Source: Spirochaetota bacterium (GTDB lineage Bacteria; Spirochaetota; UBA4802; UBA5550). Taken from it: 64,000 nt of DNA. This document shows, one piece after another, positions 1 to 64,000 of the stretch. The number at the start of each line of letters is the position of its first letter. Position 1 is the first letter of the stretch. The notes under the pieces are model-generated. The model was not told where the DNA came from and made no database searches. It saw nothing but the letters and a program-made list of their open reading frames with translations. The position numbers and the translations under genes are program-made. The stretch covers positions 372,001 through 436,000 of the forward strand of contig JAGNKX010000001.1 in assembly GCA_017999915.1 (NCBI GenBank). Direction: 5' to 3'.

Positions 1-527
1 GAATAGACGGGATAAAGGGGCCTGGTATCGGCGAAATATTTTTCCCTGAATTCCCTGTTGCGTCCCCCGTTGGCCAGTATCGTCACCTCCGCTTCGATGA
101 CACGGTCGCCGTCCCGGGCGCCGACGATCCTGCCATGGCCGTCGAGAAGGAGGTCCCGGAGAGTAAACCCGGGAACGAACCTGGCCCCGTGGGTCCTGGC
201 CCTGTCGAGCAGGGCAGCGTCGAATATTCTCCTGTTGATGGTCATGGCCTTCAGATTGGTGGACATGATGATGTCCTGGCCCCCAGGCCCCACGAACCGC
301 ACCCGTTTCATGGCCGCGCTGGGACTGAGGCCGGTGAGAATATGATCCAGATTCATCTTTTTTAGGAAGCGGTGCGATGACGGCGATATGCCCCCGGCGC
401 AGGGCTTCCCGCGGGGGAAGTCGGAACGGTCGACGAGGATAAAATCGAGGAAGCCTGAACTGGCCAGGCGGTATGCCGCCATGGTCCCCGCCGGACCGGC
501 CCCGATGATCAACACCTTTGTCTTCAT
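1..527 (-). CDS. Geranylgeranyl reductase family FAD-dependent oxidoreductase (3' end cut by window edge)
   Basis: Reading leftward from ATG at 527 the frame stays open to base 1, giving 175 residues of a protein that continues outside the window. It opens with a hydrophobic beta strand and G-A-G-P-A-G, the dinucleotide-binding fold that holds FAD. About 20 residues later comes the acidic residue at the end of strand 2 and then F-P-R-G-K-P-C-A-G-G, the characteristic family signature. Relatives are flavoproteins that reduce isoprenoid double bonds, in lipids or quinones, or act as electron-transfer dehydrogenases; the substrate here cannot be told. It is transcribed away from the rest of the window, with about 380 bases before the next gene. 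Family assignment is firm; the specific reaction is not. Confidence 0.85.
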   Translation of the reverse strand, partial: MKTKVLIIGAGPAGTMAAYRLASSGFLDFILVDRSDFPRGKPCAGGISPSSHRFLKKMNLDHILTGLSPSAAMKRVRFVGPGGQDIIMSTNLKAMTINRRIFDAALLDRARTHGARFVPGFTLRDLLLDGHGRIVGARDGDRVIEAEVTILANGGRNREFREKYFADTRPLYPVY

Positions 528-908
528 ACCCCTGTTCCACCCACAGCTGATTTTTTTATAGAAAGAAATAATGTAGCATTGTTTCATTGCCATTTTATGT
601 CAAGAATTAGTAAGACTACAGGTTATTATATTGGATAGCAGCATATTTTTAGGGGGCATGGAGCCATCCCGGCGAGAAGGCGACATGGATGTCGCCGATT
701 CCGCCGAGTCAACATGGACGTTATACGAGGCGGACGAGCGGGATGGCCCATACCCCCCAATTTACGACTGCTGTCATTATATGGTGTACTGGGATACGTT
801 TTCGCTAACAGGGGACAGTAATCAGCCAACATTAAAAAATCATTGACGTAATTCATTGTCTCACCCTAGCATAGGTACATCAATCAGCACGACACTCAGG
901 GGTGAGCT
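528..908. other. Intergenic stretch without a convincing gene
   Basis: This 381-base gap separates the flavoprotein gene from the coiled-coil gene. A 71-codon open frame at 631-846 has no recognisable domain or Shine-Dalgarno sequence and is probably chance. Around 800-820 the string A-A-C-A-G-G-G-G-A-C-A-G resembles one arm of the palindromic repeat at 53651-53710, so a decayed copy may lie here. A candidate promoter for the next gene is listed separately. Confidence 0.4.
843..872 (+). promoter_or_regulatory. Candidate sigma70-type promoter of the coiled-coil gene
   Basis: TTGACG at 843-848 and TAGCAT at 867-872 are separated by 18 bases and lie 37 bases before the ATG at 909. The match to the consensus is moderate. 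Confidence 0.35.
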
Positions 909-1481
909 ATGAAGGTTATCCATGTAATAAAAAGGATCGAAGAAATCGACAACGATGTGAGGGAGCTTAAAAAACTCGAGAAATCGGTGAAACGGAACAA
1001 GTCCTTCACCACTCCCATCTTCATGTCCATAGAGAAGCAGATCAACATCCTGCTGGGCGAACGGATCAAAATGCTGGACCTGAAGATCGAGAACCCTCCT
1101 GAATCGATGCGGAAAGAGATCGAGGGCGACGAGACAATAGAGAAGCCGGCGCCCCTGGCCAAGGCCACGCCGGAGCCGGAAAAAAAGAAAAAAGAGCCGA
1201 AGCCGAAAAAAGTTGAGCCCATCGAAACCATTGACGATGATGACGACATCCCGATGCTGACCCAGGACCAGATCGACGCGAAGATCAGCACCCTGGAGTC
1301 CGACAAGGACAAACCGAAGGCCTCCTCAAAAAAGGAAGCGGAGCGAAAGGTCGTCGACGACAGCAGCGTTAAAATTCTGGATATCGCCCTCGAAAAGGGG
1401 ACTCTCGGAAGCGATCTTGACGATAAAAAGGAAAAGGAAAAAAAGGTGAAATTCTTCCGCGACAATTTCCCGGTGGAATAG
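909..1481 (+). CDS. Hypothetical highly charged coiled-coil protein
   Basis: This encodes 190 residues preceded by GGGGTGAG about 4 bases before the ATG, a usable ribosome-binding site. The first 60 residues are helical with heptad-like spacing (I-K-R-I-E-E-I-D-N-D-V-R-E-L-K-K-L). The middle is a low-complexity, proline- and lysine-rich linker followed by an acidic patch (D-D-D-D-D). The C-terminus is again lysine- and glutamate-rich. No signal peptide, membrane segment or enzyme motif is visible, so it is probably a soluble scaffold or adaptor. Its stop codon is one base from the convergent stop of the adenylate cyclase gene, leaving no room for a separate terminator. I do not recognise a family. 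Confidence 0.7.
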   Translation: MKVIHVIKRIEEIDNDVRELKKLEKSVKRNKSFTTPIFMSIEKQINILLGERIKMLDLKIENPPESMRKEIEGDETIEKPAPLAKATPEPEKKKKEPKPKKVEPIETIDDDDDIPMLTQDQIDAKISTLESDKDKPKASSKKEAERKVVDDSSVKILDIALEKGTLGSDLDDKKEKEKKVKFFRDNFPVE

Positions 1482-1482
1482 C

Positions 1483-4215
1483 CTACTTCACCGCCTTACC
1501 GATCATCAATTCAATCTTATATTTTTCCATTAAATACGGCGTCGAGCCGAGGGACAGTTCTTTTTCCTGCATATCCGCGAACACCATGTCGTGCACCGCG
1601 GCGATGCAGGAAGGGTGCGTCCTCATGATCCGCTCCACCAGGCCGGGGAGCTGGTTCAGCGGGACCAGGGCCTCGCTTGCCTCTCCCTGGGCCGCTACGG
1701 CATAGCGGGCTTCGCCGGAGCCGCTCCTGGCCACCCGCACCGCCAGGGGCTTCCGTGTCTTGAACTTGACCAGGAAGAGCTCCTGGATCCAGCGGTTCTT
1801 GTTTTCAAAGGTGAGCTTGCCGGAACGGTCTATGGCGATCTGGTGGAGCTGTATTCCCTGGTTGACCAGGGGAAGGCCCTCGTGGCCGCTGATCCTGCCC
1901 AGGATATTCTGGCAGAAATCGTAGAGATAGATGATCATTTCATCCCTGGTCCGCTTGGGCCTGATGAAGGTGAAGAGATTGTCCCGCTCGTTTATGACAT
2001 AGATAAGGACGTGCTCGCCGGATTCCTCGTACAGGACGGTAATGGAATTCTTCTTCCTCATGTTGTACATGGCGTCCAGGATCATCAGGCGGGGGTCGGC
2101 CGTATGGAATCCATACGCCACATTCTGCCGCGGGTTCAGGGAAAGACGCATCAGGGCCTTCACGATGTCGCCGTCGGAGCTGATGGTCACGGTATCCACG
2201 TCACGCGTGGCCGTGACGTACATGCCGCCGAGGCGCGCGCAAAACCGGTAGGCGATCCGCCTGTCCTTACCGGAGATGAATTCGAAGGCTTCCTTGAATA
2301 TCAGCCCGATATCCTTGTACGGCTTCTTGAAGGGCTCCGGTGAAACGATGACACAGTAATCGTCGAATTTCTGCCGCGATTGGATCCCCTCCTTCAATAC
2401 AGTACCGAGGATGGAAACCAGGTCATCGGCCCTGGCGTATTCGTCGATATACGATTCTCCCCAGCTGGTCTGGTAGATATGGTGAATGGTCGTGACGGTT
2501 TCCGCGTTCTCCATCCCGAAATTGAGGATGATCATGTTGGCCATTTTAAAGGGCGGCTTCATGTAATGCTCGTTCTTCAGCCTGGACAGGGTCCCGGAAA
2601 AGAGCGTGGAGATGCCGGTCAGGAGGTCCAGCACGGCATTCTGGTTCATACGCTTGTTGCCGGCCTGCATTTTCAGCCTGCTGAACGTGGGATCGTATAT
2701 CTGGTTGATGGCGGCCCACGCAATGAGCCGCACCAGGCTCTTTTCGCTCCGCAGCACCGCCGTTGCCGTCGTGTCGTCGCCGGCCTTGCTTTTTTTGATC
2801 AGGCTCCATCCTCCGCCCTCGTCGCCCCCTCCCGGCGACGGCTCCACGTTGAGCACCGATTCATAGGGCGTGTCCTTGAAGGTGATGTAATTGTCTATCT
2901 TGTTGCTCTCCTGGGCGAAATGGGATTTGATCTTCCCGCTCAGGAGCTTGAAATCGGAGGACGATATCTTGTCCTCGAGCTTCATCGCCGGGATCTGGAG
3001 GGCTATTTTCTGGTAGCTCAGGAGCATGAATTTCTTCACCAGGTTCCAGAAGACCATGGTCTGATTGTAGTCCCAGTTCTCGAAATTGTCCAGGAGCTGG
3101 ATATCCTTCGCGGTCCAATTCCACTCCTTGACATACTTGAACATGACCAGGACCTTGTAGGGCAGATTCTGCCGGTCCTTCACGCCGATATAGCGCGACA
3201 GCTGCGGGTTGATTTTAAGGTAGAGGTTCTGTCTTAGGATCTTCAGGAGCGCAGGCTCGTCCATGGACGAATCGTAATAGTCATAGACCTCCTCGAACAT
3301 CATGATGTACGAATCGATCACCTTGTTGTCCAGGTTCCCGCGGAGGATGTTCGACTTGATCTTCTGGCAAAGGAGGGGCGTATAATCGGACGCGAAGAGG
3401 TACTTTTCGAGAAGTCCCAGCTTGATGATGGACTTGAAGGGATTGCCCAGCGATTTTATGATCAAAAAGAGGGCCGGGCCGATAAAATCCTGTTTCGATA
3501 TTTCATACAAATTCCCCAGGTCGACATACTGCTTTTCCCGTACTTCCGGGGAAACCATGGCATAGAGACTCTCGTATTCACTGTCCCTGACCAGCCGGGG
3601 AAGGACCCACCAGAAGGGCGTCTTGCCGGCTATGATGATGGAGCTCCGGAAGAATTCGTCTTTCAGGACCGTGCCGATGATCGAGCCGAAGGCCTCTTCC
3701 TCGCTCTCGGCGAAAATATTGTTCTTTATGTCCGTGATATCATTAATGAAAATATGGACCTCGATATCGGCCTCTTCCATGGCCCAGTTCTGGACCGCCT
3801 CCACTTTTTTCGCAAAGGCCTCGAACCGTTCCGGCGGCAGGGACTGCCGGTCAACGCAGACCCAGTAATCATAATCCGAGTTCCTGGTATAGGCTATGGT
3901 CCCCACGCTTCCCATCACGGCCATCATCTGTATGAAGGGGCTTTTTTTCCTGATCTCGAATTCCTTCGCATAAAACCGGGCCTGTATGAATTTAAGCGCC
4001 TCCTCATCGGGCTCGAAACCCACGATGCCGCAGGGAGGATCGCCTTCCATATACCCCGGAAGCCGTTTATAATTGGCGCTGAGGAGGAGCGGTATGGCAT
4101 TGACGACTTTCCGGATGGCAGGGTTGGGGATGAGCTGCTGAAAACGCTTATACTTGACATCATTGAATTGCAGGAACAATTCGCGGTTTTTTTGTAGATC
4201 ATCCAGTATTGACAT
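1483..4215 (-). CDS. cyaA: Class I adenylate cyclase
   Basis: This encodes 910 residues, slightly longer than the enterobacterial enzyme (about 850). Residues about 85-125 carry the nucleotidyltransferase signature of the class I family: G102-S103, then S-D114-x-D116-x-W118-V, where the two aspartates should bind the metal ions that cyclise ATP to cAMP. The long remainder has no recognisable regulatory domain and no membrane segments, so the enzyme should be cytosolic. The ATG at 4215 has only a weak Shine-Dalgarno sequence. The gene diverges from lon, and a perfect 7-bp inverted repeat (4286-4306) sits about 70 bases upstream. Class I cyclases are best known from gammaproteobacteria, so presence in a putative spirochaete is of interest. 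No cAMP receptor protein is encoded in the window. Confidence 0.85.
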   Translation of the reverse strand: MSILDDLQKNRELFLQFNDVKYKRFQQLIPNPAIRKVVNAIPLLLSANYKRLPGYMEGDPPCGIVGFEPDEEALKFIQARFYAKEFEIRKKSPFIQMMAVMGSVGTIAYTRNSDYDYWVCVDRQSLPPERFEAFAKKVEAVQNWAMEEADIEVHIFINDITDIKNNIFAESEEEAFGSIIGTVLKDEFFRSSIIIAGKTPFWWVLPRLVRDSEYESLYAMVSPEVREKQYVDLGNLYEISKQDFIGPALFLIIKSLGNPFKSIIKLGLLEKYLFASDYTPLLCQKIKSNILRGNLDNKVIDSYIMMFEEVYDYYDSSMDEPALLKILRQNLYLKINPQLSRYIGVKDRQNLPYKVLVMFKYVKEWNWTAKDIQLLDNFENWDYNQTMVFWNLVKKFMLLSYQKIALQIPAMKLEDKISSSDFKLLSGKIKSHFAQESNKIDNYITFKDTPYESVLNVEPSPGGGDEGGGWSLIKKSKAGDDTTATAVLRSEKSLVRLIAWAAINQIYDPTFSRLKMQAGNKRMNQNAVLDLLTGISTLFSGTLSRLKNEHYMKPPFKMANMIILNFGMENAETVTTIHHIYQTSWGESYIDEYARADDLVSILGTVLKEGIQSRQKFDDYCVIVSPEPFKKPYKDIGLIFKEAFEFISGKDRRIAYRFCARLGGMYVTATRDVDTVTISSDGDIVKALMRLSLNPRQNVAYGFHTADPRLMILDAMYNMRKKNSITVLYEESGEHVLIYVINERDNLFTFIRPKRTRDEMIIYLYDFCQNILGRISGHEGLPLVNQGIQLHQIAIDRSGKLTFENKNRWIQELFLVKFKTRKPLAVRVARSGSGEARYAVAAQGEASEALVPLNQLPGLVERIMRTHPSCIAAVHDMVFADMQEKELSLGSTPYLMEKYKIELMIGKAVK

Positions 4216-4285
4216 CGTATCCGATTACAACCGTCCCTTTTTTGAATTGTATTCTTCCAACTTGAAATCCGTTTGCTTTCACGAC

Positions 4286-4306
4286 ACAGTATCCAATACA
4301 TACTGT
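4286..4306. promoter_or_regulatory. Operator-like palindrome between cyaA and lon
   Basis: ACAGTAT (4286-4292) and ATACTGT (4300-4306) form a perfect inverted repeat with a 7-base spacer, the geometry of a dimeric regulator site. It lies about 70 bases upstream of the cyaA start. No regulator can be named from sequence. Confidence 0.35.
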
Positions 4307-4388
4307 ATCATCCACCAGAAAACACATTTTTACTCATATTTCAAATATTAAAAAACCCCGGTTACAGAAAAAATAGCAACTTTAAAAA

Positions 4389-4417
4389 TTGACAAATATC
4401 GCTGTTTTCATTAGAGT
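4389..4417 (+). promoter_or_regulatory. Sigma70-type promoter of lon
   Basis: A perfect TTGACA at 4389-4394, a 17-base spacer and TAGAGT at 4412-4417 give a good housekeeping promoter. Transcription would begin near 4425, about 107 bases before the lon start codon. Confidence 0.6.
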
Positions 4418-4531
4418 TAATCAGGAGACATCCCGCTCCGGTGGCAGGCAAAATACGACAGAAATTGCCGCTGACCCTTGTTATCGCGCGGAGTGTCCAG
4501 GCGATTATCATATCTCAACAGCAGAGGCATC

Positions 4532-6976
4532 ATGGATTTTGACGACATAATACTGGACAAAAACGATATTTCAATAGATTCGGAGCTTCTTGAGAGCGAC
4601 CTGGTTTCCATCGACCAGGTCCTGCCATCTAAGCTCTATATCATCCCGATACGGTACCGGCCGATATTCCCGGGCATCATCACGCCCCTCATCATCTCGT
4701 ACGGCCGCTTCACTGAGGTGATCGACAAGGTCATCCATGACACCAGGACCATCGGGCTGGTGCTGATCAAGGACGACAACAAGGACGAAATAGCGGCCGG
4801 CGACCTCTACAGCTTCGGCACCGCGGCAAAGATTTTAAAGCGCATCAACCTGCCCGACGGGGGCCTGAACGTGCTCATCAACAGCATGAAGCGCTTCCGC
4901 GTGAGGCGGATCATATCGGACGATCCCTACATCCTCGCCGAGGTCGATTACATCGAGGATATCGCGCCGGATAAAAAAAGCATCGAGTTCAAGGCCATTA
5001 CCCGCGAGGTCCTGAGCAAGCTGAAGATACTTTCGGACAATAACCCCCTCTTTACCGAGGAGATGAAGCTCACCATGCTGAACGTGGACGAGCCGGGCAA
5101 GATAGCCGATTTCGTCACCTCCATCCTGAACATAGAAAAATCCGAATACCAGGACATCCTGGAAACGCTGAGCGTCAAGAAGAGGCTGCAGAAGGTCCTG
5201 GTGCTCCTGCACAAGGAGATCGAGGTGCTCTCCGTGCAGAGGCGTATCCAGGGAAGCATCAACGAGAAGATCGACAAGCAGCAGCGGGACTTCTTCCTCA
5301 GGGAGCAGCTGAAGGCCATCAAGAACGAGCTGGGCATAGAGGACGACGAGCGCTCACGCGAAACCAAAGAGCTCCGAAAAAAACTGGAAGAGCTCCACCT
5401 CGAAGGCGAAATAAAGGAAAAAATGGAGGAAGAAATCTCCAAGCTCACCCTGATGGACAGCGCCTCCTCGGAATACATAGTGACCCGCAACTACGTGGAT
5501 ATCGCCCTGTCCCTCCCCTGGAACAGCAAGACCGTGGATTCCATAAATCTGAAAAATGCTGAAAAGATACTCAACCGCGACCATTACGGCCTTGAGGACG
5601 TAAAGAAGAGGATCATCGAGTTCCTGGCCGTCAAAAAGCTGAAGCCCGACGGCAAGGGCTCCATCATCTGCCTGGTGGGCCCTCCGGGGGTTGGCAAGAC
5701 ATCCCTGGGCAAATCAATCGCACGGGCCCTCAACAGGAAGTTCTTCCGCATCTCCCTGGGGGGCATGCGCGACGAGGCCGAGATCAAGGGCCACCGCCGC
5801 ACCTACGTGGGGGCGATGCCGGGCAAGATCATCCAGGGCCTGAAAATATGCAAGGTCCGCAATCCCGTATTCATGCTGGACGAGATCGACAAGCTGGGCC
5901 AGAGCTTCCAGGGGGATCCCGCGTCGGCGCTCCTGGAAGTGCTGGACCCCGAGCAGAATGTCGAGTTCCGCGACTATTACGTGGACGCCCCCTTTAACCT
6001 GTCCGATGTCCTGTTCATCACCACCGCCAATACCATCGACACGATCCCGCAGGTCCTGGCGGACCGGATGGAAATCATACGCCTGTCGGGCTATATCGCC
6101 AACGAAAAATACGAGATCGCCCGGCGATACCTCCTCCCCAAGCAGATGGAGCAGCACGGCCTGAAACAGAACAGCATCAGGATCGACAAGAAAGGATTCA
6201 TGCACATCATCAACAACTATGCCCGGGAGGCCGGCGTCAGGAACCTGGAGCGCCAGATAGAAAGGATCTGCCGCAAGACGGCCACCTCCGTGGCGAACGG
6301 CAAAAAGCTTCAGCCCAAAGTCCTCAGCCTGAAGACCCTGCGGGAATACCTCGGCGCGGAGCTTTTTGCAGACGAATCCCTCATCAAGATCACCCGGGCA
6401 GGCCTGGCCGTCGGCCTGGCCTGGACCCCCTACGGGGGAGCCACACTGGTGGTCGAATCGATCGGCATAACAAACAAGAAAGGGGGCGGCCTGAAGATCA
6501 CAGGGCAGCTGGGGGATGTCATGAGCGAATCGGCCAACATCGCCTATACCTACGTCCAGCACCTTCTGAAAGACCGCGACGAGGCTGCCAAGGTCTTCAC
6601 CAACAACATCATCCATATCCATGTGCCGGCCGGGGCCACTCCCAAGGACGGTCCCTCCGCAGGCATAACCATGGCGACGTCGCTCTATTCCATGGCCACG
6701 GACAAGAAAATCAAACCGGGCCTGGCCATGACCGGCGAGCTTACTCTCACGGGAAGGGTCTTCCCGGTGGGGGGCATCAAGGAAAAAATCATAGCGGCGA
6801 AAAAGGCCCATCTCAAGGAAATCATTCTGCCGAGGGAAAACAGCAAGGACCTTGACGACATTCCCCCGTACATCAAGAAGGGCCTCAACTTTCACCTTGT
6901 AGAACAGGTCGAGGAAGTCATTACTATCGCGTTCACACAGAAGGGGAAAAAAAGAAAGACCCCGATAAAAAAATAA
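4532..6976 (+). CDS. lon: ATP-dependent protease La (Lon)
   Basis: Lon degrades misfolded and regulatory proteins in the cytosol. With the ATG at 4532, which follows AGAGG, the protein has 814 residues; an in-frame TTG at 4478 would add 18 unsupported residues. Domain order is an N-terminal substrate-binding LON domain (about 30-230), a coiled-coil linker (about 230-340), an AAA+ ATPase with Walker A G-P-P-G-V-G-K-T beginning at residue 383, and a C-terminal protease. The protease has catalytic Ser709 in K-D-G-P-S-A-G and Lys752 in G-G-I-K-E-K. All catalytic residues are present, so it should be active. It has its own promoter and is followed 14 bases later by the ComFB-like gene, so the two may be co-transcribed. 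Confidence 0.97.
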
Positions 6977-6990
6977 TATGGAGAAACGTG

Positions 6991-7662
6991 ATGCCGGTAA
7001 CCAATTTAATGAAGGACATCGTAATAAGCACCCTTGACGAAGTGCTCAAGAAAGAAGCCAGGGATGTCTCCAGGGACAGCAAGGACGATATCATCGCCTA
7101 TGTTCTGAACCGCGTGCCCCCTAAATACGTTACCAGCCAGCGCGGATTCCTGTATGGCGTACTGGACACGCGGTACCAGGTGCAGAATCGCGTCGACGTC
7201 CTCTTTCTCATCTATGAGGCCATTTACAGGATACTGGACAGGAGAGACCATGCCGGCACGGCTAAGGGGGTGACCGTTCCCGAAACGGCGGTCTATCTTC
7301 CCCATATCGTCGGGCAGGTCCTGGAGGAATCGACCCTTACGGTCATCCCCGATGTGGAAGTCACCCTGCTGTACGGCGCCGCCGCGGCCGCCATGGTTGA
7401 CGCGGATTGGGAAAATCCGTACCGGACCACCCAGGCCACCAAGGGCCATTTCCATTTCTGGCCGAAATATTCAGAGGGCGCGATGAAGTCGACCTCATCC
7501 ATACCGTTCAAGCTGACCTTCAGGCATCCCCATTGCGCCGACCAGGCCCTTGACCTCACCCTCAATGTGAACAGTAAAAACGATTTCGGCATATCGCACT
7601 TCATCCCGACGGTTCTCATGAAGGCTAAAAACCAGGGAAAAGATTTCCCCTGGTCGCAATAG
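6991..7662 (+). CDS. ComFB-domain protein with C-terminal extension
   Basis: This encodes 223 residues from ATG 6991, preceded by GGAG at good spacing; a GTG directly before it adds one residue. Residues 1-95 resemble late competence protein ComFB: M-K-D-I-V-I-S-T-L-D-E-V-L-K-K, then I-A-Y-V-L-N-R-V-P-P-K-Y-V-T-S. ComFB domains in other bacteria have been reported to bind cyclic di-nucleotides, so a second-messenger receptor role is plausible but inferred. The C-terminal half (L-T-V-I-P-D-V-E-V-T-L-L-Y, later K-G-H-F-H-F-W-P) looks like a small beta-rich domain. No signal peptide is present. Position between lon and a nitroreductase gives no pathway clue. Confidence 0.7.
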   Translation: MPVTNLMKDIVISTLDEVLKKEARDVSRDSKDDIIAYVLNRVPPKYVTSQRGFLYGVLDTRYQVQNRVDVLFLIYEAIYRILDRRDHAGTAKGVTVPETAVYLPHIVGQVLEESTLTVIPDVEVTLLYGAAAAAMVDADWENPYRTTQATKGHFHFWPKYSEGAMKSTSSIPFKLTFRHPHCADQALDLTLNVNSKNDFGISHFIPTVLMKAKNQGKDFPWSQ

Positions 7663-7685
7663 GCCCATTTTTATCGGAGGATCCC

Positions 7686-8252
7686 ATGGAACTCACCGAG
7701 GCCATACAGCACAGGAGATCGGTACGGAAGTTCACCGATTATTACGTCACCGACGGCGAGATACGCGATATGATCGACGCGGCCCATTACGCCCCTTCCT
7801 GGGCCAACACGCAGGTCTGGGAATTCATCGTCGTTCGCGAGCGCGAGCTCATCAAGGAGGTTACCGAAACCTACTCCTCGACCAACCCGGCCCGCCCCTG
7901 TTCCTTCGAAGCATCGGCCCTCATCGTGGTATGCGCCAGGACGAAAATATCCGGGTGCAAGGAGGGAAAGGAGCGAACGAAATTCCATGAATGGTTCATG
8001 TTCGATCTGGGCATGGCGGTCCAGACCCTCTGCCTGAAGGCCCACGAGATCGGCCTGGGAACCGTTGTGGTAGGCTCCATGGACCATGACGCCTGCGCCA
8101 GGGCGCTCAAGGTCCCGGAAGGCTGCGAGGTGGTCGTTGTCATTCCCGTGGGCAGGCCGGCCGCTCCCCCGGGCAAAGGCCCCACTCGCAAGGAACTGAA
8201 AAGCTTCGTGTACCTGGACGCTTTCGGCGAGCAATACGGAAAAATCTATTAA
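7686..8252 (+). CDS. Nitroreductase family protein
   Basis: This encodes 188 residues of the FMN-dependent nitroreductase fold, cytosolic. The N-terminus Q-H-R-R-S-V-R-K-F is the conserved FMN phosphate-binding start of the family, and E-I-G-L-G-T-V-V-V-G-S is the typical second flavin-contact segment. Length matches small single-domain members. Members reduce nitro compounds, quinones or flavins with NAD(P)H, or have specialised roles; the substrate here is unknown. An excellent GGAGG lies 5 bases before the ATG. It follows the ComFB-like gene by 23 bases and precedes pepF by 11, so it is probably part of a rightward operon. Confidence 0.9.
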   Translation: MELTEAIQHRRSVRKFTDYYVTDGEIRDMIDAAHYAPSWANTQVWEFIVVRERELIKEVTETYSSTNPARPCSFEASALIVVCARTKISGCKEGKERTKFHEWFMFDLGMAVQTLCLKAHEIGLGTVVVGSMDHDACARALKVPEGCEVVVVIPVGRPAAPPGKGPTRKELKSFVYLDAFGEQYGKIY

Positions 8253-8263
8253 GGAAATTATCC

Positions 8264-10072
8264 ATGGCTGAATCAATACCGGAACGAAAAAAAATCCCGG
8301 AGGGGCACAAGTGGGACCTCGCACCCCTGTATGGGTCGGACCAGGCCTGGGAATCGCATTACGCAGAGATAGAGAAAGAGCTGCCCCGCTATGAATCCTT
8401 CCGGGGATGCCTTGCCGAATCGGCAGCCCTTCTAAAAGAGGCCGTCGAGTTCGACCTCGTTGTGTCCAGGAACCTGGAGAAGCTTTTTACCTTTGCCCAC
8501 CTGCGCAGCGACGAGGACAAATCAAACCAGCACTACCTGGGGTTTCACCAGCGCGCCATGAACCTCTACACCAGGGCATCGGAGCTCTCCAGCTTCATGA
8601 CGCCGGAGATACAGGCGATTCCGGACGATATCATCGCCGGCTTCATCAAGGAACCGGCCCTGGAGCAGTACCGCTTCTTCTTCGATAAGATCCTCCGGTA
8701 CAAGCCCCACACCCTCTCGATTGAAATCGAGGAGATCATCGCCATGTCCGGAGACATGAGCCACGCCGCCTCCGAAATATTCAGCCAGCTCGATAACGCG
8801 GACCTTTCCTTCGGAATGATTTCCGATGAGACCGGGAAAGAAGTGGAGCTATCCCACGGCAACTTCAGCTCCTTTCTCCAGAACCGGGACCGGGAAACGC
8901 GGAAGCGGGCCTTCTTCCAGTATTACAAGGCCTACGATGCTCACAAGAACAGTATTGCCGCGGCCCTTCATTATTCCACTAAAAGGGACCGTTTCTATTC
9001 CAGGGTCCGCAATTTCGAAAACTGCCGCCGGTCGGCGCTCTTTTCGGACAACGTGCTGGACGAGGTTTACGACAACCTGATAGGCGCGGTGCGGGACAAT
9101 CTCGCGCCCCTCTTCCGCTACCTAGATTTCCGCAAGAAAATGCTCGGCCTCGGGGAGCTCCATTTTTACGACACCTACGTGCCCCTCGTGAAGGACACGG
9201 AGTTCTCAATGCCCTATGAGGAGGCGGTGGAGACCTGCGTGAAGGCCCTCTCGCCGCTGGGAGAGGAATACACCGGCACCATGGGCAGGGGTCTCCTGGG
9301 GGGATGGGTCGACCGTTACGAGAACCGGGGCAAGCGGAGCGGCGCTTATTCGTCCGGATGCTACGATTCGCCGCCTTACATTCTGATGAACTACCGGGAC
9401 GACAACATCAACAGCCTCTACACCCTGATCCATGAAGCGGGCCACTCCATGCACTCCTGGTTTTCCAACCGACACCAGCCCTACATGTATCATGACTATA
9501 CCATCTTCGTGGCTGAGGTGGCGTCCACCTTTAACGAGGCGCTCCTGAGCGCCCATCTTCTGTCGAAATACGCCAACGACAGCTCCATGAAGGCGTACAT
9601 ACTCAACCGCGAGATCGACAACTTCCGGGCGACCCTGTTCCGCCAGTGCATGTTCGCGGAATTCGAAAAGCTCACGCACCGTGCCGTTGAGGAAAACAGG
9701 CCCCTGACCCTGGACGTGATGCGCGCCATATACGGGGACCTGCTGAAGGTTTATTTCGGGGAGTGCCTTGTCATCGACGAAGAGCTCACCCTGGAGTGCC
9801 TCCGCATACCCCATTTCTACTCGGCGTTCTACGTGTATAAATATGCCACCGGCATTTCGGCCGCCATAGCCCTGTCGCGGAAAGTCATTGCCGAAGGCGC
9901 GCCTGCCAGCGACGCATATCTCGGATTCCTTACCCTCGGCGGGAGCGCCTACCCCCTTGACGAGCTTCGGGCTGCCGGCATCGACATGTCCCGGCCCGAG
10001 CCGGTTAAGGAAGCCATAGCCTATTTCAGCGGCATAGTGGACCAGTTCATCGGCCTCTATGATAACCAATAA
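8264..10072 (+). CDS. pepF: Oligoendopeptidase F (M3 metallopeptidase)
   Basis: This encodes 602 residues, the usual length for PepF, which hydrolyses short peptides in the cytosol. The zinc site is intact: H390-E391-A-G-H394 inside L-I-H-E-A-G-H-S-M-H, with the downstream glutamate helix F-V-A-E-V-A-S-T-F-N-E. The N-terminal helical lobe covers about residues 1-200 and the catalytic lobe the remainder. No signal peptide is visible. It starts 11 bases after the nitroreductase stop, with AAGGAA upstream, and is likely co-transcribed. Confidence in the family is very high. Confidence 0.95.
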   Translation: MAESIPERKKIPEGHKWDLAPLYGSDQAWESHYAEIEKELPRYESFRGCLAESAALLKEAVEFDLVVSRNLEKLFTFAHLRSDEDKSNQHYLGFHQRAMNLYTRASELSSFMTPEIQAIPDDIIAGFIKEPALEQYRFFFDKILRYKPHTLSIEIEEIIAMSGDMSHAASEIFSQLDNADLSFGMISDETGKEVELSHGNFSSFLQNRDRETRKRAFFQYYKAYDAHKNSIAAALHYSTKRDRFYSRVRNFENCRRSALFSDNVLDEVYDNLIGAVRDNLAPLFRYLDFRKKMLGLGELHFYDTYVPLVKDTEFSMPYEEAVETCVKALSPLGEEYTGTMGRGLLGGWVDRYENRGKRSGAYSSGCYDSPPYILMNYRDDNINSLYTLIHEAGHSMHSWFSNRHQPYMYHDYTIFVAEVASTFNEALLSAHLLSKYANDSSMKAYILNREIDNFRATLFRQCMFAEFEKLTHRAVEENRPLTLDVMRAIYGDLLKVYFGECLVIDEELTLECLRIPHFYSAFYVYKYATGISAAIALSRKVIAEGAPASDAYLGFLTLGGSAYPLDELRAAGIDMSRPEPVKEAIAYFSGIVDQFIGLYDNQ

Positions 10073-10202
10073 CGATCCGACCGGGACCCGCCATTAATCC
10101 GGAAAGGATCTTCCTTATTTTTGTCTCGGGAGAAAATATCTATTTGACAGACGTTATTTGTTATGCCAAGCTTCAGGAAGGATATGCAAGGAGGATAGCT
10201 GA

Positions 10203-10574
10203 ATGAGCGACAATCTGTACACCCTTAATTATCTTCAGGACGAAAAGATACTCCATCTTCAATTCTCCATCGCTACTATCGACAAGGACACGGCCAATGC
10301 CATATACGATAGCTACACGAAGGAGCCGAATCTGCCCGATTTTACAGATTTCATCCTGGATGCTTCATCTGTAACCGATATTAGCGACCCGGCCATCGGC
10401 ATTCTCATGAAATCCATGGTCATAATGAAGAAGGCCAAAGGGTACCTGGTTATCGTCATGACCGAGGAGTTTTTGCAGAAGATCATGATTGCACACCCGG
10501 AAATGTTCAACGTCATGGCGGTGTTTCATACCCTTGATGAAGCCAGGGCCTATATCAAGAAATCAAAAAAATAG
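10203..10574 (+). CDS. STAS-domain protein (anti-sigma-factor antagonist-like)
   Basis: This encodes 123 residues with the alternating beta-alpha pattern of a single STAS domain, preceded by a strong AAGGAGG at 8 bases. Relatives relay partner-switching signals by binding anti-sigma factors and are switched off by phosphorylation of a serine at the start of helix 2. Aligning F-I-L-D-A-S-S-V-T-D-I-S-D-P-A-I-G with SpoIIAA places Asp where the phosphorylated Ser normally sits, with Ser one position earlier. The protein may therefore be fixed in one state or controlled differently. No kinase or phosphatase partner is adjacent. A TTGACA at 10144-10149 lacks a good -10 partner. Fold assignment is moderate to good; function is inferred. 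Confidence 0.7.
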   Translation: MSDNLYTLNYLQDEKILHLQFSIATIDKDTANAIYDSYTKEPNLPDFTDFILDASSVTDISDPAIGILMKSMVIMKKAKGYLVIVMTEEFLQKIMIAHPEMFNVMAVFHTLDEARAYIKKSKK

Positions 10575-10603
10575 TCCGCCCTTCCAACATACCGGCACAC
10601 CAT

Positions 10604-11650
10604 TTATCTGATCGAACTTGACAGTCCGCCGAGGAGCTCCATCACCTTCTCGGCGAGCTGGATCGTTAGGGTGCCGGTGCCGCAGCTGGGGGTGACTATC
10701 GACTGTGCCAGGATATCGCTCTCGGCTATGCCCCGCTGCGACAGCTTTTTGACCACGGCGCCGAAATTCACTTTAACATCATCGGCGGTAGCCTTTTCAA
10801 TCTTTTCCTTCAATGTGGGCACCACGCCCCAGGCGATGCATTTCCCGTTTTTCAGGTATTGGGGCAGATTCCGTGCATTGAGGAATTTATCCGCGATGAT
10901 GTCGTCGGTGGCGTCGAAATTGATGATGTCCAGGTCAAGGTCCGGGTCCAGCAGATCATCCCAGTCGGCGTTGCCGCAGCAATGGGTGGCCGCAAGTCCG
11001 CCTTCTGCATGGATGCCCTGGATGATCTCCTTGAAGGCTCCTGAAATCAGGGTTTTATCGACGGAGTAGAACCCCGACCCGATGATTGAAAGCGAAGGCT
11101 CGTCAAAGGAGATAATCACTGTACCCAGGTGCTCTTTCAGCTTCCGCACCTGCCACCGGGCGTTCATGGTGCAGCTCTTCACTATGGCGTCGAAAAGATC
11201 CGGCTTGTACAGGGCGTACTTGCCATCGGTGAGGTCCGTCATGAGTCCCAGGGTCAGGGGACCGGTGGTCTCCCCCTTCAGGGCGATGGCTTCCGGCGCC
11301 CTGCCGCTCTTCACTGCGTCGACGAAGCATCCGAAGCCGGCCGAATGCTTCTCGTCCAGGCCGAAGTATTCCACGTCATCCTCGATGACCTTCGTGTAAA
11401 AGCGCTCAAGCTCTCCGGCGATGTCGCGGGACGTGTCGAATCCGAGCTTCCTGTTTTCCTCGTCAAGGTGCAGGCAGGGAAGGCTCCTGCTGAACTGGGC
11501 GTTCATGTCCTCGAAAAAGCCCCGCCGCGGCAGCTGGGGCCACGCCGGAATCCGTTTCAAGGTGTCGAATACGAGCCTGCACGCTTCAGCCGCTTCCCCA
11601 TGGGGAAAGCTCCCGATAATTGTCGCAGCGCCGCCTGGTTTGAAATTCAT
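10604..11650 (-). CDS. Stand-alone MetE C-terminal/uroporphyrinogen decarboxylase-like protein
   Basis: The start at 11650 (348 residues) is preferred because GGTGAT lies at suitable spacing; an upstream ATG at 11662 would add four residues. The sequence is a single barrel of the UROD/MetE superfamily. It has an H-C-C-G-N segment and a later S-C-G-T-G segment in the positions of the zinc-binding His/Cys and second Cys of cobalamin-independent methionine synthase, plus the start G-S-F-P-H. The MetE N-terminal half is absent. Such short 'core-MetE' proteins can take methyl groups from corrinoid proteins instead of folate; that role is inference. No corrinoid protein is adjacent. Uroporphyrinogen decarboxylation is unlikely given the zinc ligands. 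Confidence 0.75.
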   Translation of the reverse strand: MNFKPGGAATIIGSFPHGEAAEACRLVFDTLKRIPAWPQLPRRGFFEDMNAQFSRSLPCLHLDEENRKLGFDTSRDIAGELERFYTKVIEDDVEYFGLDEKHSAGFGCFVDAVKSGRAPEAIALKGETTGPLTLGLMTDLTDGKYALYKPDLFDAIVKSCTMNARWQVRKLKEHLGTVIISFDEPSLSIIGSGFYSVDKTLISGAFKEIIQGIHAEGGLAATHCCGNADWDDLLDPDLDLDIINFDATDDIIADKFLNARNLPQYLKNGKCIAWGVVPTLKEKIEKATADDVKVNFGAVVKKLSQRGIAESDILAQSIVTPSCGTGTLTIQLAEKVMELLGGLSSSIR

Positions 11651-11787
11651 CGCTATCACCATTCCCTAAAAAATGTGAGTCAATTAACAGCCATGAAAGC
11701 ATTTTGTAAATAATTATTTATAAACTCCCATCCCTATGACCTGATCTCATAATATGACATAAAAAAACAGCCGTCACTTTAAAAATA

Positions 11788-11940
11788 TTGACAAACAGAT
11801 TATGTCGTTTTATTTGGAAAAAATTCAACGGCAGAATATCTCGTCTTCTCCGTGAATACCAGTCTGGCCTCAGGCTATTGTGAAAGGCTGGGATATAATA
11901 TATAATTAACAATGCCCATCTTGCGATGGGCATTGTTTTT
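11788..11940 (+). ncRNA. Possible small RNA unit: promoter plus terminator
   Basis: On the plus strand TTGACA (11788-11793), a 17-base spacer and TATTTG (11811-11816) are followed about 95 bases later by a perfect 13-bp hairpin ending in TTTTT (11908-11940). No open frame of note lies between, and both flanking genes run leftward. This is the layout of a short independent transcript starting near 11823. The -10 match is poor, so this remains a candidate only. Confidence 0.25.
11908..11940. terminator. Strong hairpin terminator
   Basis: AACAATGCCCATC and GATGGGCATTGTT form a perfect 13-bp stem around TTGC. On the plus strand it ends in TTTTT. On the minus strand it is followed by an A+T-rich tail and lies 32 bases past the stop of the small membrane protein gene, so it may serve both directions. 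Confidence 0.7.
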
Positions 11941-11971
11941 CTCATGTATCACCCCGTCAATCACCGTTGTT

Positions 11972-12334
11972 TCATCGGGTCGAAAATTCTATCTTACCGG
12001 TGTGCGCATGGACCTTCACCGCCGGCTGCAGGTAGTACCTGATCGTTTTCGCAGGATAATTTGTCCTCATAACGTAATACCAGTCCTTGTGCCTCGACAG
12101 GTGCAGGACCAGCGGCCTGTCTTTTCTGTACACATAGGTCCCGTGCTCCGGAAGATACGGAGCTGCCAGTCTGATCGCCTCGGCTGGCTGGATCGCAGCT
12201 TCCGGGATCGTTGCGGAATGATCTCTTATATAGACCGGCTCCGTGTAAAAAAAAGCAAAATAAATAAACACCCCTGCGATAATGGCCGCCACTGCGGCCG
12301 CAAGGGAGGCAATGACCTTAAAAAAAACCTTCAT
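11972..12334 (-). CDS. Small membrane-anchored hypothetical protein
   Basis: This encodes 120 residues. Residues about 6-30 form one alanine- and isoleucine-rich transmembrane helix, leaving about 90 residues probably outside the cytoplasmic membrane. The outer part (W-Y-Y-V-M-R-T-N-Y-P and V-K-V-H-A-H-T-G-K-I-E) faintly resembles PepSY-type beta segments ending in a V-D-A-x-T-G-like turn, but I would not assign that family firmly. The start ATG directly abuts the TAG stop of the upstream gene, indicating translational coupling with the CmpB-HD protein. A strong hairpin follows the gene. Confidence 0.65.
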   Translation of the reverse strand: MKVFFKVIASLAAAVAAIIAGVFIYFAFFYTEPVYIRDHSATIPEAAIQPAEAIRLAAPYLPEHGTYVYRKDRPLVLHLSRHKDWYYVMRTNYPAKTIRYYLQPAVKVHAHTGKIEFSTR

Positions 12335-13576
12335 CTAGTTACGCGCCTTCCGCGGCCGCTGCGCCTGTCCGGGCTTCCTGTTCTTCTTGAACTCATCGAT
12401 GAACTCCTTAGACGAAAGGTATTTATCGGCAAATGTCACTATATATGATTCCTTGTACCGGGGAGGCACCAGGGTCAAGGGCCACATGTGTTTCACGATA
12501 ATGTCCTTCTCAATATCGTTGAGTTTGAAATATTTTTCAGCGTTGGCCAGGGCTATTCGTGGATGCTCGATGCCATGGTACTTGTCCCGGTGCAGGTCCG
12601 GCTCGTCGTGGTTCCGCCAGTCGTACAGAAAAAAATCATGGAGAAGGGCGCCCCGCGCCGCCGACCGGTAATCCAGCTTGAGGTACTTGCAGGCCCGGTA
12701 CGTAAAGTAGGCGACGTCTCTCACGTGGGCGTAGATAGACGAATTATGATGAAAAAAACGCTTGAGCTTCATGAACTCTTCATGCCTGTAAATATCATTG
12801 ATGATGTCGTAGAATTCCTTTTCGAAGGGTTTCCTCCCCTCTATATCCATCATGATCTTGGTCTGGATTGATTTCATAAACGTGCTGATCCTGTTTCGTA
12901 TCTCATAATTGATTTTGGTATCGATATACCTGTCCAGGTTCGGGAACGCGGACCTGAGTCGCTTGAACGACTCGAAGATTTTCTCTATTTCAACATTGCT
13001 CAGATTGAAATATTCCGAATAGAGGAAAGCGATCTTTTTCCGGAACGATGTGATGGAAGAGACCGACATCACAACATCAACGGAGCTGTATACGAGAAAA
13101 ACCGCCGCAGCGCTGCGCACCAGGGTATAATCGAGAGAGAGCACGGAGCTCACCACCAGGGGATTGACAAAGGTCGCAAACACAAAGGCGATAGCGGTCC
13201 AGAAAATGGAAAAGAGGAGGCATATCCTGCCGTGGAGATTAAAGGCGCTGTCGGAATAATCCCACAGCTTGAGCCTGAAAATCGTTTCAAACAGGTACCC
13301 GACGGCATATTCGACCACGGTCAGAACAACGCCGTACATCAGAACCTTGATGATGACATCCAGGGGCATCAGGAAGTATTCCAGGATGACAACAAAGGCG
13401 GCGCCGAATCCATATATCGGGATGAAGGGGCCGTACAGAAAGCCGGCATTGATGAATCTCTTCTGCGTCGCCGAGCGATAGATAACCTCTATGATCCATC
13501 CGATAAACGAATAGACCGCGAAGAGAATTACGCAATGATACAGAGTGATCCCGCTATACAGCGCGTCGAGGTGCAT
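12335..13576 (-). CDS. CmpB-type membrane domain fused to HD phosphohydrolase domain
   Basis: The protein has 413 residues from ATG 13576; an in-frame TTG at 13594 would add six. Residues about 1-185 contain five or six transmembrane helices and match the putative ABC-transporter permease CmpB family: Y-S-F-I-G-W-I-I-E, then K-R-F-I-N-A-G-F-L-Y-G-P and P-I-Y-G-F-G-A. The cytosolic C-terminal half carries an HD hydrolase pattern with a histidine in H-V-R-D-V-A and the H-D pair in G-A-L-L-H-D-F-F, followed by conserved H-x-x-x-x-H-P and a distal D. HD domains usually hydrolyse phosphate esters or nucleotides. The fusion suggests a membrane sensor or regulator, but the substrate is unknown. It is translationally coupled to the gene downstream. 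Confidence 0.75.
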   Translation of the reverse strand: MHLDALYSGITLYHCVILFAVYSFIGWIIEVIYRSATQKRFINAGFLYGPFIPIYGFGAAFVVILEYFLMPLDVIIKVLMYGVVLTVVEYAVGYLFETIFRLKLWDYSDSAFNLHGRICLLFSIFWTAIAFVFATFVNPLVVSSVLSLDYTLVRSAAAVFLVYSSVDVVMSVSSITSFRKKIAFLYSEYFNLSNVEIEKIFESFKRLRSAFPNLDRYIDTKINYEIRNRISTFMKSIQTKIMMDIEGRKPFEKEFYDIINDIYRHEEFMKLKRFFHHNSSIYAHVRDVAYFTYRACKYLKLDYRSAARGALLHDFFLYDWRNHDEPDLHRDKYHGIEHPRIALANAEKYFKLNDIEKDIIVKHMWPLTLVPPRYKESYIVTFADKYLSSKEFIDEFKKNRKPGQAQRPRKARN

Positions 13577-13756
13577 AGTTCCATGATCCGTCAAATAATA
13601 GTATTATAGCGACAGATAGATTTGGATAACATGATTGTTTTGTAATCCTATGGCACGGCCTGGTTACATTGTCCATGCATTTTTTATGAACTGTTTATAG
13701 GGTTTAATTACCGGGAGAAAATGTCATTATTAGACTCGTTTCATAACTTGTTTATT

Positions 13757-13845
13757 GGGGTATAAGGGGCGAAGCCCCTTAAAAAGCCCCCGCAGGGCTT
13801 TCCTGCGAGTGCGAGACGCCAGTTTCGCAAAAAGTCTATTTTGTA
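13757..13845. repeat. Double-hairpin intergenic repeat, copy A
   Basis: Two adjacent hairpins are present: AAGGGGC-GAA-GCCCCTT (13764-13780) and AAGCCC-CCGCA-GGGCTT (13784-13800). A third segment near CTGCGAGTGCGAGACGCC is shared with copy C at about 54830-54918. Copy B is at 28507-28595. All three are intergenic. Confidence 0.75.
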
Positions 13846-13856
13846 TCTATCGCTGC

Positions 13857-14825
13857 TTATTGTTTTCTTAATTTTCCATTAATATACTGACCGGATTTTT
13901 CCGTATCGACCGTAACCCCGTCCTTGGCATAGAAGACCCAGTTCCCGCTGCGCCTGTCATTGACATAGTCGCCGTTCCCTTTTTTATTGCCGGTCGCATA
14001 ATACTCGATGAAGCTTCCGCTCTTAACGCCCATGGCAAAGACACCTTCGTATTTAAGACGCCCGTTCCGGTAATACGCTTTCCAGGCGCCGTTTTTCTTC
14101 GGGTCATGGGCGAGACCGTTCATGATCCCTTCCCCCGTGAGGCGCCCCTGATTGTAGAGCCAGCAGGGACCGTCGATCATGCCGTTCTTCATCGTAACCT
14201 TTTTTGTTATCTTTTTATATTTGTCAAAATAAATCCAGAGGTCCCACTGAAGTCCGTTCCTGTATTCCCCTTCGGAATCGAGCCATCCCTCGGGCGAATA
14301 GGAGCGCCATTGCCCCTCCATGAAACCGTCGATGTAATTGCCTTCCATGTACTTGTTGCCGTTGTTATGATACAGCGTCCATTTGCCCGACTTCTTTCCA
14401 TCGATACACTGGCCCGCCATCATCTTCTGGCCATTGGGATAATTCATGAAACAGTCGCCGTTCAGCCTGTCGTCCTTGAAAGTTTCATGGTTTTTCAGGG
14501 TGCCGTCCTCGTAGTATTCCAGGGAAAGGCCCTCCCGTTTTCCCTCACGGTATTCCTCTTCTTTAAGAACCGTGCCGCTCTCGGCATAGATTTTTTTCTT
14601 CCCGTGGATTTTTCCTCCTGTCAAGGGCGTTTCGGATTTAATCTTGCCGCTCGGATACAGTTCCTTGACCAGTTCCTGGGACGATGGCGTCATATTGCTG
14701 GGATCGGACTTTTCATCCGCGGATACGGCGACTCGTATCCATCTCCCGTACAGGCGGTCATTTCCGGCAACGCAGACAACCGCAAGCATCATTGCCAGCG
14801 CGACGATGCCTCTAAAAGATCTCAT
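13857..14825 (-). CDS. Exported MORN-repeat (MORN_2/YwqK-like) protein
   Basis: This encodes 322 residues preceded by an excellent GGAGG. An N-terminal signal peptide (hydrophobic residues about 8-21) points to export. From about residue 50 to the end there are roughly ten repeats of about 20-24 residues with the pattern Y-x-x-G-x-x-x-x-E-G-x-Y-x-x-G-x-x-x-G-x-W, as in M-E-G-N-Y-I-D-G-F-M-E-G-Q-W. This is the MORN_2 variant found in YwqK-type and many spirochaetal proteins. These repeats form extended beta sheets and may contact membranes or other proteins; they have no enzymatic role. It is monocistronic as far as can be seen, with a double-hairpin repeat just past its 3' end. Confidence 0.85.
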   Translation of the reverse strand: MRSFRGIVALAMMLAVVCVAGNDRLYGRWIRVAVSADEKSDPSNMTPSSQELVKELYPSGKIKSETPLTGGKIHGKKKIYAESGTVLKEEEYREGKREGLSLEYYEDGTLKNHETFKDDRLNGDCFMNYPNGQKMMAGQCIDGKKSGKWTLYHNNGNKYMEGNYIDGFMEGQWRSYSPEGWLDSEGEYRNGLQWDLWIYFDKYKKITKKVTMKNGMIDGPCWLYNQGRLTGEGIMNGLAHDPKKNGAWKAYYRNGRLKYEGVFAMGVKSGSFIEYYATGNKKGNGDYVNDRRSGNWVFYAKDGVTVDTEKSGQYINGKLRKQ

Positions 14826-15176
14826 TCTGAATCCTCCGAAACGTGTAAACAGTCCATGTTAGAATATATACCAACCTAAATGACAAATCAAAGCATCAGA
14901 TAAAAATAATGATAAATAAGTAAAGAAAAAATTTTCCGGCAATAATATTTAATCACTTGTTAAAATTTACATATTTGAGAGATCACCGGCTGAAACATGT
15001 CATTGCCTTTTATTTATGTCACACGGAATCAGGGCGCCATCGATGGAAGGCATGCAAAAATAATTTGACACCTGCATCGAAGTACCAAAGATGAACACCA
15101 GTCACGACCTTGATTATGAGTGTATCCCGAAACCCGGGACCCGCTCTTAATGAATAAAACACACGCGGGTGATACA
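14826..15176. other. A+T-rich intergenic region upstream of lysS
   Basis: The gap lies between divergent genes and is A+T-rich around 14875-14985. TTGACA at 15065-15070 could be the -35 element of lysS, but no clear -10 follows at 17 bases. Nothing else was recognised. Confidence 0.4.
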
Positions 15177-16661
15177 ATGGAAGAAGAAAGCACTCTGATA
15201 AAGATACGGAAAGACAAGCTTGCCGAAATACGGGACGAGTTGAAGATCAACCCCTTTCCGTACACCTATAATGTCACGCACCACTCCGCGGATATTTTCA
15301 AGAATTACGACGATCTTTCGTCGTCGGAAAAAGAGGTGAGCGCCGCCGGCCGCATCATGACCGTCCGGGAGATGGGCAAGGCCAGTTTCTGCACCATCCA
15401 GGACCGGGACGGCAGGATACAGCTATACGTCGCCATCAACGCCATCGGCGAGCCAAGCTACAAGCTCTTCAAAAAGCTTGACATCGGCGATATCATCGGC
15501 GTCACGGGCACGGTAAAGAAAACAAAAACCGGGGAGATCAGCATCTTCGCCACCTCGCTCACGCTCCTGTCGAAGAATATCCGTCCCCTCCCGGTGGTAA
15601 AGGAAAAGGACGGCGAGGTCTTTGACGCCTTCGCGGACAAGGAGCTGCGGTACCGCAACCGCCACGTCGACCTCATCGTGACGCCCGGGGTCAAAGACAC
15701 CTTCATGAAGAGGATCGCCATCATCAGGCATATAAAGAAAATCCTCGACGGAAGGGGCTTCTACGAGGTGGAAACGCCGGTCCTCCAGCCCCTCTACGGC
15801 GGCGCCTCCGCGTCCCCCTTCACCTCGCGGCACAATGCCCTGGACATGAACCTCTACCTGCGCATATCCCTGGAGCCGTATCTGAAGCGCCTCATCGTGG
15901 GCGGCTTCGACCGCGTCTACGAGATAGGCAAGTGCTTCAGGAACGAGGGGATCGACCGGACCCACAACCCGGAATTCACCATGCTGGAGCTTTACCAGTC
16001 TTACGCCGACTTCACCGACATGATGGCCATCACCGAGGAGATCATTGGCGTGACCGCCGCCGCCATCACCGGCGGGACCACCATCACCTACGACGGGAAG
16101 GAGATTGACCTGAAAACGCCGTGGCGGAGGCTTAAGGTCGTCGACGCACTGAAGGAGTACGCGGGCCTCGACGTCATGGCCATGAGCGATGCCGACCTCG
16201 CCGCCGAGGTGAAAAAGTCCGGCGCCGAGATCAAGGGCGATTTCATCCGGGGCCTGGCCATCGACGAGCTCTTCAAGCAGCTGGTCGAGGACAAGCTCGT
16301 CCAGCCCGTGTTCATCACCCACCACCCGGTGGAAACCACGCCGCTGTGCAAGCCCGACTATGACGACGAGCGGTTCCTCCAGCGCTTTGAGCTCTTCATA
16401 AACGGCACCGAAATAGCCAACGCCTACAGCGAATCGAACGATCCGGTGTTCCAGCGCGCGACCCTGTACGAGCAATCCCTGCGCCGTTCCGTGGACGAGG
16501 AAGCCCCTCCCATGGACGAGAATTTCGTCCAGGCCATCGAAACGGGGATGCCCCCCACCGGGGGCCTCGGCATCGGCATCGACCGGGTGGTGATGCTTCT
16601 CACAGGCGAGACGTCGATACGCGACGTGCTCCTCTTTCCCACGATGCGGCCCCAGGATTAA
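15177..16661 (+). CDS. lysS: Lysyl-tRNA synthetase, class II
   Basis: The enzyme charges tRNA-Lys in the cytosol. Starting at ATG 15177, preceded by GGGTGAT, the protein has 494 residues, the normal length; upstream ATG 15150 and GTG 15120 are less likely. An N-terminal OB-fold anticodon-binding domain (about 55-150) precedes the class II catalytic core. Motif 2 is in C-F-R-N-E-G-I-D-R-T-H-N-P-E-F-T, and motif 3 is G-G-L-G-I-G-I-D-R near the C-terminus. The late F-I-N-G-T-E-I-A-N-A-Y-S-E block is typical of LysS. It appears monocistronic and is followed by a hairpin. Confidence 0.97.
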   Translation: MEEESTLIKIRKDKLAEIRDELKINPFPYTYNVTHHSADIFKNYDDLSSSEKEVSAAGRIMTVREMGKASFCTIQDRDGRIQLYVAINAIGEPSYKLFKKLDIGDIIGVTGTVKKTKTGEISIFATSLTLLSKNIRPLPVVKEKDGEVFDAFADKELRYRNRHVDLIVTPGVKDTFMKRIAIIRHIKKILDGRGFYEVETPVLQPLYGGASASPFTSRHNALDMNLYLRISLEPYLKRLIVGGFDRVYEIGKCFRNEGIDRTHNPEFTMLELYQSYADFTDMMAITEEIIGVTAAAITGGTTITYDGKEIDLKTPWRRLKVVDALKEYAGLDVMAMSDADLAAEVKKSGAEIKGDFIRGLAIDELFKQLVEDKLVQPVFITHHPVETTPLCKPDYDDERFLQRFELFINGTEIANAYSESNDPVFQRATLYEQSLRRSVDEEAPPMDENFVQAIETGMPPTGGLGIGIDRVVMLLTGETSIRDVLLFPTMRPQD

Positions 16662-16677
16662 TTACGGGTAAATTTCA

Positions 16678-16714
16678 AGACCCCTGTCCGGGGCCTTTTG
16701 TGTTGCGGGGGTCT
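16678..16714 (+). terminator. Hairpin(s) after lysS
   Basis: AAGACCCC (from 16678) can pair with GGGGTCTT about 30 bases downstream, or its CCCC can pair with the nearer GGGG in CCCCTGTCCGGGG, which is followed by CCTTTTG. The two pairings exclude each other. The U-tract is short, so it is a moderate terminator. Confidence 0.4.
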
Positions 16715-16794
16715 TTACGAGACCAATGGCAGGTGCCTATAATACTCTTTGTGTCGCCTCGGCCAGACCCGTGTGGGAGCAAAATCCTAGATAA

Positions 16795-16938
16795 TCAAAA
16801 AGGACTTGGGCGGAAGCCATTAAAAGCTCCTTTAATGCCGATCCGGAAATCTGCCCTAACTGCGGCGCCGAAATGATCAGTTCCGCGATTTTTTCGTATA
16901 ATACCGACGATGAATGGCCAATTACATATATTTGTTGA
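16795..16938 (+). pseudogene. C-terminal remnant of an IS91-like transposase
   Basis: A 47-codon open stretch after an in-frame TAA reads R-T-W-A-E-A-I-K-S-S-F, then A-D-P-E-I-C-P-N-C-G-A-E-M, and ends at TGA 16936-16938. This matches the recurring C-terminal signature of IS91-type transposases (W-A-x-L-I-x-x-V, then D-P-x-x-C-P-x-C-G-x-x-M). No start codon, catalytic domain or terminal repeats are present, so only a decayed fragment survives. Confidence 0.5.
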
Positions 16939-16995
16939 CATATGTCCTTTTTTATAGCATTCTCAAATCATGTCAAAATCTGGAGGAAGCTTATT

Positions 16996-17511
16996 TTGAA
17001 AAATTTGAAAGCAACAACGTTTTCATTTATCTTTATCATAAGTTTTTTAACCTTATCCTTTGCCGGATGTGATATTTTTAAAAACAAATCTGATGAAAAT
17101 TTTAAAAGAAATCAAAAAATCAATCTGCTAACTTCTCTCCTGACGTCAGCCCGAAATCTTGAGGGAACATGGAAAACAGCCATTCCAGTAACGATCTATA
17201 CCAATGTGCCCTGTAGCAAATCTTGTAATGTCACATTCATAATCTATCCCGGTTTAGATAATAACCATCCAAATATCAATATAGAAATAGTTGGGACTTC
17301 TGCAGGTTGTTCATTTCCTTTAGATATATACGCGACGGGCACCATTAGTTCCACCAATCTCGTTGTAGAAAATATAGACTGGTCTTGGGGTGTCGGAAAC
17401 TTTAATTTTACTACCGATATCCTTACCGGAACTCTCGATTGCACGATTGACTATGGGACTGAAGAACACTATTGGACAAATACCAATGAGCTCATTTTAA
17501 TCAGACAGTGA
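16996..17511 (+). CDS. A+T-rich putative lipoprotein
   Basis: I place the start at TTG 16996, because GGAGG lies 9 bases before it and the product then begins with a proper signal peptide (K-N-L-K, 17 hydrophobic residues) ending at the lipobox F-A-G-C. That gives 171 residues. An upstream ATG at 16942 would add an unlikely N-terminus. The mature part is rich in Thr, Asn and Ile, contains several cysteines (C-S-K-S-C, A-G-C) and looks beta-rich. No known domain is recognised. Codon use and base composition are far more A+T-rich than in neighbours, and a transposase remnant lies immediately upstream, both suggesting acquisition by transfer. Confidence 0.65.
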   Translation: MKNLKATTFSFIFIISFLTLSFAGCDIFKNKSDENFKRNQKINLLTSLLTSARNLEGTWKTAIPVTIYTNVPCSKSCNVTFIIYPGLDNNHPNINIEIVGTSAGCSFPLDIYATGTISSTNLVVENIDWSWGVGNFNFTTDILTGTLDCTIDYGTEEHYWTNTNELILIRQ

Positions 17512-17886
17512 CGAGGTTTCCAATGCACGACAATAGGGTGGTTATGTGTCGCGGTAATGGTTCCCGAATATGTAATGGATCATAGAAGTTATCGAAGGCT
17601 CCTACCGGATCATTTATTATGGGCAACTCTAAAATTAGAATATTCAATATATCAACATTGAAAATTTTATTTTTACACTGAAAGTGCCCACAAGGGAACA
17701 TCCAAATTTTATTTTTGAGGTTCTCTTATATAAAACCCGAACAAATTGATGTATTTTCGGTTCTTCACGGGGCAGAGAATGTTTTTGTGTGAGGATAATG
17801 CATAGCAGTCCCCGTCCCGCAGCTTACGATAAGTCGTCTTATGTGCGCCGAGGGCCGAGGGCAGCCTGCTTTTTTGCCGCCGCATT
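17512..17886. other. Intergenic region with a partial palindromic repeat
   Basis: No supported gene was found between the lipoprotein and the recQ stop; a 69-codon leftward frame at 17709-17918 looks random. Bases 17671-17738 resemble the palindromic repeat at 53651-53710. Confidence 0.45.
17671..17738. repeat. Palindromic intergenic repeat, degenerate copy
   Basis: The segment shares TTTTTACA, GAAAGTGC, ACA-GGGA and an A+T-rich centre with the intact copy at 53640-53710, in the same order. Its right arm has diverged, so the hairpin is largely lost. Confidence 0.4.
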
Positions 17887-19341
17887 TTACATGCAGTTGT
17901 CGCAGTTCTTGCATTCAACGTTTTTCATGTCAAAATAATTGTGGATATAGTTCCTTCTGCATTCACGTGTCTTTACGTAGTTAAGCATTTCAATAAGCCG
18001 CTTTTTGTCGCGCTCCTGCTTTGACTTTATGTATTCATCCGAAATAATTTCATCCGGCAGGGGCAATATTAATTTCAGGTTCTGCGTTTCCGCGTTGCCT
18101 TCGGTGACATTATACATATCGAAAATGTTAAGCACGGTCTGAAGCCTGTGGTCAGCTTTATGCTTGAACACAAGCTTTTCCTGGAGATCCTCGTAAGAAT
18201 ACGCGTTGATCGTATCGCCCAGGGAATCGAGCAGGCGATATGTTTTCTTGATGAATCCGGCGTCGGGATTCTTCCATTCCAGGAAGCTGATCTGCACTTC
18301 AAGGTCATCCTGGCAGTACATGAGAATGCAGTCCGAGGGGCGGCCGTCGCGGCCGGCCCTGCCAATCTCCTGGTAATACGATTCTATGGAATCGGGAATC
18401 TCGCCGTGGATTATCATTCTTATGTCGGGCCTGTCTATGCCCATGCCGAATGCGTTGGTCGCAAGTATGACAATATTGTCAGATGTCATAAATCTTTTAT
18501 GTACTTTTCTCCTTTCAGGCGGATTGAGTTTTCCGTGATATATGGAATACCCATGGCCTTTACTGTCGAGAAACTCGGCGAAGCGTTCTATGCTTTTTAT
18601 CAGGTTGAAATATACTATCTTGCTCCCCGGCTTTTCATTTATCAGCTTGTACATCTTTTCAAATTTTTCAGGTTCGTCGATAGCTTCAACAACATGGAGC
18701 GAAAGATTCGGCCTGCATATGCCCTCGTTGAATATTTTAATATCTTGCGCCGGAATGCCTGTCTTTTCTATAATGTCGTTCTGCACAATCAGCGTGGCTG
18801 TTGCGGTCAATGCTATTGTCGCCGGGTTGCCCAGCACATCCCTGATTTCTTTAACCTTTGAGTAGTCCGGCCTGAAATCATTGCCCCAGCGGCTTACACA
18901 ATGAGCCTCGTCGATTGCCAGCAGCGATATTTTCCTGCTTCTAATTGTTGCGTTAAATTCCCTGTTCCTGAAACGCTCCGGAGCAACGAACAGTATTTTG
19001 TATTTGCCCTCCGCGATGTTTTTATACCGCGCCGTTCTTTCCGCCTTGCCCAGTGACGAGTTGATGTATGCTGCGTCAATGCCAAGCTCAAGCAGGCTGT
19101 CGACCTGGTCTTTCATCAGCGATATGAGCGGCGAGATTACGACCGTAAGCCCGTCCATGAGCAGGGCAGGCAGCTGGTAGCACAGCGACTTGCCCATGCC
19201 CGTGGGCATGAGCACAAGACAGTGCCTGCCCGACAGCACGTGCAGAATAATATCCTTCTGCGAAGCCCTGAAGCCGCCTTCGGCTTTGAATGTTTCGCGT
19301 AAAAGCGTGTGAATTTTCTGTTCAGCTGCACTAATATCCAT
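17887..19341 (-). CDS. recQ: RecQ-type ATP-dependent DNA helicase
   Basis: This encodes 484 residues from ATG 19341; an in-frame TTG at 19431 would add 30 residues of A+T-rich, unlikely sequence. Helicase motif I is M-P-T-G-M-G-K-S (Lys51), motif II is D-E-A-H (144-147), followed by the RecQ-specific C-V-S-R-W-G-N-D-F-R-P-D-Y. Motif VI is in Q-E-I-G-R-A-G-R-D-G-R. The protein ends exactly after the zinc-binding cysteines (C-R-R, then C-K-N-C-D-N-C), so the RQC winged helix and HRDC domains of full-length RecQ (about 600 residues) are missing. It should unwind DNA 3'-to-5' in repair or recombination. Its G+C content is lower than that of flanking genes. Confidence 0.9.
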   Translation of the reverse strand: MDISAAEQKIHTLLRETFKAEGGFRASQKDIILHVLSGRHCLVLMPTGMGKSLCYQLPALLMDGLTVVISPLISLMKDQVDSLLELGIDAAYINSSLGKAERTARYKNIAEGKYKILFVAPERFRNREFNATIRSRKISLLAIDEAHCVSRWGNDFRPDYSKVKEIRDVLGNPATIALTATATLIVQNDIIEKTGIPAQDIKIFNEGICRPNLSLHVVEAIDEPEKFEKMYKLINEKPGSKIVYFNLIKSIERFAEFLDSKGHGYSIYHGKLNPPERRKVHKRFMTSDNIVILATNAFGMGIDRPDIRMIIHGEIPDSIESYYQEIGRAGRDGRPSDCILMYCQDDLEVQISFLEWKNPDAGFIKKTYRLLDSLGDTINAYSYEDLQEKLVFKHKADHRLQTVLNIFDMYNVTEGNAETQNLKLILPLPDEIISDEYIKSKQERDKKRLIEMLNYVKTRECRRNYIHNYFDMKNVECKNCDNCM

Positions 19342-19590
19342 AGTATAAATGACCGGTTTTGAGAGATTGCTGGATGAAAATTTATGCCATAAGATTATTA
19401 TATTAATTTTATGCAAGAAATATAAATGCAAAACATGTGAATGTTTACAGGATATTCCGGTTTTCAGGCAGGCGATGTTTCATGCTTTTTTTGAATCAGC
19501 TTAATCAGTAGACCCGGCGGGCAGGTCGACCATCCTGCGCCTGCCCACCGTGAACCCGCTGCTCGTAAAGCAACATCAATGGAGAAGGCC

Positions 19591-20145
19591 CTAGCTTCGC
19601 TTGTATTTTCCCATGAGCTGGCCCTGGGCCAGCACATGGCCCTCCATGGCCCTGAGGAGCTCGCTCTTGGCCGCTCCCTCCTTCAGGGCAAGGACCGTGT
19701 CAAGGGCATAGACCTTGAAAAAATACCGGTGCGTGCCCCCCGGGGGGCAGGGGCCGCCGTAGGGGAGCTTGCGGAAATCGTTGATCCCCTGCTTCGCGCC
19801 AGCGGGCATGGATGCCCCTTCTGCCAGCTCCTTCACCGCCGCGGGTATGTTGAATACCACCCAGTGGACCCAGGTGCCGGCCGGAGCGTCCGGGTCATCG
19901 CAGATTAGGGCGATGGTTTTCGCCCCGGCCGGAACGCCGCTCCAGGCGATCAGCGGCGAGAGGTCCCGACCATCGCAGGTATACTTTCCGGGGATCATTC
20001 CCCCCTCCTTGAAAGCGGTGCTGGTAACAGTCAACGTACCCATAGCCTTACCTCCACGAACTTTAGAATAACCCTCTGTTCCGATATTTGATACCATGAC
20101 AATGAAAAACAGCGAGAGAAATAGACAGACTGGTCTTTTAATCAT
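19591..20145 (-). CDS. YbhB/YbcL family Raf-kinase-inhibitor-like protein, exported
   Basis: This encodes 184 residues preceded by AGGAGG. The first 25 residues form a signal peptide, so the protein is likely periplasmic. The rest matches the bacterial PEBP fold: F-K-E-G-G-M-I-P-x-K-Y-T-C-D-G-R-D-L-S-P-L-I-A-W, then D-D-P-D-A-P-x-G-T-W-V-H-W-V, and G-G-P-C-P-P-G-G-T-H-R-Y. These form the anion- or ligand-binding pocket. The biological role of bacterial members is poorly known. It appears monocistronic. Confidence 0.92.
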   Translation of the reverse strand: MIKRPVCLFLSLFFIVMVSNIGTEGYSKVRGGKAMGTLTVTSTAFKEGGMIPGKYTCDGRDLSPLIAWSGVPAGAKTIALICDDPDAPAGTWVHWVVFNIPAAVKELAEGASMPAGAKQGINDFRKLPYGGPCPPGGTHRYFFKVYALDTVLALKEGAAKSELLRAMEGHVLAQGQLMGKYKRS

Positions 20146-20256
20146 AAGAAACCTCCTGGCAAGGAAGATTGTATATTGATGTCATATTCTTTGCCTCTCC
20201 ATGGCCGGCCTGGAGGTCAGCGGTTATCTCTGTGCGGGATATTCTTGCTCAGCGGT

Positions 20257-20676
20257 TTATTTTCTGGTATTGAAGATATCCCGCGCCTCCCGCTCCGCCT
20301 CGGCCAGCACGCCGGGGCCGAAGGTGTTGAAGATGATCTTATCCATCTCGTTGCTGTAACACTTGCTCCGGCGACGGTCCGCCGACCCGGATATGACCAG
20401 CTCGATGCCGTGCCTGGTCTTCATGTAATCCCCCAGGAAGCGGCCGAATTCTCCGTCATAACGCTCCTCCCCGAACAGATACATCCGGTACGAGCCGCCC
20501 CTGGCGTCGACCCTGGCCCTCTTGATGGCCCTCAGGCACTGGTCCCTTGATTCATCATCCCCTGCCTCAGGCCGGGCGGCATCCCTCTTCGCGGCGGTGG
20601 TAACGCCTTTTTTCGCTGCGCATCCCGTGGCCGCGATGAAAAGTACGATAATTAAAGAGCTCACGATATATTTCAT
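20257..20676 (-). CDS. Putative lipoprotein of unknown function
   Basis: Starting at ATG 20676 gives 139 residues with a short basic N-terminus, a hydrophobic stretch and the lipobox A-A-T-G-C at about residue 19, so it should be a lipid-anchored exported protein. A start at 20718 would put an unlikely tail before the signal peptide. The mature region is charged, with R-M-Y-L-F-G-E-E-R-Y-D-G-E-F-G-R-F-L-G-D-Y in the centre. No known domain is recognised. It lies upstream of the YbhB-like gene on the same strand, 111 bases away. Confidence 0.65.
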   Translation of the reverse strand: MKYIVSSLIIVLFIAATGCAAKKGVTTAAKRDAARPEAGDDESRDQCLRAIKRARVDARGGSYRMYLFGEERYDGEFGRFLGDYMKTRHGIELVISGSADRRRSKCYSNEMDKIIFNTFGPGVLAEAEREARDIFNTRK

Positions 20677-20811
20677 AGGATTATACTTCAAATGTACACC
20701 GGAGTAAAAAAATAGCAAGGAAATTTCAATTCCTGATTATGCTTGCAATTTAATCCCTCCCGGGATAGGGTATGTTATCGAAGCTGTGGCACAACTTCAG
20801 GAACGGCAACA

Positions 20812-21186
20812 ATGGAACGAAGGCTATATACCCGGATACCCTTTAACATTGAAACGATCATTCGCTTCAACGACAGGCCCATCCAGGGGACCGTCCTCAA
20901 TATCAGCCTCCATGGATTGTTCATCGATATCCCGGAGGCCCTGCCGGACAGGGCCCTGGTGGGCGTGGAAATCTCCATGGACAGCTCCGGTTCCCATAAA
21001 AGCCTGCTTCTGCCGGGGCTGGTGGTCCGCTCCGGATCGGGCGGCACCGCCGTCAAGCTCATGGAACTGGATCTAGAATCCTACACTGTTGTCCGGGACC
21101 TCATGATGGACCGGTCCATCACCCCGGAGGTCATCATGGACGAATTCTGCAGATTCATAGCCTGCGGCCAGGACCATTCCCTTTAA
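20812..21186 (+). CDS. Single-domain PilZ protein (c-di-GMP binding)
   Basis: Starting at ATG 20812 gives 124 residues. Both PilZ c-di-GMP-binding motifs are intact: R-L-Y-T-R (RxxxR) in the first ten residues and N-I-S-L-H-G ([D/N]xSxxG) about 30 residues on, followed by the usual beta-barrel strands. It should bind c-di-GMP in the cytosol and act as an adaptor; the partner is unknown. The C-terminal 40 residues (D-L-M-M-D-R-S-I-T-P-E-V-I-M-D-E-F) are probably helical. An in-frame start at 20743 would add residues before the RxxxR motif and lacks support. It diverges from the upstream lipoprotein and converges on the alpha-2-macroglobulin gene. Confidence 0.88.
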   Translation: MERRLYTRIPFNIETIIRFNDRPIQGTVLNISLHGLFIDIPEALPDRALVGVEISMDSSGSHKSLLLPGLVVRSGSGGTAVKLMELDLESYTVVRDLMMDRSITPEVIMDEFCRFIACGQDHSL

Positions 21187-21201
21187 AAAAGTTGCTGTCC
21201 T

Positions 21202-21225
21202 CAAATCCCCCATCTGGGGGATTTG
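21202..21225. terminator. Bidirectional hairpin between convergent genes
   Basis: CAAATCCCCC and GGGGGATTTG form a perfect 10-bp stem around ATCT. It lies between the stop of the PilZ gene and the stop of the alpha-2-macroglobulin gene. No long U-tract follows directly on either strand. Confidence 0.5.
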
Positions 21226-21260
21226 GGGGATCTTCTGATAGGGCCTTTCAAGCTATCCTA

Positions 21261-24200
21261 TCAATCAACCCTGAGCCGCGAACCCTCCGAATGGGAGGTG
21301 AACTCCGGCGCGTACATGCACTGGATCGTTGTTATGCCTGCCGAGAAATCCCCCTTCAGACTCACCACCAGGGGATACTCGAACACGAAGGTCCCCTTGG
21401 GCAGGCGCTCCATGAAAAAGTGCGTGGCCGTGTCCTTGGTGCTCTCATAGTACCAGAGGCCGTCCTGGAAGCGGTGCCGGGACAATACGTTTTCCGGCTC
21501 CGTCCCTGCCGCGCGGAGGTCCTTCATGTGCACGTAATCCATGTCCCGGTCGGACCTGAGAATTATGCGCACCCTCACCTTGTCCCCCGGCTTGAGCTTC
21601 CTGTTCCCCGTCAGCTGCTCCAGCACCGGACCGCGGTCGGTGGAGGTGACAAGGAAAAACTTCTTCTCGAGCTTTAGCGGCGTTTCGTGGGGCGTGATCT
21701 TGTCCATCTGCTCGAAATACTGCCAGTAGAGCGCGCCCCAGGCGGGATTGCTGTTCGGGTTGACTACCTTCACGTTGCCCATTTCAGGCACAATCTCGTT
21801 CTTGTCCCAGCTGACCTTGAAGTATCCGGTCCCCGCCTCGGTGGCCGCGCCCATGGCGGCCGGGTCCACGGCACGGTCGTTGATCACTATCTGCGCCAGC
21901 GTGTCGTTCTTCAGCCAGTCCGATCCTCCCATGAGAAGGGCATAGCAGGCGTCGGTGGTGGCCTTGGTTGTGCTCCAGTGCTGGACCTGTTTCATCTTGA
22001 CGAGCCAGGTACGCATGTCGTCGACAGCCGCGGCGTCCCGGGCCACTTCGCTGAAGGCCTCGATCAGGAGCGCCTGGGTTTCGATGGGCGCCTGGTACCA
22101 CCAGTACCCTCCCACGTTTTCCTTCCAGTACATGCCCATCTCATCATTCTGTATGGCATGTTCCCTGAGGGACTCCATGATCTCCTGCGCCGGCTTTGCC
22201 TCGCCGAAGCGATGCAGGGCGATGGCCGCCAGGCCCTTGCCGTAGGGCCCTTCCTGGGGCCAGTATTTCACCGCCTGGCCCTTCCAGTAATCGAAGGCTT
22301 CTTTGCACTGCTGGGGCATGGCCGTATCCATGAAAAAGCTCCGTGTATACAGGTAATGGTACTGGATATAGCCGATATTCTTCTGCTTGAGATTTATCTT
22401 GTACCGCACCAGGTAGTCGTAATCCCTCTTCATCTCCCTGTCGATGAAGGCCACCGCCTTTCCGGTCATAGCCGATATTTTTTCCTTTGACGCGCTTCCG
22501 ACCCCCAGGACGTTGAGCTTGGCCAGGCCGGCCAGTATGTGCTGGGTGATATACCAGCTCTCGGGAAGGCCCGTGAACCAGGGCCATCCCCCGTTGGCCC
22601 CCTGCATCTGCCTGAGCTTTGAAAAGGCCCTGTCCAGCTCCCGGGCCATATGGTTCAGGTCGAAGAGGAGGGCGACTCGCTTCTTGTTCTGCTCCTCGTT
22701 TTTTCCGTTCAGGAGCCACGGCGTCTCCTGAAGTAAAACCGACTTCAGCTCCTCGTTCTTCTGCAGATTCGACAGGAGGGCGTCGCTGTTCTTCCACCGG
22801 TCGAAGACAGCCCTGACCTTGGGGCTGCTGTTGACGATATGGGACGCCAGGCTGTTGGAATAAAAGCGGCTGAACACCTGCTCCGAGCACTCGTGGGGGA
22901 ACTCCATCAGGTAGGGCAGCGCCTGCACCGCGTACCAGACCGGATTGGACGTGAATTCCAGGGTGAGCCGGTAGTGGGACAGGGTGGTTGACTCTTTCGA
23001 TTTGAGGAGCTTGGCGAAGGTGAAGTTTTTCGTCTGGTTCCCCCGCACCGGGAGCGGCATCGATTCCGTCACCATCATCCGGTTCGACAGGACCGGCAGG
23101 GTCGATTCCTCGCCGTCGCTGAAGCTCCCCGCCCGGGCAACGACCCGCCATGTCACGGCCTCCACCGATTCCGGCACTTTTACGCGCCAGGATACGGCCG
23201 TGTTTCCCTTTTCCGGCACGGAAAAATCCGACGGCCCGCCGTCATTGGAAAGCTCCCTGTCCAAAGGCTTCATGGTCGCCGCGTCAAAGAGCCGGAGTTC
23301 CGCCTTGCCGGCGAGCTTCCTGTCCGTCATGTTGGATATCTTCGTGCTTATGTAGACCGTGTCCCCTTCCCTGAGGAAGCGCGGCACGTTGGGCGTCACC
23401 ATGAGCTCTTTCTGTGTCACCACCTCGTTGGTAAAAACGACTGATTTAAGGTCCCTGGTGTGGGCAAACCCGAGGATTTTCCACCTGGTCAGGGCCTCCG
23501 GCGCCGTAAAGGATATGATAACCTCGCCCTTTTCATTGGTCATCAGGTGGGGATAGAAAAAGGCCGTCTCATTGAGGTTTTTCCGTATCTGCACGGCTCC
23601 TTCTCCGGTCCCTTTTTTATTTTCGCCGCCGATGACACTCAGGCTCTGCTCCCCGGCCGGCGCCGGCGCAGGTTCGTCCTTGCGTTTCGCCTTCTGTGGA
23701 GCCGCCTCTTTTTTATCGGTAATCCCCTCTTCCATGGCGTCAGCGGAGGCGGAATAATCCATGTCTTTCTTCCCCCCGCCCTTGTAATACCGGTATCCCC
23801 TGCCCCTGCTGTAGAAATACACGCCGAAGAGGTTCAGGTAATCGTGATACCTGTTATAGGAAGGATAATACTCATTCCAGCCGTTGGCGGCCTGTCGCGA
23901 CTGCTCAACGGCAAAGGTCGAATTGGAATGCCAGTATTCATAGGTATAAAAATAGGGATTCACGTTGAAAGACCAGTTATGGGGATAGAACGAATCGAGG
24001 GACGCGTCGTACATGGACGCGGCGATTTCGGCAGCGGCCATCTCCCCGCCGGGGCCTGTGATCTTTACGCGCCACTGCTCCTTTTCACCGGGATTCAGCC
24101 TGTTCCGGAAGGTCATGAACTCCGCCTTGAGCTCCTTGTTGGTCCAGGGCACCTGGATGGTCCCGTATCCGCTGTGGAGACGGTTGTCCCTGACCAGGGC

Positions 24201-27200
24201 ATAGCGGTAATGGATGTTGCCCCGGTCCTCTTCCCTGATCGGAATGGCGACGCGTTTTTTATTACCGTCAAGCTTTATGATCCTCTGTTCCGGTTTCGAA
24301 CCGTGGCGCAGGATATCGAAAAGTAGATAGGCATCGCGGGCGGCAGAGGCCACTAAAAAGACGCAATCGCTCCCTGGCTCCACGGAGGCATCCAGGGGCA
24401 TTATCGAAACATATTCGTTCCTGGAAAAGGCCCCGTCCTTCGGCTTGAACAGGGTCACTTGCCGCTGGTACCGGATCCTTTCGCCGTAGGAGTCCCTGGT
24501 CTCGATCTCCACCAGGTAATTGCCGTCGGGCCAGGAATGCACGTCACCGGCGGTGACGATCTTTTCCTTCTCAGTGTTGAAAGGGGCGCTGAAATATTTT
24601 CTTTCTATGCCCCGTGCCTGGACATCATCCTCATTCTTGTAGATGTCATGGGGAAAGCTTTTAATATATTCATCCTTTGTCATGACAAAGCGGTCCGGCC
24701 GCTCCCACAGGCGGGGCCGGAGGAGTCGCTCAGGCTCACTCATCCGCGAAATGGTGAGAGTGCCCCGGGCCGGCACGAACTCCCCGCTGTAGTTGACGCT
24801 GGAGAGCTTAAGGGCAAGATTCTTCGATGAATCGATGACGCCGCGCAGGTCGGGGATATCGACGATAAGGGACGTATACCCGGCCCTTACGCCGGCGCCG
24901 GCTCCATGGGTCTCCCCGTTGATGTCGGTCACGTCCGCATGCACCTGGTAATAAAAGGCCGGCTGCTCCGAGCGGGGGATGCCCTTGTCAGGCTGTGCCT
25001 CGAAGGTGAGAGCGAATTCACCCTTGCCATCGGTCTTCATCTCCCCCCTCTGCATGACCGTTTCCTTGCCGTTGTACCGCCAGTAGTACCATCCCGACCA
25101 GCGGTACATGAACCAGACCTTCCTCACGATGGTATACTTCACCACCGCGTCGGAGAGGGGGGCCCCGGAATAGGAGCGGGCGAAGCCCTTGACGGTCACC
25201 TTCTCACCGAGGCGGTAATTCCCCTTGACCGGCTCGAAGGCCGCCTCGAACTTGGGCCTTTTGTACTCCTCGACCCTTATGACGGCGCTCCCTGACCCGT
25301 TCCGGATGGTCATCTGTCCCGTGAGGACACCGGACGGGGCGGTGAAGGCGCCGCTCACCGTGCCGTACCGGTTCGACCGGAGCTTCACCTGGCCGACCCG
25401 CTGGTTGTTGTAATCGTAGAGCTCCACCGTGGTGTCCTGGTCCGGCAGGATCGCGTAACGCCGGTCGGCGTCGAGCCGCAGCAGTATCCCCTTGAAATAA
25501 ATCGTCTGGCCCGGCCGGTAGATCGAGCGGTCGGTGAAGAAATAACTCTGGTAATGGTTTCTCGCGCTTTCGCCGTAGGTGTAACTGTAAAATTCCGATG
25601 TCAGGCGGTCCCCGTTTTTCCGGAGGATAACGCTCAGGGTCCTGTAATAGCTGTCGCCGGTATCCAAGGGGAAGACCGCTGAGCCGTTCCTGTCCGTAAC
25701 CAGTTTCGCCGCCACGGTGCTGACATATCTGCTTTTCGCATAGTCGTACTTCCGCTCCATTATGGTGACGTTGACATCCCCGAGGGGCATCCCCGTTGCC
25801 CGGTCGAACACGTTGAAAACCGCTCCCTCCTTTTTCGACACATGGTGGGTGAAGCTCAGGTTTGATACCGCCATGGCCATGAAGGCCGCCGCGTTTTTGT
25901 CGTACGAAAAGGTTCGGTCCGTTCCGGCCAGGACCGCATAATAACCTTCATCCAGGGGCGGCACCCTGATCTCCGCCGCATGGTCCCGGAGGTCGCCGTC
26001 GTCAGGAAGGGCCACTTCCCATTCCTGGAGGGCCTTCATCTTCCGGAGCCGGTCAAGCTTGACCTCGGTCCTGTCATAGTTGTCGTTGAGGTACTCGTAG
26101 TCATCCACGGTCAGCCGCAGGGCCCTGAGGTAGATACGGTTCAGGTTCTTATACTTCACCAGGGCCCGGGAGGGGCTCCGGGGCACATTGACCTTCTCCG
26201 TGAGGAGAGAAAGGCTCTTGTCGATCGCCGTCAGGGGCCTGCACAGGAGCGCTCCCTCCGATTCCGGGAAGCGGCGGACCACGTCCCCGGCTATTTCAAC
26301 GGATTTCCTGATCGACCAGCGATGATCGGAGGGGTCTCCCTCCTTCCATTCCTGGCCCATGGCCCGGTACCACCGGGCGATCTCGTATGACACCAGGGCC
26401 GAGGAGGGATGGCCGGCGAGCCTCTTTTCAAGGGCCTCAAGGGATTTAAAATAAAGATAATCCTTGTCCGGGATGACCGACCTGTCGCGGACAAACTGGA
26501 GCCTTTTCAATTCCACGTCCGCCAGGGCCGCGGGGCCGCCGGGCAGGTCTTTCAGATGCAGCCGGGTCAGGTCCTGGAGGATGATCATCGCGTTGTAGCG
26601 GAGCGAGGTCGCATCCCGGGCCGTTATGGTCATGGCTGCGAACTCTTCAGCCGTCCCGAAATATCCGGCTGTATCGATTTCATAATCGTAGGCGGGCCTG
26701 GTGAGCTGGTTTTCATCGACCATGAAAAAATCAACGGCCCGGTGCGCGAGAAAATCGTACAGGGTGGGCCGGTACTCCCGGGGGGCGCTTCCACTGACCA
26801 GGATTGCGTCCATGAGGTCCAGGGGAATTCTTTTCAGATCATCGGGCCTCTCCAGGGCGCCGCGGTGCAGCTCGATGATGCGCCCCATGATCTTAGCGAG
26901 GCTCCAGGTGGAGACATCCCCATCCCTGGGGTTCGCCGTATCGGTCCGGCTGTAAAAGGTCCAGCGGTGGGCGGAAAAATAGTTCCAGTAGGCCTCGGCC
27001 ATGATCGAGCGGAGGACCTGCTTCTCCGGGAATGACGACGATAAAGCCTCCTGCTCCAGCATGCGGAGGATATCCGGGTGCTCCTTTTCGCCGATGGCCA
27101 TGAGGTACTTGACCCTGTGAATCTGGGCCTTGACGATCTGCGGAACATTGCGATCCTTTTTGGCGCGGCCGAGGATTTGTTCGACCTGCTCCAGGGCGGA

Positions 27201-27398
27201 GCGGGGCTTGCTCTTCCTGTCGAATTCAACGACAGCTTTCCAGTCCTCCGTATAGGGATTGAATTTCCCGGGAACGGTATATGATTCTCCAGCCGATATC
27301 CTGTTTTTAGCCAGGGAACTGCCCCCAGATATAGGGTCATAGAGCGGGACAAGGAGAGCCAGAGACAGGATGAGAGCGGCGCGTTTCAGGATCTTCAT
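21261..27398 (-). CDS. Bacterial alpha-2-macroglobulin-like protein with thioester motif
   Basis: This encodes 2045 residues with an N-terminal signal peptide (hydrophobic residues about 8-20) and no lipobox cysteine. The early part (to about 500) is helical and unlike E. coli YfhM. From about 520 come macroglobulin-type beta domains, including the MG2-like segment Y-F-F-T-D-R-S-I-Y-R-P-G-Q-T-I-Y-F-K-G. The central A2M region includes M-V-T-P-N-V-P-R-F-L-R-E-G-D. The thioester site is C1504-S-E-Q in F-P-H-E-C-S-E-Q-V-F-S-R, so covalent trapping of proteases is expected. A helical thioester domain and C-terminal receptor-like domain follow. Family members protect the cell envelope from proteases. 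No penicillin-binding protein 1c gene, the usual neighbour, is adjacent. Confidence 0.93.
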   Translation of the reverse strand: MKILKRAALILSLALLVPLYDPISGGSSLAKNRISAGESYTVPGKFNPYTEDWKAVVEFDRKSKPRSALEQVEQILGRAKKDRNVPQIVKAQIHRVKYLMAIGEKEHPDILRMLEQEALSSSFPEKQVLRSIMAEAYWNYFSAHRWTFYSRTDTANPRDGDVSTWSLAKIMGRIIELHRGALERPDDLKRIPLDLMDAILVSGSAPREYRPTLYDFLAHRAVDFFMVDENQLTRPAYDYEIDTAGYFGTAEEFAAMTITARDATSLRYNAMIILQDLTRLHLKDLPGGPAALADVELKRLQFVRDRSVIPDKDYLYFKSLEALEKRLAGHPSSALVSYEIARWYRAMGQEWKEGDPSDHRWSIRKSVEIAGDVVRRFPESEGALLCRPLTAIDKSLSLLTEKVNVPRSPSRALVKYKNLNRIYLRALRLTVDDYEYLNDNYDRTEVKLDRLRKMKALQEWEVALPDDGDLRDHAAEIRVPPLDEGYYAVLAGTDRTFSYDKNAAAFMAMAVSNLSFTHHVSKKEGAVFNVFDRATGMPLGDVNVTIMERKYDYAKSRYVSTVAAKLVTDRNGSAVFPLDTGDSYYRTLSVILRKNGDRLTSEFYSYTYGESARNHYQSYFFTDRSIYRPGQTIYFKGILLRLDADRRYAILPDQDTTVELYDYNNQRVGQVKLRSNRYGTVSGAFTAPSGVLTGQMTIRNGSGSAVIRVEEYKRPKFEAAFEPVKGNYRLGEKVTVKGFARSYSGAPLSDAVVKYTIVRKVWFMYRWSGWYYWRYNGKETVMQRGEMKTDGKGEFALTFEAQPDKGIPRSEQPAFYYQVHADVTDINGETHGAGAGVRAGYTSLIVDIPDLRGVIDSSKNLALKLSSVNYSGEFVPARGTLTISRMSEPERLLRPRLWERPDRFVMTKDEYIKSFPHDIYKNEDDVQARGIERKYFSAPFNTEKEKIVTAGDVHSWPDGNYLVEIETRDSYGERIRYQRQVTLFKPKDGAFSRNEYVSIMPLDASVEPGSDCVFLVASAARDAYLLFDILRHGSKPEQRIIKLDGNKKRVAIPIREEDRGNIHYRYALVRDNRLHSGYGTIQVPWTNKELKAEFMTFRNRLNPGEKEQWRVKITGPGGEMAAAEIAASMYDASLDSFYPHNWSFNVNPYFYTYEYWHSNSTFAVEQSRQAANGWNEYYPSYNRYHDYLNLFGVYFYSRGRGYRYYKGGGKKDMDYSASADAMEEGITDKKEAAPQKAKRKDEPAPAPAGEQSLSVIGGENKKGTGEGAVQIRKNLNETAFFYPHLMTNEKGEVIISFTAPEALTRWKILGFAHTRDLKSVVFTNEVVTQKELMVTPNVPRFLREGDTVYISTKISNMTDRKLAGKAELRLFDAATMKPLDRELSNDGGPSDFSVPEKGNTAVSWRVKVPESVEAVTWRVVARAGSFSDGEESTLPVLSNRMMVTESMPLPVRGNQTKNFTFAKLLKSKESTTLSHYRLTLEFTSNPVWYAVQALPYLMEFPHECSEQVFSRFYSNSLASHIVNSSPKVRAVFDRWKNSDALLSNLQKNEELKSVLLQETPWLLNGKNEEQNKKRVALLFDLNHMARELDRAFSKLRQMQGANGGWPWFTGLPESWYITQHILAGLAKLNVLGVGSASKEKISAMTGKAVAFIDREMKRDYDYLVRYKINLKQKNIGYIQYHYLYTRSFFMDTAMPQQCKEAFDYWKGQAVKYWPQEGPYGKGLAAIALHRFGEAKPAQEIMESLREHAIQNDEMGMYWKENVGGYWWYQAPIETQALLIEAFSEVARDAAAVDDMRTWLVKMKQVQHWSTTKATTDACYALLMGGSDWLKNDTLAQIVINDRAVDPAAMGAATEAGTGYFKVSWDKNEIVPEMGNVKVVNPNSNPAWGALYWQYFEQMDKITPHETPLKLEKKFFLVTSTDRGPVLEQLTGNRKLKPGDKVRVRIILRSDRDMDYVHMKDLRAAGTEPENVLSRHRFQDGLWYYESTKDTATHFFMERLPKGTFVFEYPLVVSLKGDFSAGITTIQCMYAPEFTSHSEGSRLRVD

Positions 27399-27487
27399 CG
27401 GGCACCTCGCGGGTGAAGGGTTTTAATTAATAGACTGGCGGCGGGGAAAAAAGTTCTAAGGAAAAACCGGGGCCGCCCTTACGGGCG

Positions 27488-28336
27488 TCAATCGTTATAA
27501 ATGAAGAAACCCCTCCCCGATTTTTTCCCCAGGTATCCCGCCGCCACGTACTTTTTAAGGAGGGGGCAGGGACGATACTTCGAATCGGAATAGCCCCGGT
27601 GCATCTCCTCGATGACGGCAAGAAGCACGTCAAGGCCGATCATGTCCGCCAGGGCGAGGGGGCCCATGGGAAAGTTGAGGCCCGCCTTCATGACCCGGTC
27701 TATCGATTCGGCCGTGCCGGCCCCTTCATAGAGAAGATAGATGGCCTCGTTGATGAGGGGCACCAGCATCCGGTTCAACAAGAATCCGGGATAGTCCTTC
27801 GATTCGACATGGATCTTCCCCAGCTTCTTTACAAAGGTCTTGGCCGTCTCCACGGTTTCACGGGTGGTGGCGATGCCGGGGATGATCTCCACCAGCTTCA
27901 TCACATGGGCCGGATTGAGAAAGTGAAGGCCGATGACCGACTCGGGCCGCTTCGTTGCGGAGGCTATCTCGGTTATGGATATGGAGGAGGTGTTGGAGCC
28001 CAGCACCGCGTCGGCCCGGCAGACCCGGTCAAGGTCGCGGAATATCTGCTGTTTCACATGGATATCCTCAAAGGCGCATTCGATCACGACCATGGCGCCT
28101 TTGATCTCATCAATGGCGTCGCAGAGGGAAAAGTGCTTCATGATGGTGTCAGCCCTGGCCTGTTCCAGCCTGCCGGTGTCCTTGTACCGCTTATACCGGT
28201 CATGAAGCCGGCCCAGGGCCTTCATCGCACGCTCCTTATCCTTATCGAAGAGAAGCACTTCGAAGCCGGCATTGGCCGAAGCGCAGGCTATATCGGTGCC
28301 CATGAGACCGGTTCCGATGATCGCGACAGTTTTCAT
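27488..28336 (-). CDS. 3-hydroxyacyl-CoA (3-hydroxybutyryl-CoA) dehydrogenase
   Basis: The ATG at 28336, after GAGGTG, gives 282 residues, the standard length; a GTG two codons earlier lies inside the ribosome-binding site. The N-terminal Rossmann fold shows I-I-G-T-G-L-M-G for NAD binding. The catalytic region has the conserved S-N-T-S-S and the histidine of G-L-H-F-L-N-P. The C-terminal domain carries D-Y-P-G-F-L-L-N-R and G-L-N-F-P-M-G-P-L-A-L-A-D-M-I-G-L-D, the family hallmark. It interconverts 3-hydroxyacyl-CoA and 3-oxoacyl-CoA in fatty-acid oxidation or butyrate-type metabolism. It is separate from other beta-oxidation genes. An imperfect palindrome lies 118 bases upstream. Confidence 0.95.
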   Translation of the reverse strand: MKTVAIIGTGLMGTDIACASANAGFEVLLFDKDKERAMKALGRLHDRYKRYKDTGRLEQARADTIMKHFSLCDAIDEIKGAMVVIECAFEDIHVKQQIFRDLDRVCRADAVLGSNTSSISITEIASATKRPESVIGLHFLNPAHVMKLVEIIPGIATTRETVETAKTFVKKLGKIHVESKDYPGFLLNRMLVPLINEAIYLLYEGAGTAESIDRVMKAGLNFPMGPLALADMIGLDVLLAVIEEMHRGYSDSKYRPCPLLKKYVAAGYLGKKSGRGFFIYND

Positions 28337-28453
28337 ATCCACCTCACCATCCAGGGCTCCCGGCGCCGCGGATTCCTGTTTTCCATCATGCCCGCGCCGG
28401 GCGCGGCCGCGAAGTACGCTCTAAGCCTCCGGGGCAGAATGCACGGATCCATT

Positions 28454-28475
28454 ACAGGGTATACTAGTATCCTGT
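28454..28475. promoter_or_regulatory. Operator-like imperfect palindrome upstream of the hydroxyacyl-CoA dehydrogenase gene
   Basis: ACAGG and CCTGT flank a partly symmetrical A+T-rich centre (GTATACTAGTAT) across 22 bases. It sits 118 bases before the dehydrogenase start and 240 before recD. The size and symmetry suit a dimeric repressor. Confidence 0.3.
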
Positions 28476-28506
28476 ATTTTACGCGTCCTTAGCGTATATT
28501 TTTTCC

Positions 28507-28595
28507 GGGGTCAAAGGGGCGCAGCCCCTTAAAAGCCCCGCAGGGCTTCCTGCTCCAGTAATTTGGTTGAGGGCGAAACCCTCATTGTGTAATCT
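28507..28595. repeat. Double-hairpin intergenic repeat, copy B
   Basis: AAGGGGC-GCA-GCCCCTT (28514-28530) is followed by AAGCCC-CGCA-GGGCTT (28533-28548), nearly identical to copy A at 13764-13800. After about 28555 it diverges and carries a further stem, GAGGG-CGAAA-CCCTC. Confidence 0.75.
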
Positions 28596-28717
28596 AGGTA
28601 TCGATCATCGGAAATATGCAAGAAAAAATTAATAAATATTGACGCGGGCTAATTCCATGGCCATATCATCGATCAACGCCCCTATAGGCGTGCTATCTAT
28701 TGCCATTACCGGGAATT

Positions 28718-30796
28718 ATGGTGAACGAACGTACCTTCCAGCGCCTGTTGGATCTATCCGTGGTTTCCGGATCGGACACGGACGATCTGAAATCGGCATA
28801 CAAGGCGGCGGTGGAGAACCTCGACCTCCTGACCGTCGATTACCAGACCATTCGCGACCTGGCGCGGCTGTCCGGATATTCAGACATCTCCCTTCATCTC
28901 CTGCTCATCGCCATGTTCGCTTCCCTCGCGGATGGAAGCGTGTGCCTGAATTGCTCGCCCCGGTCGCTGGAGCGGGTCTTAGCCCCGGTGTGCGGCGCCG
29001 CCACAAGGGGGCGGGTAAGGGATATCCTCCACCGCATCAGGAATTACCCGGCCCTGGTTCATTGCCGGGACGAATCCGCGCCGGCCCTCTTCGAGGATCC
29101 CCGAGAAACTTACAAGCCCCTCATCCTCGCTGCCTCAGGGGACGGACTGTTTCTCTATTTCCAGAAATATTACGCTGCCGAAAAAGCTGCCAGGGATTCC
29201 CTCAGGGCCATCCTCAGCCGGCACGCGAAAATCCCCGCCGATCCAGGAACACTGGCGTCAGTGGTCCGAACCGTTTTCCATGAAAAGCCCCTGGCCAGGG
29301 GCGACGAGCCGGTTCTCCTCAATGGAGACCAGCAGCTGGGGGTGGTTCTGCCGGCGCTGAAGAATTTTGTCCTCATCTCCGGCGGCCCCGGCACAGGTAA
29401 GACCTTTATCGTCCTCAGCCTGCTGCGGGTCATGGCGCGTCTCGGGGTTCCCGCCGGCCGCATAAGGATCGCCGCTCCCACGGGCCGCGCGGCCAGGAAA
29501 ATGACCGAATCTATCCTGAAGGGAATCGCGTCGATCCGGGAGCGCGATTCCCATGACGATTCCCTCCTGGCCCTGCAGGGCGCAACCCTGCACCGTCTCC
29601 TTCGGTACAGCCCCGCCAGGGATGATTACCTGTACAACCGTTTCAATCCCCTGCCGGCAGACCTGATCATCATTGACGAGGCTTCCATGATCGATATCGT
29701 CCTCCTGGGGAAGCTCTTTGAAGCGGTGTCTGAAGGGTCCGCCGTCGTGATGCTGGGCGACCGCAACCAGCTTCCCTCGGTTGATGCCGGGGCTGTCCTG
29801 ACCGACCTCATCCCCGGCGACCGGGACGGTTCACTCAGCACGGCCATGGCGGAAACCGTAGGGACCATACTGCCTGATATCGCCATCAGCCGCAAACCGC
29901 AGGCCGGCGGCGCCTCAATCCAGGCGGGTTCCGACCCTTTCACCGACAGGGTCGTCATACTCAATGAGAGCTACCGTTCCGAGGAAGCTATCAAAAATAT
30001 CGCCGGGGGAATCAACCGCCAGGACCGGTCCGTAATAACCATGATCCCGGAGTGGGATCCCCGGGGAGAGCTCCCGCTGCGGGGTGTCTGGCGCATAGAG
30101 CCCGGAAGAACCGGGGACCCCCCCCTCAGGGAGATGCACCGCATCCTTTCATCATGGGCCGCTCGCCACTACCTATCGCCTGTCATTGACGGCACATCAT
30201 ACCGCGATCTCATTGAAAAAATCTCTTCGAGGGACCTGGACGAGAATACCGAGGTCATGGCGCCGGACATCCGGAAGATCCTTGGCCGCCTTGACGAGGC
30301 CCGGATACTGACGCCCCTCAGGTCGGGCATCTTCGGCGCGGCCGGGATCAACCGGTACCTTCTGGAAAAACTGGGTCCCATCTTTGATCCCGCCGGCGCC
30401 ATGGCCCTTTTCAACGGGGCCCCGATCATCATCACCCAGAACGACTACGAGCGGGGCCTCTTCAACGGCGATGTGGGCCTCATACTGAAAGGGTCCGGGG
30501 GCCGCCGCAATGGAGCCTTCTCCTGGCCCGACGGAATAAAGCTCTTCCCTGCGGAAACCCTTCCCCCCCATGAACCCTCCTTTTGCATCACTGTGCACAA
30601 GAGCCAGGGCTCGGAATACGGGAACGTGCTCCTGGTCCTGCCGGAGGGAATGCCGGAGCGTCTCCTGACCAGGGAAATACTCTACACCGCCCTGACCAGG
30701 GCCAAGCAGTGTGCCATCATCTATGCCACCCGTCCGGTACTGGAGAGGGCCATGGAAAACAGAATAGAACGGGAATCGAGGATCCGATTGGGCTAA
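28718..30796 (+). CDS. recD: Exodeoxyribonuclease V alpha subunit (RecD)
   Basis: Starting at ATG 28718, after GGGA, gives 692 residues, longer than E. coli RecD (608). RecD is the 5'-to-3' helicase of the RecBCD enzyme that processes DNA double-strand breaks. The N-terminal domain (to about 170) is RecD-like. Walker A is G222-G-P-G-T-G-K228-T, Walker B I-I-D-E-A-S-M-I-D, then G-D-R-N-Q-L-P-S-V-D-A-G-A-V-L. The C-terminal helicase motif T-V-H-K-S-Q-G-S-E-Y is intact, followed by Y-T-A-L-T-R-A. About 60 residues around 370-400 form a probable insertion. recB and recC are not in the 250 bases upstream or downstream. Confidence 0.92.
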   Translation: MVNERTFQRLLDLSVVSGSDTDDLKSAYKAAVENLDLLTVDYQTIRDLARLSGYSDISLHLLLIAMFASLADGSVCLNCSPRSLERVLAPVCGAATRGRVRDILHRIRNYPALVHCRDESAPALFEDPRETYKPLILAASGDGLFLYFQKYYAAEKAARDSLRAILSRHAKIPADPGTLASVVRTVFHEKPLARGDEPVLLNGDQQLGVVLPALKNFVLISGGPGTGKTFIVLSLLRVMARLGVPAGRIRIAAPTGRAARKMTESILKGIASIRERDSHDDSLLALQGATLHRLLRYSPARDDYLYNRFNPLPADLIIIDEASMIDIVLLGKLFEAVSEGSAVVMLGDRNQLPSVDAGAVLTDLIPGDRDGSLSTAMAETVGTILPDIAISRKPQAGGASIQAGSDPFTDRVVILNESYRSEEAIKNIAGGINRQDRSVITMIPEWDPRGELPLRGVWRIEPGRTGDPPLREMHRILSSWAARHYLSPVIDGTSYRDLIEKISSRDLDENTEVMAPDIRKILGRLDEARILTPLRSGIFGAAGINRYLLEKLGPIFDPAGAMALFNGAPIIITQNDYERGLFNGDVGLILKGSGGRRNGAFSWPDGIKLFPAETLPPHEPSFCITVHKSQGSEYGNVLLVLPEGMPERLLTREILYTALTRAKQCAIIYATRPVLERAMENRIERESRIRLG

Positions 30797-30813
30797 GGCC
30801 GCAGGGAGGGCTT

Positions 30814-31743
30814 ATGCGTCACTTTAATTTATTATTCACAGCGCCGCTGGTCCTATGCCTGTCATGCACAATGGCGGACCTGGCCCATGTATTTAAGGAC
30901 GTAAATCTCGAGAAAAAGGGGATCCGAATCAAACTGCACAGGGTTCCCACCGGCCTGTACCGGGAGCCTTTTATAGTCGCCTTCGACAAAATGCTGAGCG
31001 ACATCTCCGATGAAGCCGTACGGATACGGGCCATCAACCTGTACACGGTTGGAAATTATGACAAGCTCTCTCCCCGGTCGATCAGGGAGGTAAGCAATTT
31101 CCTCGATCCCACCTGCAAATTCAAGGACACCTGGTTCGGGGTCTATGTCATCATGGATGACAGGGAAAACCTGGGAAGACGATTCATTCTGAAAGATCCC
31201 GGCGGGAAGCCCGATGATCTTGACAATCTGAACAACCGGTCTCTCCTGATGCTGCCGGCCCTGGACCAGAAGATCATAGTCTGGTCGAGCCACCAGCACC
31301 AGGCCGGTTATACCTGGGAGCGGTTCATCCGGGAGTTTCATTTTGATGTCCGAAAGGATACGAAGCTGACTGCCGAGACCGTTACGGACCGGCACGGGAG
31401 GGCGTGGCGCAGGATCACCGGCTCCTTTACCACCAACGCCGCCCTGACCGACACGGCCAGAACAAACATGTCATTGATCTCTTCAATTCGATCCTATGTC
31501 GGCCTTCCCAACTCTGAAGTGTACGCCCGCGTGAAGCCGTGGCATGCTCTGATCATCAGGGGATCCATCTCGGCGCGATATTTCCGCTGCAGCGATACCG
31601 CCTTCTGGGCCGTGGCGTACTACAACGGCGGGGCCTTTTACGATACAGCGGGACGGTTTATCGACAACTGGGAACAGACCGATCTGCGGAAGGTCCTTGA
31701 GACAATGTTTGACGACCTCGAGATAGGGTGCGTGAACAATTGA
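30814..31743 (+). CDS. Putative lipoprotein of unknown function
   Basis: This encodes 309 residues starting at ATG 30814 after AGGGAGGG, 17 bases past the recD stop. A signal peptide (R-H-F-N-L-L-F-T-A-P-L-V-L) ends in C-L-S-C, a relaxed lipobox as seen in spirochaetes, so a lipid-anchored protein is likely. The mature part includes K-L-S-P-R-S-I-R-E-V-S-N-F-L and T-W-F-G-V-Y-V-I-M-D-D. No catalytic motif or known domain is recognised. Closeness to recD suggests co-transcription, but a functional link is not evident. Confidence 0.7.
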   Translation: MRHFNLLFTAPLVLCLSCTMADLAHVFKDVNLEKKGIRIKLHRVPTGLYREPFIVAFDKMLSDISDEAVRIRAINLYTVGNYDKLSPRSIREVSNFLDPTCKFKDTWFGVYVIMDDRENLGRRFILKDPGGKPDDLDNLNNRSLLMLPALDQKIIVWSSHQHQAGYTWERFIREFHFDVRKDTKLTAETVTDRHGRAWRRITGSFTTNAALTDTARTNMSLISSIRSYVGLPNSEVYARVKPWHALIIRGSISARYFRCSDTAFWAVAYYNGGAFYDTAGRFIDNWEQTDLRKVLETMFDDLEIGCVNN

Positions 31744-31795
31744 AGGTACTTTGAACGCGGTGCCGCTATCCCGGCCGGCGTCTTCAAAAAAAACA

Positions 31796-31822
31796 TTGAC
31801 AAAACCCCCTCATAATTATGTT
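31796..31822 (+). promoter_or_regulatory. Candidate promoter of ileS-lspA
   Basis: TTGACA at 31796-31801 is perfect; TATGTT at 31817-31822 follows after a short 15-base spacer. The surrounding sequence is A+T-rich, and the ileS start lies about 80 bases downstream. Confidence 0.4.
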
Positions 31823-31901
31823 TCTGATTATTATTTTATAGTAATATATGATCTCCCGATACCATTTTGCCACGGAGGCTCTATATTAAAACGAGGACGT
31901 A

Positions 31902-34664
31902 ATGGACTATTCAAAGACCGTCAACCTGCCGACCACTGATTTCCCGATGAAGGCCAACCTGCCCCAGCGGGAGCCGGAACTGCTCAAGCTCTGGGAAAAG
32001 GAAAACATCTATGCCAGGATCCTTGAGTCACGGAAGAATGATGAGCTCTATATCCTTCATGACGGGCCGCCCTATGCCAATGGCCATATCCACCTGGGTC
32101 ATGCCCTGAACAAGATCCTGAAAGACATCATCGTGAAGCACAAGACCATGATGGGCTACAAGTCCCCCTACGTGCCCGGATGGGACTGCCACGGCCTCCC
32201 CATCGAGCACAGCGTCATGAAAGACCTTGGCTCCAAGGCTGAGACCATGCCCAAGGAGAAGATCCGCGGCCTGTGCCGCGATTTCGCAGAGAAGTTCATA
32301 AAAATACAGATGGAGGAATTCAAGCGCCTGGGCGTTTTCGGCGATTACGAAAACCCCTACAAGACCATGACCCGCGACTACGAGGCGACCATCGTCGAGT
32401 CCTTCGGCAAGATCCTTGAAAAAGGATATATCTACCGGAGCAAGAAGCCGATCTACTGGTGCCCCACCTGCGTGACCGCCCTGGCCGAGGCGGAGGTTGA
32501 ATACGCCGATCACACGACACCGGCGATCTATGTGAAATTCAAGGTCGATCCCGCCACGATACAAACGCCCGGCATGGACCCCGACAACACCTACGTGATC
32601 ATATGGACCACGACGCCCTGGACCCTTCCGGCGAACCTGGCGGTGAGCTTCCACCCGGAATTCCAGTACTCAGCGGTGAAGTTCGGCAACGAGTACTACA
32701 TCGTCGCCAAGGGCCTCATCATGCAGATCGAGGGCGCCGTCGGCAAGGCCAGGGACGGCGAGATCGAGCTGCCCGGCGAAGCCGTCAGGAAACTCAAGGT
32801 CTACCATCCATTTATAAACCGGGAATCGAAGGTCATCTTCGGCACCCATGTCACCCTAGACGCCGGCACCGGCATCGTCCACACCGCCCCGGGCCACGGC
32901 CACGAGGACTACATCGTGGGCCTCGAATACGGCCTCGATGTCTACTGCCCCGTGGATGAACGGGGACGCTTCACCGATGATTACCCCGAGATGAAGGGCG
33001 TCAATGTCTTTGACGCCAACGATCCCATCGTGGAGATGCTGAAGAAGATAAACGTGCTCATCCAGACCGAAAAGATAAACCACTCCTATCCCCACTGCTG
33101 GCGCTGCAAAAAGCCCCTGATCTTCCGGGCCACGGAGCAGTGGTTCTTGAACATCGACCATGACGACCTCAGGAAAAAGGGCCTCGACAACGTAAACAAG
33201 ACCGAATGGATCCCCTCCTGGGGGCAGTCCCGGTTCCTGGGGATGGTGGAGACCAGGCCCGACTGGTGCCTGTCTCGCCAGCGCTCCTGGGGCGTTCCGA
33301 TCCCCTCCTTCCGGTGCGAGAAGTGCGGCGAAAACCTGATGAGCGCCGAAAGCGTAAAGCTCTTCGGCGAGATAGCCCGCACAAGGGGAATCGACTCCTG
33401 GTTCACGGACGACATCAAGGATCTCATACCCAACGGCACAAAATGCAAATGCGGCGGCGATTCCTTTACGAAGGAATTTGACATCCTCGATGTCTGGTTC
33501 GATTCAGGGGTCTCTCACTTCGCCGTGCTGGACGTGTGGAAGGACCACCGGTGGCCCGCCGACCTCTACCTCGAGGGAAGCGACCAGCACCGGGGCTGGT
33601 TCCAGTCCTCCTTCTGGCCCGCGATGGTGCTTCGCGGCCGCGCGCCGTACAACACCGTCCTCACCCACGGCTTCATGCTCGACGAGGAGGGCAAGGCGAT
33701 GAGCAAGTCCCAGGGGAACGTCATCGCCCCCGAAAAGCTGATAAAGGAATACGGAGCCGATATCCTGCGCATGTGGGTCTCTTCCGAGGACTACCGCAAC
33801 GACGTCCGCATCGGCATGCAGATGATGAAGCAGATCGCCGATTCGTACCGCCGGTTCCGCAACACCTTCAAGTTCATCATCGGCAACCTGTCGGACTTCA
33901 CCCCGGATAAGGCCGTGCCCTACGAAGAGCTGGGGGACCTGGACAAGTGGCTCCTGCACAAGCTCTACACCCTTTCGGCGAGGATCATCGAGCATTATGA
34001 GAAGTTCGAGTTTCACCTGGTATACCGGAAGCTGCTCAATTTCTGCGCCGTTGAGCTCTCGTCCATCTATTTCGACATCTCCAAGGACATTCTCTACGTG
34101 GAGCTGCCCGATTCGAAGAAGCGGCGGGCGAACCAGACCGTGCAGCAGGAGCTCTTGAACTCCCTTGTGCGGCTCATGGCGCCGATCCTGGCCTTTACCA
34201 TGGAGGAGATCTGGCAGTTCAACAAGAACACCGGCTCCATCCACATGGAGCGCTACTACAAGCTCGATGACCGCTTCAACAATCCCGATATCGAGCAGAA
34301 GATCGAGGGCCTGGTAAACATCAAGAACGACGTGCTGAAAGAGCTCGAAATATGCCGCAGGGACAAGGTGCTGAAATCGTCCCTGGAGGCGGACATAACC
34401 CTGTTCGTCAAGGACAACGCGGCCAAGGAGATGATGGCCTCCATGGGTCCGGAGCTCTCCCGGTTCTTCCAGGTGGCATCAGTGACCCTGGTCCCGGAGA
34501 AGGGAGCGGCCATGCGCGATTACGATAACGCTTCGGTGGCGGTCAAAAAGACCGGCGGTAAAAAATGCGTCCGCTGCTGGAATTACTTCGAAACCCTGGG
34601 GAGCGACCCGGACCATCCGGAGCTCTGCCGGCGCTGTACTGACATAATAAAGGTGATTAAATAG
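31902..34664 (+). CDS. ileS: Isoleucyl-tRNA synthetase
   Basis: This class I synthetase charges tRNA-Ile and edits mischarged valine. It has 920 residues, normal for the bacterial type 1 enzyme, and is preceded by GAGGA. The HIGH-type motif is G-H-I-H-L-G-H (61-67) after P-P-Y-A-N. The editing domain lies at about 190-390, with T-W-T-L-P-A-N-L-A and G-T-G-I-V-H-T-A-P-G-H-G. K-A-M-S-K-S (598-603) is the KMSKS loop. A C-terminal zinc site is seen as C-V-R-C-W, then C-R-R-C. The lspA gene begins one base after its stop, a conserved ileS-lspA pairing. Confidence 0.98.
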   Translation: MDYSKTVNLPTTDFPMKANLPQREPELLKLWEKENIYARILESRKNDELYILHDGPPYANGHIHLGHALNKILKDIIVKHKTMMGYKSPYVPGWDCHGLPIEHSVMKDLGSKAETMPKEKIRGLCRDFAEKFIKIQMEEFKRLGVFGDYENPYKTMTRDYEATIVESFGKILEKGYIYRSKKPIYWCPTCVTALAEAEVEYADHTTPAIYVKFKVDPATIQTPGMDPDNTYVIIWTTTPWTLPANLAVSFHPEFQYSAVKFGNEYYIVAKGLIMQIEGAVGKARDGEIELPGEAVRKLKVYHPFINRESKVIFGTHVTLDAGTGIVHTAPGHGHEDYIVGLEYGLDVYCPVDERGRFTDDYPEMKGVNVFDANDPIVEMLKKINVLIQTEKINHSYPHCWRCKKPLIFRATEQWFLNIDHDDLRKKGLDNVNKTEWIPSWGQSRFLGMVETRPDWCLSRQRSWGVPIPSFRCEKCGENLMSAESVKLFGEIARTRGIDSWFTDDIKDLIPNGTKCKCGGDSFTKEFDILDVWFDSGVSHFAVLDVWKDHRWPADLYLEGSDQHRGWFQSSFWPAMVLRGRAPYNTVLTHGFMLDEEGKAMSKSQGNVIAPEKLIKEYGADILRMWVSSEDYRNDVRIGMQMMKQIADSYRRFRNTFKFIIGNLSDFTPDKAVPYEELGDLDKWLLHKLYTLSARIIEHYEKFEFHLVYRKLLNFCAVELSSIYFDISKDILYVELPDSKKRRANQTVQQELLNSLVRLMAPILAFTMEEIWQFNKNTGSIHMERYYKLDDRFNNPDIEQKIEGLVNIKNDVLKELEICRRDKVLKSSLEADITLFVKDNAAKEMMASMGPELSRFFQVASVTLVPEKGAAMRDYDNASVAVKKTGGKKCVRCWNYFETLGSDPDHPELCRRCTDIIKVIK

Positions 34665-34665
34665 C

Positions 34666-35172
34666 ATGAAACGCGAACATTTGCAGACCTATCTGCTGCC
34701 ACTGGGGCTCATCACGGCTATCCTTTCCCTGGATATCGTGACCAAATTCCTTATCGTCCGTAACTACGGGTTCGGCGACCGTACCGACTTTCTGAACGGG
34801 TTCCTGAGGATCGCCCTCGTCTATAACGAGGGCGGCGTCTTCGGGATACTGCAGGGGCACAAGAACCTTTTCCTCATCGTGTCCATCGTCGTGCTGGCCC
34901 TGATGATCGTGTATTACTTCTTCGAGAAGAACAAATCGCTCCTCTTCAACACGTCCATGGCCCTCATTGTGGCCGGCGCCGTGGGGAACATCATCGACCG
35001 TCTTGTGCCGGGACGCCCGGGCGTGGTCGACTTTATCTCCATCGGCGTGGATGGCGTGTACCGGTGGCCGTCCTTCAATGTCGCCGATTCATCCATCGTG
35101 GTGGGCGCTTTTCTGCTGATCGTGGTTTTTTACAAGGAAGAGCTTAAGCGGAAAAAACAGGCTTCTGAATAG
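34666..35172 (+). CDS. lspA: Lipoprotein signal peptidase (signal peptidase II)
   Basis: This encodes 168 residues with four predicted membrane helices. It removes the signal peptide from prolipoproteins at the cytoplasmic membrane. The catalytic aspartates are Asp111 in N-I-I-D-R and Asp141 in F-N-V-A-D-S, and N-E-G-G-V-F-G after helix 1 is the usual conserved block. It begins one base after the ileS stop and should be translated from the same mRNA. Its presence fits the several lipoproteins in the window. Confidence 0.97.
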   Translation: MKREHLQTYLLPLGLITAILSLDIVTKFLIVRNYGFGDRTDFLNGFLRIALVYNEGGVFGILQGHKNLFLIVSIVVLALMIVYYFFEKNKSLLFNTSMALIVAGAVGNIIDRLVPGRPGVVDFISIGVDGVYRWPSFNVADSSIVVGAFLLIVVFYKEELKRKKQASE

Positions 35173-35205
35173 GAGCGCCGATACACAGGTCGTATCAACG
35201 CTCCT
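35171..35205. terminator. Hairpin between convergent lspA and lipoprotein genes
   Basis: AGGAGCG pairs with CGCTCCT and, after a 2x2 internal loop, GATAC pairs with GTATC around ACAGGTC. It overlaps the lspA stop codon and the last codons of the leftward gene. Its symmetry suits bidirectional termination, although no U-tract is present. Confidence 0.45.
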
Positions 35206-35569
35206 CTATGGCAATCTCGGCGCTGCCGATGGCCGTATCCTTCTTGTAGGCCCTGACCAGGTATTTTCCCCCGGTATAGAAAGCAAGGTTCACCGAGGCT
35301 GTCTGCTTGTCCGGTTTCACGTCTACGGTGAGGGTGTCGACCTTCTCGGTCTTTTTCTCCCTCACCTCGTAGACCCGCACCGTTATTGATTTCACCCCGA
35401 AGGGATCCTCGCTGTTGATGACAGCCGTAAGCTCGCCGTCCTCGAATTTCGTGCCGCAATTGACGCCTTCCCCCTTGGGAGACACGCCCTCGCAAAACTG
35501 TATCGCCTTCGACCGCGAACAGCCGGCGACGAAGGACAGGATGACGCAAAGCAACAGGACTTTTTTCAT
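35195..35569 (-). CDS. Small putative lipoprotein
   Basis: From ATG 35569 the protein has 124 residues, opening with K-K and a hydrophobic stretch that ends in the lipobox V-A-G-C (about residue 17). An upstream frame extension to 35659 would spoil the signal peptide. The mature region has C-E-G-V-S and N-C-G-T-K-F, then a beta-rich segment with alternating hydrophobic residues, perhaps an immunoglobulin-like fold. Function is unknown. It is convergent with lspA and shares a hairpin with it. Confidence 0.7.
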   Translation of the reverse strand: MKKVLLLCVILSFVAGCSRSKAIQFCEGVSPKGEGVNCGTKFEDGELTAVINSEDPFGVKSITVRVYEVREKKTEKVDTLTVDVKPDKQTASVNLAFYTGGKYLVRAYKKDTAIGSAEIAIEER

Positions 35570-35716
35570 GGGCGGGCACCGTTCATATAAAATTGCCGGA
35601 TAGCAGCGACTGCATATCCGGCTCCCAGTGTCATACAGGGCGCGATTCATTACAATCAAAAAATGATGTATCCCGCGGCAAAAGCCGGTTCAGGCGCCCT
35701 TGGCGATGACAAACTT

Positions 35717-36853
35717 TCACATAATATCATTGAGGTTCTTGACCAGATTTGCGAGGCTGTCCGCCGTGCCTGCCATTTCCTCCGACGAGGAAGCGTTTTT
35801 CTGGGATATCTCACCCAGACCGTTCATGCTGGAGCTGATCTGACGTACCCCCTGCTCTATCTCCGTATTGGACAGGGCCATCTCCTCGACCAGTTGCACG
35901 ATGGTCTTTGACGAGTCTATTATTCCTCTCATCGATCCGATGCTGTTCGCTGATAGGTTTTCTCCCTGCCTGATCGTTCCCAGGGAATTGGCGATCAGGT
36001 CGCTGATCTCTTTCGACGATTGTGAGGTCCTTTGCGCCAGGTTCCGCACCTCGGCGGCCACCACGGCAAATCCCCTGCCGTGCTCACCGGCCCGGGCCGC
36101 TTCGACCGCCGCGTTGAGGGCCAGGAGGTTGGTCTGGAAGGCGATGCTGTTGATGAAATCGACGATCTCGGTCACCTTCTCTGTGTCCTTGCTGATGTCA
36201 CTGATCGACAGGATTGCATCCTCTATCTGCTTTCCACCGTCAACGGCTTTCCGCGACGAATCGTCGGTTACTGTTCTCGCGTCGAGTGATTTCCGGGCGT
36301 TTTCCGTAACGTTGGCCAGGATCTCCTCAAGGGAGGAGGATATCTCCTCGATGTTTGCTGATTGTTCCGATGAGCTGGCGCTGAGGGATTGCGATGCATT
36401 GCGTATCTGCTGCGATGCATCAACAAGATACCTGCTCAGGTCCGCCATAGTGCCGATCATCTGGCTGAGTTTCCGGGCCATTGTCTTTAACTGATCTGAT
36501 ATTTCGCCGAATTCATCCCGGCTGGTCAGATTGATGTCAACATTGAGATCTCCATTGGAAATCCTGGATATGGCCTTTTGCATGTCTTTGATCGGACGAA
36601 CAATCAGTGAATTGATAAAAAGAACCGCCACAACGCCGGTGACGAGGCCGATCGGGATCGTGATCAGACTGACCTTGAAGGTCATCCCCATTTTTCCCAG
36701 GATAAATCCCAGGTAGGTTATAAAAGCTACCGAGATAACAAAAATGATGAACAGCTTGGTAATGATTTTCCACCTGTAAAGGCCATAGGAAACGCCGGTA
36801 AGAAGAAAAAAAACAGAGACAAGGATACAGGCGAAGAGAATGTATTCATTCAT
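35717..36853 (-). CDS. Methyl-accepting chemotaxis-type signalling protein
   Basis: This encodes 378 residues with a near-perfect ribosome-binding site (GAGGTGAT). Three hydrophobic segments fall within residues 1-90, leaving almost no extracellular domain, so it probably senses something within or close to the membrane or acts with a partner. A HAMP domain follows ([13 protein letters not shown], about 90-140). The signalling domain has the invariant hairpin tip [23 protein letters not shown], which binds CheA and CheW. No che genes are adjacent. It is shorter than most receptors (500-700 residues). Confidence 0.93.
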
Positions 36854-36941
36854 GGCATCACCTCAAATAAATATAGGATAAGACACTTCCCCCGGAAGTG
36901 GATATTCTAAAAATACTAAATGGGTGATGCAATGTCAATCG

Positions 36942-38189
36942 TCACACGATCATATTCTCGCACACAAGCTCGGTCAGGTATTTCACTTCTACGTCCAGTC
37001 CGTAGCCGCTCTGTATGGTCTTCAATTGAGAAACGCAGTTCTCGCAGGCGGTGACCACGATTTTCGCCCCCGTCGCCACAATCTGCTCCTTTTTCGGCTT
37101 CCCGGTCTTTATCCTGAAATCCTCGTTATCCAGGGCCACCAGGCCTCCGCCACCGCCGCAGCACCAGTTCTGGCCCTTTGTCGGCGTCATTTCCCGGTAG
37201 TCGGTGACTATTCTTCGGATTATATCACGCGGCTCCTCGAAGACGCCGCCGTTTCTTCCCAGCTGGCACGGGTCATGGTAGGTGACCGGTTCCGTGACAG
37301 AGCCTTCCTTGAGCTTGATCTTTCCTTCTTTCAGGTAGCGATGTATCACCTCGACGATGCTAGACACCTTAAAGGGAAGCTTTCCCATGAGGGCCCTGAG
37401 TATCCTGAAAGCGGTGCCGCACTCGACGATGACCACTTCCTTCACGTTCAGTGATGTCGCTTCCTTGATGATGCGCTGGGCGATGAAATTCGCCTTTTCA
37501 GGATCACCGGCGAAAAAGCCGAAATTGACAGCCTCGAAAAAGCTCAGGGTCCAGTTTTCTTTGGCAGCACTGAAAATGATCGCGGGATTCACGATGGAAT
37601 GGGCGCCGGCAAGGCCGACGTAAAGGATATTTGCGTCCTTTTTCTCCATGGGAATCAGGCCGTCGGAAGACGGCAGGTTAAGCTTTTTCTGAACCTCCTT
37701 TTCGAGGTCGCGGATGACGTTCCGGTATCCTTCCTTGAACTGGTCGATGCTTTTCCCCTTTTCCACTGCCGCATCGGCGAGCATGACGAGCTCCTCCGGG
37801 GCGGTGCCGTTGGCTACCAGGAGGTGCTTGGCCACCCCCATCATCATGCCAGTATCGATGCCAAAAGGACAGTTGACAACGCAGCGGCGGCACCCGGTGC
37901 AGGACCACGCCGCCTCGTAGAGCTGGTCCATCACCGTATCGCTGAATTTCGTCGCATCGCTCCAGTAGGGGAATAGGAAACCGCTGGGACGAGTGTATTT
38001 CTTGTAGAGCTTGCGGATCACTTCGGCCCTGCCTACGGGGGAGTACTCTTTTTTCGGTATGCCTTGAAAGGCATGGCAGGTGTCATAGCAGAGACCGCAC
38101 CGGGTGCAGGTGTCCACATAATAACGCATCGGCCTATTGAGACGCGTTTTAAGGATTTTTTTCAGTTCCATCCCTTTTTCTTTTTCCAT
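36942..38189 (-). CDS. Iron-sulfur heterodisulfide-reductase-like protein (HdrD/DsrK type)
   Basis: This encodes 415 residues. Two 4Fe-4S motifs occupy the N-terminus: C28-x-x-C31-x-x-C34-x-x-x-C38 and C97-x-x-C100-x-x-C103-x-x-x-C107-P. The C-terminal region carries a CCG-type cysteine-rich domain: H-D-P-C-Q-L-G-R, W-C-C-G-G-G-G-G and A-C-E-N-C. This composition matches HdrD, DsrK and TmcB, which reduce disulfides or trisulfides with electrons from a membrane cytochrome. It lies 3 bases after the DsrM-like gene and is clearly its partner, acting on the cytosolic membrane face. The substrate is not known; the upstream tusA and dsrE2 genes suggest a protein-bound sulfur species. Confidence 0.88.
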   Translation of the reverse strand: MEKEKGMELKKILKTRLNRPMRYYVDTCTRCGLCYDTCHAFQGIPKKEYSPVGRAEVIRKLYKKYTRPSGFLFPYWSDATKFSDTVMDQLYEAAWSCTGCRRCVVNCPFGIDTGMMMGVAKHLLVANGTAPEELVMLADAAVEKGKSIDQFKEGYRNVIRDLEKEVQKKLNLPSSDGLIPMEKKDANILYVGLAGAHSIVNPAIIFSAAKENWTLSFFEAVNFGFFAGDPEKANFIAQRIIKEATSLNVKEVVIVECGTAFRILRALMGKLPFKVSSIVEVIHRYLKEGKIKLKEGSVTEPVTYHDPCQLGRNGGVFEEPRDIIRRIVTDYREMTPTKGQNWCCGGGGGLVALDNEDFRIKTGKPKKEQIVATGAKIVVTACENCVSQLKTIQSGYGLDVEVKYLTELVCENMIV

Positions 38190-38192
38190 GAC

Positions 38193-38915
38193 TTACTTCC
38201 TCCTGAGGTTCAATGAAAGAAACGCGAAGGCCATGTGCACCACTTTCGAGAAGGGAATCATCATAAGGACCAGGTTCGCGAGGAAAACATGGAGCACCAC
38301 CAGGACATAGTGTGGAGAATCGGCTATGCCCGAGGGAACGACCGGCTTAAAGGCCACCAGGCTCGACAGGTATTCGCGGTACGCCTCCACCGGTATGTCG
38401 AAGGCGCCCCCGCCCGCGTAGAACCGCGCCGACAGGTGCAGATGGCTCCCCAGGAAGATCGTCAGGAACAGCATGATCAGGAACAGGAAGTCCTCAGGCG
38501 CGGAAATCTCACGCCAGGGGGATTTGAATCTGCGGAAGAAAAAATAGAGCACCGAAAGCGTAAGCACGATGCCGACCGCTCCGGCCCCCAGGAAAACATC
38601 GTGGGGGATTATCTGCAGCACCTTGAATTCCCGGATAAGCTCAAGATGGCCGATGAAAAGAAGGACAAAGGCCACGTGGAAGACAATGATGAAGAGCCAG
38701 AAGACCTTGTCCTTCTTCCAGGCCGCCGGAACCGCGAAGGCCTCGGCGGCTACCCCAATGGGTCTCGGCAAACGCTTCGGAAAGGTCGCCAGCGAACCGG
38801 GAAATTTTTTTGAAAAGAATACCACAATGAGCTTGAACAACAGGCCGCCGATCAACATGGCAAAGGCCGAATACACCATGGGCACCATGGCAAAATAAAA
38901 TATCTTGCTCCACAT
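38193..38915 (-). CDS. Respiratory nitrate reductase gamma-like / DsrM-type membrane cytochrome b
   Basis: This encodes 240 residues with five predicted membrane helices. Histidines in helices (F-H-V-A-F-V-L-L-F-I-G-H, G-S-H-L-H-L-S-A-R and V-V-L-H-V-F-L-A-N) are placed as haem b ligands in the NarI/DsrM family. It should oxidise menaquinol and pass electrons to the Fe-S partner encoded 3 bases downstream. GAGGAG precedes the ATG. It has no nitrate reductase neighbours, so nitrate respiration is unlikely despite the family name. A strong hairpin lies between it and tusA. Confidence 0.87.
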   Translation of the reverse strand: MWSKIFYFAMVPMVYSAFAMLIGGLLFKLIVVFFSKKFPGSLATFPKRLPRPIGVAAEAFAVPAAWKKDKVFWLFIIVFHVAFVLLFIGHLELIREFKVLQIIPHDVFLGAGAVGIVLTLSVLYFFFRRFKSPWREISAPEDFLFLIMLFLTIFLGSHLHLSARFYAGGGAFDIPVEAYREYLSSLVAFKPVVPSGIADSPHYVLVVLHVFLANLVLMMIPFSKVVHMAFAFLSLNLRRK

Positions 38916-38945
38916 GTTGCGCTCCTCGGTTATTTATAATATCCG

Positions 38946-38970
38946 CGGGATGCGGTTTCACCGCATCCCG
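38946..38970 (-). other. Intercistronic hairpin between tusA and the dsrM-like gene
   Basis: CGGGATGCGG and CCGCATCCCG form a perfect 10-bp stem with a 5-base loop. There is no U-tract. It lies within the presumed operon and could slow the polymerase or protect mRNA ends, making sulfur-relay transcripts more abundant than membrane-complex transcripts. Confidence 0.5.
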
Positions 38971-38984
38971 TCATGAGTAGATTG

Positions 38985-39224
38985 CTATTTCAGCTTCTTG
39001 ATGAAGAATGTAGTAACAGTGTCTTTTTTGTCGGTGCTGACTATTTCATTGCCCGTGCTCTTGGCCCAGGCCGGGAAATCAGCGTGAGCCCCGGGATCGG
39101 TTGTCTCGGCTGCAAGGACCTGGCCAATCTGCATTTTCTTGATCTGCTGGCTCACTTTCACCACCGGCATGGGGCACGCCAATCCCTTCAGATCCATTGT
39201 GATATCTGCTTTAATGTCACTCAT
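38985..39224 (-). CDS. tusA: TusA/SirA-family sulfurtransferase
   Basis: This encodes 79 residues, the normal size of this cytosolic sulfur-carrier family. The defining C17-P-x-P motif in G-L-A-C17-P-M-P-V-V-K holds the persulfide-forming cysteine. AAGGAG precedes the start. It lies 93 bases after dsrE2 and 69 before the DsrM-like gene. In sulfur-metabolising prokaryotes TusA and DsrE2 are encoded together and hand sulfur to downstream enzymes. Here the context favours sulfur trafficking in energy metabolism rather than tRNA thiolation, though that is inference. Confidence 0.92.
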   Translation of the reverse strand: MSDIKADITMDLKGLACPMPVVKVSQQIKKMQIGQVLAAETTDPGAHADFPAWAKSTGNEIVSTDKKDTVTTFFIKKLK

Positions 39225-39317
39225 AGGATTCTCCTTTCATTATTCGTGATATATTCATAATTTTGAATTAGCAACTCTAATTCTTTTCATGCGATAAATT
39301 TTATACAGCATAACCGG

Positions 39318-39857
39318 TTAAATGAATAGCTGTATCCTGCTGTCACCGGCCTCCAGAAGGAATTTGGCAACGCCAACAAAATCCCTTCCCGGCACGTCGA
39401 TCATCTCCTCCCGCTTGAATCCCATAAGGTCCATGGACATTTCGCAGATGTAGATCTGAACTCCCATCTCTCCGGCAAGGGCTATCAACTCCGGCAGGGA
39501 GGCGACGTTCTTTTTCTTCATGAGTGTTTTCATCATGGCCGTGCCCATGCCGCCCATATGCATCTTGGACAGTGTAACCTTGGCCGCTCCCTTGGGGAGC
39601 ATGAACCCGAACATTTTTCCGAACAGGTCCTTGCCCTTGCCCTTCTTTTTCGGGTCCCTCAGGGCGGGGGTGGCCCAGAAGGTGAAGAACATGACCACTT
39701 CCATGCCCATAGCCGCCGCGCCCGTCCCAATGATGAACGCGGCAAGGAGCTTGTCCAGGTCTCCGCTGAAAACCACCATGGAGAGTTTGTTTTTGCGCTC
39801 ATCGCGCATCTGGGACATTTCGCTTTTCAGTGAATCTAACGTTTGTTGTATATCCAT
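39318..39857 (-). CDS. DsrE2-like sulfurtransferase (DsrE/F/H family)
   Basis: This encodes 179 residues. After an N-terminal helix, S-M-V-V-F-S-G-D-L-D-K begins the DsrE fold. M-G-M-E-V-V-M-F-F-T-F-W is the second strand, hydrophobic enough to suggest membrane association as proposed for DsrE2. The conserved active-site cysteine is Cys138 in Y-I-C-E-M-S-M-D-L-M-G. A lysine-rich loop (about 70-80) and a methionine-rich stretch (M-H-M-G-G-M-G-T-A-M-M) are typical of this subgroup. GAGGT precedes the ATG. It is the first gene of the four-gene operon and probably exchanges sulfur with the TusA partner. Confidence 0.88.
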   Translation of the reverse strand: MDIQQTLDSLKSEMSQMRDERKNKLSMVVFSGDLDKLLAAFIIGTGAAAMGMEVVMFFTFWATPALRDPKKKGKGKDLFGKMFGFMLPKGAAKVTLSKMHMGGMGTAMMKTLMKKKNVASLPELIALAGEMGVQIYICEMSMDLMGFKREEMIDVPGRDFVGVAKFLLEAGDSRIQLFI

Positions 39858-39903
39858 ACTTTACCTCATTCATCATGATCCATGATTATTTAATATAATG
39901 ATA

Positions 39904-39932
39904 TTATTATAAGAAGTAAAGATTAATGTCAA
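39904..39932 (-). promoter_or_regulatory. Promoter of the dsrE2-tusA operon
   Basis: On the minus strand a perfect TTGACA (39932-39927) is followed by a perfect TATAAT (39911-39906) after 15 bases, or by TAATAA after 17. The region is very A+T-rich. The dsrE2 start codon lies about 49 bases downstream. Confidence 0.5.
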
Positions 39933-40021
39933 TAAATTTTTTTATAATATTATAAAATCCTTAAATACTAAATATATGAATCATACAACAGACAAAAACG
40001 AATCATTTGTTCATATAATTA

Positions 40022-40336
40022 TTATAAAAGAGATCCCTGCAGGTCATCCTCGTTTTCGATCTCACCCGAGGCGTCATCTACATCGACTTCTTTGGCGGAA
40101 ACCTGGCCGTCTGCGCCCTTCTGCAATATTTCGATCTTGCGCTCCGCCTCATCGAGCTTCTGCCTGCAGAACTTGGCCAGTTTCATTCCCTTCTCAAACT
40201 GGCTGATCGATTCATCGAGGCCCAGGTCGCCGTCCTCGAGTTTCACCGCTATTTCCTCGAGCTTCTGCAGGGCCTTTTCGAAATCTATTTTCTCTGTCTT
40301 TTCAGCCATGGACTTAGCCGTTTTTTTCTTTTCCAT
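40022..40336 (-). CDS. xseB: Exodeoxyribonuclease VII small subunit
   Basis: This encodes 104 residues, slightly longer than usual (about 80) owing to basic N-terminal and acidic C-terminal tails. The core I-D-F-E-K-A-L-Q-K-L-E-E-I-A-V-K-L-E-D-G and L-D-E-S-I-S-Q-F-E-K-G-M-K-L is diagnostic. It forms the helical stalk around the XseA nuclease, a single-strand-specific exonuclease in the cytosol. Its start overlaps the last 23 bases of xseA, implying translational coupling. An internal ATG (M-A-E-K-T-E-K) could be an alternative start. Confidence 0.95.
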   Translation of the reverse strand: MEKKKTAKSMAEKTEKIDFEKALQKLEEIAVKLEDGDLGLDESISQFEKGMKLAKFCRQKLDEAERKIEILQKGADGQVSAKEVDVDDASGEIENEDDLQGSLL

Positions 40337-41627
40337 CGCTTCCTCCGCGCGTGATAGAATTGACGCCGCACTGCACTGTCCCGTCGGACAGCAGGAGCCG
40401 TATCAAACCGTCGATCTCCACGTCATCGACAGACCGAATGACCGACCCTTCCTCATCCGTGGCGATGGCATAGCCCCTCCGGAGCACCGCCATGGGCGAA
40501 AGCTGCTCCAGCGCCTTGAGCACCATCACGTAGGAGTGTTTTTTATTATTGATCATATTTTTCATTATCATGCGGATATCGGGAATCGAGAGAAGGCGGC
40601 TTTTACCGGCGGAGACCTTGTCCTTGAGGCTCCCCAGCATCTGGCCCAGCATGTCCGCCAGCATCTGTTCCTTCCGGTTGACTATTTCGTAGGGATCCCG
40701 GAAGATACGGCGCGAGCGGATCCCCTCGACCCTTGTGTTCAGGTCCCGAATAAGGGATCCCACCGCGTTGGACGTCCGTATCATCAGATACTCGATCTCT
40801 CCGGCCAGATCCTGCCTGGTGGGAACCGCCATCTCTGCGGCGGCGGATGGAGTCGGCGCGTAGGCGTCTGCCGCGTCGTCGCACAGGGGGTGGTCGATCT
40901 GGTGACCCACGGCGGATATGATGGGGACCCGCGAATTGTAAAATGCCCGGACCACGATTTCCTCGTTAAAGGGCATCAGGTCCTCGAAGGAGCCGCCGCC
41001 CCTTCCGGCAATGATGCAGTCGATCCGGTACCCGGGACTGTTCAGCTCCTCGATGGCCCGGGCAATGGATACCGGCGCGTCATTCCCCTGCACGATGGCC
41101 GGGGCGATGACGATCTCAATGTTCGGGTAGCGCCGCGTGGCCACCTTGATGATGTCCCTCACTGCCGCGCCGGTGGGCGATGTCGCGACGCCCAGGCGCC
41201 GGGGAAGGAAGGGGATCGGCCTTTTCCTGTCGGGATTGAAAATCCCTTCGGCCGCGAGCTTCTGCTTCAGCAGCTCTATCCGCCGCTGCAGGTCCCCCAG
41301 GCCCTCCTGCTTGACCATGGAGACATTGATCTGGTAGCTGCCCCGTTTCTCGTATACAGTGATGCTGCCGAGGGCCAGGATGCTCATCCCCTCCTTCAGC
41401 CTGAAATCAATGTTCCGGTTGGCGTGCTTGAAAAAAACCGCGGCAATGACCGCGTCGTTGTCCCTGAGGCTGAAGTAGATGTGGCCGGATGAATGAAATG
41501 TCAGGTTGAAGATCTCGCCCTTGACCCACAGGTTGTTGAAATCGGCCCGCCCCTCCAGGGTCCGCTTGATGCTGCGGGTCAGCTCGGCCACGGTGTAAAT
41601 TTTCTGCTGTGACGAGGTGTCGTTCAT
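40314..41627 (-). CDS. xseA: Exodeoxyribonuclease VII large subunit
   Basis: This encodes 437 residues, the expected length. An N-terminal OB fold (W-V-K-G-E-I-F-N-L, S-G-H-I-Y-F-S-L-R-D) binds single-stranded DNA. The catalytic domain follows with P-I-P-F-L-P-R-R-L-G-V-A-T-S-P-T-G-A-A, I-A-R-G-G-G-S-type I-A-G-R-G-G-G-S-F-E-D-L, and A-V-G-H-Q-I-D-H-P-L-C-D-D-A-A-D-A-Y-A-P-T-P-S-A-A-A. A coiled coil covers about 270-370. It degrades single-stranded DNA to oligonucleotides in repair. The upstream ribosome-binding site is weak. Confidence 0.97.
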   Translation of the reverse strand: MNDTSSQQKIYTVAELTRSIKRTLEGRADFNNLWVKGEIFNLTFHSSGHIYFSLRDNDAVIAAVFFKHANRNIDFRLKEGMSILALGSITVYEKRGSYQINVSMVKQEGLGDLQRRIELLKQKLAAEGIFNPDRKRPIPFLPRRLGVATSPTGAAVRDIIKVATRRYPNIEIVIAPAIVQGNDAPVSIARAIEELNSPGYRIDCIIAGRGGGSFEDLMPFNEEIVVRAFYNSRVPIISAVGHQIDHPLCDDAADAYAPTPSAAAEMAVPTRQDLAGEIEYLMIRTSNAVGSLIRDLNTRVEGIRSRRIFRDPYEIVNRKEQMLADMLGQMLGSLKDKVSAGKSRLLSIPDIRMIMKNMINNKKHSYVMVLKALEQLSPMAVLRRGYAIATDEEGSVIRSVDDVEIDGLIRLLLSDGTVQCGVNSITRGGSDGKEKNG

Positions 41628-41691
41628 GATCCGGATATTATTGGGGCCATGAACAATAAATCAATGAAAAAATGAGCCGCGACGACCGAGT

Positions 41692-44292
41692 TTAATTGTT
41701 TTCGATACTCGCCGCCAGGGCCCCGGAAGCGTGTATCTCGCTGAAGGAATCGTGGATCCCAAGGAAAATATCCACGATGCCCGGATCGAACTGCGATCCG
41801 GAGCAGCGCACGATTTCCTTCAATGTAAAATTGTGGGACAGGGCTGTCCGATAGGGCCGCTCCGATGTCATCGCGTCATAGGCATCGGCAATGGCCATGA
41901 CTCGTGCCCCGATGGGGATATCGTCCTTGTACAGGGCGTTGGGGTATCCCTTGCCGTTGTAATGCTCATGGTGGGCGATGATGATCGACGCGACGTTGTT
42001 GAACTCCGTTATGGGCTTGATGATCAGTGCGCCGTTCACGGGATGGTTCTTGATCTGGGCGAACTCGCTATCCGTCAGCTTGCAGGTATTGTGCAATATC
42101 TCTTCGGGAACGGCTATCTTGCCGACGTCATGAAGAAGGGCGGCAAGCTCCAGGTCCTTGAGCTCATGGTCGGCAAAACCCATCTTGCGCGCCAGGGCCA
42201 TGGAGTACCTGCTCACGCGAAGGGAATGGTCCTTGGTGTAATTATCCTTGGCCTCGATCGTCGACACCAGGGACTTAACCATGGCAAGGAGAAGGATCCG
42301 CTGGCGGTCCACAAGGTCATCGGTCCGGACTTTCAGATTGTGATTTGCAAGGGCAAGGGCTTCCTCAATAGTCCGGGTCCGGAGGAGCGACCTGACCCGC
42401 GCCTTGAGTTCATCCGCGTCAAAGGGCTTTGCCAGGTAATCATTGGCCCCCGAATCTATTCCCGCCACCAGCATCTCGGAACCGGCCCGGGCCGTCACGA
42501 GGATAATCGGGATATGCTTCAGGGAAGGATCGCTCTTCACTTCGCGGCAGAAGGAATAGCCGTCCATTTCAGGCATCATCACGTCACATATGACCAGATC
42601 CGGGATATTCTCGCGGAGCATGGCAAGCCCTTTTCGTCCGGAATTGCAGAGGAGGAGATCGAACTCATCTTTAAGAAGGAAATGCATCAGCTTGAGAATA
42701 TCGGGATTATCATCAATGATCAGTATCGTATAATCATGGATCCCGCTCCGGTGTTCGTACGTTTCCAGATCAAGGCGCTGTTCAAGGTCGATGAGCTGCA
42801 GCTGCCGGTAATTGCTCACCACGTCGCTGACCTTGAGGCCCTCAACGTCGCTGGCCCGCTTCTTGTATTGCACCGGCTGCTCCGCTTTCCTCCTGTCCCG
42901 CACATCCTCATGGATATGGTCATCACCCTTTTTGATCTGGACGATAAAGCGCGAGCCCCTTCCCAGAGCGCTCTGGGCCCGGATTGACCCGCCATGGAGC
43001 TCGACGATTTCTTTTGCGAGGGACAATCCCAGCCCGGTGCCCTCCCTGCTCCTGGTGGATGATCCGTCCACCTGGGCAAAGCGGTCGAAAATGGTTTCGA
43101 GCATATCGGCGGGTATTCCTTCCCCCGTGTCCTCGACGACAAGCTCCACTTCATTCTCGGAATTGTCGATTGACAGGATGATCCTTCCCCCGGCCGCGGT
43201 GAACTTGATCGCGTTATGAAGGAGATTGATAATGACCTTTTCAAACTGCTCCGTGTCGATCATGACCCGGATCCCGTCTTTCATCTGGTACTGGAAATAG
43301 AGCTTCAACCCGCGGGTTCCCGCCATGTGCTGCACTGTGGCCACGATATCTTCGCAGAACTTAATAAGCTCAACTTCCTGGAAGTTGAGGCGCATCCTCC
43401 CCGCTTCCAGCTTTGCGAAATCGAGAAGGTTGTTGATCTGTTTCAGCAACCTGAGGCCGTTGTTTTGCATGATGGTCAGGGTGTTCCGCACATTTTCCGA
43501 AACAACGCCCTTCGGGTCATTGATCAGGGCTCCAAGGGGCGCCAGTATGAGTGTAAGGGGCGTGCGCAGCTCATGGCTCACATTGGTGAAGAATTCGGTC
43601 TTCAGGCGGTCATGGGTAAGGAGCTTCTGGTTTGACTCGGCGAGCTCATCGGTCAGCATCTCCAAGTCGTCGTTGGCTTTTTGAAGGTTAAGACGTGCTT
43701 CTAATTGATTCAGTCTCGTTATATTCTTGAAATAGGTTCCAAGAACCGACAAAAACATTGTAGTTATTAAGAAAAAATTATTTGAAATAATAATATTATA
43801 ATCGGTTGTTCGATTAATCAACAGCGGAGAAATATAATAAGCATATATTATTAAACAAGTGACCATGACTTTCTTTACTGTTAGAGGTAATACAAAAATC
43901 ATAAGCAGCACTGTCAGGTTAATGCCTGCATAATACATGCTGGAAGGGCCACCGGTCAGATGACACATGGTTGCAATGTCAATTCCGCTCACCATCATCA
44001 TAATCATCGCGATCTTTTGAGTATTGTTTTTTACTAATTTTGTATTCAGCGATAAATAAATGATGATGCACATGACAACAACAACAATTCGCAGAGCCCA
44101 GAGCATTTGGTATTTATCAGGATACACAAAAATATCCAACGCTCCAAATATAGGATAAAAAATAATACCTATATAACAGGTAACCTTGATCATGTCTAGA
44201 CCAAGTATTTTAGTCTCCTGCTGGAATTTTTCGCGAAGATAGCCATCTTCTATTTTTTCATTTATATATTGTTTTAACATGTTAATATACAT
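41692..44292 (-). CDS. Membrane hybrid histidine kinase with receiver and HD-GYP phosphodiesterase domains
   Basis: This encodes 866 residues. Six probable membrane helices fill residues about 33-185, then a coiled coil. The HisKA phospho-acceptor is His240 in V-S-H-E-L-R-T-P; the ATPase domain (about 340-455) has N360, D-T-G-E-G and G-T-G-L-G-L. A receiver domain (about 522-640) carries Asp570 in I-C-D-V-M-M-P. The C-terminal HD-GYP domain (about 672-855) has H721-D722 and G782-Y-P, so c-di-GMP hydrolysis is expected. The combination suggests that a membrane signal drives phosphorelay to the receiver and gates c-di-GMP breakdown. It lies 68 bases after the radical SAM gene on the same strand, so it may belong to the PilZ cluster. 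The membrane-domain DNA is more A+T-rich than the rest. Confidence 0.92.
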   Translation of the reverse strand: MYINMLKQYINEKIEDGYLREKFQQETKILGLDMIKVTCYIGIIFYPIFGALDIFVYPDKYQMLWALRIVVVVMCIIIYLSLNTKLVKNNTQKIAMIMMMVSGIDIATMCHLTGGPSSMYYAGINLTVLLMIFVLPLTVKKVMVTCLIIYAYYISPLLINRTTDYNIIISNNFFLITTMFLSVLGTYFKNITRLNQLEARLNLQKANDDLEMLTDELAESNQKLLTHDRLKTEFFTNVSHELRTPLTLILAPLGALINDPKGVVSENVRNTLTIMQNNGLRLLKQINNLLDFAKLEAGRMRLNFQEVELIKFCEDIVATVQHMAGTRGLKLYFQYQMKDGIRVMIDTEQFEKVIINLLHNAIKFTAAGGRIILSIDNSENEVELVVEDTGEGIPADMLETIFDRFAQVDGSSTRSREGTGLGLSLAKEIVELHGGSIRAQSALGRGSRFIVQIKKGDDHIHEDVRDRRKAEQPVQYKKRASDVEGLKVSDVVSNYRQLQLIDLEQRLDLETYEHRSGIHDYTILIIDDNPDILKLMHFLLKDEFDLLLCNSGRKGLAMLRENIPDLVICDVMMPEMDGYSFCREVKSDPSLKHIPIILVTARAGSEMLVAGIDSGANDYLAKPFDADELKARVRSLLRTRTIEEALALANHNLKVRTDDLVDRQRILLLAMVKSLVSTIEAKDNYTKDHSLRVSRYSMALARKMGFADHELKDLELAALLHDVGKIAVPEEILHNTCKLTDSEFAQIKNHPVNGALIIKPITEFNNVASIIIAHHEHYNGKGYPNALYKDDIPIGARVMAIADAYDAMTSERPYRTALSHNFTLKEIVRCSGSQFDPGIVDIFLGIHDSFSEIHASGALAASIENN

Positions 44293-44360
44293 AATTTCTT
44301 CAAACCTGGATTGATTTTATTATGAGATACGTTTTCTTTTTTCAGTAATAAAAACCATTT

Positions 44361-45695
44361 CTAGTGAATATTTTTATATATAGTTTTAAGATAATTTGAT
44401 CGCTTATCAAATGAATCCTTGTTAAAAACCTGGCTGTAAGCCCATAAAAATCCTTCTTCAAGATCTTCCACCGTTAAATTTTTTGGCTTGAATAGGACAT
44501 CTAAAAATGTGCACCTATCCCAGAAAGGCTCCTGCGCCAGCATACGCTGCTCATCATGAAGTCTTTTAAATAAACGTGAACCAGGTAATGGGGTGGCAAT
44601 GGTGAGCTGCCCGGTAATGTTATGTTCATCCATAAAAGTGACAACATTTTTAAAAACCCGTTTATCATCATTGTCGAGGCCAAAAATAAAAGATCCGAAA
44701 ACAATAATCCCGTGTTTTTGAATATTATCAATATTCCTGCCATAATTTACCAGTTGTCTGTACTTCCACGAGCTTTTATTCATTGTTTTCAGGTTTTCCG
44801 GATTGATACTTTCCAAACCGATCAATAAGGTTAAACATCCGCTTTCATACGCCATGGTCAGCAATTCATCATCATCTCCTATGCCTATATCTGATTGCGC
44901 CCACCAGCGAATGTTCAGCCTTTTCAGAAGAGTGAGTAATTCTCTTGAATGCTTTTTATTAACAAATAGATTATCATCGGAAAAGAGCAGTATCTTTCCG
45001 GGAAAATATTTTTTTATTTCAATAATTTCTGATTCAATCTGAGCCATCGTCTTTGTCCTGAACCTGTTCCCGTAAATCTTCGTAACAAGGCAAAACTCGC
45101 AATCATGGGGGCAACCCCTGCTTGTCTGGATCGGAACCATGTTGTAGTATAAATGTGGATCCATAAAATAATTTTTTTTATGTAATAGATCATACCTCGG
45201 AATCGGAGACATCGTTAAATCGACAGGAACTTTATCATCACTATAATAAAACTTTCGTTCACAATTGCTCTCATAATCAGAAAGAAATTGAGGCCAGAGT
45301 CGTTCCGCTTCGCCTATTATTACCGTATCCACAAATCGGGCCGCCTCCTCCGGCATAACCGAAGCATGAATTCCTCCCATGACGACATAGACCCCTCTTT
45401 TTCTGAACTCAGCAGCCACATTGTATGCATGCAGAGCCTCTTGTGTCATAGCCGTAATTCCTACAATATCATAGCCCTTATTGTAATCTATATCCTCAAA
45501 ATTTTCATCAATATATGATATTTCAATTTCCCGAGGAGTCAACGCGGCAATAGTCATAATACTGAGGCTTGGGGTGTAATATGCTTTCAAAAAGGCATTT
45601 GTTTTATCAAGAACTTCCTTAATGCGGGGAGTCTTCGACCAAGTATAGCGTTTGTTGACAAGCAAACCAATATGTTGGATCGATCTTTTTTTCAT
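44361..45695 (-). CDS. B12-binding-domain radical SAM protein
   Basis: This encodes 444 residues. The N-terminal part (about 35-140) has a cobalamin-binding-type Rossmann domain: D-I-V-G-I-T-A-M-T and V-V-M-G-G-I-H-A-S-V-M-P-E-E. The radical SAM cluster is C195-P-H-D-C199-E-F-C202. A C-terminal helical part follows. Relatives use SAM and often cobalamin to methylate or rearrange unactivated carbons in lipids, hopanoids or natural products. Its ATG overlaps the acyl carrier protein gene by four bases, so the substrate may be ACP-bound; that is inference. The gene is clearly more A+T-rich than its surroundings. Confidence 0.88.
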   Translation of the reverse strand: MKKRSIQHIGLLVNKRYTWSKTPRIKEVLDKTNAFLKAYYTPSLSIMTIAALTPREIEISYIDENFEDIDYNKGYDIVGITAMTQEALHAYNVAAEFRKRGVYVVMGGIHASVMPEEAARFVDTVIIGEAERLWPQFLSDYESNCERKFYYSDDKVPVDLTMSPIPRYDLLHKKNYFMDPHLYYNMVPIQTSRGCPHDCEFCLVTKIYGNRFRTKTMAQIESEIIEIKKYFPGKILLFSDDNLFVNKKHSRELLTLLKRLNIRWWAQSDIGIGDDDELLTMAYESGCLTLLIGLESINPENLKTMNKSSWKYRQLVNYGRNIDNIQKHGIIVFGSFIFGLDNDDKRVFKNVVTFMDEHNITGQLTIATPLPGSRLFKRLHDEQRMLAQEPFWDRCTFLDVLFKPKNLTVEDLEEGFLWAYSQVFNKDSFDKRSNYLKTIYKNIH

Positions 45696-45964
45696 GATAT
45701 ATCTTTTTCAAGGACCACAGTATGAATTATTTCGATAAAGTCTCCAACCGTTTCCACGCCGAGTAGTATTGATTCATCAATCGCCACATTATAAAATTTT
45801 TCAATATTCGCAACAATTTCAATTGCCATCAGAGAATCTATCCCCAACTCCTCCCTGATTAATACGTCATCACCTATACCGGATTGATCCATCCGTGTTA
45901 TCCTTGATACAATTGCTATTATATTTTGGCGGACATCATTGGCTTTAGTATTCTTCATATTCAT
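45692..45964 (-). CDS. Acyl carrier protein
   Basis: This encodes 90 residues of a discrete carrier protein. The phosphopantetheine attachment site is Ser44 in G-I-D-S-L-M, in a normal four-helix ACP pattern. The N-terminus is extended by about ten residues relative to AcpP. It is not near fab genes, so it is likely a dedicated carrier for this cluster. The start has AGGA at moderate spacing, with a second in-frame ATG two codons on. It overlaps the radical SAM gene by four bases (ATGA) and follows the AMP-ligase-like gene by 43 bases. Confidence 0.92.
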   Translation of the reverse strand: MNMKNTKANDVRQNIIAIVSRITRMDQSGIGDDVLIREELGIDSLMAIEIVANIEKFYNVAIDESILLGVETVGDFIEIIHTVVLEKDIS

Positions 45965-46007
45965 ATTGTGTTATCCTAATAAATACTTTTCTTGTTCTTA
46001 CTAATCC

Positions 46008-47453
46008 TTAAGATTGGATGCTGTTATGAACCGCCATCAATTCATATTCTTCATCATCAAGAGGCGTCATCACCTTCGGAATCTTGTATCGTGCAATAAT
46101 ACCTTCAAGATTCTTTTTTATCATCTGTATATTCTCATCAAAATCATTTCCGGAATCGATTTCGATTCCCGCAGAGAGAATATTGTCAATGCATGCGACT
46201 TCTGCTTCACGGACCTTCGGATTCATTAACAGCGCCCTTCGTATCTCTTCCAGGTCAACCATGTTGCCCTTGTATTTTCTCGTCCCCTTCTGTTCCCTGA
46301 TAAAAACCAGGTGGCCCTCTTCCATTTTCCCGATATCTCCTGTTCTGAACCACCCATCCGAAAAAGCATCGGTCGTCTCAGCCGGCCTGCGGAAGTACCC
46401 TTTTGCCATGTGAGGCGTCCGTATCAGGATTTCTCCGGCGCCGTCGGTTCCCGGCGAATCTATCCTGCATTCCAGTCCCCGGCAGACCGGGCCTATGGTT
46501 CCCGGCCGCCCCTGGCCCCTGATGTTTCTGCTTACGGGCGTGAATTCCGTAAGGCCATAGCCGTGAAGATATTCCACGTTGAATGCTTCACGCACTTGTT
46601 CAAAGAGCTCACCGGCCATGACGCTTCCTCCCGAAACAAAAACCTCCAGTGACGGCAGGTGTATTGAACCATCCTTCAGCCTGTACATCAATTCGTACAC
46701 TTCAGGCACTGCCGTAATGATCGATATGTCAAATTGCCTGACGATCTTGAAGAGATGGAGTGGGTTCACCGTTCCTGAAATGACGGCCGTGATACGGTTC
46801 AGGAGCGGCACACAGAGACACCCGACAAGGGGGAAGATGTACGAAAATGGAAGAACCACCAGCATCCTGTTGCCCGCCGCAGGCCTGAGTCCTTCCACCA
46901 GAGCCGCCGCTCCCTCAACATACTGGCTATGGGGCACCAGCGCTCCCAGGGGATAACCGAAGCCGCGATAGGTATAATTGATTGTTGCTATGGATTCATC
47001 GATATCAGCGGGTTCAAACTGTTGAGATGAATCCCCGCCATGGATCTGTTTCAAGATACCGTTTTTTCTCTGGATCACGATTCTTCCCGCGCAATAGGAT
47101 TCCACAATGGGAAGGTGCTTGGCCTCCGCGATAATAGCATGGGGATCCGCGTTGGCCATCAGTTCATCCAGCTCGATTGTGCGAAACGCAAGGTTGACCG
47201 GTACCAGTTTCGCCCCAATTTCGATAAGCGCTAAAAACAGGGCGACAAAATCAACCGAGTTTTCAAGAAAGATCGCGGCTATGAACCCCCGTATAATTCC
47301 TGAACCCTTCAGGAATTCTTTCATGGAGACAATTCTTGACTTCAATTCCCCCGCTGACACGAAGAGAGGCGCATCTCCTGTGGACAGATCGATAACAGCA
47401 GGGTGATTCCCCCACGTTTCCAGCGACTCATGTATTTGTTTAACAATATTCAT
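46008..47453 (-). CDS. AMP-dependent acyl ligase-like protein with altered catalytic motifs
   Basis: This encodes 481 residues with the fold and several motifs of the acyl-CoA synthetase/luciferase (ANL) superfamily. The A5 motif is H-G-Y-G-L-T-E, A7 is G-W-F-R-T-G-D-I-G, and A8 is near K-Y-K-G-N-M-V-D-L-E-E-I. The A3 phosphate-binding loop is unusual: N-Y-T-Y-R-G-F-G-Y-P-L-G replaces Y-T-S-G-T-T-G-x-P-K-G, losing the lysine and Ser/Thr residues. The C-terminal catalytic lysine (G-K) is also absent. It might activate or transfer an acyl chain to the neighbouring ACP by a modified mechanism, or be a binding or scaffolding relative. It starts 18 bases after the PilZ fusion stop, so the two are co-transcribed. 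Confidence 0.8.
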   Translation of the reverse strand: MNIVKQIHESLETWGNHPAVIDLSTGDAPLFVSAGELKSRIVSMKEFLKGSGIIRGFIAAIFLENSVDFVALFLALIEIGAKLVPVNLAFRTIELDELMANADPHAIIAEAKHLPIVESYCAGRIVIQRKNGILKQIHGGDSSQQFEPADIDESIATINYTYRGFGYPLGALVPHSQYVEGAAALVEGLRPAAGNRMLVVLPFSYIFPLVGCLCVPLLNRITAVISGTVNPLHLFKIVRQFDISIITAVPEVYELMYRLKDGSIHLPSLEVFVSGGSVMAGELFEQVREAFNVEYLHGYGLTEFTPVSRNIRGQGRPGTIGPVCRGLECRIDSPGTDGAGEILIRTPHMAKGYFRRPAETTDAFSDGWFRTGDIGKMEEGHLVFIREQKGTRKYKGNMVDLEEIRRALLMNPKVREAEVACIDNILSAGIEIDSGNDFDENIQMIKKNLEGIIARYKIPKVMTPLDDEEYELMAVHNSIQS

Positions 47454-47471
47454 CGTTTTAATTCAAGGCCT

Positions 47472-50400
47472 TTACTTTTTGATCCCGGTCACGATTACCG
47501 CCTGGGGCGGGCTTCCCATTGATAAATGTATTTCCATATTTACAAAGCCCGCTTTTCTCATCATGCCGGCGATTTCCTCGCCGGAATAGAACCTGAAATA
47601 TCCGTCCTCCTCCAGCTGAAAGAGCGATGCCGCCTCGTTGAGCATGGTTCTGGCATCGGCAAGATCAACGTCCCTTTTCTCCGAATCGTATTCATCACGA
47701 TCAAGGTTCTGCACTTTGTTTATATAATTTGTGAAAATGACCGATATATCGCTGTCAGGTCTCATGGAAGAGACAAGCAACCGTCCCTCCGGCTTAAGAA
47801 GCCTGTAAAATTCATGAATTATCTCATCGGGATTAAAGAGATACGAAATAAGAAGACTCGCCGAGATTTTGTGGAACGATTCGTCGTGAAAGCCCATGCG
47901 CACATCACGGGTATTGTCCCCGAATTTGAGACATGTAAAATCCAGGTCGGTCGTCCTGATGTCATGGAGCTCCTCTGAACCTGATCCGTTGATCCTTTTA
48001 TTACAAGATGTCTTCAAGTCGTCAGGCTTCAGTGTGCCGGAAATGTATCGTGCGGCGCGGTTGATATCGATGATAGCGCAATAATCATCATCATTCAAGC
48101 ACGCGCGCAGGTACCCCCGGGAATGTTCGCTTATCGGCACACCGCGCATGATGCTGGCAATAACCTCCGAGTTCAGTCTCACCAGATTATCAATGGTGCT
48201 GTTCCTCAACCCTTCTATTCGATTTCTTAAAAACTCATACCCCAGGGAACCGTCTTCCATGAACCGCTTCACGGGAAGGAGACGGTTCGGCTCAAGATTC
48301 CGCTGCAGATAGGTAATACGGCTCGGGATGAGGGGGCCGTGGGTGCGTTTCAGCTGCTCGATTTTTTCCCTGGTCCTGCCAAGGGCTTCCGGGACCAGAT
48401 CCGCCAGCACCAGATTGGCCCTGCCGAGATCGAGCCCCTGCGACGCGCTGTCATCAATCATTCGCTCAATGAAGATGCCGGTTCCGCATCCCATGTCCGC
48501 CATGGATTCGCCGTTTTTCAGGTCCAGGAGCCTTCCCTGTAGCGACAGGAACTCCCTGAATTCATCGATATTCCGGTACACATCATAGCCGGCGCAGTTC
48601 CGGTCCCCGCCGACGAGATATTCCTTCCAGTATACCCCCACATCGACATCATCCTGCGCGACAAGCCTCTCGCGCTCCCCGGTGATCATGGCTACCATTC
48701 GTTCCCGGTCTGGATTCATAGGACGAATCGTCTGGCCATTGAGATAATGATATATCATGCGCGTCACAATTTTAAATGTCCGGATCGCGTCATCACTGGA
48801 CCGGAGATTATGGCCGGTGGGTATTTCAATTACTTCACGGGAGCCCTTTGACCGGACGCTCATGAGATCCCGGATCTCCCTCTCAACGACCCAGCGGTCA
48901 TACTTGCCGAAAATCCAGGATACCGGAATGGCTATGCGTGCCATGTCATGGCGCGCGTCGGCGAGATAGGCATATCTGGTGTCGATCAGGTCCCTCGCGG
49001 TGGTATCAAGGTTCAGAATCTGCCCCAACACGCCGGAGAGTCCATTCTGTATGCCGTTCCGCGCGTTATCGATGATGTCGATACCGCCGGTAATATTATT
49101 GAAGGAGCTCCGGGCGCAGGTGACGCCCATGACGTTGATCAGATAGCTGACCCGCTTATCCTTCACCGCCAGTTTCCTCGCATCCAGCGCCGACATGCTG
49201 AAGGCGACAATGACGACCTCCGAAGGCTTGAACATGGCATTGTGATGCACGAAGTCCATGGTCGCTTCCAGATCGTCAAGGCCCTGGCTGATGCGGTAGT
49301 TGAGCATCTCGTAGCCCCGCTTGGGGCACATCTGATCCCGGCAGCTTTCCCCCGGCCTGTTGATGCCGTCATACCGGATGGTCACGATATCCCTGCCGAA
49401 GCGCCCGAAGTTTTCTATCAATGTCGCCACGAGGGGAGCCAGCGCCTCCTTCTTTTTCCCAAAGGCCGGGGGGAGGATGACAACCGGCACCTTGCCCACC
49501 GCGCCGGTATGGTTCAGGAGGGCCACGATTTCTTTCCCATCCCTGTTCGCATATCGCACGATATCGGAAACGATCCTGGAACTGCCGGGAAATGGGCGTT
49601 TCAATGATCCTTTGCCCTTGTTCCACTGGGTCAGGCTGAAACGTTTATAAATGTAATCCTTGCGCCTGATGCCTGCTTCAATGCCTATCTGCACCATCAT
49701 CCCTTCATCATAAAGGCCTACTTCTTTGATATGTCGTATTTCCCCAAAGGCATCAAGACCCATATCTTTATTGAATGTGTAGGTGACCGACTGGCCCAGC
49801 TGGATCTGCTCTCTATCGAAGTTATTAAGCTTCACATTACATGAAAAGCCGCGGCGGCTTATGTTGACCAGCTCGCCCCGAAGTCTTCCGATGGGGGAAT
49901 CCTCAAGCTCAAGGGAAATATCGATCCCCCCGCTGATGTATTTTCTCTGGCATGATCTCTTGTCAGACTGGTGGATCACCGACGGCAGGGCAAAGGCAAT
50001 GCTTGTCGGGCCGGACTCCCTGATATCCGTGGTAAAATAGTAACTTGAACCGTGCAGGTAAAAGGAGCAATACACCTGGTGATGCTTTTTCAACTCACAA
50101 TCAATGACTTCTTTCTGCGATGATGTGGTGAATAATTTTTTCTTTGTGTCAATAGTCCTCATCTTCAAGACAAACATGATGATGCTTTTGTCAAAAAGGA
50201 CATTCATCGTCCTTTTTTCTTTTTTCAGAAGATTGAAGAGGGCTACGATTGTTTCATGATTTTTTATCAGGGTATCATTGGCGGCGACCTGTTCGTTCCT
50301 CCTTTCCTGTATCGTTTTAATGGCGGTGCTTGTGGCCGATTTGAGGATGAAATTCTGAATCCTGGTGGAATCAATATCCGAGATGGATTTGAAGCACAAT

Positions 50401-51005
50401 CCGGCCCTGTTCGTATCGCCCTTATTTCCCCGGATAACATAGGAGACTGATCCCTCGGCGGTAATGCCTCGCCGGTCCCCGGGCAGATTCACCCCGATGG
50501 TGATGGATTCGCGTGTATTCAGGATTCCCTTGTAACTGACAAGGCACCCTTCAGTCGAGATGTTATCTATTGAAATAATGGAGACCCCGTCTTTATCGCT
50601 GGAGATTCCGGTGAGGCTGCATGATATGCGCGGGATAATCCTCATGTCGGATGTCCCGTATTCATTCTTTATCCTGGTGAAGTTCACATTCCTTATAAAG
50701 TTGTCGATAAGGATCATCTGCGCGTCCGTCTGACAGGAGAACTCGATTCCCAGGACATGCTCGTCTTCTTCAGTGTCCGCTTTATTGCTCCGAACTATTT
50801 TGCAGGGAATCGGAACGTTCTCTGAATCCAGGGGAAGCATGAATGCCATCCTGTGCACGGACAGGTGGGATACCGGAACATTGACGACAACCTGGATGCC
50901 GCTGTTGCTGATATCTATGGATTTACCGATGAGGGTCTGTCCTTCAGCGACAAGCTCCACCTGCTTTTCATAGGATACCCTGGCATGTTTTCTGTTATTG
51001 GTCAT
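47472..51005 (-). CDS. Triple PilZ domain - alpha/beta hydrolase - methyltransferase fusion protein
   Basis: This encodes 1177 residues with no signal peptide. PilZ domain 1 (about 4-112) has R5-K-H-A-R9 and D31-x-S33-x-x-G36. Domain 2 (about 120-225) has R122-I-I-P-R126 and N148-x-S150-x-x-G153. Domain 3 (about 345-450) has R350-S-C-Q-R354 and N381-x-S383-x-x-G386. All three retain both c-di-GMP motifs. A LuxD-like alpha/beta hydrolase follows (about 495-755), with Ser603 in A-F-S-M-S-A and likely partners Asp703 and His732. A SAM-methyltransferase domain (about 790-1177) has D837-M-G-C-G-T-G843 and L-L-K-P-E-G-R-L-L-V-S-S, with an insertion of roughly 150 residues between these motifs. It leads an operon with AMP-ligase-like, ACP and radical SAM genes. 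Function is inferred: c-di-GMP-controlled transfer or hydrolysis plus methylation of an acyl or similar substrate. Confidence 0.85.
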   Translation of the reverse strand: MTNNRKHARVSYEKQVELVAEGQTLIGKSIDISNSGIQVVVNVPVSHLSVHRMAFMLPLDSENVPIPCKIVRSNKADTEEDEHVLGIEFSCQTDAQMILIDNFIRNVNFTRIKNEYGTSDMRIIPRISCSLTGISSDKDGVSIISIDNISTEGCLVSYKGILNTRESITIGVNLPGDRRGITAEGSVSYVIRGNKGDTNRAGLCFKSISDIDSTRIQNFILKSATSTAIKTIQERRNEQVAANDTLIKNHETIVALFNLLKKEKRTMNVLFDKSIIMFVLKMRTIDTKKKLFTTSSQKEVIDCELKKHHQVYCSFYLHGSSYYFTTDIRESGPTSIAFALPSVIHQSDKRSCQRKYISGGIDISLELEDSPIGRLRGELVNISRRGFSCNVKLNNFDREQIQLGQSVTYTFNKDMGLDAFGEIRHIKEVGLYDEGMMVQIGIEAGIRRKDYIYKRFSLTQWNKGKGSLKRPFPGSSRIVSDIVRYANRDGKEIVALLNHTGAVGKVPVVILPPAFGKKKEALAPLVATLIENFGRFGRDIVTIRYDGINRPGESCRDQMCPKRGYEMLNYRISQGLDDLEATMDFVHHNAMFKPSEVVIVAFSMSALDARKLAVKDKRVSYLINVMGVTCARSSFNNITGGIDIIDNARNGIQNGLSGVLGQILNLDTTARDLIDTRYAYLADARHDMARIAIPVSWIFGKYDRWVVEREIRDLMSVRSKGSREVIEIPTGHNLRSSDDAIRTFKIVTRMIYHYLNGQTIRPMNPDRERMVAMITGERERLVAQDDVDVGVYWKEYLVGGDRNCAGYDVYRNIDEFREFLSLQGRLLDLKNGESMADMGCGTGIFIERMIDDSASQGLDLGRANLVLADLVPEALGRTREKIEQLKRTHGPLIPSRITYLQRNLEPNRLLPVKRFMEDGSLGYEFLRNRIEGLRNSTIDNLVRLNSEVIASIMRGVPISEHSRGYLRACLNDDDYCAIIDINRAARYISGTLKPDDLKTSCNKRINGSGSEELHDIRTTDLDFTCLKFGDNTRDVRMGFHDESFHKISASLLISYLFNPDEIIHEFYRLLKPEGRLLVSSMRPDSDISVIFTNYINKVQNLDRDEYDSEKRDVDLADARTMLNEAASLFQLEEDGYFRFYSGEEIAGMMRKAGFVNMEIHLSMGSPPQAVIVTGIKK

Positions 51006-51258
51006 AGGTCACCCGCGAGTGGAGAAATAGTGTATAAACAGGGGTAACCCCTTCTCCCGAAAATGTGTGTTCCAGAAGCTATTGCACATCCATTCATAGA
51101 TACATCCAGCATTCTGCCTGATCAGCTGATTATGTGATTAAACACGCCAGATATGGGAATCTGGGTGATACTATTGTGTCGGTTCTCAAAATCTAAAAAT
51201 GAAAATATTTATGGGGGGGAGTGATTAAAAAAAACAATACCGATAGAATTGTATACAA
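51006..51258. other. Intergenic region upstream of the PilZ cluster
   Basis: This 253-base leader of the leftward cluster holds a GGGGT-A-ACCCC mini-palindrome near 51041 and GGGTGACC just before the fusion gene start. No clear promoter pair or riboswitch was recognised. Confidence 0.35.
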
Positions 51259-52041
51259 TTAGAGGGTGAGCAGATCAATGAGCTGACCATGGATTTTCCC
51301 ATTTGAGGCAACAATCTCCGGATATTCCGGATGAAACAACCCGCCATTATACGTGGTAACGGTACCGCCGGCCTCTTCCACGACAAGGCTGCCCGCGGCC
51401 ATGTCCCATGACTTGAGCTTCCCCTCCCAGTAGCCGTCAAGCCTGCCGCAGGCCACATAGGACAGATCGATTGCGGCGGATCCCATACGACGAATTCCCT
51501 GTATGCGAAGAATAATGCGGTTAAATTCTTTCAGATTATTGTTCTCCGATAACGCCTTGTCATAGGGGAATCCCGTGGCGACAAGGGAAACGCCTATATC
51601 GTCCAATGAAGAGACATGTATCGGCTGATCATTGAGAAAGGCCCCGCGTCCTCTCATCGCGGTGAACATTTCATCAAGGAATGGATTGAAAACGACGCCG
51701 GCCACGACCCGCTTGAGGCTTATGGAAAAGACGCCGAGGGACACGCAGAAAAAAGGAAGCCCGTGGGCGTAATTATTGGTGCCGTCAAGGGGATCCACAT
51801 ACCAGATATAATCGCCGGCAGCGTCTTTCCGGCTCCCCTCTTCGGCGATAATGGTATGGTCGGGAAACCTGGCCGATATCCTCTCTACCAGGTGCTTTTC
51901 CGAGGCTTTGTCCGCGTCAGTCACCAGGTCGGTTCTGCTCTTATAGGAAATGACCGTTCCCTGCGACCTGAAGCCCTTGAGGAGAATCGCCCCGGCTTCC
52001 CGCGAGATCATCCGCGCAAAATCGGCGATATCAGCGATCAT
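51259..52041 (-). CDS. Inositol monophosphatase family protein
   Basis: This encodes 260 residues of the Mg-dependent, lithium-sensitive phosphatase family (SuhB type), cytosolic. Metal ligands are present: E67-E68 in I-I-A-E-E-G, and D83-P-L-D86-G-T in W-Y-V-D-P-L-D-G-T-N-N, with the later W-D-M-A-A-G completing the site. It dephosphorylates inositol-1-phosphate or similar sugar phosphates; SuhB in bacteria may also aid rRNA transcription. It starts 3 bases after the stop of the TPR outer-membrane protein gene, so the two are co-translated. Confidence 0.94.
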   Translation of the reverse strand: MIADIADFARMISREAGAILLKGFRSQGTVISYKSRTDLVTDADKASEKHLVERISARFPDHTIIAEEGSRKDAAGDYIWYVDPLDGTNNYAHGLPFFCVSLGVFSISLKRVVAGVVFNPFLDEMFTAMRGRGAFLNDQPIHVSSLDDIGVSLVATGFPYDKALSENNNLKEFNRIILRIQGIRRMGSAAIDLSYVACGRLDGYWEGKLKSWDMAAGSLVVEEAGGTVTTYNGGLFHPEYPEIVASNGKIHGQLIDLLTL

Positions 52042-52044
52042 GAT

Positions 52045-53520
52045 CTAGAACTTGATTCCCATTCCAATCTGGATGTTGAACTCATGGTGCTCCGAGTCCT
52101 GGTCTGCGACCTCGGCGATGAACTTCTGGTACATGAAAAAATTCCTCGTGAAAGATTCGTTCAGCCGGAGGCTTATCACCTGGGACAGGGCCTTGAAACC
52201 GGGAAAGGGCTTTCCCTTGGTAAACCGGTATACGTCGAGGCCGAACCATCCCTGGCCGTTGGGGGCCAGGGTATAGGGATGCGTGTTGTTAAGATTCTCC
52301 AGATAAAACCGCTCGAGCCATTCAACGGTCAACGACAGCAGCTCGGACCCGTCGTCATGCTTCACCAGGTTGCCGAAGGTCAGGCCCAGGCCCATATCAT
52401 AGACCCCCCAGTAACTGGCAATGCCCCGGTAGTATCTCATGAAGCTCATATAAAAAACGCGCCAGTCGTTGGAATGGCAGAAAACGTAATAATCGCGGAA
52501 ATTGAAAATGGCGTGTATTTTCACGTCCGGATACATCTGGTACCCGTAGTCGATGCGAAGGGATCCCACGTCAAAGCTCTTTCCCGAGGAAGAGCGCGGG
52601 TCCATGATGAGCATACGCGGATACCAGGTGATGGTCGTATCCACCTTGTCCTTGCGGTACCCGACAATCAATCCCACTTTAACGTCGTTCAGCCTGTATC
52701 TCCGGTAAAAGGCCCTGCTGGTGTCGTACTGGTTCAACATCACCCCGGCGCCGAGTTTTATGTTCTTAATGTTGAATAGTATTTCGGCCTTTTCGGACAG
52801 CACCACCAGCCCCGGGGGCGTCAGGGCGCCAAGCCACGGGTTTTCCAGCGTGGCGTCGATCTGGATAAGGGGGATCGGAGTAATCCTCATGAAGAGGGTA
52901 TAGGGCGCGCTGGTGATAAGTCCGTCATCGGGCACGTACCGGAATCCATGGTGCGATGTATGATAGATCCCCCAGTACAGGGATTTGTTTCCGTAATAGG
53001 AGCCCATCCGGACCATGCCGTCAAGGGTCATATAGAAAACCTGGGGCTTTTCAGGAACCTCTTGTTTCTTCCCGCCGCGCTTTTTATAGGCGTCTTCAAG
53101 CCAGGGCGGCACCTGTTTGTTGGCGGGATCGGCTTTCAGAACCGCTTCACCGACCTGGATCGTGCGCTCATAGTTTTCAGTTTTATAATGGCTGTAGCAG
53201 AGGCGCTCACCGGTGAGAATTTGTTTTGGGTTCAGCTTCCATGCTTCCTCGTAATTCTTTATCGCCTGGGGAAGATCCCCTTTTTTCTCGAGGGCGTATC
53301 CCTTGTTATGATACGCTATCGCCATCGCCCTCTTCCGATACTCAACGGCCTTGTCGAATATTGTCAGGGCTTCGTCGACCCTGTCCGACTCACCTAATTC
53401 GATCGCCTTTTTATGCCTCGCGCGATCCTCGGCGTCTTCATCGGAAAAAAGGGCATGACTGCTCGCCATGACGATCAGCACGCAAACCAGGATAAGTAAG
53501 AAGGGGCTCGATTTTTTCAT
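52045..53520 (-). CDS. Exported TPR protein with outer-membrane beta-barrel-like C-terminus
   Basis: This encodes 491 residues. An N-terminal signal peptide (hydrophobic about 6-22) is followed by three TPR units (about 33-150; A-I-A-Y-H-N-K-G-Y-A-L-E-K-K-G-D is the clearest). The remaining 330 residues are rich in aromatic residues alternating with polar ones (Y-Y-V-F-C-H, F-Y-M-S-F-M-R-Y-Y), end in M-G-I-K-F with a terminal Phe, and so look like an outer-membrane beta-barrel. The TPR part would then face the periplasm as a docking module. No specific family is recognised. It is coupled to the phosphatase gene downstream. Confidence 0.75.
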   Translation of the reverse strand: MKKSSPFLLILVCVLIVMASSHALFSDEDAEDRARHKKAIELGESDRVDEALTIFDKAVEYRKRAMAIAYHNKGYALEKKGDLPQAIKNYEEAWKLNPKQILTGERLCYSHYKTENYERTIQVGEAVLKADPANKQVPPWLEDAYKKRGGKKQEVPEKPQVFYMTLDGMVRMGSYYGNKSLYWGIYHTSHHGFRYVPDDGLITSAPYTLFMRITPIPLIQIDATLENPWLGALTPPGLVVLSEKAEILFNIKNIKLGAGVMLNQYDTSRAFYRRYRLNDVKVGLIVGYRKDKVDTTITWYPRMLIMDPRSSSGKSFDVGSLRIDYGYQMYPDVKIHAIFNFRDYYVFCHSNDWRVFYMSFMRYYRGIASYWGVYDMGLGLTFGNLVKHDDGSELLSLTVEWLERFYLENLNNTHPYTLAPNGQGWFGLDVYRFTKGKPFPGFKALSQVISLRLNESFTRNFFMYQKFIAEVADQDSEHHEFNIQIGMGIKF

Positions 53521-53650
53521 ACCATATACCTTTAATCATTATAGGAAAAGAAGTTCGGGATGTCAACCTCTTGTTTTGAGATAACCTGTTCAGCACACCT
53601 TTATAAATTCGTAATTTTAATGATTAATTGATAATACTGCTTTTTTACAT

Positions 53651-53710
53651 CGAAAGTGCAACAGGGACGCACTCAAATATGATTTTTCATGGTTCCCTGT
53701 TACATTTTCG
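53651..53710. repeat. Palindromic intergenic repeat, intact copy
   Basis: A 17-base left arm (53651-53667) pairs with a right arm (53694-53710) at 15 Watson-Crick positions, with one G-T pair and one mismatch, around a 26-base loop. A degenerate relative lies at 17671-17738. This resembles REP-type elements. Confidence 0.6.
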
Positions 53711-53737
53711 GCAGATGTCCGGATATTCTCGTTTTTT

Positions 53738-54652
53738 TTAATGGAGGCCGTCGATCCTCGTCAAACCGCAATTTAGGGCATGGTCCACCGCATCGTCGTA
53801 TTCCTGCAGTGTTATCCTGCGTTTCAGGTCAAAGCATTCCCCGGCACGGTACTCGGGGTGGTATTGATCCATGATATTAATGTATGTCCCGCGCGAGAGA
53901 TCGGCAATGAAATTAATGACACGGTCCGTTGCCGCGATATTGTTCGGGAGGACCAGGTGCCGCACCAGGAGACCCCTCCGTGCGATCCCGTTACGGTCCA
54001 GCACGAGATCCCCCACCTGCCGGTGTATTTCTCTCAGCGCCGCCATGGCAACATCAGGATAATCCGGGGCGCCGCTCAGACTCCCGGCCGTTTCCGGATC
54101 CATGTATTTAAAGTCCGGCATGTAGATATCATAGACCCCGTCAAGGATCGAGAGGACAGCCGCGTCATCATAGCCCCCGGAATTGTACACCAGGGGAAGC
54201 CGAAGTCCCATCGGCACGGCAATGAGAAGTGCCTTGACAATGGCGTAGTTCATGTGGGTCGGCGTGACGAAATTGATATTATGGCACCCCCTGTTCTGAA
54301 GCGAAAGCATTATCTCCGCCAGTCTTTGATATGATAGTTCCTCACCCCTGCCCAGATGTGATATATCATAATTCTGGCAGAATATGCAATCCAGATTGCA
54401 ATGAGTGAAAAAGATCGTCCCTGATCCGCATCGTCCCACCAGGGGCGCCTCTTCCCCAAAATGCGCATTAAAGGAGGACACAACCGGATAAACACCGCTC
54501 TTGCACCGCCCCCGTTCTCCCTCGATCCTGTTCACACGGCACCGGTGCGGACAAAGGGTACACTGACTCAGCCTTTCGTACAGTTCCCCGGCGCATTGGC
54601 CAAGTCTTCCATTGTTGTATAATTCTATATATGACGGCTGCATATCATTCAC
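53738..54652 (-). CDS. PflA-like radical SAM protein (COG1313 type)
   Basis: This encodes 304 residues starting at GTG 54652 after AAGGGA; an ATG three codons on is an alternative. The N-terminal cysteines C31-x-x-C34-x-x-x-C38 and C50 (C-T-L-C-P-H-R-C, E-R-G-R-C) form the extra motif of this group. The radical SAM motif is C85-N-L-D-C89-I-F-C92. Later elements include N-S-G-G-Y and D-F-K-Y. Members resemble pyruvate formate-lyase activating enzyme, but most have no established substrate. No glycyl-radical enzyme is encoded nearby. It is monocistronic here. Confidence 0.9.
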   Translation of the reverse strand: MNDMQPSYIELYNNGRLGQCAGELYERLSQCTLCPHRCRVNRIEGERGRCKSGVYPVVSSFNAHFGEEAPLVGRCGSGTIFFTHCNLDCIFCQNYDISHLGRGEELSYQRLAEIMLSLQNRGCHNINFVTPTHMNYAIVKALLIAVPMGLRLPLVYNSGGYDDAAVLSILDGVYDIYMPDFKYMDPETAGSLSGAPDYPDVAMAALREIHRQVGDLVLDRNGIARRGLLVRHLVLPNNIAATDRVINFIADLSRGTYINIMDQYHPEYRAGECFDLKRRITLQEYDDAVDHALNCGLTRIDGLH

Positions 54653-55032
54653 GTTTTCCCTTCATGAGTGCAGGAGTATTTGTATTATTATAATGTAAAT
54701 AGTCAATTCGTTTATAATGAGTTGATACCGCAACCGGAGAATGGCAAACACCTATTTCATTACAATTTTTGCAAAAGGATTTCCATCACAGAATATATTA
54801 AACTTGTTGTGTATCTAATTCTCTTTACCGGGGTTAAGGGATGGAGCCCTCTAGCAGCCCCCCGCATCCCGACAAGTCGGGACTGCGAGGGTGGAACGCA
54901 GTTTCACCACAAATCTATTAATTATTGATTTGACGTACAGGTAAAAAAAATTGTTAATTGATAGTATACAATTCGTCAATGATGATAGCTGACTGATAAT
55001 AATCAGGATAGACCTATACCGGGGTATTAAGA
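54653..55032. other. A+T-rich intergenic region holding repeat copy C
   Basis: The gap lies between divergent genes. A frame at 54668-54928 runs through the repeat and has no ribosome-binding site; I do not regard it as a gene. Confidence 0.4.
54830..54918. repeat. Double-hairpin intergenic repeat, copy C (diverged)
   Basis: It starts GGGGTTAAGGG and carries GAGCCCTC and CCCGAC-AAG-TCGGG stems. Its 3' half (CTGCGAG, ACGCAGTTTC, AAATCTAT) matches copy A at 13757-13845 closely; its 5' hairpins are less conserved. Confidence 0.55.
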
Positions 55033-55992
55033 ATGAGAAACCTATTGTGCTTCCTCTTTATAATGACAGCCTTATACGGCTGTTCTAAAGAAAAAGAATC
55101 ACCCCGGGGGACAGCCTCTCCGAACACAATAACCGTCTCCGGCGCCTGGGCCCTCTATCCCCTGGTCGTTACCTGGGCTGAGGAATACCAGAAAAAAAAT
55201 CCTGGCGTCATCGTCGATGTATCTGCCGGCGGAACTGGAAAAGGAATGGCCGACGCCCTTTCCGGCGCGGCAGACCTCGCCATGGCTTCCAGGGATATCA
55301 CCAAGGCCGAGACCGCCCAAGGCGCATGGTTTATCAGCGTTGCAAAGGACGCCGTGGTGCCCATGATGAGCGACGCCAATCCCCTTAAAGAGGCGCTTCT
55401 CAAGCGGGGAATCACCCGGAAAGAATTCGCCAGCATATGGATAAGCGGCACACTGATATCGTGGGATGCCCTTGCCAAATCCGAAAGAAAATATCCCCTT
55501 CATGCCTACACACGCTCCGATGCGTGCGGCGCATCCGAGACCTGGGCAAAGTATGTCGGCGGAACCCAGGAAGACCTGAAGGGAATCTGCGTGTACGGGG
55601 ACCCGGGCCTCGCAGAGGCGGTGCGAAAAGACCCCCTGGGAATCGGGTATAACAATGTCAATTTCGCCTATGACGCAATAACAAAAAAAACGATTCGCGG
55701 CCTTCTTCCGGTCCCCGTGGACATTAACGGCAGCGGGAACATCGAGCCGGATGAGAATTTTTACAACGACCGTGATGCTCTCGTGAAGGCGATCGCCGAT
55801 AATAAATATCCATCCCCTCCGGCGCGCACCCTGCATCTGGCGGCGCGGGGCATGCCACAGAAACAGCAGGTGCGTGATTTCCTTCTCTGGATTCTCGGTG
55901 ACGGGCAGCGGTATGTTTCCGAGTCTGGGTATATCTGCCTCCCCGGTGAATCATTGAAAAAACAGGCCGAGGTCCTGACAAAAAAACCATAG
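55033..55992 (+). CDS. PstS-like phosphate (or oxyanion) binding lipoprotein
   Basis: This encodes 319 residues. The signal peptide ends in L-Y-G-C, so it is probably a lipid-anchored periplasmic binding protein. T-I-T-V-S-G-A-W-A-L-Y-P-L-V begins the ligand-binding fold, as in PstS (S-G-S-S-x-x-x-P). G-G-T-G-K-G-M-A-D and D-L-A-M-A-S-R-D-I are typical phosphate-site segments, and R-S-D-A-C-G-A-S-E-T-W matches the R-x-D-x-S-G-T region. Substitution of Ser by Ala in the first loop could change specificity. pstCAB transporter genes are not adjacent, so it may act alone or in sensing. Confidence 0.85.
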   Translation: MRNLLCFLFIMTALYGCSKEKESPRGTASPNTITVSGAWALYPLVVTWAEEYQKKNPGVIVDVSAGGTGKGMADALSGAADLAMASRDITKAETAQGAWFISVAKDAVVPMMSDANPLKEALLKRGITRKEFASIWISGTLISWDALAKSERKYPLHAYTRSDACGASETWAKYVGGTQEDLKGICVYGDPGLAEAVRKDPLGIGYNNVNFAYDAITKKTIRGLLPVPVDINGSGNIEPDENFYNDRDALVKAIADNKYPSPPARTLHLAARGMPQKQQVRDFLLWILGDGQRYVSESGYICLPGESLKKQAEVLTKKP

Positions 55993-56060
55993 GGAATAGG
56001 GCCTCCTTTTCCCGTGATGGTCGCTATTGGAATTATTCAGAACTTATATGGCGGCGGGAA

Positions 56061-56636
56061 TCACGATGATTTCTGAGCCTGATTTTTCATCGCCTTCCGA
56101 AATGAAAAATAGCTTTTCAATACCAGAATGAGGCATAGCCCCAAAGAGCCCCATTTGAGGGACGCGACAACGGACAGGGCCATCACCATGGCAGCGCTCA
56201 ATTCCCTGCCTGTGAATAACGAATAGATCAGGGTGATGCCGATGAAATCAACAACGGCCGCGCCGAAGGGAAGCAGGCAGACGATCCTATCGGAAAATCG
56301 TATGTCACCGCCCACAATGGCCCCTCTGGCCGATGAAAAATAAGCCAAGGCGGATGCCAGAAGGACCGCATAGGATGCGGCATGGATAAAATAGAGCCAG
56401 AGCGAACTAAGGAGCAGGTCGACTCCGCCGCTCTTCCAGGATGACAGGATCCCGGTAAAATTGCTCGTGGTGAAAGCCAGTTGAAGATACAGCAGGCCCC
56501 TTCCTCCGAAGCCGGCCAGCTCCGCGTCAATCCGTAGCATTACGACTGTCATGACGGCCGTAATGAAAAGGAACACCAACGCCACCCTTTTCCCCGAGAG
56601 CAGTTCATAGAGCCTTTCAAGAGGGGTGTTGCTCAT
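56061..56636 (-). CDS. Polytopic membrane protein of unknown function
   Basis: This encodes 191 residues with four or five predicted membrane helices (about 16-35, 70-100, 115-135, 145-170), resembling a Yip1-type arrangement without a clear family motif. The start overlaps the upstream large TPR membrane protein gene by four bases (ATGA), so the two are translationally coupled and probably act together. Function is unknown. Confidence 0.7.
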   Translation of the reverse strand: MSNTPLERLYELLSGKRVALVFLFITAVMTVVMLRIDAELAGFGGRGLLYLQLAFTTSNFTGILSSWKSGGVDLLLSSLWLYFIHAASYAVLLASALAYFSSARGAIVGGDIRFSDRIVCLLPFGAAVVDFIGITLIYSLFTGRELSAAMVMALSVVASLKWGSLGLCLILVLKSYFSFRKAMKNQAQKSS

Positions 56637-59600
56637 CGCACTGGCACCATATCATTATTTTTTTCCACGTCAGGAGCCAGGGGCTTGTTTTCCCGGGTCT
56701 GTTTACCCCGGGTGTCGCCGCCCTCGTTCTTATCGGTTTTTATTTCCTCACCCGTTATGGGATCGATGACGGGAAGGGTCATATCCTCATCCTTGAGCCG
56801 TATCTCATAGGCTCCCTTGCTTACGGGCAGCGGCATCTCGGCGTCCTGTTCAACATCGAATTCATTCTTTTGCTCGGGCGTATCCCACTTTTTGCTGTCC
56901 TTGTCGATTTTCAGCCTGACTTCGTCGAGACGGGCCTTGGTGTCGATGTCGTTCGGGTCCGCGGCCAGGGCCTTGGCGTAATTGCTTTCCGCCTCATAGA
57001 GGTTTCCCGTTTTTTCATGGCACATGCCGAGGTACCGGAATATCTGCGGGGACTTTTCATTCTGCTGGAGCGCCTTGTTGAAGTACTCGATGGCCTCCTC
57101 TGTTTTTCCGCTGGAGAAATAAAGGACTCCCATCTGCATAAGCACCTTGGGGTGGTCCTTGTTGATGCGCATGGCCTGCTGCAGGTAGCTGAATGAACCC
57201 TCAATGTCCTGAAGCGTTATACAGACCAGCGCCATCCGGTAATGGGCGTTGAAATTGTCCGGATTGATTGTCAGCACGGCCCGGTACAGTTCCTGCGCCT
57301 CGGACCATTTCTTGTTTTTTTCGAGGTTCAGGGCCGCGTTATAGTAATACTTTTCCTTGTAGGCGAGCATTTTTAAAACATAGCCCTGCAGCGTAATCTT
57401 GAACTCCGCCTGCTTTTTCAGGTCAAAGAGGAGCTTCGTTTCCTCATGATAATCCCGGCGGGCTTCCGCCAGTTCCGTCTTCTTGAGAAGGCTGATTATC
57501 CCATCATTGTTCTGGAACGACGTTGCGAGGGTCTGCATGAAGGCACGCTCGTCCGATACGCTGTCAATCTGGTCAAAAACCAATCTGTTTTTTATTACAT
57601 AGTCATCTATGAACGATTTCTTTAACCTTAGGCGTTCAGGCTCCGTGAGATAGAGACCAGGGAAGAAGTTATTACTGGGGATAACGGAGAGAATATCATC
57701 AAGGCGCGTACTCGACAGATGAGCGCACACATGTGGCTCGTCCATGAATATCCGGTTCAGATCCTCATGGCTGTTTAAGAAACCGATGAGGCGTTCATAC
57801 GATTGCTGGTTGATCATTAACGCCTTGTCGTTATCCGACGCGAATACGATCATGATATTCGAAAAGAAGTAGACCCCGTGCCGTTTAAATGAGCGCTTGA
57901 GGTTCTTCAACGCCATGGACAGCAGCTCCGGCCTGCATCCGGGAATGTTATACACCTGGGCAAAGACGCCGCCCTTATCCAGGCATCGTTTCACGATGGC
58001 ATAATACGCTCCGGAAAACCTGAAGGCATTCATATCCTGATCCAGGAGGTTCGGAATATCGATGATAGAATGATATATGGTCCTGTTCTTTTCGATAAAT
58101 GACAGAAGGGGCGCGCTATCGGGTATGTATTTTTGCGTACCGGATATGGGGAGCCTGTTGTAATCGACATCCCGGTCAGACAGCTCATCGAGACAGAGGG
58201 AATACTTGTAATAGCCGATGACGGGGCTGCGGAAGAATCTCTGGTTCCCGTCGATGAAGAGCATTTTCTTCCCTTCGGGATGGTAGAGAGCGACCGGGAC
58301 GAGGGACCGTTTAAGGTTCCTTACCACGCTGTCTGAAAGCGCAAACACCGGCCTGCCGTTCATTGTAACGACTCCCTCGTTTCGAATGTAGTCGGCATTG
58401 TAGTTGACCGTGGTCAGTTCCTCAAAATGCTCCGTCCTGGTGACGTAAACATTATTATCCAGCGAAATCCTGAAAAACAGGATCATGAAGATGAAGAGGG
58501 GCAGAAAAAACAGGGACAGGAAAAAGTAAATCCCTTTCTTGAATCCGCTGATGGTTGAATTAACGATGCTGATGGCCGGCACGACGACGTTAATGATCAT
58601 CACGATGCAAATGATGATGTAAAACCACAGATTGGTCAGACTGACAAGACAGAGCGCCACCAGCACAGGGAGGGGCACTATGAGCAGTGAAAATTCAATG
58701 ATGGTCGCCCTTTTAACGCTGTCATACCTGTTTATGACAGCGCCGATGGAGTTGGAGAGGACGATCCCAAGCAGGAAGGCCATGGGCGCAAAAAGGATGA
58801 TCCCGAACAAGAAATGTATCTGCCGGGAAAAACTCATGACCATGACAAGAAAAACGAGAAAGGCGATGGGAAAAAATGATTCGCCGTAGATATACAGATT
58901 TGAGACTTTTATCAACCGGCCGGTTCCGTATCCTGCGGCCATGAGAATGAAAAGCAGCGCCATATACGCCATTGTTACGTATATCTGGTCACCATAATAC
59001 CTGCTGATGCTAGCCCCACCCAGGTAGGCATATATGACAAGGCATACGACATTCAGGTATGTAAATAACGAAGCGTCATGCTCCATGATCGGTTGTGCCG
59101 AAGCATCCCGGTCTTTTTCTTCCTCGTAATCCTTTGTGAAATACGAGGCGGGCTTGTAAGGGAGGTCAATCATGAAAATGGTCGGCACCAGCAATAATCC
59201 CAGGGGAATCGTGAGCAGCAGCGGCATATTAAAAGAGTAGAGCAGCACGCTGAGAGATATCCCGGCTGAAATGCCGCACAGCACTAATCCTATCACGGTT
59301 TCGATGCCCTGCTTTTTATCGATGAAATCACCGCTCGATACCCTGATGGAATAATTAAGCTTGATGCCGAAAAAAAGGACCATGATCAACAGTAACGCAG
59401 GGACAGAGTATTTGAACGAGAAAAAAAGGGTAATAAAAAATTCACCGGAATCCGGCATGAATATATTTCTGACAGTAAATAGTATGAATAAAATTATAAA
59501 TGCCAGTTCAGCAATAATATAGAGAAATCTGTGATTCACTTTTTTGGAAAAAAGCACTTTGCCGAGAACATTGCCAAGTAAAAGACCGATTGCGACGATT

Positions 59601-59764
59601 ATTACTATGATTTTAAAAGCCGGGGAATAAAAAGAGTAATATTTCAGCAATAAATATACATTGCTTAGCAATACGGCAAATATCGTGAAAGAAAGAAAAA
59701 TATTGAAATGTATTATTTTCCTCTGGGATATATTGGAATAATGAAATTCTTTCAAAAAAGCCAT
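56633..59764 (-). CDS. Large membrane protein with spermidine-synthase-like region and TPR repeats
   Basis: The ATG at 59764 gives 1043 residues; an upstream TTG adds three. About twelve membrane helices cover residues 15-450. A soluble region (about 450-700) has F-A-L-S-D-S-V-V-R-N-L and G-G-V-F-A-Q-V-Y-N-I-P, reminiscent of membrane-fused spermidine-synthase-like proteins, but without a convincing SAM-binding glycine motif. Three to four TPR units occupy about 815-960 (A-L-N-L-E-K-N-K-K-W-S-E-A-Q-E-L-Y). The tail is acidic and lysine-rich. It could be an envelope assembly or polysaccharide-related protein; the enzymatic role is doubtful. It overlaps the next gene by four bases. Confidence 0.75.
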   Translation of the reverse strand: MAFLKEFHYSNISQRKIIHFNIFLSFTIFAVLLSNVYLLLKYYSFYSPAFKIIVIIVAIGLLLGNVLGKVLFSKKVNHRFLYIIAELAFIILFILFTVRNIFMPDSGEFFITLFFSFKYSVPALLLIMVLFFGIKLNYSIRVSSGDFIDKKQGIETVIGLVLCGISAGISLSVLLYSFNMPLLLTIPLGLLLVPTIFMIDLPYKPASYFTKDYEEEKDRDASAQPIMEHDASLFTYLNVVCLVIYAYLGGASISRYYGDQIYVTMAYMALLFILMAAGYGTGRLIKVSNLYIYGESFFPIAFLVFLVMVMSFSRQIHFLFGIILFAPMAFLLGIVLSNSIGAVINRYDSVKRATIIEFSLLIVPLPVLVALCLVSLTNLWFYIIICIVMIINVVVPAISIVNSTISGFKKGIYFFLSLFFLPLFIFMILFFRISLDNNVYVTRTEHFEELTTVNYNADYIRNEGVVTMNGRPVFALSDSVVRNLKRSLVPVALYHPEGKKMLFIDGNQRFFRSPVIGYYKYSLCLDELSDRDVDYNRLPISGTQKYIPDSAPLLSFIEKNRTIYHSIIDIPNLLDQDMNAFRFSGAYYAIVKRCLDKGGVFAQVYNIPGCRPELLSMALKNLKRSFKRHGVYFFSNIMIVFASDNDKALMINQQSYERLIGFLNSHEDLNRIFMDEPHVCAHLSSTRLDDILSVIPSNNFFPGLYLTEPERLRLKKSFIDDYVIKNRLVFDQIDSVSDERAFMQTLATSFQNNDGIISLLKKTELAEARRDYHEETKLLFDLKKQAEFKITLQGYVLKMLAYKEKYYYNAALNLEKNKKWSEAQELYRAVLTINPDNFNAHYRMALVCITLQDIEGSFSYLQQAMRINKDHPKVLMQMGVLYFSSGKTEEAIEYFNKALQQNEKSPQIFRYLGMCHEKTGNLYEAESNYAKALAADPNDIDTKARLDEVRLKIDKDSKKWDTPEQKNEFDVEQDAEMPLPVSKGAYEIRLKDEDMTLPVIDPITGEEIKTDKNEGGDTRGKQTRENKPLAPDVEKNNDMVPVR

Positions 59765-59925
59765 GCCTCTCAATCACCTTTATGAAACATCGACAGTGTA
59801 TTATTGTTAAAATCGGTAATTTACAAGAATTTTTCAATCAGTATACTTAAAAATTAAGTTACGATACCAAAAATATGTTCATTTTACTAAAAAACCGTCT
59901 CAAAAAAATGCAATAACAATTAAGT

Positions 59926-60103
59926 CTGTCATTGCGAGGAGCGCAGCGACGAAGTATGCCTCGGCTTCTCCTCGACTATGCTCGGGGCGAGCGCTCGGCA
60001 ACCAGCTGTACCCCGATCGAAGCGGTGCGGTGAGCCCTTCGACGTCGCTCAGGACAAACCTGTCGAACCGTCGAGGGGCGCTTCGTTACACTGGCGATGA
60101 CAG
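59926..60103. mobile_element. MITE-like element with terminal inverted repeats
   Basis: The 178-base element begins CTGTCATTGCGAGGAGCGC and ends GCGATGACAG; the ends are inverted copies of each other. TCATTGCGAGG-AGCGCAGCGA-CGAAG is a repeat type seen in several unrelated bacterial genomes. An internal segment (CTTCGAC, GCTCAGGACA) resembles another common dispersed repeat, so it is composite. There is no coding capacity. It lies between the large membrane protein and flaB1. Confidence 0.6.
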
Positions 60104-60397
60104 GCAAAATAGTGATTAACTGTATTTTTATGATGGCTTTTAGGATAGTTCCAAGGAATTATTTAAAATCTGGGCCAATATTAACGTCATTAATAAAAAA
60201 TTTATCAATTTACAAAAAAAATAAAAATTTTCTAACGTAAAATATTGAAATTCCGACAATTTGATTAGGAAAAAAATGCAAAAAATCAGCAAATATGATA
60301 AAATATAATAATATATTTATATATTTATTAATAACAAATGATAATCGCCTATAATCGCCTATAATCAGGATCAATAAAATCCTCCCTGAAACCGAAT
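60104..60397. other. A+T-rich upstream region of the flagellin locus
   Basis: This stretch is extremely A+T-rich. Near 60341-60369 the unit ATAATCGCCT is repeated in tandem, producing two perfect TATAAT hexamers (60350-60355 and 60360-60365) with no good -35 partner. Curved DNA or an upstream sigma70 promoter is possible. No gene is present. Confidence 0.4.
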
Positions 60398-60424
60398 TAA
60401 AACATGAGAGGTGAAAGCCGATCA
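60398..60424 (+). promoter_or_regulatory. Sigma28 (FliA) type promoter of flaB1
   Basis: TAAAACAT (60398-60405), an 11-base spacer and GCCGATCA (60417-60424) match TAAAGTTT-N11-GCCGATAA at TAAA and GCCGAT with exact spacing. It lies 45 bases before the flaB1 start. Transcription should begin near 60432, inside the first leader hairpin. Confidence 0.6.
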
Positions 60425-60468
60425 GGCTGGCAAGGAGGCCAGCCGCGTAAGATTCAGGGAGGAATCTT
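60425..60468 (+). promoter_or_regulatory. Tandem ARGGAG hexaloop hairpins in the flaB1 leader (probable CsrA sites)
   Basis: Hairpin 1 pairs GGCTGGC (60425-60431) with GCCAGCC (60438-60444) around AAGGAG. Hairpin 2 pairs AAGATTC (60449-60455) with GAATCTT (60462-60468) around AGGGAG. Both have perfect 7-bp stems and six-base loops showing GGA, the preferred CsrA target. The second contains the flaB1 ribosome-binding site and ends two bases before the ATG. Confidence 0.65.
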
Positions 60469-60469
60469 A

Positions 60470-61315
60470 ATGATCATCAATCACAACCTGTCTGCCATCA
60501 ATGCCAACCGTGTCCTGAAATTTCAACACTGGAACGTTGACCACTCAATGGAAAAGCTTTCCTCCGGCATGAGAATCAATCGGGCCGGCGACGACGCTTC
60601 CGGCCTTGCCGTATCCGAAAAAATGAGATCTCAGATAATGGGCCTTCGCCAGGCGGAGCGCAACACCGAAGACGGCATGTCAATGATCCAGACCGCCGAA
60701 GGATACCTTCAGGAAGTCAACGACATCATACAGCGCATGAGGGTCCTCGCGGTCCAGTCTTCCAACGGCATATACACGCAGGAAGACCGGCAGTATATCC
60801 AGGTGGAGATTTCCGAGCTTGTCGATGAAGTCGATCGCATTGCCTCGCAGGCCGAGTTCAATAAGATGAAGCTTCTCCTGGGCGATTTCTCCCGGTTGAA
60901 TCCGAAAGCCTCCATGTGGTTTCACATGGGTCCGAACATGCACCAGCGCGAGCGGGTATTCATCCAGACCATGACCGCCGTCGGACTGGGAGTCCGTGAT
61001 TCCGTCGGCAGGCCCATAAGCCTCTCGACAGCTGACTTTGCCAACCGCAGCATCGGCTTCTTTGATGAAGCAATACATATTATTTCAAAACAGAGGGCCG
61101 ACCTGGGCGCCTATTACAATCGCCTTGAACACGCGGCGAAGGGGCTCATGAACGCCTATGAAAATACCCAGGCGTCTGAAAGCCGCATCCGCGATGCCGA
61201 CATGGCGGAAACGACCGTCGATTACACCAAATCCATGATCCTGGTCCAGAGCGGGACCGCCATGCTGTCTCAGGCCAATAACAGGGCCCAGACCATACTG
61301 GAGTTATTGCGTTAG
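60470..61315 (+). CDS. flaB: Flagellin FlaB (first copy)
   Basis: The ATG at 60470, after GGGAGG, gives 281 residues, the usual FlaB length. It begins [14 protein letters not shown] and carries the conserved D0/D1 helices ([23 protein letters not shown]). The short centre has the spirochaetal [14 protein letters not shown] segment. The end has R-I-R-D-A-D-M-A-E and an A-N-N-R-A-Q-type helix. In spirochaetes FlaB forms the core of the periplasmic flagellar filament. Regulation is probably by sigma28 and by the leader hairpins. It is followed by a stem (61347-61368) and then a second flaB. Confidence 0.97.
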
Positions 61316-61346
61316 TGTTTTAGTGGTTTATAATCATATTTTTGTT

Positions 61347-61368
61347 CCGCCGGCTGTGGGGCCGGCGG
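61347..61368 (+). terminator. Hairpin between the two flagellin genes
   Basis: CCGCCGGC and GCCGGCGG form a perfect 8-bp stem around TGTGGG. No U-tract follows, so it may attenuate or stabilise rather than fully terminate. Confidence 0.4.
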
Positions 61369-61508
61369 GGCAAGCTCTTTGAAAACTCTGTAACGTACAA
61401 TACCGACATTGCGGCAAGCATGTAGCTCTAATTTTAGGTACTCATGGTTGCAGCAATGCACCAACAGGTATTCCCTGTAAAAAAAGTAAATAACCTGGTA
61501 AAGAATAA

Positions 61509-61550
61509 TTCCTGATAAGGAGATCGGGAAAAGTAAAACAAAGGAGTGTT
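61509..61550 (+). promoter_or_regulatory. Tandem AAGGAG hexaloop hairpins in the flaB2 leader (probable CsrA sites)
   Basis: Hairpin 1 pairs TTCCTGAT (61509-61516) with ATCGGGAA (61523-61530), 8 bp with one T-G pair, around AAGGAG. Hairpin 2 pairs AACA (61537-61540) with TGTT (61547-61550) around AAGGAG, which is also the ribosome-binding site. The layout copies that of flaB1 with unrelated stem sequences. Confidence 0.6.
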
Positions 61551-61555
61551 AGACT

Positions 61556-62407
61556 ATGATAATCAATCACAACATGAGTGCGATCAACTCCCACAGGGCG
61601 TTGAAGTTCAAGCACTGGGACGTTAACAAATCAATGGAGAAGCTGTCCTCCGGTATGAGGATCAACCGGGCCGGCGACGACGCTTCGGGTCTTGCCGTAT
61701 CTGAGAAGATGAGAACCCAGATCCAGGGCCTGCGTCAGGCGGAACGGAACACCGAGGATGGAATGTCCTTCATCCAGACCGCGGAAGGGTATCTTGACAA
61801 CACGTCTGCCCTGCTGCAGCGGATCAGGGTGCTGGCGATCCAGTCTTCCAACGGCATCTATACCCAGGAAGATCGTCAGCTCATCCAGGTCGAAGTTTCT
61901 GCTCTCGTAGACGAAGTCGACCGGATAGCTTCCCAAGCCGAGTTCAACAAATTCAAACTGCTGCTCGGCGATTATGCCCGGACCAACCCGAAAGCCTCCA
62001 TGTGGTTCCACATGGGTCCGAACATGCACCAGCGTGAGCGGGTCTATATAGGCACCATGACCGCGGAAGGCTTGAATCTGAAGGAACGGACCGGCAGATT
62101 TCTTGTTAATCTCAGTACCGCTGAAGGTTCGAATAAGGCTATCGGCTCGATCGACGACTCTCTGCATAAGATCGCAAAACAGAGAGCCGACCTTGGCGCT
62201 TACTACAACCGTCTCGAATTTGCTGCGAAAGGTTTAATGAGTGCCTATGAGAATATTCAAGCATCTGAAAGCCGTATCCGCGATGCTGACATGGCTGAGT
62301 CGTTAACCGATCTGTCCAAGGATCAGATACTCGTTCAGAGTGGAACTGCCATGCTTGCTCAGGCAAACATGAAGACAAGGACAGTATTACAGCTTCTCGG
62401 TGGTTAA
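61556..62407 (+). CDS. flaB: Flagellin FlaB (second copy)
   Basis: This encodes 283 residues, closely similar to the first flagellin throughout the D0/D1 helices and the [11 protein letters not shown] segment. It differs mainly in the centre ([15 protein letters not shown]) and ends V-L-Q-L-L-G-G. AAGGAG precedes the ATG at normal spacing. Multiple FlaB proteins co-assemble in spirochaetal filament cores, with copies differing in abundance or position; the specific role of this copy cannot be told. It is followed by a strong intrinsic terminator. Confidence 0.97.
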
Positions 62408-62450
62408 TACAAAAATTAGATGAAACGCAAAAGGGAATACCACCAGGCGC

Positions 62451-62476
62451 AAACCCGCTCGAAAGAGCGGGTTTTT
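62451..62476 (+). terminator. Intrinsic terminator of the flagellin locus
   Basis: AACCCGCTC and GAGCGGGTT form a 9-bp stem capped by a GAAA tetraloop and followed by a T run (62471-62476). This is a textbook Rho-independent terminator 44 bases after the flaB2 stop. Confidence 0.92.
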
Positions 62477-62577
62477 TATTTACATGGAAACAGAGTCGTG
62501 ATGACAATGGGAAGGAACGGTCTCTCTCAGAAGGGATAAGCTCTCAGGGATACGCGATTATTTAATAAAGGAATTGT

Positions 62578-62883
62578 TCAGGCCAGGGCGTCGAAAAACG
62601 AGCCGGGCTGGATGCCAGAGGTTGTTTTCCGGGAGATGCCCGCCGGGGAATACTCGTGATGGGAGCCGCTTTTCATCAGGGCCAGCATTTTGTCATGGTC
62701 TTCCGGCGAAGGCTTGGAATAGGTGATATTCGATTCCGTCCTTCTCGTTACGCCGTGGATATTCTCAACGCGCCCGGCGTTGTACAGGGGCCAGACATAG
62801 AACTTTTCTGATGCGATCCTGTTGTTCGCCATGCCGCTGAATCCGATTTCGGCCATGCCGGTGGAAATTCTCATAATTATCAT
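62578..62883 (-). CDS. Small protein of unknown function
   Basis: This encodes 101 residues from ATG 62883, or 98 from the ATG three codons on. There is no clear ribosome-binding site. The sequence begins M-R-I-S-T-G-M-A-E-I-G-F and contains E-D-H-D-K-M-L-A-L-M-K-S-G-S-H-H-E-Y-S-P-A-G-I-S. No signal peptide or membrane helix is visible. It is convergent with the flagellin genes and separated from them by the terminator. Codon composition resembles neighbouring genes, which supports it being real. No family is recognised. Confidence 0.55.
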   Translation of the reverse strand: MIIMRISTGMAEIGFSGMANNRIASEKFYVWPLYNAGRVENIHGVTRRTESNITYSKPSPEDHDKMLALMKSGSHHEYSPAGISRKTTSGIQPGSFFDALA

Positions 62884-63064
62884 ATCGGCAGGATGACGAA
62901 CATTCTTTAATCATCTTTACCCCTGTTCAGCTAAACTCACCGCGACTGAATGGGTCATAACCGGAATGACTCCGGCATATCTGCAGCCAGATGGCATCCG
63001 TCAAGCACCGGACAAGCGCCCTTGCATTTATCAAACCCGTCTCTCCGGCGTGTTCTGATGCTCG

Positions 63065-63958
63065 CTACATAATCCTTATCTCCGCGGCGCAGCGCGGGCA
63101 GGAACAGCCGCTTTTCCCAGCGGGAACTGAAAAGGCGTTGCCGCACCCGTCGCACCTGATCTCCGGCCGGTCAACGGCGACAAGGCTGCCGCAGGATTCG
63201 CAGATCATCCTCGCGGCGCCCTTCACCGCTCTGAGCTCTCCGCCGCAACCGCCGCAGTGCCTGACCTCACTGTCGCCCGGCTCCATTTCGATATACTCAT
63301 CCCTGATCCCGCCGAGATCCATGAGCTTATCCCTGTCCGCATCGTTGAGATAGGGGGCCCAGCTCTCCAGGAGAATTCCGTGGTTAATCTTCATCCCCAT
63401 GTCGCCGGTGATATTGTCCGGGTGTGTTCCCAGGAGTCCCTGTTTCGCGCATTCCTCGATGAGCGCCCATGAGAATTTCACCCAGGCATCGTACATCTTC
63501 CAGAAGGTCGCGGAAAAAACTCTTCCCGTTTCCGGATCATAGCGAAGCGCCGCCATGGCGCGGCTCGCATTTTTTTCCAGGTCCGCCATGCCGGGAGTGA
63601 AGGCCTGGATGGTGTACTGCTCGGCCATGTAGTTGATGATTGCTTCGCGGTAATCGGGATCGCCGATGCGCGGCGAATAGGAGGCGGGACAATCAGCCAC
63701 GTGGATGGCAAAGAGCTGTTTCTGGATAGAGCGGTATCGCTCACGGTCATGTTTTTTCAGGGCCTTTTTCATGCCGGGCATAAGCTTTTCATTCAGCTCC
63801 CGCCATGCCGGTCCCGGCATCTTCGATCCCGGAGTGGATATGGATTTTTGGTAATCCCAATCGGTATAGGTGCCGCAATAATCGCAGTAGATGTAGGCGG
63901 TGGCGTACCCTGCCACCTTGGGAGAGCCGCAGGCACGGCATTTGACCTTTTTAATCAT
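63065..63958 (-). CDS. Zinc-ribbon protein of unknown function
   Basis: From ATG 63958 the protein has 297 residues; a TTG at 63985 would add nine. A first zinc ribbon lies at the start (C-R-A-C-G-S, then C-D-Y-C-G). A helical middle follows (about 50-215). The C-terminal 80 residues carry three further C-x-x-C pairs (C-G-G-C-G, C-E-S-C-G, C-D-G-C-G) and a last C-S-C-P-R-C-A. The middle helical part has no recognised fold. Zinc ribbons commonly bind nucleic acid or proteins, but no function can be assigned. The 5' flank reaches the window edge. Confidence 0.75.
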   Translation of the reverse strand: MIKKVKCRACGSPKVAGYATAYIYCDYCGTYTDWDYQKSISTPGSKMPGPAWRELNEKLMPGMKKALKKHDRERYRSIQKQLFAIHVADCPASYSPRIGDPDYREAIINYMAEQYTIQAFTPGMADLEKNASRAMAALRYDPETGRVFSATFWKMYDAWVKFSWALIEECAKQGLLGTHPDNITGDMGMKINHGILLESWAPYLNDADRDKLMDLGGIRDEYIEMEPGDSEVRHCGGCGGELRAVKGAARMICESCGSLVAVDRPEIRCDGCGNAFSVPAGKSGCSCPRCAAEIRIM

Positions 63959-64000
63959 CAAGAGAGAAGCTCCTGTCTGATACAACCATATCCCTGTTAA

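Follow-up and report, generated by a model that had tools for sequence, protein, structure and literature searches.

A spirochaete protein joining three PilZ domains to a LuxD-like hydrolase and a methyltransferase, and the conserved operon that it heads

Results

The window analysed here, a stretch of 64,000 nucleotides, carries on its minus strand a genuine open reading frame (47472..51005) that starts with ATG and encodes a protein of 1177 residues, the tri-PilZ enzyme (TRI), with the order PilZ1-PilZ2-[YcgR-N]-PilZ3-LuxD-like alpha/beta hydrolase-class I methyltransferase. The initial annotation had described a 1177-residue protein with three PilZ domains, a hydrolase and a methyltransferase; profiles and predicted folds bear this architecture out, and every motif or catalytic residue that it named lies where it had been placed (R5/R9, R122/R126 and R350/R354 with their D/NxSxxG partners; S603, D703 and H732; D837-MGCGTG). 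What it overlooked was a YcgR-N domain between PilZ2 and PilZ3 and the membership of the gene in a conserved operon, and these two are the source of most of the functional information. A chance fusion or an assembly artefact is ruled out by full-length TRI relatives in independent genomes. The protein has no convincing transmembrane (TM) segment, only a single weak hydrophobic stretch inside the hydrolase. The structure models, built from 5-sequence alignments, are of modest confidence: the mean pLDDT is 61.5 over the half with the PilZ domains and 51.0 over the catalytic one.

All three PilZ domains carry the RxxxR and D/NxSxxG motifs for c-di-GMP: PilZ1 in residues 3-118 (50652..50999, minus strand; R5xxxR9, D31xS33xxG36), PilZ2 in residues 119-226 (50328..50651, minus strand; R122xxxR126, N148xS150xxG153) and PilZ3 in residues 350-451 (49653..49958, minus strand; R350xxxR354, N381xS383xxG386). 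When each domain is scored separately in the genome, their matches to Pfam PilZ (PF07238) reach 46.6, 29.6 and 23.0 bits, all above the curated cut-off of 22.5. That the segments might not be PilZ barrels had been named as an outcome that would overturn the initial annotation, and in the predicted structure all three do fold as such barrels (residues 3-118, 122-226 and 353-451), with Z of 12.7 against 5y6g, 12.3 against 4xrn_C and 9.8 against 4hg6_A. The motifs are retained at overall identities down to about 33-37%, in 17/17 relatives for PilZ1, in 17/19 for PilZ2, where the two exceptions carry Q in place of D/N, and in 20/20 for PilZ3. By sequence alone PilZ3 is a marginal assignment, but it is supported by the predicted fold and by a motif kept in all those relatives.

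The domain between PilZ2 and PilZ3 is a YcgR-N (PilZN)-like barrel without the c-di-GMP motif (residues 241-349; 49959..50285, minus strand), which matches 5y6h with Z 12.2 and an rmsd of 2.3 over 104 residues. It directly precedes PilZ3, as in the YcgR module, and residues 243-450 align as a two-domain pair with MrkH/YcgR/PP4397 at Z 13-14. Pfam PilZNR is found at E 0.054 in one family member, and the YcgR-N/PilZ3 profile, run against the sequences of the PDB, gave nothing at E 1; it was the fold search that settled the identity of the pair. PilZ proteins are often adaptors, as is MapZ on CheR1 (PMC12564702), and a protein without a convincing TM segment could be recruited, so that c-di-GMP might simply place a constitutively active TRI at a membrane or polymer site, with no allostery in its PilZ domains. 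We consider such docking quite improbable, however, as a YcgR-type PilZN-PilZ pair fused in cis and abutting the hydrolase is the layout that would be expected for ligand-driven movement of domains.

The LuxD-like alpha/beta hydrolase occupies residues ~480-760 (48726..49568, minus strand) and is matched by Pfam Acyl_transf_2 at 4.9e-6 and by NCBIfam LuxD at 1.7e-5; this last score falls short of the equivalog cut-off (24.3 vs 420 bits), and for this reason the domain is termed LuxD-like and not LuxD. Its nucleophile elbow, AFSMSA (of the form AxSxS), replaces GxSxG, and the triad S603/D703/H732 is invariant in 20 relatives. The best sequence relative in the PDB is 1THT, the LuxD myristoyl-ACP thioesterase, at a profile E of 0.054, with S603 opposite S114 and D703 opposite D211, and H732 outside the aligned stretch; a Foldseek search with the predicted hydrolase also finds 1tht, at E 1.4e-7. 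The kinship to LuxD is remote by sequence. Among the domains of TRI the hydrolase is the best conserved (44-76% identity), with a mean of 0.67, against 0.38-0.53 in the barrels of PilZ type.

The class I SAM methyltransferase follows at residues ~790-1177 (47475..48638, minus strand), with a match to Pfam Methyltransf_23 of 6.2e-9, over the cut-off; its motif I (D837xGCGTG) and D869, the acidic residue that ends beta2, are invariant among the relatives that cover them. The insertion that the initial annotation had reported in this domain is present, although its length, given there as about 150 residues, comes to ~120 (~905-1030; 47916..48293, minus strand) by the gap in the Pfam profile, whose positions 44 to 78 stretch over residues 885 to 1040. 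It is mainly helical, with helices around residues 920-990 at pLDDT 65-86, and is probably a substrate-binding lid. The methyltransferase end of the model, at pLDDT of about 25-45, is not interpretable.

Downstream of TRI, on the same strand, lie an unusual AMP-binding ligase homologue (46008..47453), an acyl carrier protein (ACP; 45692..45964), a B12-binding radical SAM enzyme (44361..45695) and a membrane sensor (41692..44292), with intergenic distances of, in turn, 18 bp, 43 bp, an overlap of 4 bp and 68 bp. The order TRI, ligase, ACP and sensor, with TRI first, is found in 15/15 operons that can be judged from their contigs; the radical SAM gene, placed between the ACP and the sensor, is optional (11/15, missing from 4/15). 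A scan for promoters and terminators returned 27 promoter-like sites against 15.7 expected, with none singled out, and no c-di-GMP riboswitch or other Rfam element was found in the window at the gathering threshold.

The ligase, a homologue of the acyl-CoA/ACP ligases of the ANL superfamily, matches Pfam AMP-binding (PF00501) at 2.4e-45 but lacks two of the hallmarks of an adenylating enzyme: in 17/17 members the P-loop is rewritten to TYRGxGxxxG, against the A3 consensus TSGTTGxPKG, and the C-terminus stops at YK[IV]P (YKIP in the window), short of the catalytic A10 lysine. It is therefore doubtful that the ACP is loaded in a simple reaction driven by ATP. A use of TYRG-type ligases elsewhere was considered and rejected: a DNA pattern for TYRGxGYPxG, which does not detect the variants of GTLVG type in the G360 clade, had its only matches in the four genomes of the genus that carry TRI and in one other (G129), the latter by chance, as the site lies within a carB-like ORF and no TYRG-bearing ORF exists there. 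A ligase without canonical adenylation motifs indicates that decay or repurposing does occur in this operon, and the catalytic domains of TRI could likewise have degenerated, leaving a pure c-di-GMP-dependent regulator or scaffold; this is very unlikely, given that the Ser/Asp/His triad and the SAM motif are invariant in all relatives and that no domain of TRI is better conserved than the hydrolase.

The ACP matches the NCBIfam acyl carrier protein at 4.5e-8 and has its phosphopantetheine serine in GIDS[LI] (DS motif in 15/15), and the radical SAM enzyme, of HpnJ/BchE/ladderane type by its profile matches, keeps CxxxCxxC in 11/11. Exosortase A-associated clusters include an AMP-ligase and hydrolases. 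As the ligase here matches TIGR03098 (9.9e-24) and the radical SAM enzyme the lipid-type families HpnJ (2.6e-31) and rSAM_ladder_B12, the ligase, the ACP, the hydrolase and the methyltransferase might together serve the acyl modification of a surface lipid or polysaccharide of the envelope, which c-di-GMP would switch when cells attach, with no free molecule made. Those scores nonetheless lie far under the curated cut-offs (84 vs 592, 109 vs 578 and 74 vs 360 bits, respectively), none of the operon's genes was recognised as a glycosyltransferase, exosortase or flippase, and conservation of the flanking genes ends at the genus level, all of which makes surface modification decidedly unlikely.

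The sensor combines about six TM segments with HisKA-HATPase, receiver and HD-GYP phosphodiesterase domains, as indicated by profiles, TM prediction and motifs. Every complete copy keeps the H of the kinase, the D of the receiver and the HD and GYP motifs, with HDxGK and H[HQ]ExxxGxGYP in the HD-GYP domain, where Gln replaces the second His outside the genus. A loop in the TM region carries H(x)2[GE]GxxSxYYxG, which departs from the GGxxNPF of RegB (the window has HLTGGPSSMYYAG, the other copies mostly GGxxSPYY), so that the likeness is one of position only.

Relatives of TRI, full-length or cut by contig ends, occur in 22 genomes of uncultured and little-studied spirochaetes from 6 families and 8 genera; a confinement to one genus is thus rejected. 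In members of the genus without TRI (G002, G004) the orthologue of the sensor is missing as well, and the operon is gained or lost as a unit within the genus. A search of PLSDB for plasmid carriage gave no match. A scan of named genomes yielded three matches, which are uninformative on other phyla, since its two patterns fit close relatives only.

This linkage could also suit a diffusible acyl-signal circuit, similar in working to the phc (PhcB methyltransferase, PhcS kinase) and rpf (an acyl signal, RpfC and the HD-GYP protein RpfG) systems. TRI, ACP and ligase would make a signal derived from a fatty acid, which may be a methyl ester, the six-TM kinase-HD-GYP would be its receptor and c-di-GMP would feed back on synthesis. 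Acyl or methyl chemistry is always paired in one operon with a multi-TM hybrid kinase-HD-GYP, the entire unit comes and goes together, and the PhcB methyltransferase yields methyl 3-hydroxymyristate, for which the sensor is the kinase PhcS (PMC8578825, PMC11960443). However, the resemblance to PhcB, PhcS, RpfF and RpfC is drawn from working principle, the kinase loop is at least as close to the RegB quinone motif as to any acyl-signal receptor, and the operon has no exporter, so that such a circuit appears unlikely.

Discussion

The domain identities, the conservation of active-site and ligand motifs, the operon linkage and the co-loss are observations of the present analysis; from them we infer c-di-GMP binding, acyl-ACP catalysis, the order of the steps, the direction in which control runs and the nature of the product. 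The reading that we prefer, to which we give an even chance, is that TRI is a c-di-GMP-responsive acyl-processing enzyme at the head of a small biosynthetic operon with its own c-di-GMP-lowering sensor. The steps could have been: (i) the operon would load an acyl group onto its dedicated carrier protein; (ii) in some lineages, the carrier-bound group would be modified by the B12 radical SAM enzyme; (iii) the LuxD-like hydrolase of TRI would release or transfer it, and the C-terminal methyltransferase would methylate the product; (iv) c-di-GMP at PilZ1, PilZ2 and PilZ3 would turn the neighbouring catalytic domains on or off, with the YcgR-N/PilZ3 pair, directly ahead of the hydrolase, as the likely transducer; (v) and finally, a signal at the membrane would act on the six-TM hybrid kinase, whose HD-GYP would bring c-di-GMP down and thereby reset TRI.

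The constant company of an acyl carrier and a c-di-GMP-destroying sensor suggests that c-di-GMP acts directly as a switch on the synthesis of an acyl-derived (fatty) molecule, although the operon linkage of a phosphodiesterase does not prove its control of TRI. Allosteric control of small-molecule chemistry, which the initial annotation took the direct fusion to imply, is plausible, and gains in plausibility from the conservation and the operon. Rather unlikely, in our estimate, is the fuller proposal of a self-contained spirochaete acyl-signal/lipid circuit, in which c-di-GMP would gate the synthase via three PilZ sites and the YcgR module, a product- or redox-sensing kinase-HD-GYP would close the feedback, and the ligase would work without the canonical adenylation lysine.

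The known PilZ effectors act for the most part on motility or polysaccharide machines. TRI unites c-di-GMP sites with two enzyme domains of the type that acts on carrier-bound acyl groups, and across six families of spirochaetes it is encoded beside a dedicated c-di-GMP phosphodiesterase. Should the switch be real, c-di-GMP control would reach lipid or small-molecule synthesis inside one polypeptide, and TRI would be a natural multi-site c-di-GMP-responsive enzyme that points to an acyl product. The ligase, conserved although it lacks the catalytic lysine, poses an enzymological puzzle of its own.

No published description of the TRI architecture was found in the literature searched, and within that scope the earlier statement that no named system has it holds. 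The Phc and Rpf systems, likened by working principle, encode acyl or methyl-ester chemistry together with a membrane kinase, with an HD-GYP output in Rpf; we know of no PilZ-gated synthase in either. RegB has six TM segments and a conserved GG loop ahead of its kinase (GGxxNPF), and the operon kinase a similar, not identical, motif (HxxGGxxSPYYxG); unlike RegB, it has a receiver and an HD-GYP phosphodiesterase fused behind. LuxD shares with the TRI hydrolase a non-GxSxG elbow and the aligned Ser and Asp, and is its nearest solved sequence relative, but it stands alone, with LuxC/LuxE as partners, and the similarity to the fused domain is weak. YcgR/FlgZ/MotI have the same PilZN-PilZ pair as residues 241-451 of TRI (5y6f Z 13.2, 5y6h Z 12.2), whereas YcgR acts as a flagellar brake and has no enzyme domains.

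Enzymes under PilZ control are already known, namely BcsA and, in trans, MapZ-CheR1. In the latter, c-di-GMP and PilZ control a SAM methyltransferase (PMC12564702), and 5xly and 5y4r are among the fold matches of TRI; there, however, two proteins act in trans on chemoreceptor methylation, while TRI is one polypeptide with a UbiE/BioC-like methyltransferase that bears an insertion. The BcsA cellulose synthase, like TRI, has PilZ fused to a catalytic domain, which in BcsA is activated by c-di-GMP, and its PilZ fold is matched by PilZ3 and PilZ1 (Z 9.8-11.8). In contrast, BcsA joins a single PilZ domain to a membrane glycosyltransferase with a polymer product, and TRI joins three PilZ domains and a YcgR-N to domains of acyl- and methyl-transfer type, with no convincing TM segment.

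Architecture of the tri-PilZ enzyme

The gene of the tri-PilZ enzyme (TRI) occupies 47472..51005 of the window on the minus strand, begins with ATG and encodes 1177 aa, in which Pfam detects PilZ three times, the LuxD family Acyl_transf_2 at residues 542-725, and a methyltransferase in two pieces, 837-885 and 1040-1157. The three PilZ domains proposed by the initial annotation hold up, as, scored separately in the genome, they all pass the cut-off of 22.5 bits, with 46.6, 29.6 and 23.0, and the residues it had named were all found at the positions it gave. It had also placed an insertion of about 150 residues in the methyltransferase; the insertion is present, but profile positions 44-78 are spread over residues 885-1040, and its size is therefore about 120. 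Counting the three in TRI, the genome has 15 PilZ matches, of which 12 lie outside it; within the window, a stand-alone PilZ protein of 147 aa is encoded at 20743-21186 (plus strand).

An AlphaFold2 model of residues 1-466, with five orthologues in the input, had a mean pLDDT of 61.5, and domains in this regulatory half were assigned from its Foldseek matches, which were then re-aligned. In the model, PilZ1 (3-118) aligns with the YcgR PilZ domain 5y6g (Z 12.7, rmsd 3.1), PilZ2 (122-226) with 4xrn_C (Z 12.3, rmsd 2.1) and PilZ3 (353-451) with the BcsA PilZ domain 4hg6 (Z 9.8), so that structure prediction, the check proposed for the PilZ fold, returns PilZ structures for all three segments (Z 9.8-12.7); residues 241-349 align over 104 residues with the YcgR-N domain 5y6h (Z 12.2, rmsd 2.3). 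From these matches the regulatory half is predicted to be PilZ-PilZ-(YcgR-N)-PilZ. Taken as a unit, residues 243-450 match the two-domain proteins MrkH, PP4397 and YcgR (Z 13-14), and the large rmsd of 10-14 A probably reflects a differing arrangement of the two domains. The catalytic half was modelled at lower confidence (mean pLDDT 51.0), the methyltransferase insertion being predicted as partly helical (about 920-990, pLDDT 65-86).

The hydrolase part of the model matches alpha/beta hydrolases. One of its best matches is the solved LuxD thioesterase 1THT (E 1.4e-7), whose TMq of 0.28 tops the 50 matches listed, and 1THT is also the best solved sequence relative, a weak one (E 0.054), of a profile of five relatives. 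In that alignment S603 lies opposite LuxD S114 and D703 opposite D211, S114 and D211 being catalytic residues of LuxD, and both proteins carry an A-x-S-x-S elbow instead of GxSxG. Since TRI misses the NCBIfam LuxD cut-off (24.3 vs 420 bits), the hydrolase is, judged by sequence, LuxD-like and not LuxD.

Distribution and conservation

Full-length TRI was found in three of the five same-genus genomes among 59 relatives (57-64% identity); one more copy, a distant one (genome G360, 35% identical), came from a sample of 393 genomes of the phylum, and a hydrolase profile search gave copies in 18 of the 46 genomes of G360's order, G360 included, two of these copies being contig-edge fragments. The search within Spirochaetota came to 22 genomes, 8 genera and 6 families; the relatives that bear names are uncultured Spirochaetes MAGs, and the phylum-sample genomes yielded no hydrolase match outside these groups. 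In an alignment of 20 members, with motifs counted over rows ungapped at those columns, all c-di-GMP motif residues (R, R, D/N, S/T, G) are kept in PilZ1 (17/17), in 17 of 19 members for PilZ2, the other two having Q for D/N, and in PilZ3 (20/20); S603, D703, H732, DxGCGTG and D869 are invariant, and conservation is lowest in YcgR-N (mean 0.38) and highest in the hydrolase (0.67). The retention of these motifs supports selection on all three putative ligand sites and both predicted active sites.

The operon and its inheritance

On the 3′ side of TRI lie, after 18 bp, an AMP-ligase gene (46008-47453, minus), then, after 43 bp, an ACP gene, next a B12 radical SAM gene overlapping the ACP stop and, 68 bp away, a hybrid kinase-receiver-HD-GYP (41692-44292, minus). 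The order TRI, ligase, ACP, kinase-HD-GYP recurs in 15/15 loci with a long enough contig. Eleven of these 15 operons include the radical SAM gene; loci L072, L079, L080 and L084 lack it, which suggests that product tailoring differs by lineage. The genes flanking the operon are common to the genus, not to G360. The kinase orthologue is absent from the TRI-less genus members, G002 and G004, and present in those that bear TRI (68-74% identity), so the operon is gained or lost as one unit; pairwise distances of TRI and of the ligase correlate at 0.82. Elsewhere in the window are a class I (enterobacterial-type) adenylate cyclase, here in a spirochaete (1483-4215, minus; Pfam Adenylate_cycl, 1.9e-54), and a bacterial alpha-2-macroglobulin-like protein of 2045 aa (21261-27398, minus).

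The ACP serine is kept in 15/15 copies and the radical SAM CxxxCxxC in 11/11. The ligase, in the window copy and its 16 relatives (17/17), has the P-loop T-Y-R-G-x-G-x-x-x-G, whereas that of the ANL-type superfamily (motif A3) reads T-S-G-T-T-G-x-P-K-G, and its C-terminus, again in 17/17, lies shortly past Y-K-[IV]-P and immediately ahead of motif A10, which contains the catalytic lysine. With this lysine missing, ATP-dependent activation of a free fatty acid becomes a less likely role for the ligase, which may transfer a group that is already activated or act in some other way. Across the phylum sample, the form TYRGxGYPxG occurs only alongside TRI, bar one match in a carB-like ORF, rejected as chance.

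The five to eight hydrophobic segments predicted in the kinase are most simply about six transmembrane helices, and they are accompanied by a conserved loop, HxxGGxxSPYYxG (GGPSSMYYAG in the window copy); no complete copy lacks the kinase His, the receiver Asp or the HD-GYP motifs. The loop is placed like the quinone motif GGxxNPF of the quinone-sensing kinase RegB (PMC8191878), but is not identical in sequence.

Proposed mechanism and known systems

The simplest reading is a scheme of c-di-GMP-gated acyl chemistry, in which carrier-bound acyl groups would undergo, as last steps, release or transfer by the TRI hydrolase and methylation by its C-terminal domain, c-di-GMP would gate TRI through its PilZ sites, and the sensor kinase-HD-GYP would set the local c-di-GMP level; what goes past domain identity, conservation and linkage we infer. 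The initial annotation knew of no named system with such an architecture, and the searched literature, outside which most subscription journals lie, yielded no paper on a fusion of PilZ with hydrolase and methyltransferase domains, nor on this operon. PilZ control of a methyltransferase is described for MapZ-CheR1 (PMC12564702), where PilZ acts in trans, whereas in TRI it is fused to the methyltransferase. PilZ-fused enzymes as such are already known, BcsA being one; the operon is unusually coherent.

Follow-up and report, generated by a model that had tools for sequence, protein, structure and literature searches.

The window analysed here, a stretch of 64,000 nt, lies within contig C1 of a 5.46-Mb genome (99% complete) whose host is an uncultured member of Spirochaetota. 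It carries a tandem flagellin pair, flaB1 (60470-61315; 281 aa) and flaB2 (61556-62407; 283 aa), both with the Pfam domains Flagellin_N and Flagellin_C; the two genes and the leader elements described below all lie on the forward strand. The flaB1 coding sequence starts at ATG 60470. Extending flaB1 upstream to an in-frame ATG at 60404 would give 303 aa; this start was rejected because the distance between the two leader hairpins, H1 and H2, varies from one orthologue to another by amounts that are not multiples of three. Upstream of flaB1, at about 59930-60110, there is a GC-rich stretch that resembles an inverted-repeat or mobile element.

The flaB1 leader contains two perfect hairpins with GGA hexaloops, an observation of the first-pass annotation that the sequence confirms. 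The distal CsrA-type hairpin, H1 (60425-60444), presents the loop AAGGAG (60432-60437) between the arms GGCTGGC and GCCAGCC, and the proximal one, H2 (60448-60469), presents the loop AGGGAG (60456-60461) between TAAGATTC and GAATCTTA. Stems of 7 bp had been claimed for both; this holds for H1, which has 7 Watson-Crick pairs, but not for H2, which has 8 and ends at 60469, directly before the ATG. One hairpin does enclose the ribosome-binding site, as had also been noted, in that the Shine-Dalgarno sequence of flaB1 lies inside the H2 loop. Both GGA sites thus sit in short hairpin loops of the ANGGA type, 24 nt apart, within the range of 10-63 nt that a CsrA dimer can bridge (PMC7652899). In the whole window, 11 perfect hairpins combine a 6-nt loop with a stem of at least 7 bp, and H1 and H2 are the only two of them with an ANGGAN loop, whichever strand is read. 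An RNA thermometer hiding the Shine-Dalgarno was considered and set aside, as this sequence sits in the H2 loop and is not paired in a stem. A scan of 60000-62600 against Rfam, with E cut-offs of 5 and 1, returned nothing at or above gathering, and no Rfam family covers the flaB1, flaB2, flaB4 or flaB5 leaders in the loci scanned.

How this leader folds depends on where its transcript begins. Ahead of the hairpins, flaB1 orthologues conserve a TTCAATT-spacer-CCGA pattern, which we liken to sigma-28 promoters; from it we place a putative sigma-28-like promoter at 60371-60397 (TCAATA at 60371-60376, CCGAAT at 60392-60397), and the 5' end of the flaB1 transcript is likely to fall near 60404. RNA beginning at 60404 and ending anywhere from 60472 to 60500 forms H1 with a probability of 1.0 and the inner pairs of H2 with about 0.98 or more. 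When the modelled RNA is extended to 60530, H1 stays at or above 0.93, as it does in all folds computed, and H2 drops to about 0.48; H2 is disfavoured both by including additional coding sequence in the fold and by starting the RNA further upstream. In RNA starting at or before 60380, H2 is displaced by an 11-bp helix between TCCTCCCTGAA (60380-60390) and TTCAGGGAGGA (60453-60463), the former being a perfect complement of the flaB1 Shine-Dalgarno region. Two start sites might therefore select two folds, with a start upstream of 60380 locking the Shine-Dalgarno against TCCTCCCTGAA and a start near 60404 yielding H1 and H2. The helix has a probability near 1 once 60380 is included, but its upstream arm precedes the putative -10 element and overlaps the spacer of the putative promoter, and the two or three closest genomes alone keep this arm, and then only in part. 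For these two reasons, overlap and poor conservation, we demoted the anti-Shine-Dalgarno helix to a minor rival and regard a switch between start sites as very improbable.

The paired hairpins, by comparison, are maintained across relatives. We aligned 23 flaB1-type leaders (alignment A2), picked by their coding start regardless of hairpins, and found that 10 of the 15 pairs of H1 and H2 have changed on both sides. Both-sided changes occupy 43 cells, whereas shuffling gives 18.6 on average and none of 500 shuffles reaches 43; 84.4% of cells are paired, and every slid register is far worse. Compensatory changes affect five of the seven H1 pairs over 22 distinct rows, so that the stems of orthologous flaB1 leaders vary with compensation around fixed loops. 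The structure is kept by compensatory changes less clearly in the inner part of H2: its five inner pairs are nearly invariant, which means that support for H2 is mostly sequence conservation and that the distal stem supplies most of the covariation. Across 78 leaders, the median closing-pair probability is 0.985 for the distal hairpin versus 0.32 for the Shine-Dalgarno hairpin, which is weak in most relatives. The weakness of the proximal stem counts against a dual-site operator; a strong distal stem paired with a weak proximal one nevertheless fits a CsrA dimer that anchors distally and then bridges.

These data also bear on whether the hairpins could control translation with no protein involved, their stems tuning ribosome access or mRNA stability without CsrA. 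H2 of flaB1 is stable by itself (inner pairs about 0.98), and 75 of the 78 leaders tested have a stable upstream stem (closing pair above 0.5), as such a mechanism would have it. What evolution has kept, however, is the loop A-N-G-G-A while the stems change, and neither the strength nor the sequence of the stems is preserved; the Shine-Dalgarno sits in the loop of H2 rather than in its stem, and the upstream hairpin H1 makes no contact with it. We therefore consider protein-independent control improbable and favour a leader that is read by CsrA.

The reading of the first-pass annotation hinged on csrA, and the genome encodes it once (E 3.4e-24), with fliW, the gene for its antagonist, also present once and directly before it in the order flgN-flgK-flgL-fliW-csrA. 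Treponema denticola and Leptospira reportedly share this order (PMC9481697, PMC8668096). The CsrA protein has 85 aa with a C-terminal tail and can be aligned with CsrA chains of the PDB, among them the one in entry 5dmb, which contains FliW as well. It retains the HRKEIY block, the N at position 55, which we take to be important for FliW in B. subtilis, and R44. The last of these residues matters for RNA binding (PMC7652899). Among 59 spirochaete genomes, csrA occurs in 55 and so do hairpin-pair matches (model R1, below), but as both are near-universal, their co-occurrence has no power as evidence.

The twin-hairpin operator recurs before flaB2 and, with the exception of flaB5, before every other full-length flagellin gene that the genome carries. 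To gauge its breadth, we surveyed the leaders of 147 flagellin genes in this genome, its relatives, and further named loci, alongside 139 other genes of those loci and 735 shuffled leaders in which the GGA loops were kept. An NNGGAN hexaloop hairpin of at least 3 pairs covers the Shine-Dalgarno in 110 of the 147 flagellin leaders (other genes, 11/139; shuffles, 62/735), and this hairpin is accompanied by a second one upstream in 96 (other genes, 4/139; shuffles, 6/735). When stems of at least 7 pairs are required and GU is allowed, the 90 nt that end at the start of each of 146 spirochaete flagellin genes contain 92 hexaloop hairpins, of which 74 have an ANGGAN loop, compared with two of 19 upstream of the 139 other genes. 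With ANGGA loops and a separate set of criteria, 89 leaders have both hairpins, and in 78 of these the loops are 20-32 nt apart.

We captured the hairpin pair in a covariance model, R1, built on 61 of 78 leaders, the rest being omitted mostly as near-duplicates; since its rows were selected for having stems, covariation in the R1 alignment is partly by construction. In its own 5.46-Mb genome, R1 gives five significant matches (E at most 1.2e-4; 49.9 to 37.2 bits), all of them flagellin starts: flaB1, flaB2, flaB4, the C24 flagellin, and, at the end of a contig, a flagellin fragment, the only one of the five outside the training set. The next-best match scores 19.5 bits (E 1.3). When the 59 spirochaete genomes were scanned, flagellin starts accounted for 149 of the best 150 matches listed. 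Among these 150, 130 lie at flagellin starts already catalogued, and one more (G013:C393) is flaB2 by its coordinates; another 19 were retrieved, and 18 of them continue into the N-terminus of a flagellin, which in two cases can be read no further than MIIN because the contig ends. Training on flagellin leaders means that part of these matches arise by construction and that other target geometries would be missed. The remaining match among the best 150 listed precedes flgN in genome G058 (Pfam FlgN, E 2.8e-15), at 263-304 of locus L202 (G058:C1:79762-79803), about 4.3 kb upstream of csrA on the same contig. A twin-hairpin operator ahead of csrA's own operon points to CsrA as the ligand, and CsrA feedback on that operon is possible in G058. 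The flgN of the genome under study has no ANGGAN hexaloop with a stem of at least 4 pairs, so CsrA autoregulation is unsupported there.

Several characterised flagellin leaders share this layout. The nearest experimentally shown case is flaA of Campylobacter jejuni, in which two ANGGA stem-loops, the second over the ribosome-binding site, are spaced by 21 nt (PMC4894983). The flaB1 leader resembles it in its adjacent ANGGA hexaloop stem-loops, the second over the ribosome-binding site, in the compensatory changes among relatives, and in the presence of fliW in the genome; it differs in its 24-nt spacing, in that binding and repression are proven for flaA and predicted here, and in the repetition of the operator on several flagellin genes. 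The hag leader of B. subtilis likewise has two CsrA sites, one over the Shine-Dalgarno, with FliW as antagonist (PMC7652899). That system has been demonstrated experimentally, and the comparison of it with flaB1, which has two CsrA-type sites, one of them over the Shine-Dalgarno, in a genome with fliW, covers site layout. Within the same phylum, a GGA hexaloop at the Shine-Dalgarno of Leptospira biflexa flaB3 and L. interrogans flaB4 is bound by CsrA in gel shifts, and csrA stands in the same flgN-flgK-flgL-fliW-csrA order; the available text of that source describes the Shine-Dalgarno site alone, without a second upstream hairpin, unlike the arrangement at flaB1 (PMC8668096). CsrA sites near the Shine-Dalgarno of T. 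denticola flaB1 and flaB2 are mentioned, in the part of the source available, without data (PMC9481697), and tethering by CsrA has been described for glgC (PMC7652899).

Taken as a whole, we consider the flaB1 leader to be, with a probability of roughly 0.9, a dual-site CsrA operator on the mRNA with release by FliW. Loop identity, 24-nt spacing, the position over the Shine-Dalgarno, compensatory stems, and near-exclusive occurrence at flagellins all support the CsrA-type leader that the first-pass annotation had suggested. In the mechanism we propose by analogy with the systems above, the stable distal H1 would serve as docking site for a CsrA dimer, which would span the 24 nt to H2 and, by covering the Shine-Dalgarno in its loop, keep 30S subunits off the flaB1 mRNA. 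FliW, freed upon flagellin export, would then take CsrA away and allow translation. CsrA does not repress flagellins universally, since csrA overexpression raised flaB mRNAs in L. interrogans (PMC8668096).

The leader of flaB2 has such a hairpin pair together with further elements. Its distal CsrA-type hairpin (61509-61530) has 8 bp and the loop AAGGAG (61517-61522), and its Shine-Dalgarno hairpin (61537-61550) reads AACA-AAGGAG-TGTT. Upstream lie a further hairpin, P1 (61409-61456; TTGCGGCAAGCATG / CATGGTTGCAGCAA), and, at 61468-61498, near-invariant blocks without Rfam match, namely GTATTCCC (61468-61475) and AACCTGG (61492-61498). Among 27 of 28 flaB2 leaders (one had masked bases), the distal hairpin, P1, and the Shine-Dalgarno hairpin together show 64 both-sided cells against 20.3 in shuffles, a count that none of 500 shuffles reached; nine of the 12 pairs of P1 have changed on both sides, and 91.7% of its cells are paired. 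Covariation supports the distal hairpin and P1, and the Shine-Dalgarno hairpin weakly. A search for a further long-range helix in this leader gave, as the top unassigned column pair outside P1 (185/212), one that is inconsistent between near relatives. In some genomes, as in the flaB2 leaders L030 and L031 from the same genus, a third GGA hairpin stands between the distal and Shine-Dalgarno hairpins. The flaB4-flaB5 spacer (L035, about 2360-2665, on contig C10 of G000) and its counterparts in nine relatives encode a leader RNA roughly 300 nt long that contains, among other blocks, GGGAGGGCATCACCGGCTGCCGG, TTATGGGCAGTC, and GAAAACCTTCGG; the ten sequences give 57 consensus pairs, 24 of them changed on both sides, with no Rfam match in the loci scanned.

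The flaB1-flaB2 spacer holds a second kind of element. Just after a GC-rich hairpin (61341-61374), at 61376-61387 and about 170 nt upstream of flaB2, stands the 12-mer TCTTTGAAAACT, identical to the sequence found in the 16S leader of the same genome, which we take to be boxA by comparison with bacterial rRNA leaders. The whole genome contains three exact copies, before 16S rRNA (75 nt), flaB2, and flaB4 (those outside the window are at G000:C1:755879 and G000:C10:126609), and zero copies of the reversed control pattern; flaB5 has a copy with one mismatch. The same 12-mer, without mismatch, lies upstream of 16S in most order-level genomes with a readable 16S leader. Allowing at most one mismatch, boxA occurs in 26 of 28 leaders with a flaB2-type Shine-Dalgarno (this genome's flaB4 included), in none of 22 flaB1-type leaders, and before 3 of 122 other genes; within 400 nt of 142 flagellin leaders it was found in 42 and the reversed motif in none. 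Among the matches listed in 35 genomes, we classed 126 exact copies: 30 upstream of flagellin genes, 15 just downstream (flaB4-flaB5 spacers), 13 before 16S, 1 after 16S, and 67 elsewhere, against a sum of 19 for the reversed control in the same genomes. Inspection of 20 of the copies elsewhere identified four as 16S leaders at contig ends and seven as lying inside open frames. The 12-mer was not found in print in the literature searched.

A plainer function for this element would be that of an anti-Shine-Dalgarno, given that RNAalifold pairs its TCTTTG with CAAAGG of the flaB2 Shine-Dalgarno. Both sides of that pairing are invariant, however, and the same 12-mer also precedes 16S rRNA; for these reasons we prefer boxA. 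In known systems, boxA of rRNA and suhB works with NusB/NusE (PMC5725501, PMC4807359), suhB showing that it can act outside rRNA (PMC5725501). The flaB2-spacer copy matches the organism's own 16S-leader boxA exactly and NusB is encoded in the genome; it differs from the rRNA and suhB elements in lying upstream of a flagellin gene and is putative, being recognised by sequence. In E. coli, S10 and nusB raise flagellar operon expression (PMC10578931). The string 'flagell' occurs nowhere in PMC5725501 and 'boxA' nowhere in PMC10578931, and our search of the literature on boxA with flagellin found no cis-element. A 16S-identical boxA before flaB2 and flaB4 makes NusB/S10 antitermination of flagellin genes a testable new idea: boxA in these leaders may promote antitermination, the rival being a repressive role like that in suhB. 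We give even odds to double RNA control of the long-leader spirochaete flagellin genes, in which boxA-NusB/S10 readthrough would be coupled with a CsrA hold on translation.

The flaB1 leader itself most probably belongs to the known hag/flaA kind of CsrA-regulated flagellin leaders. What we add is that this design extends phylum-wide, is all but confined to flagellins, and has one exception, at flgN near csrA. The twin-hairpin CsrA-type operator is the standard flagellin mRNA design in this order of uncultured spirochaetes and is found in other Spirochaetota lineages too, and the R1 model finds flagellin starts with few exceptions. The less expected part is boxA, together with the long structured leaders behind it. 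Beside the operator, boxA offers a concrete cis-element for the link between NusB/S10 and flagellar expression, so far proposed in E. coli from experiments on S10 and nusB (PMC10578931). If double control is true, full-length flagellin mRNA could build up, silenced but ready, until release by FliW, and flagellin output would be tied through boxA to the ribosomal antitermination machinery.
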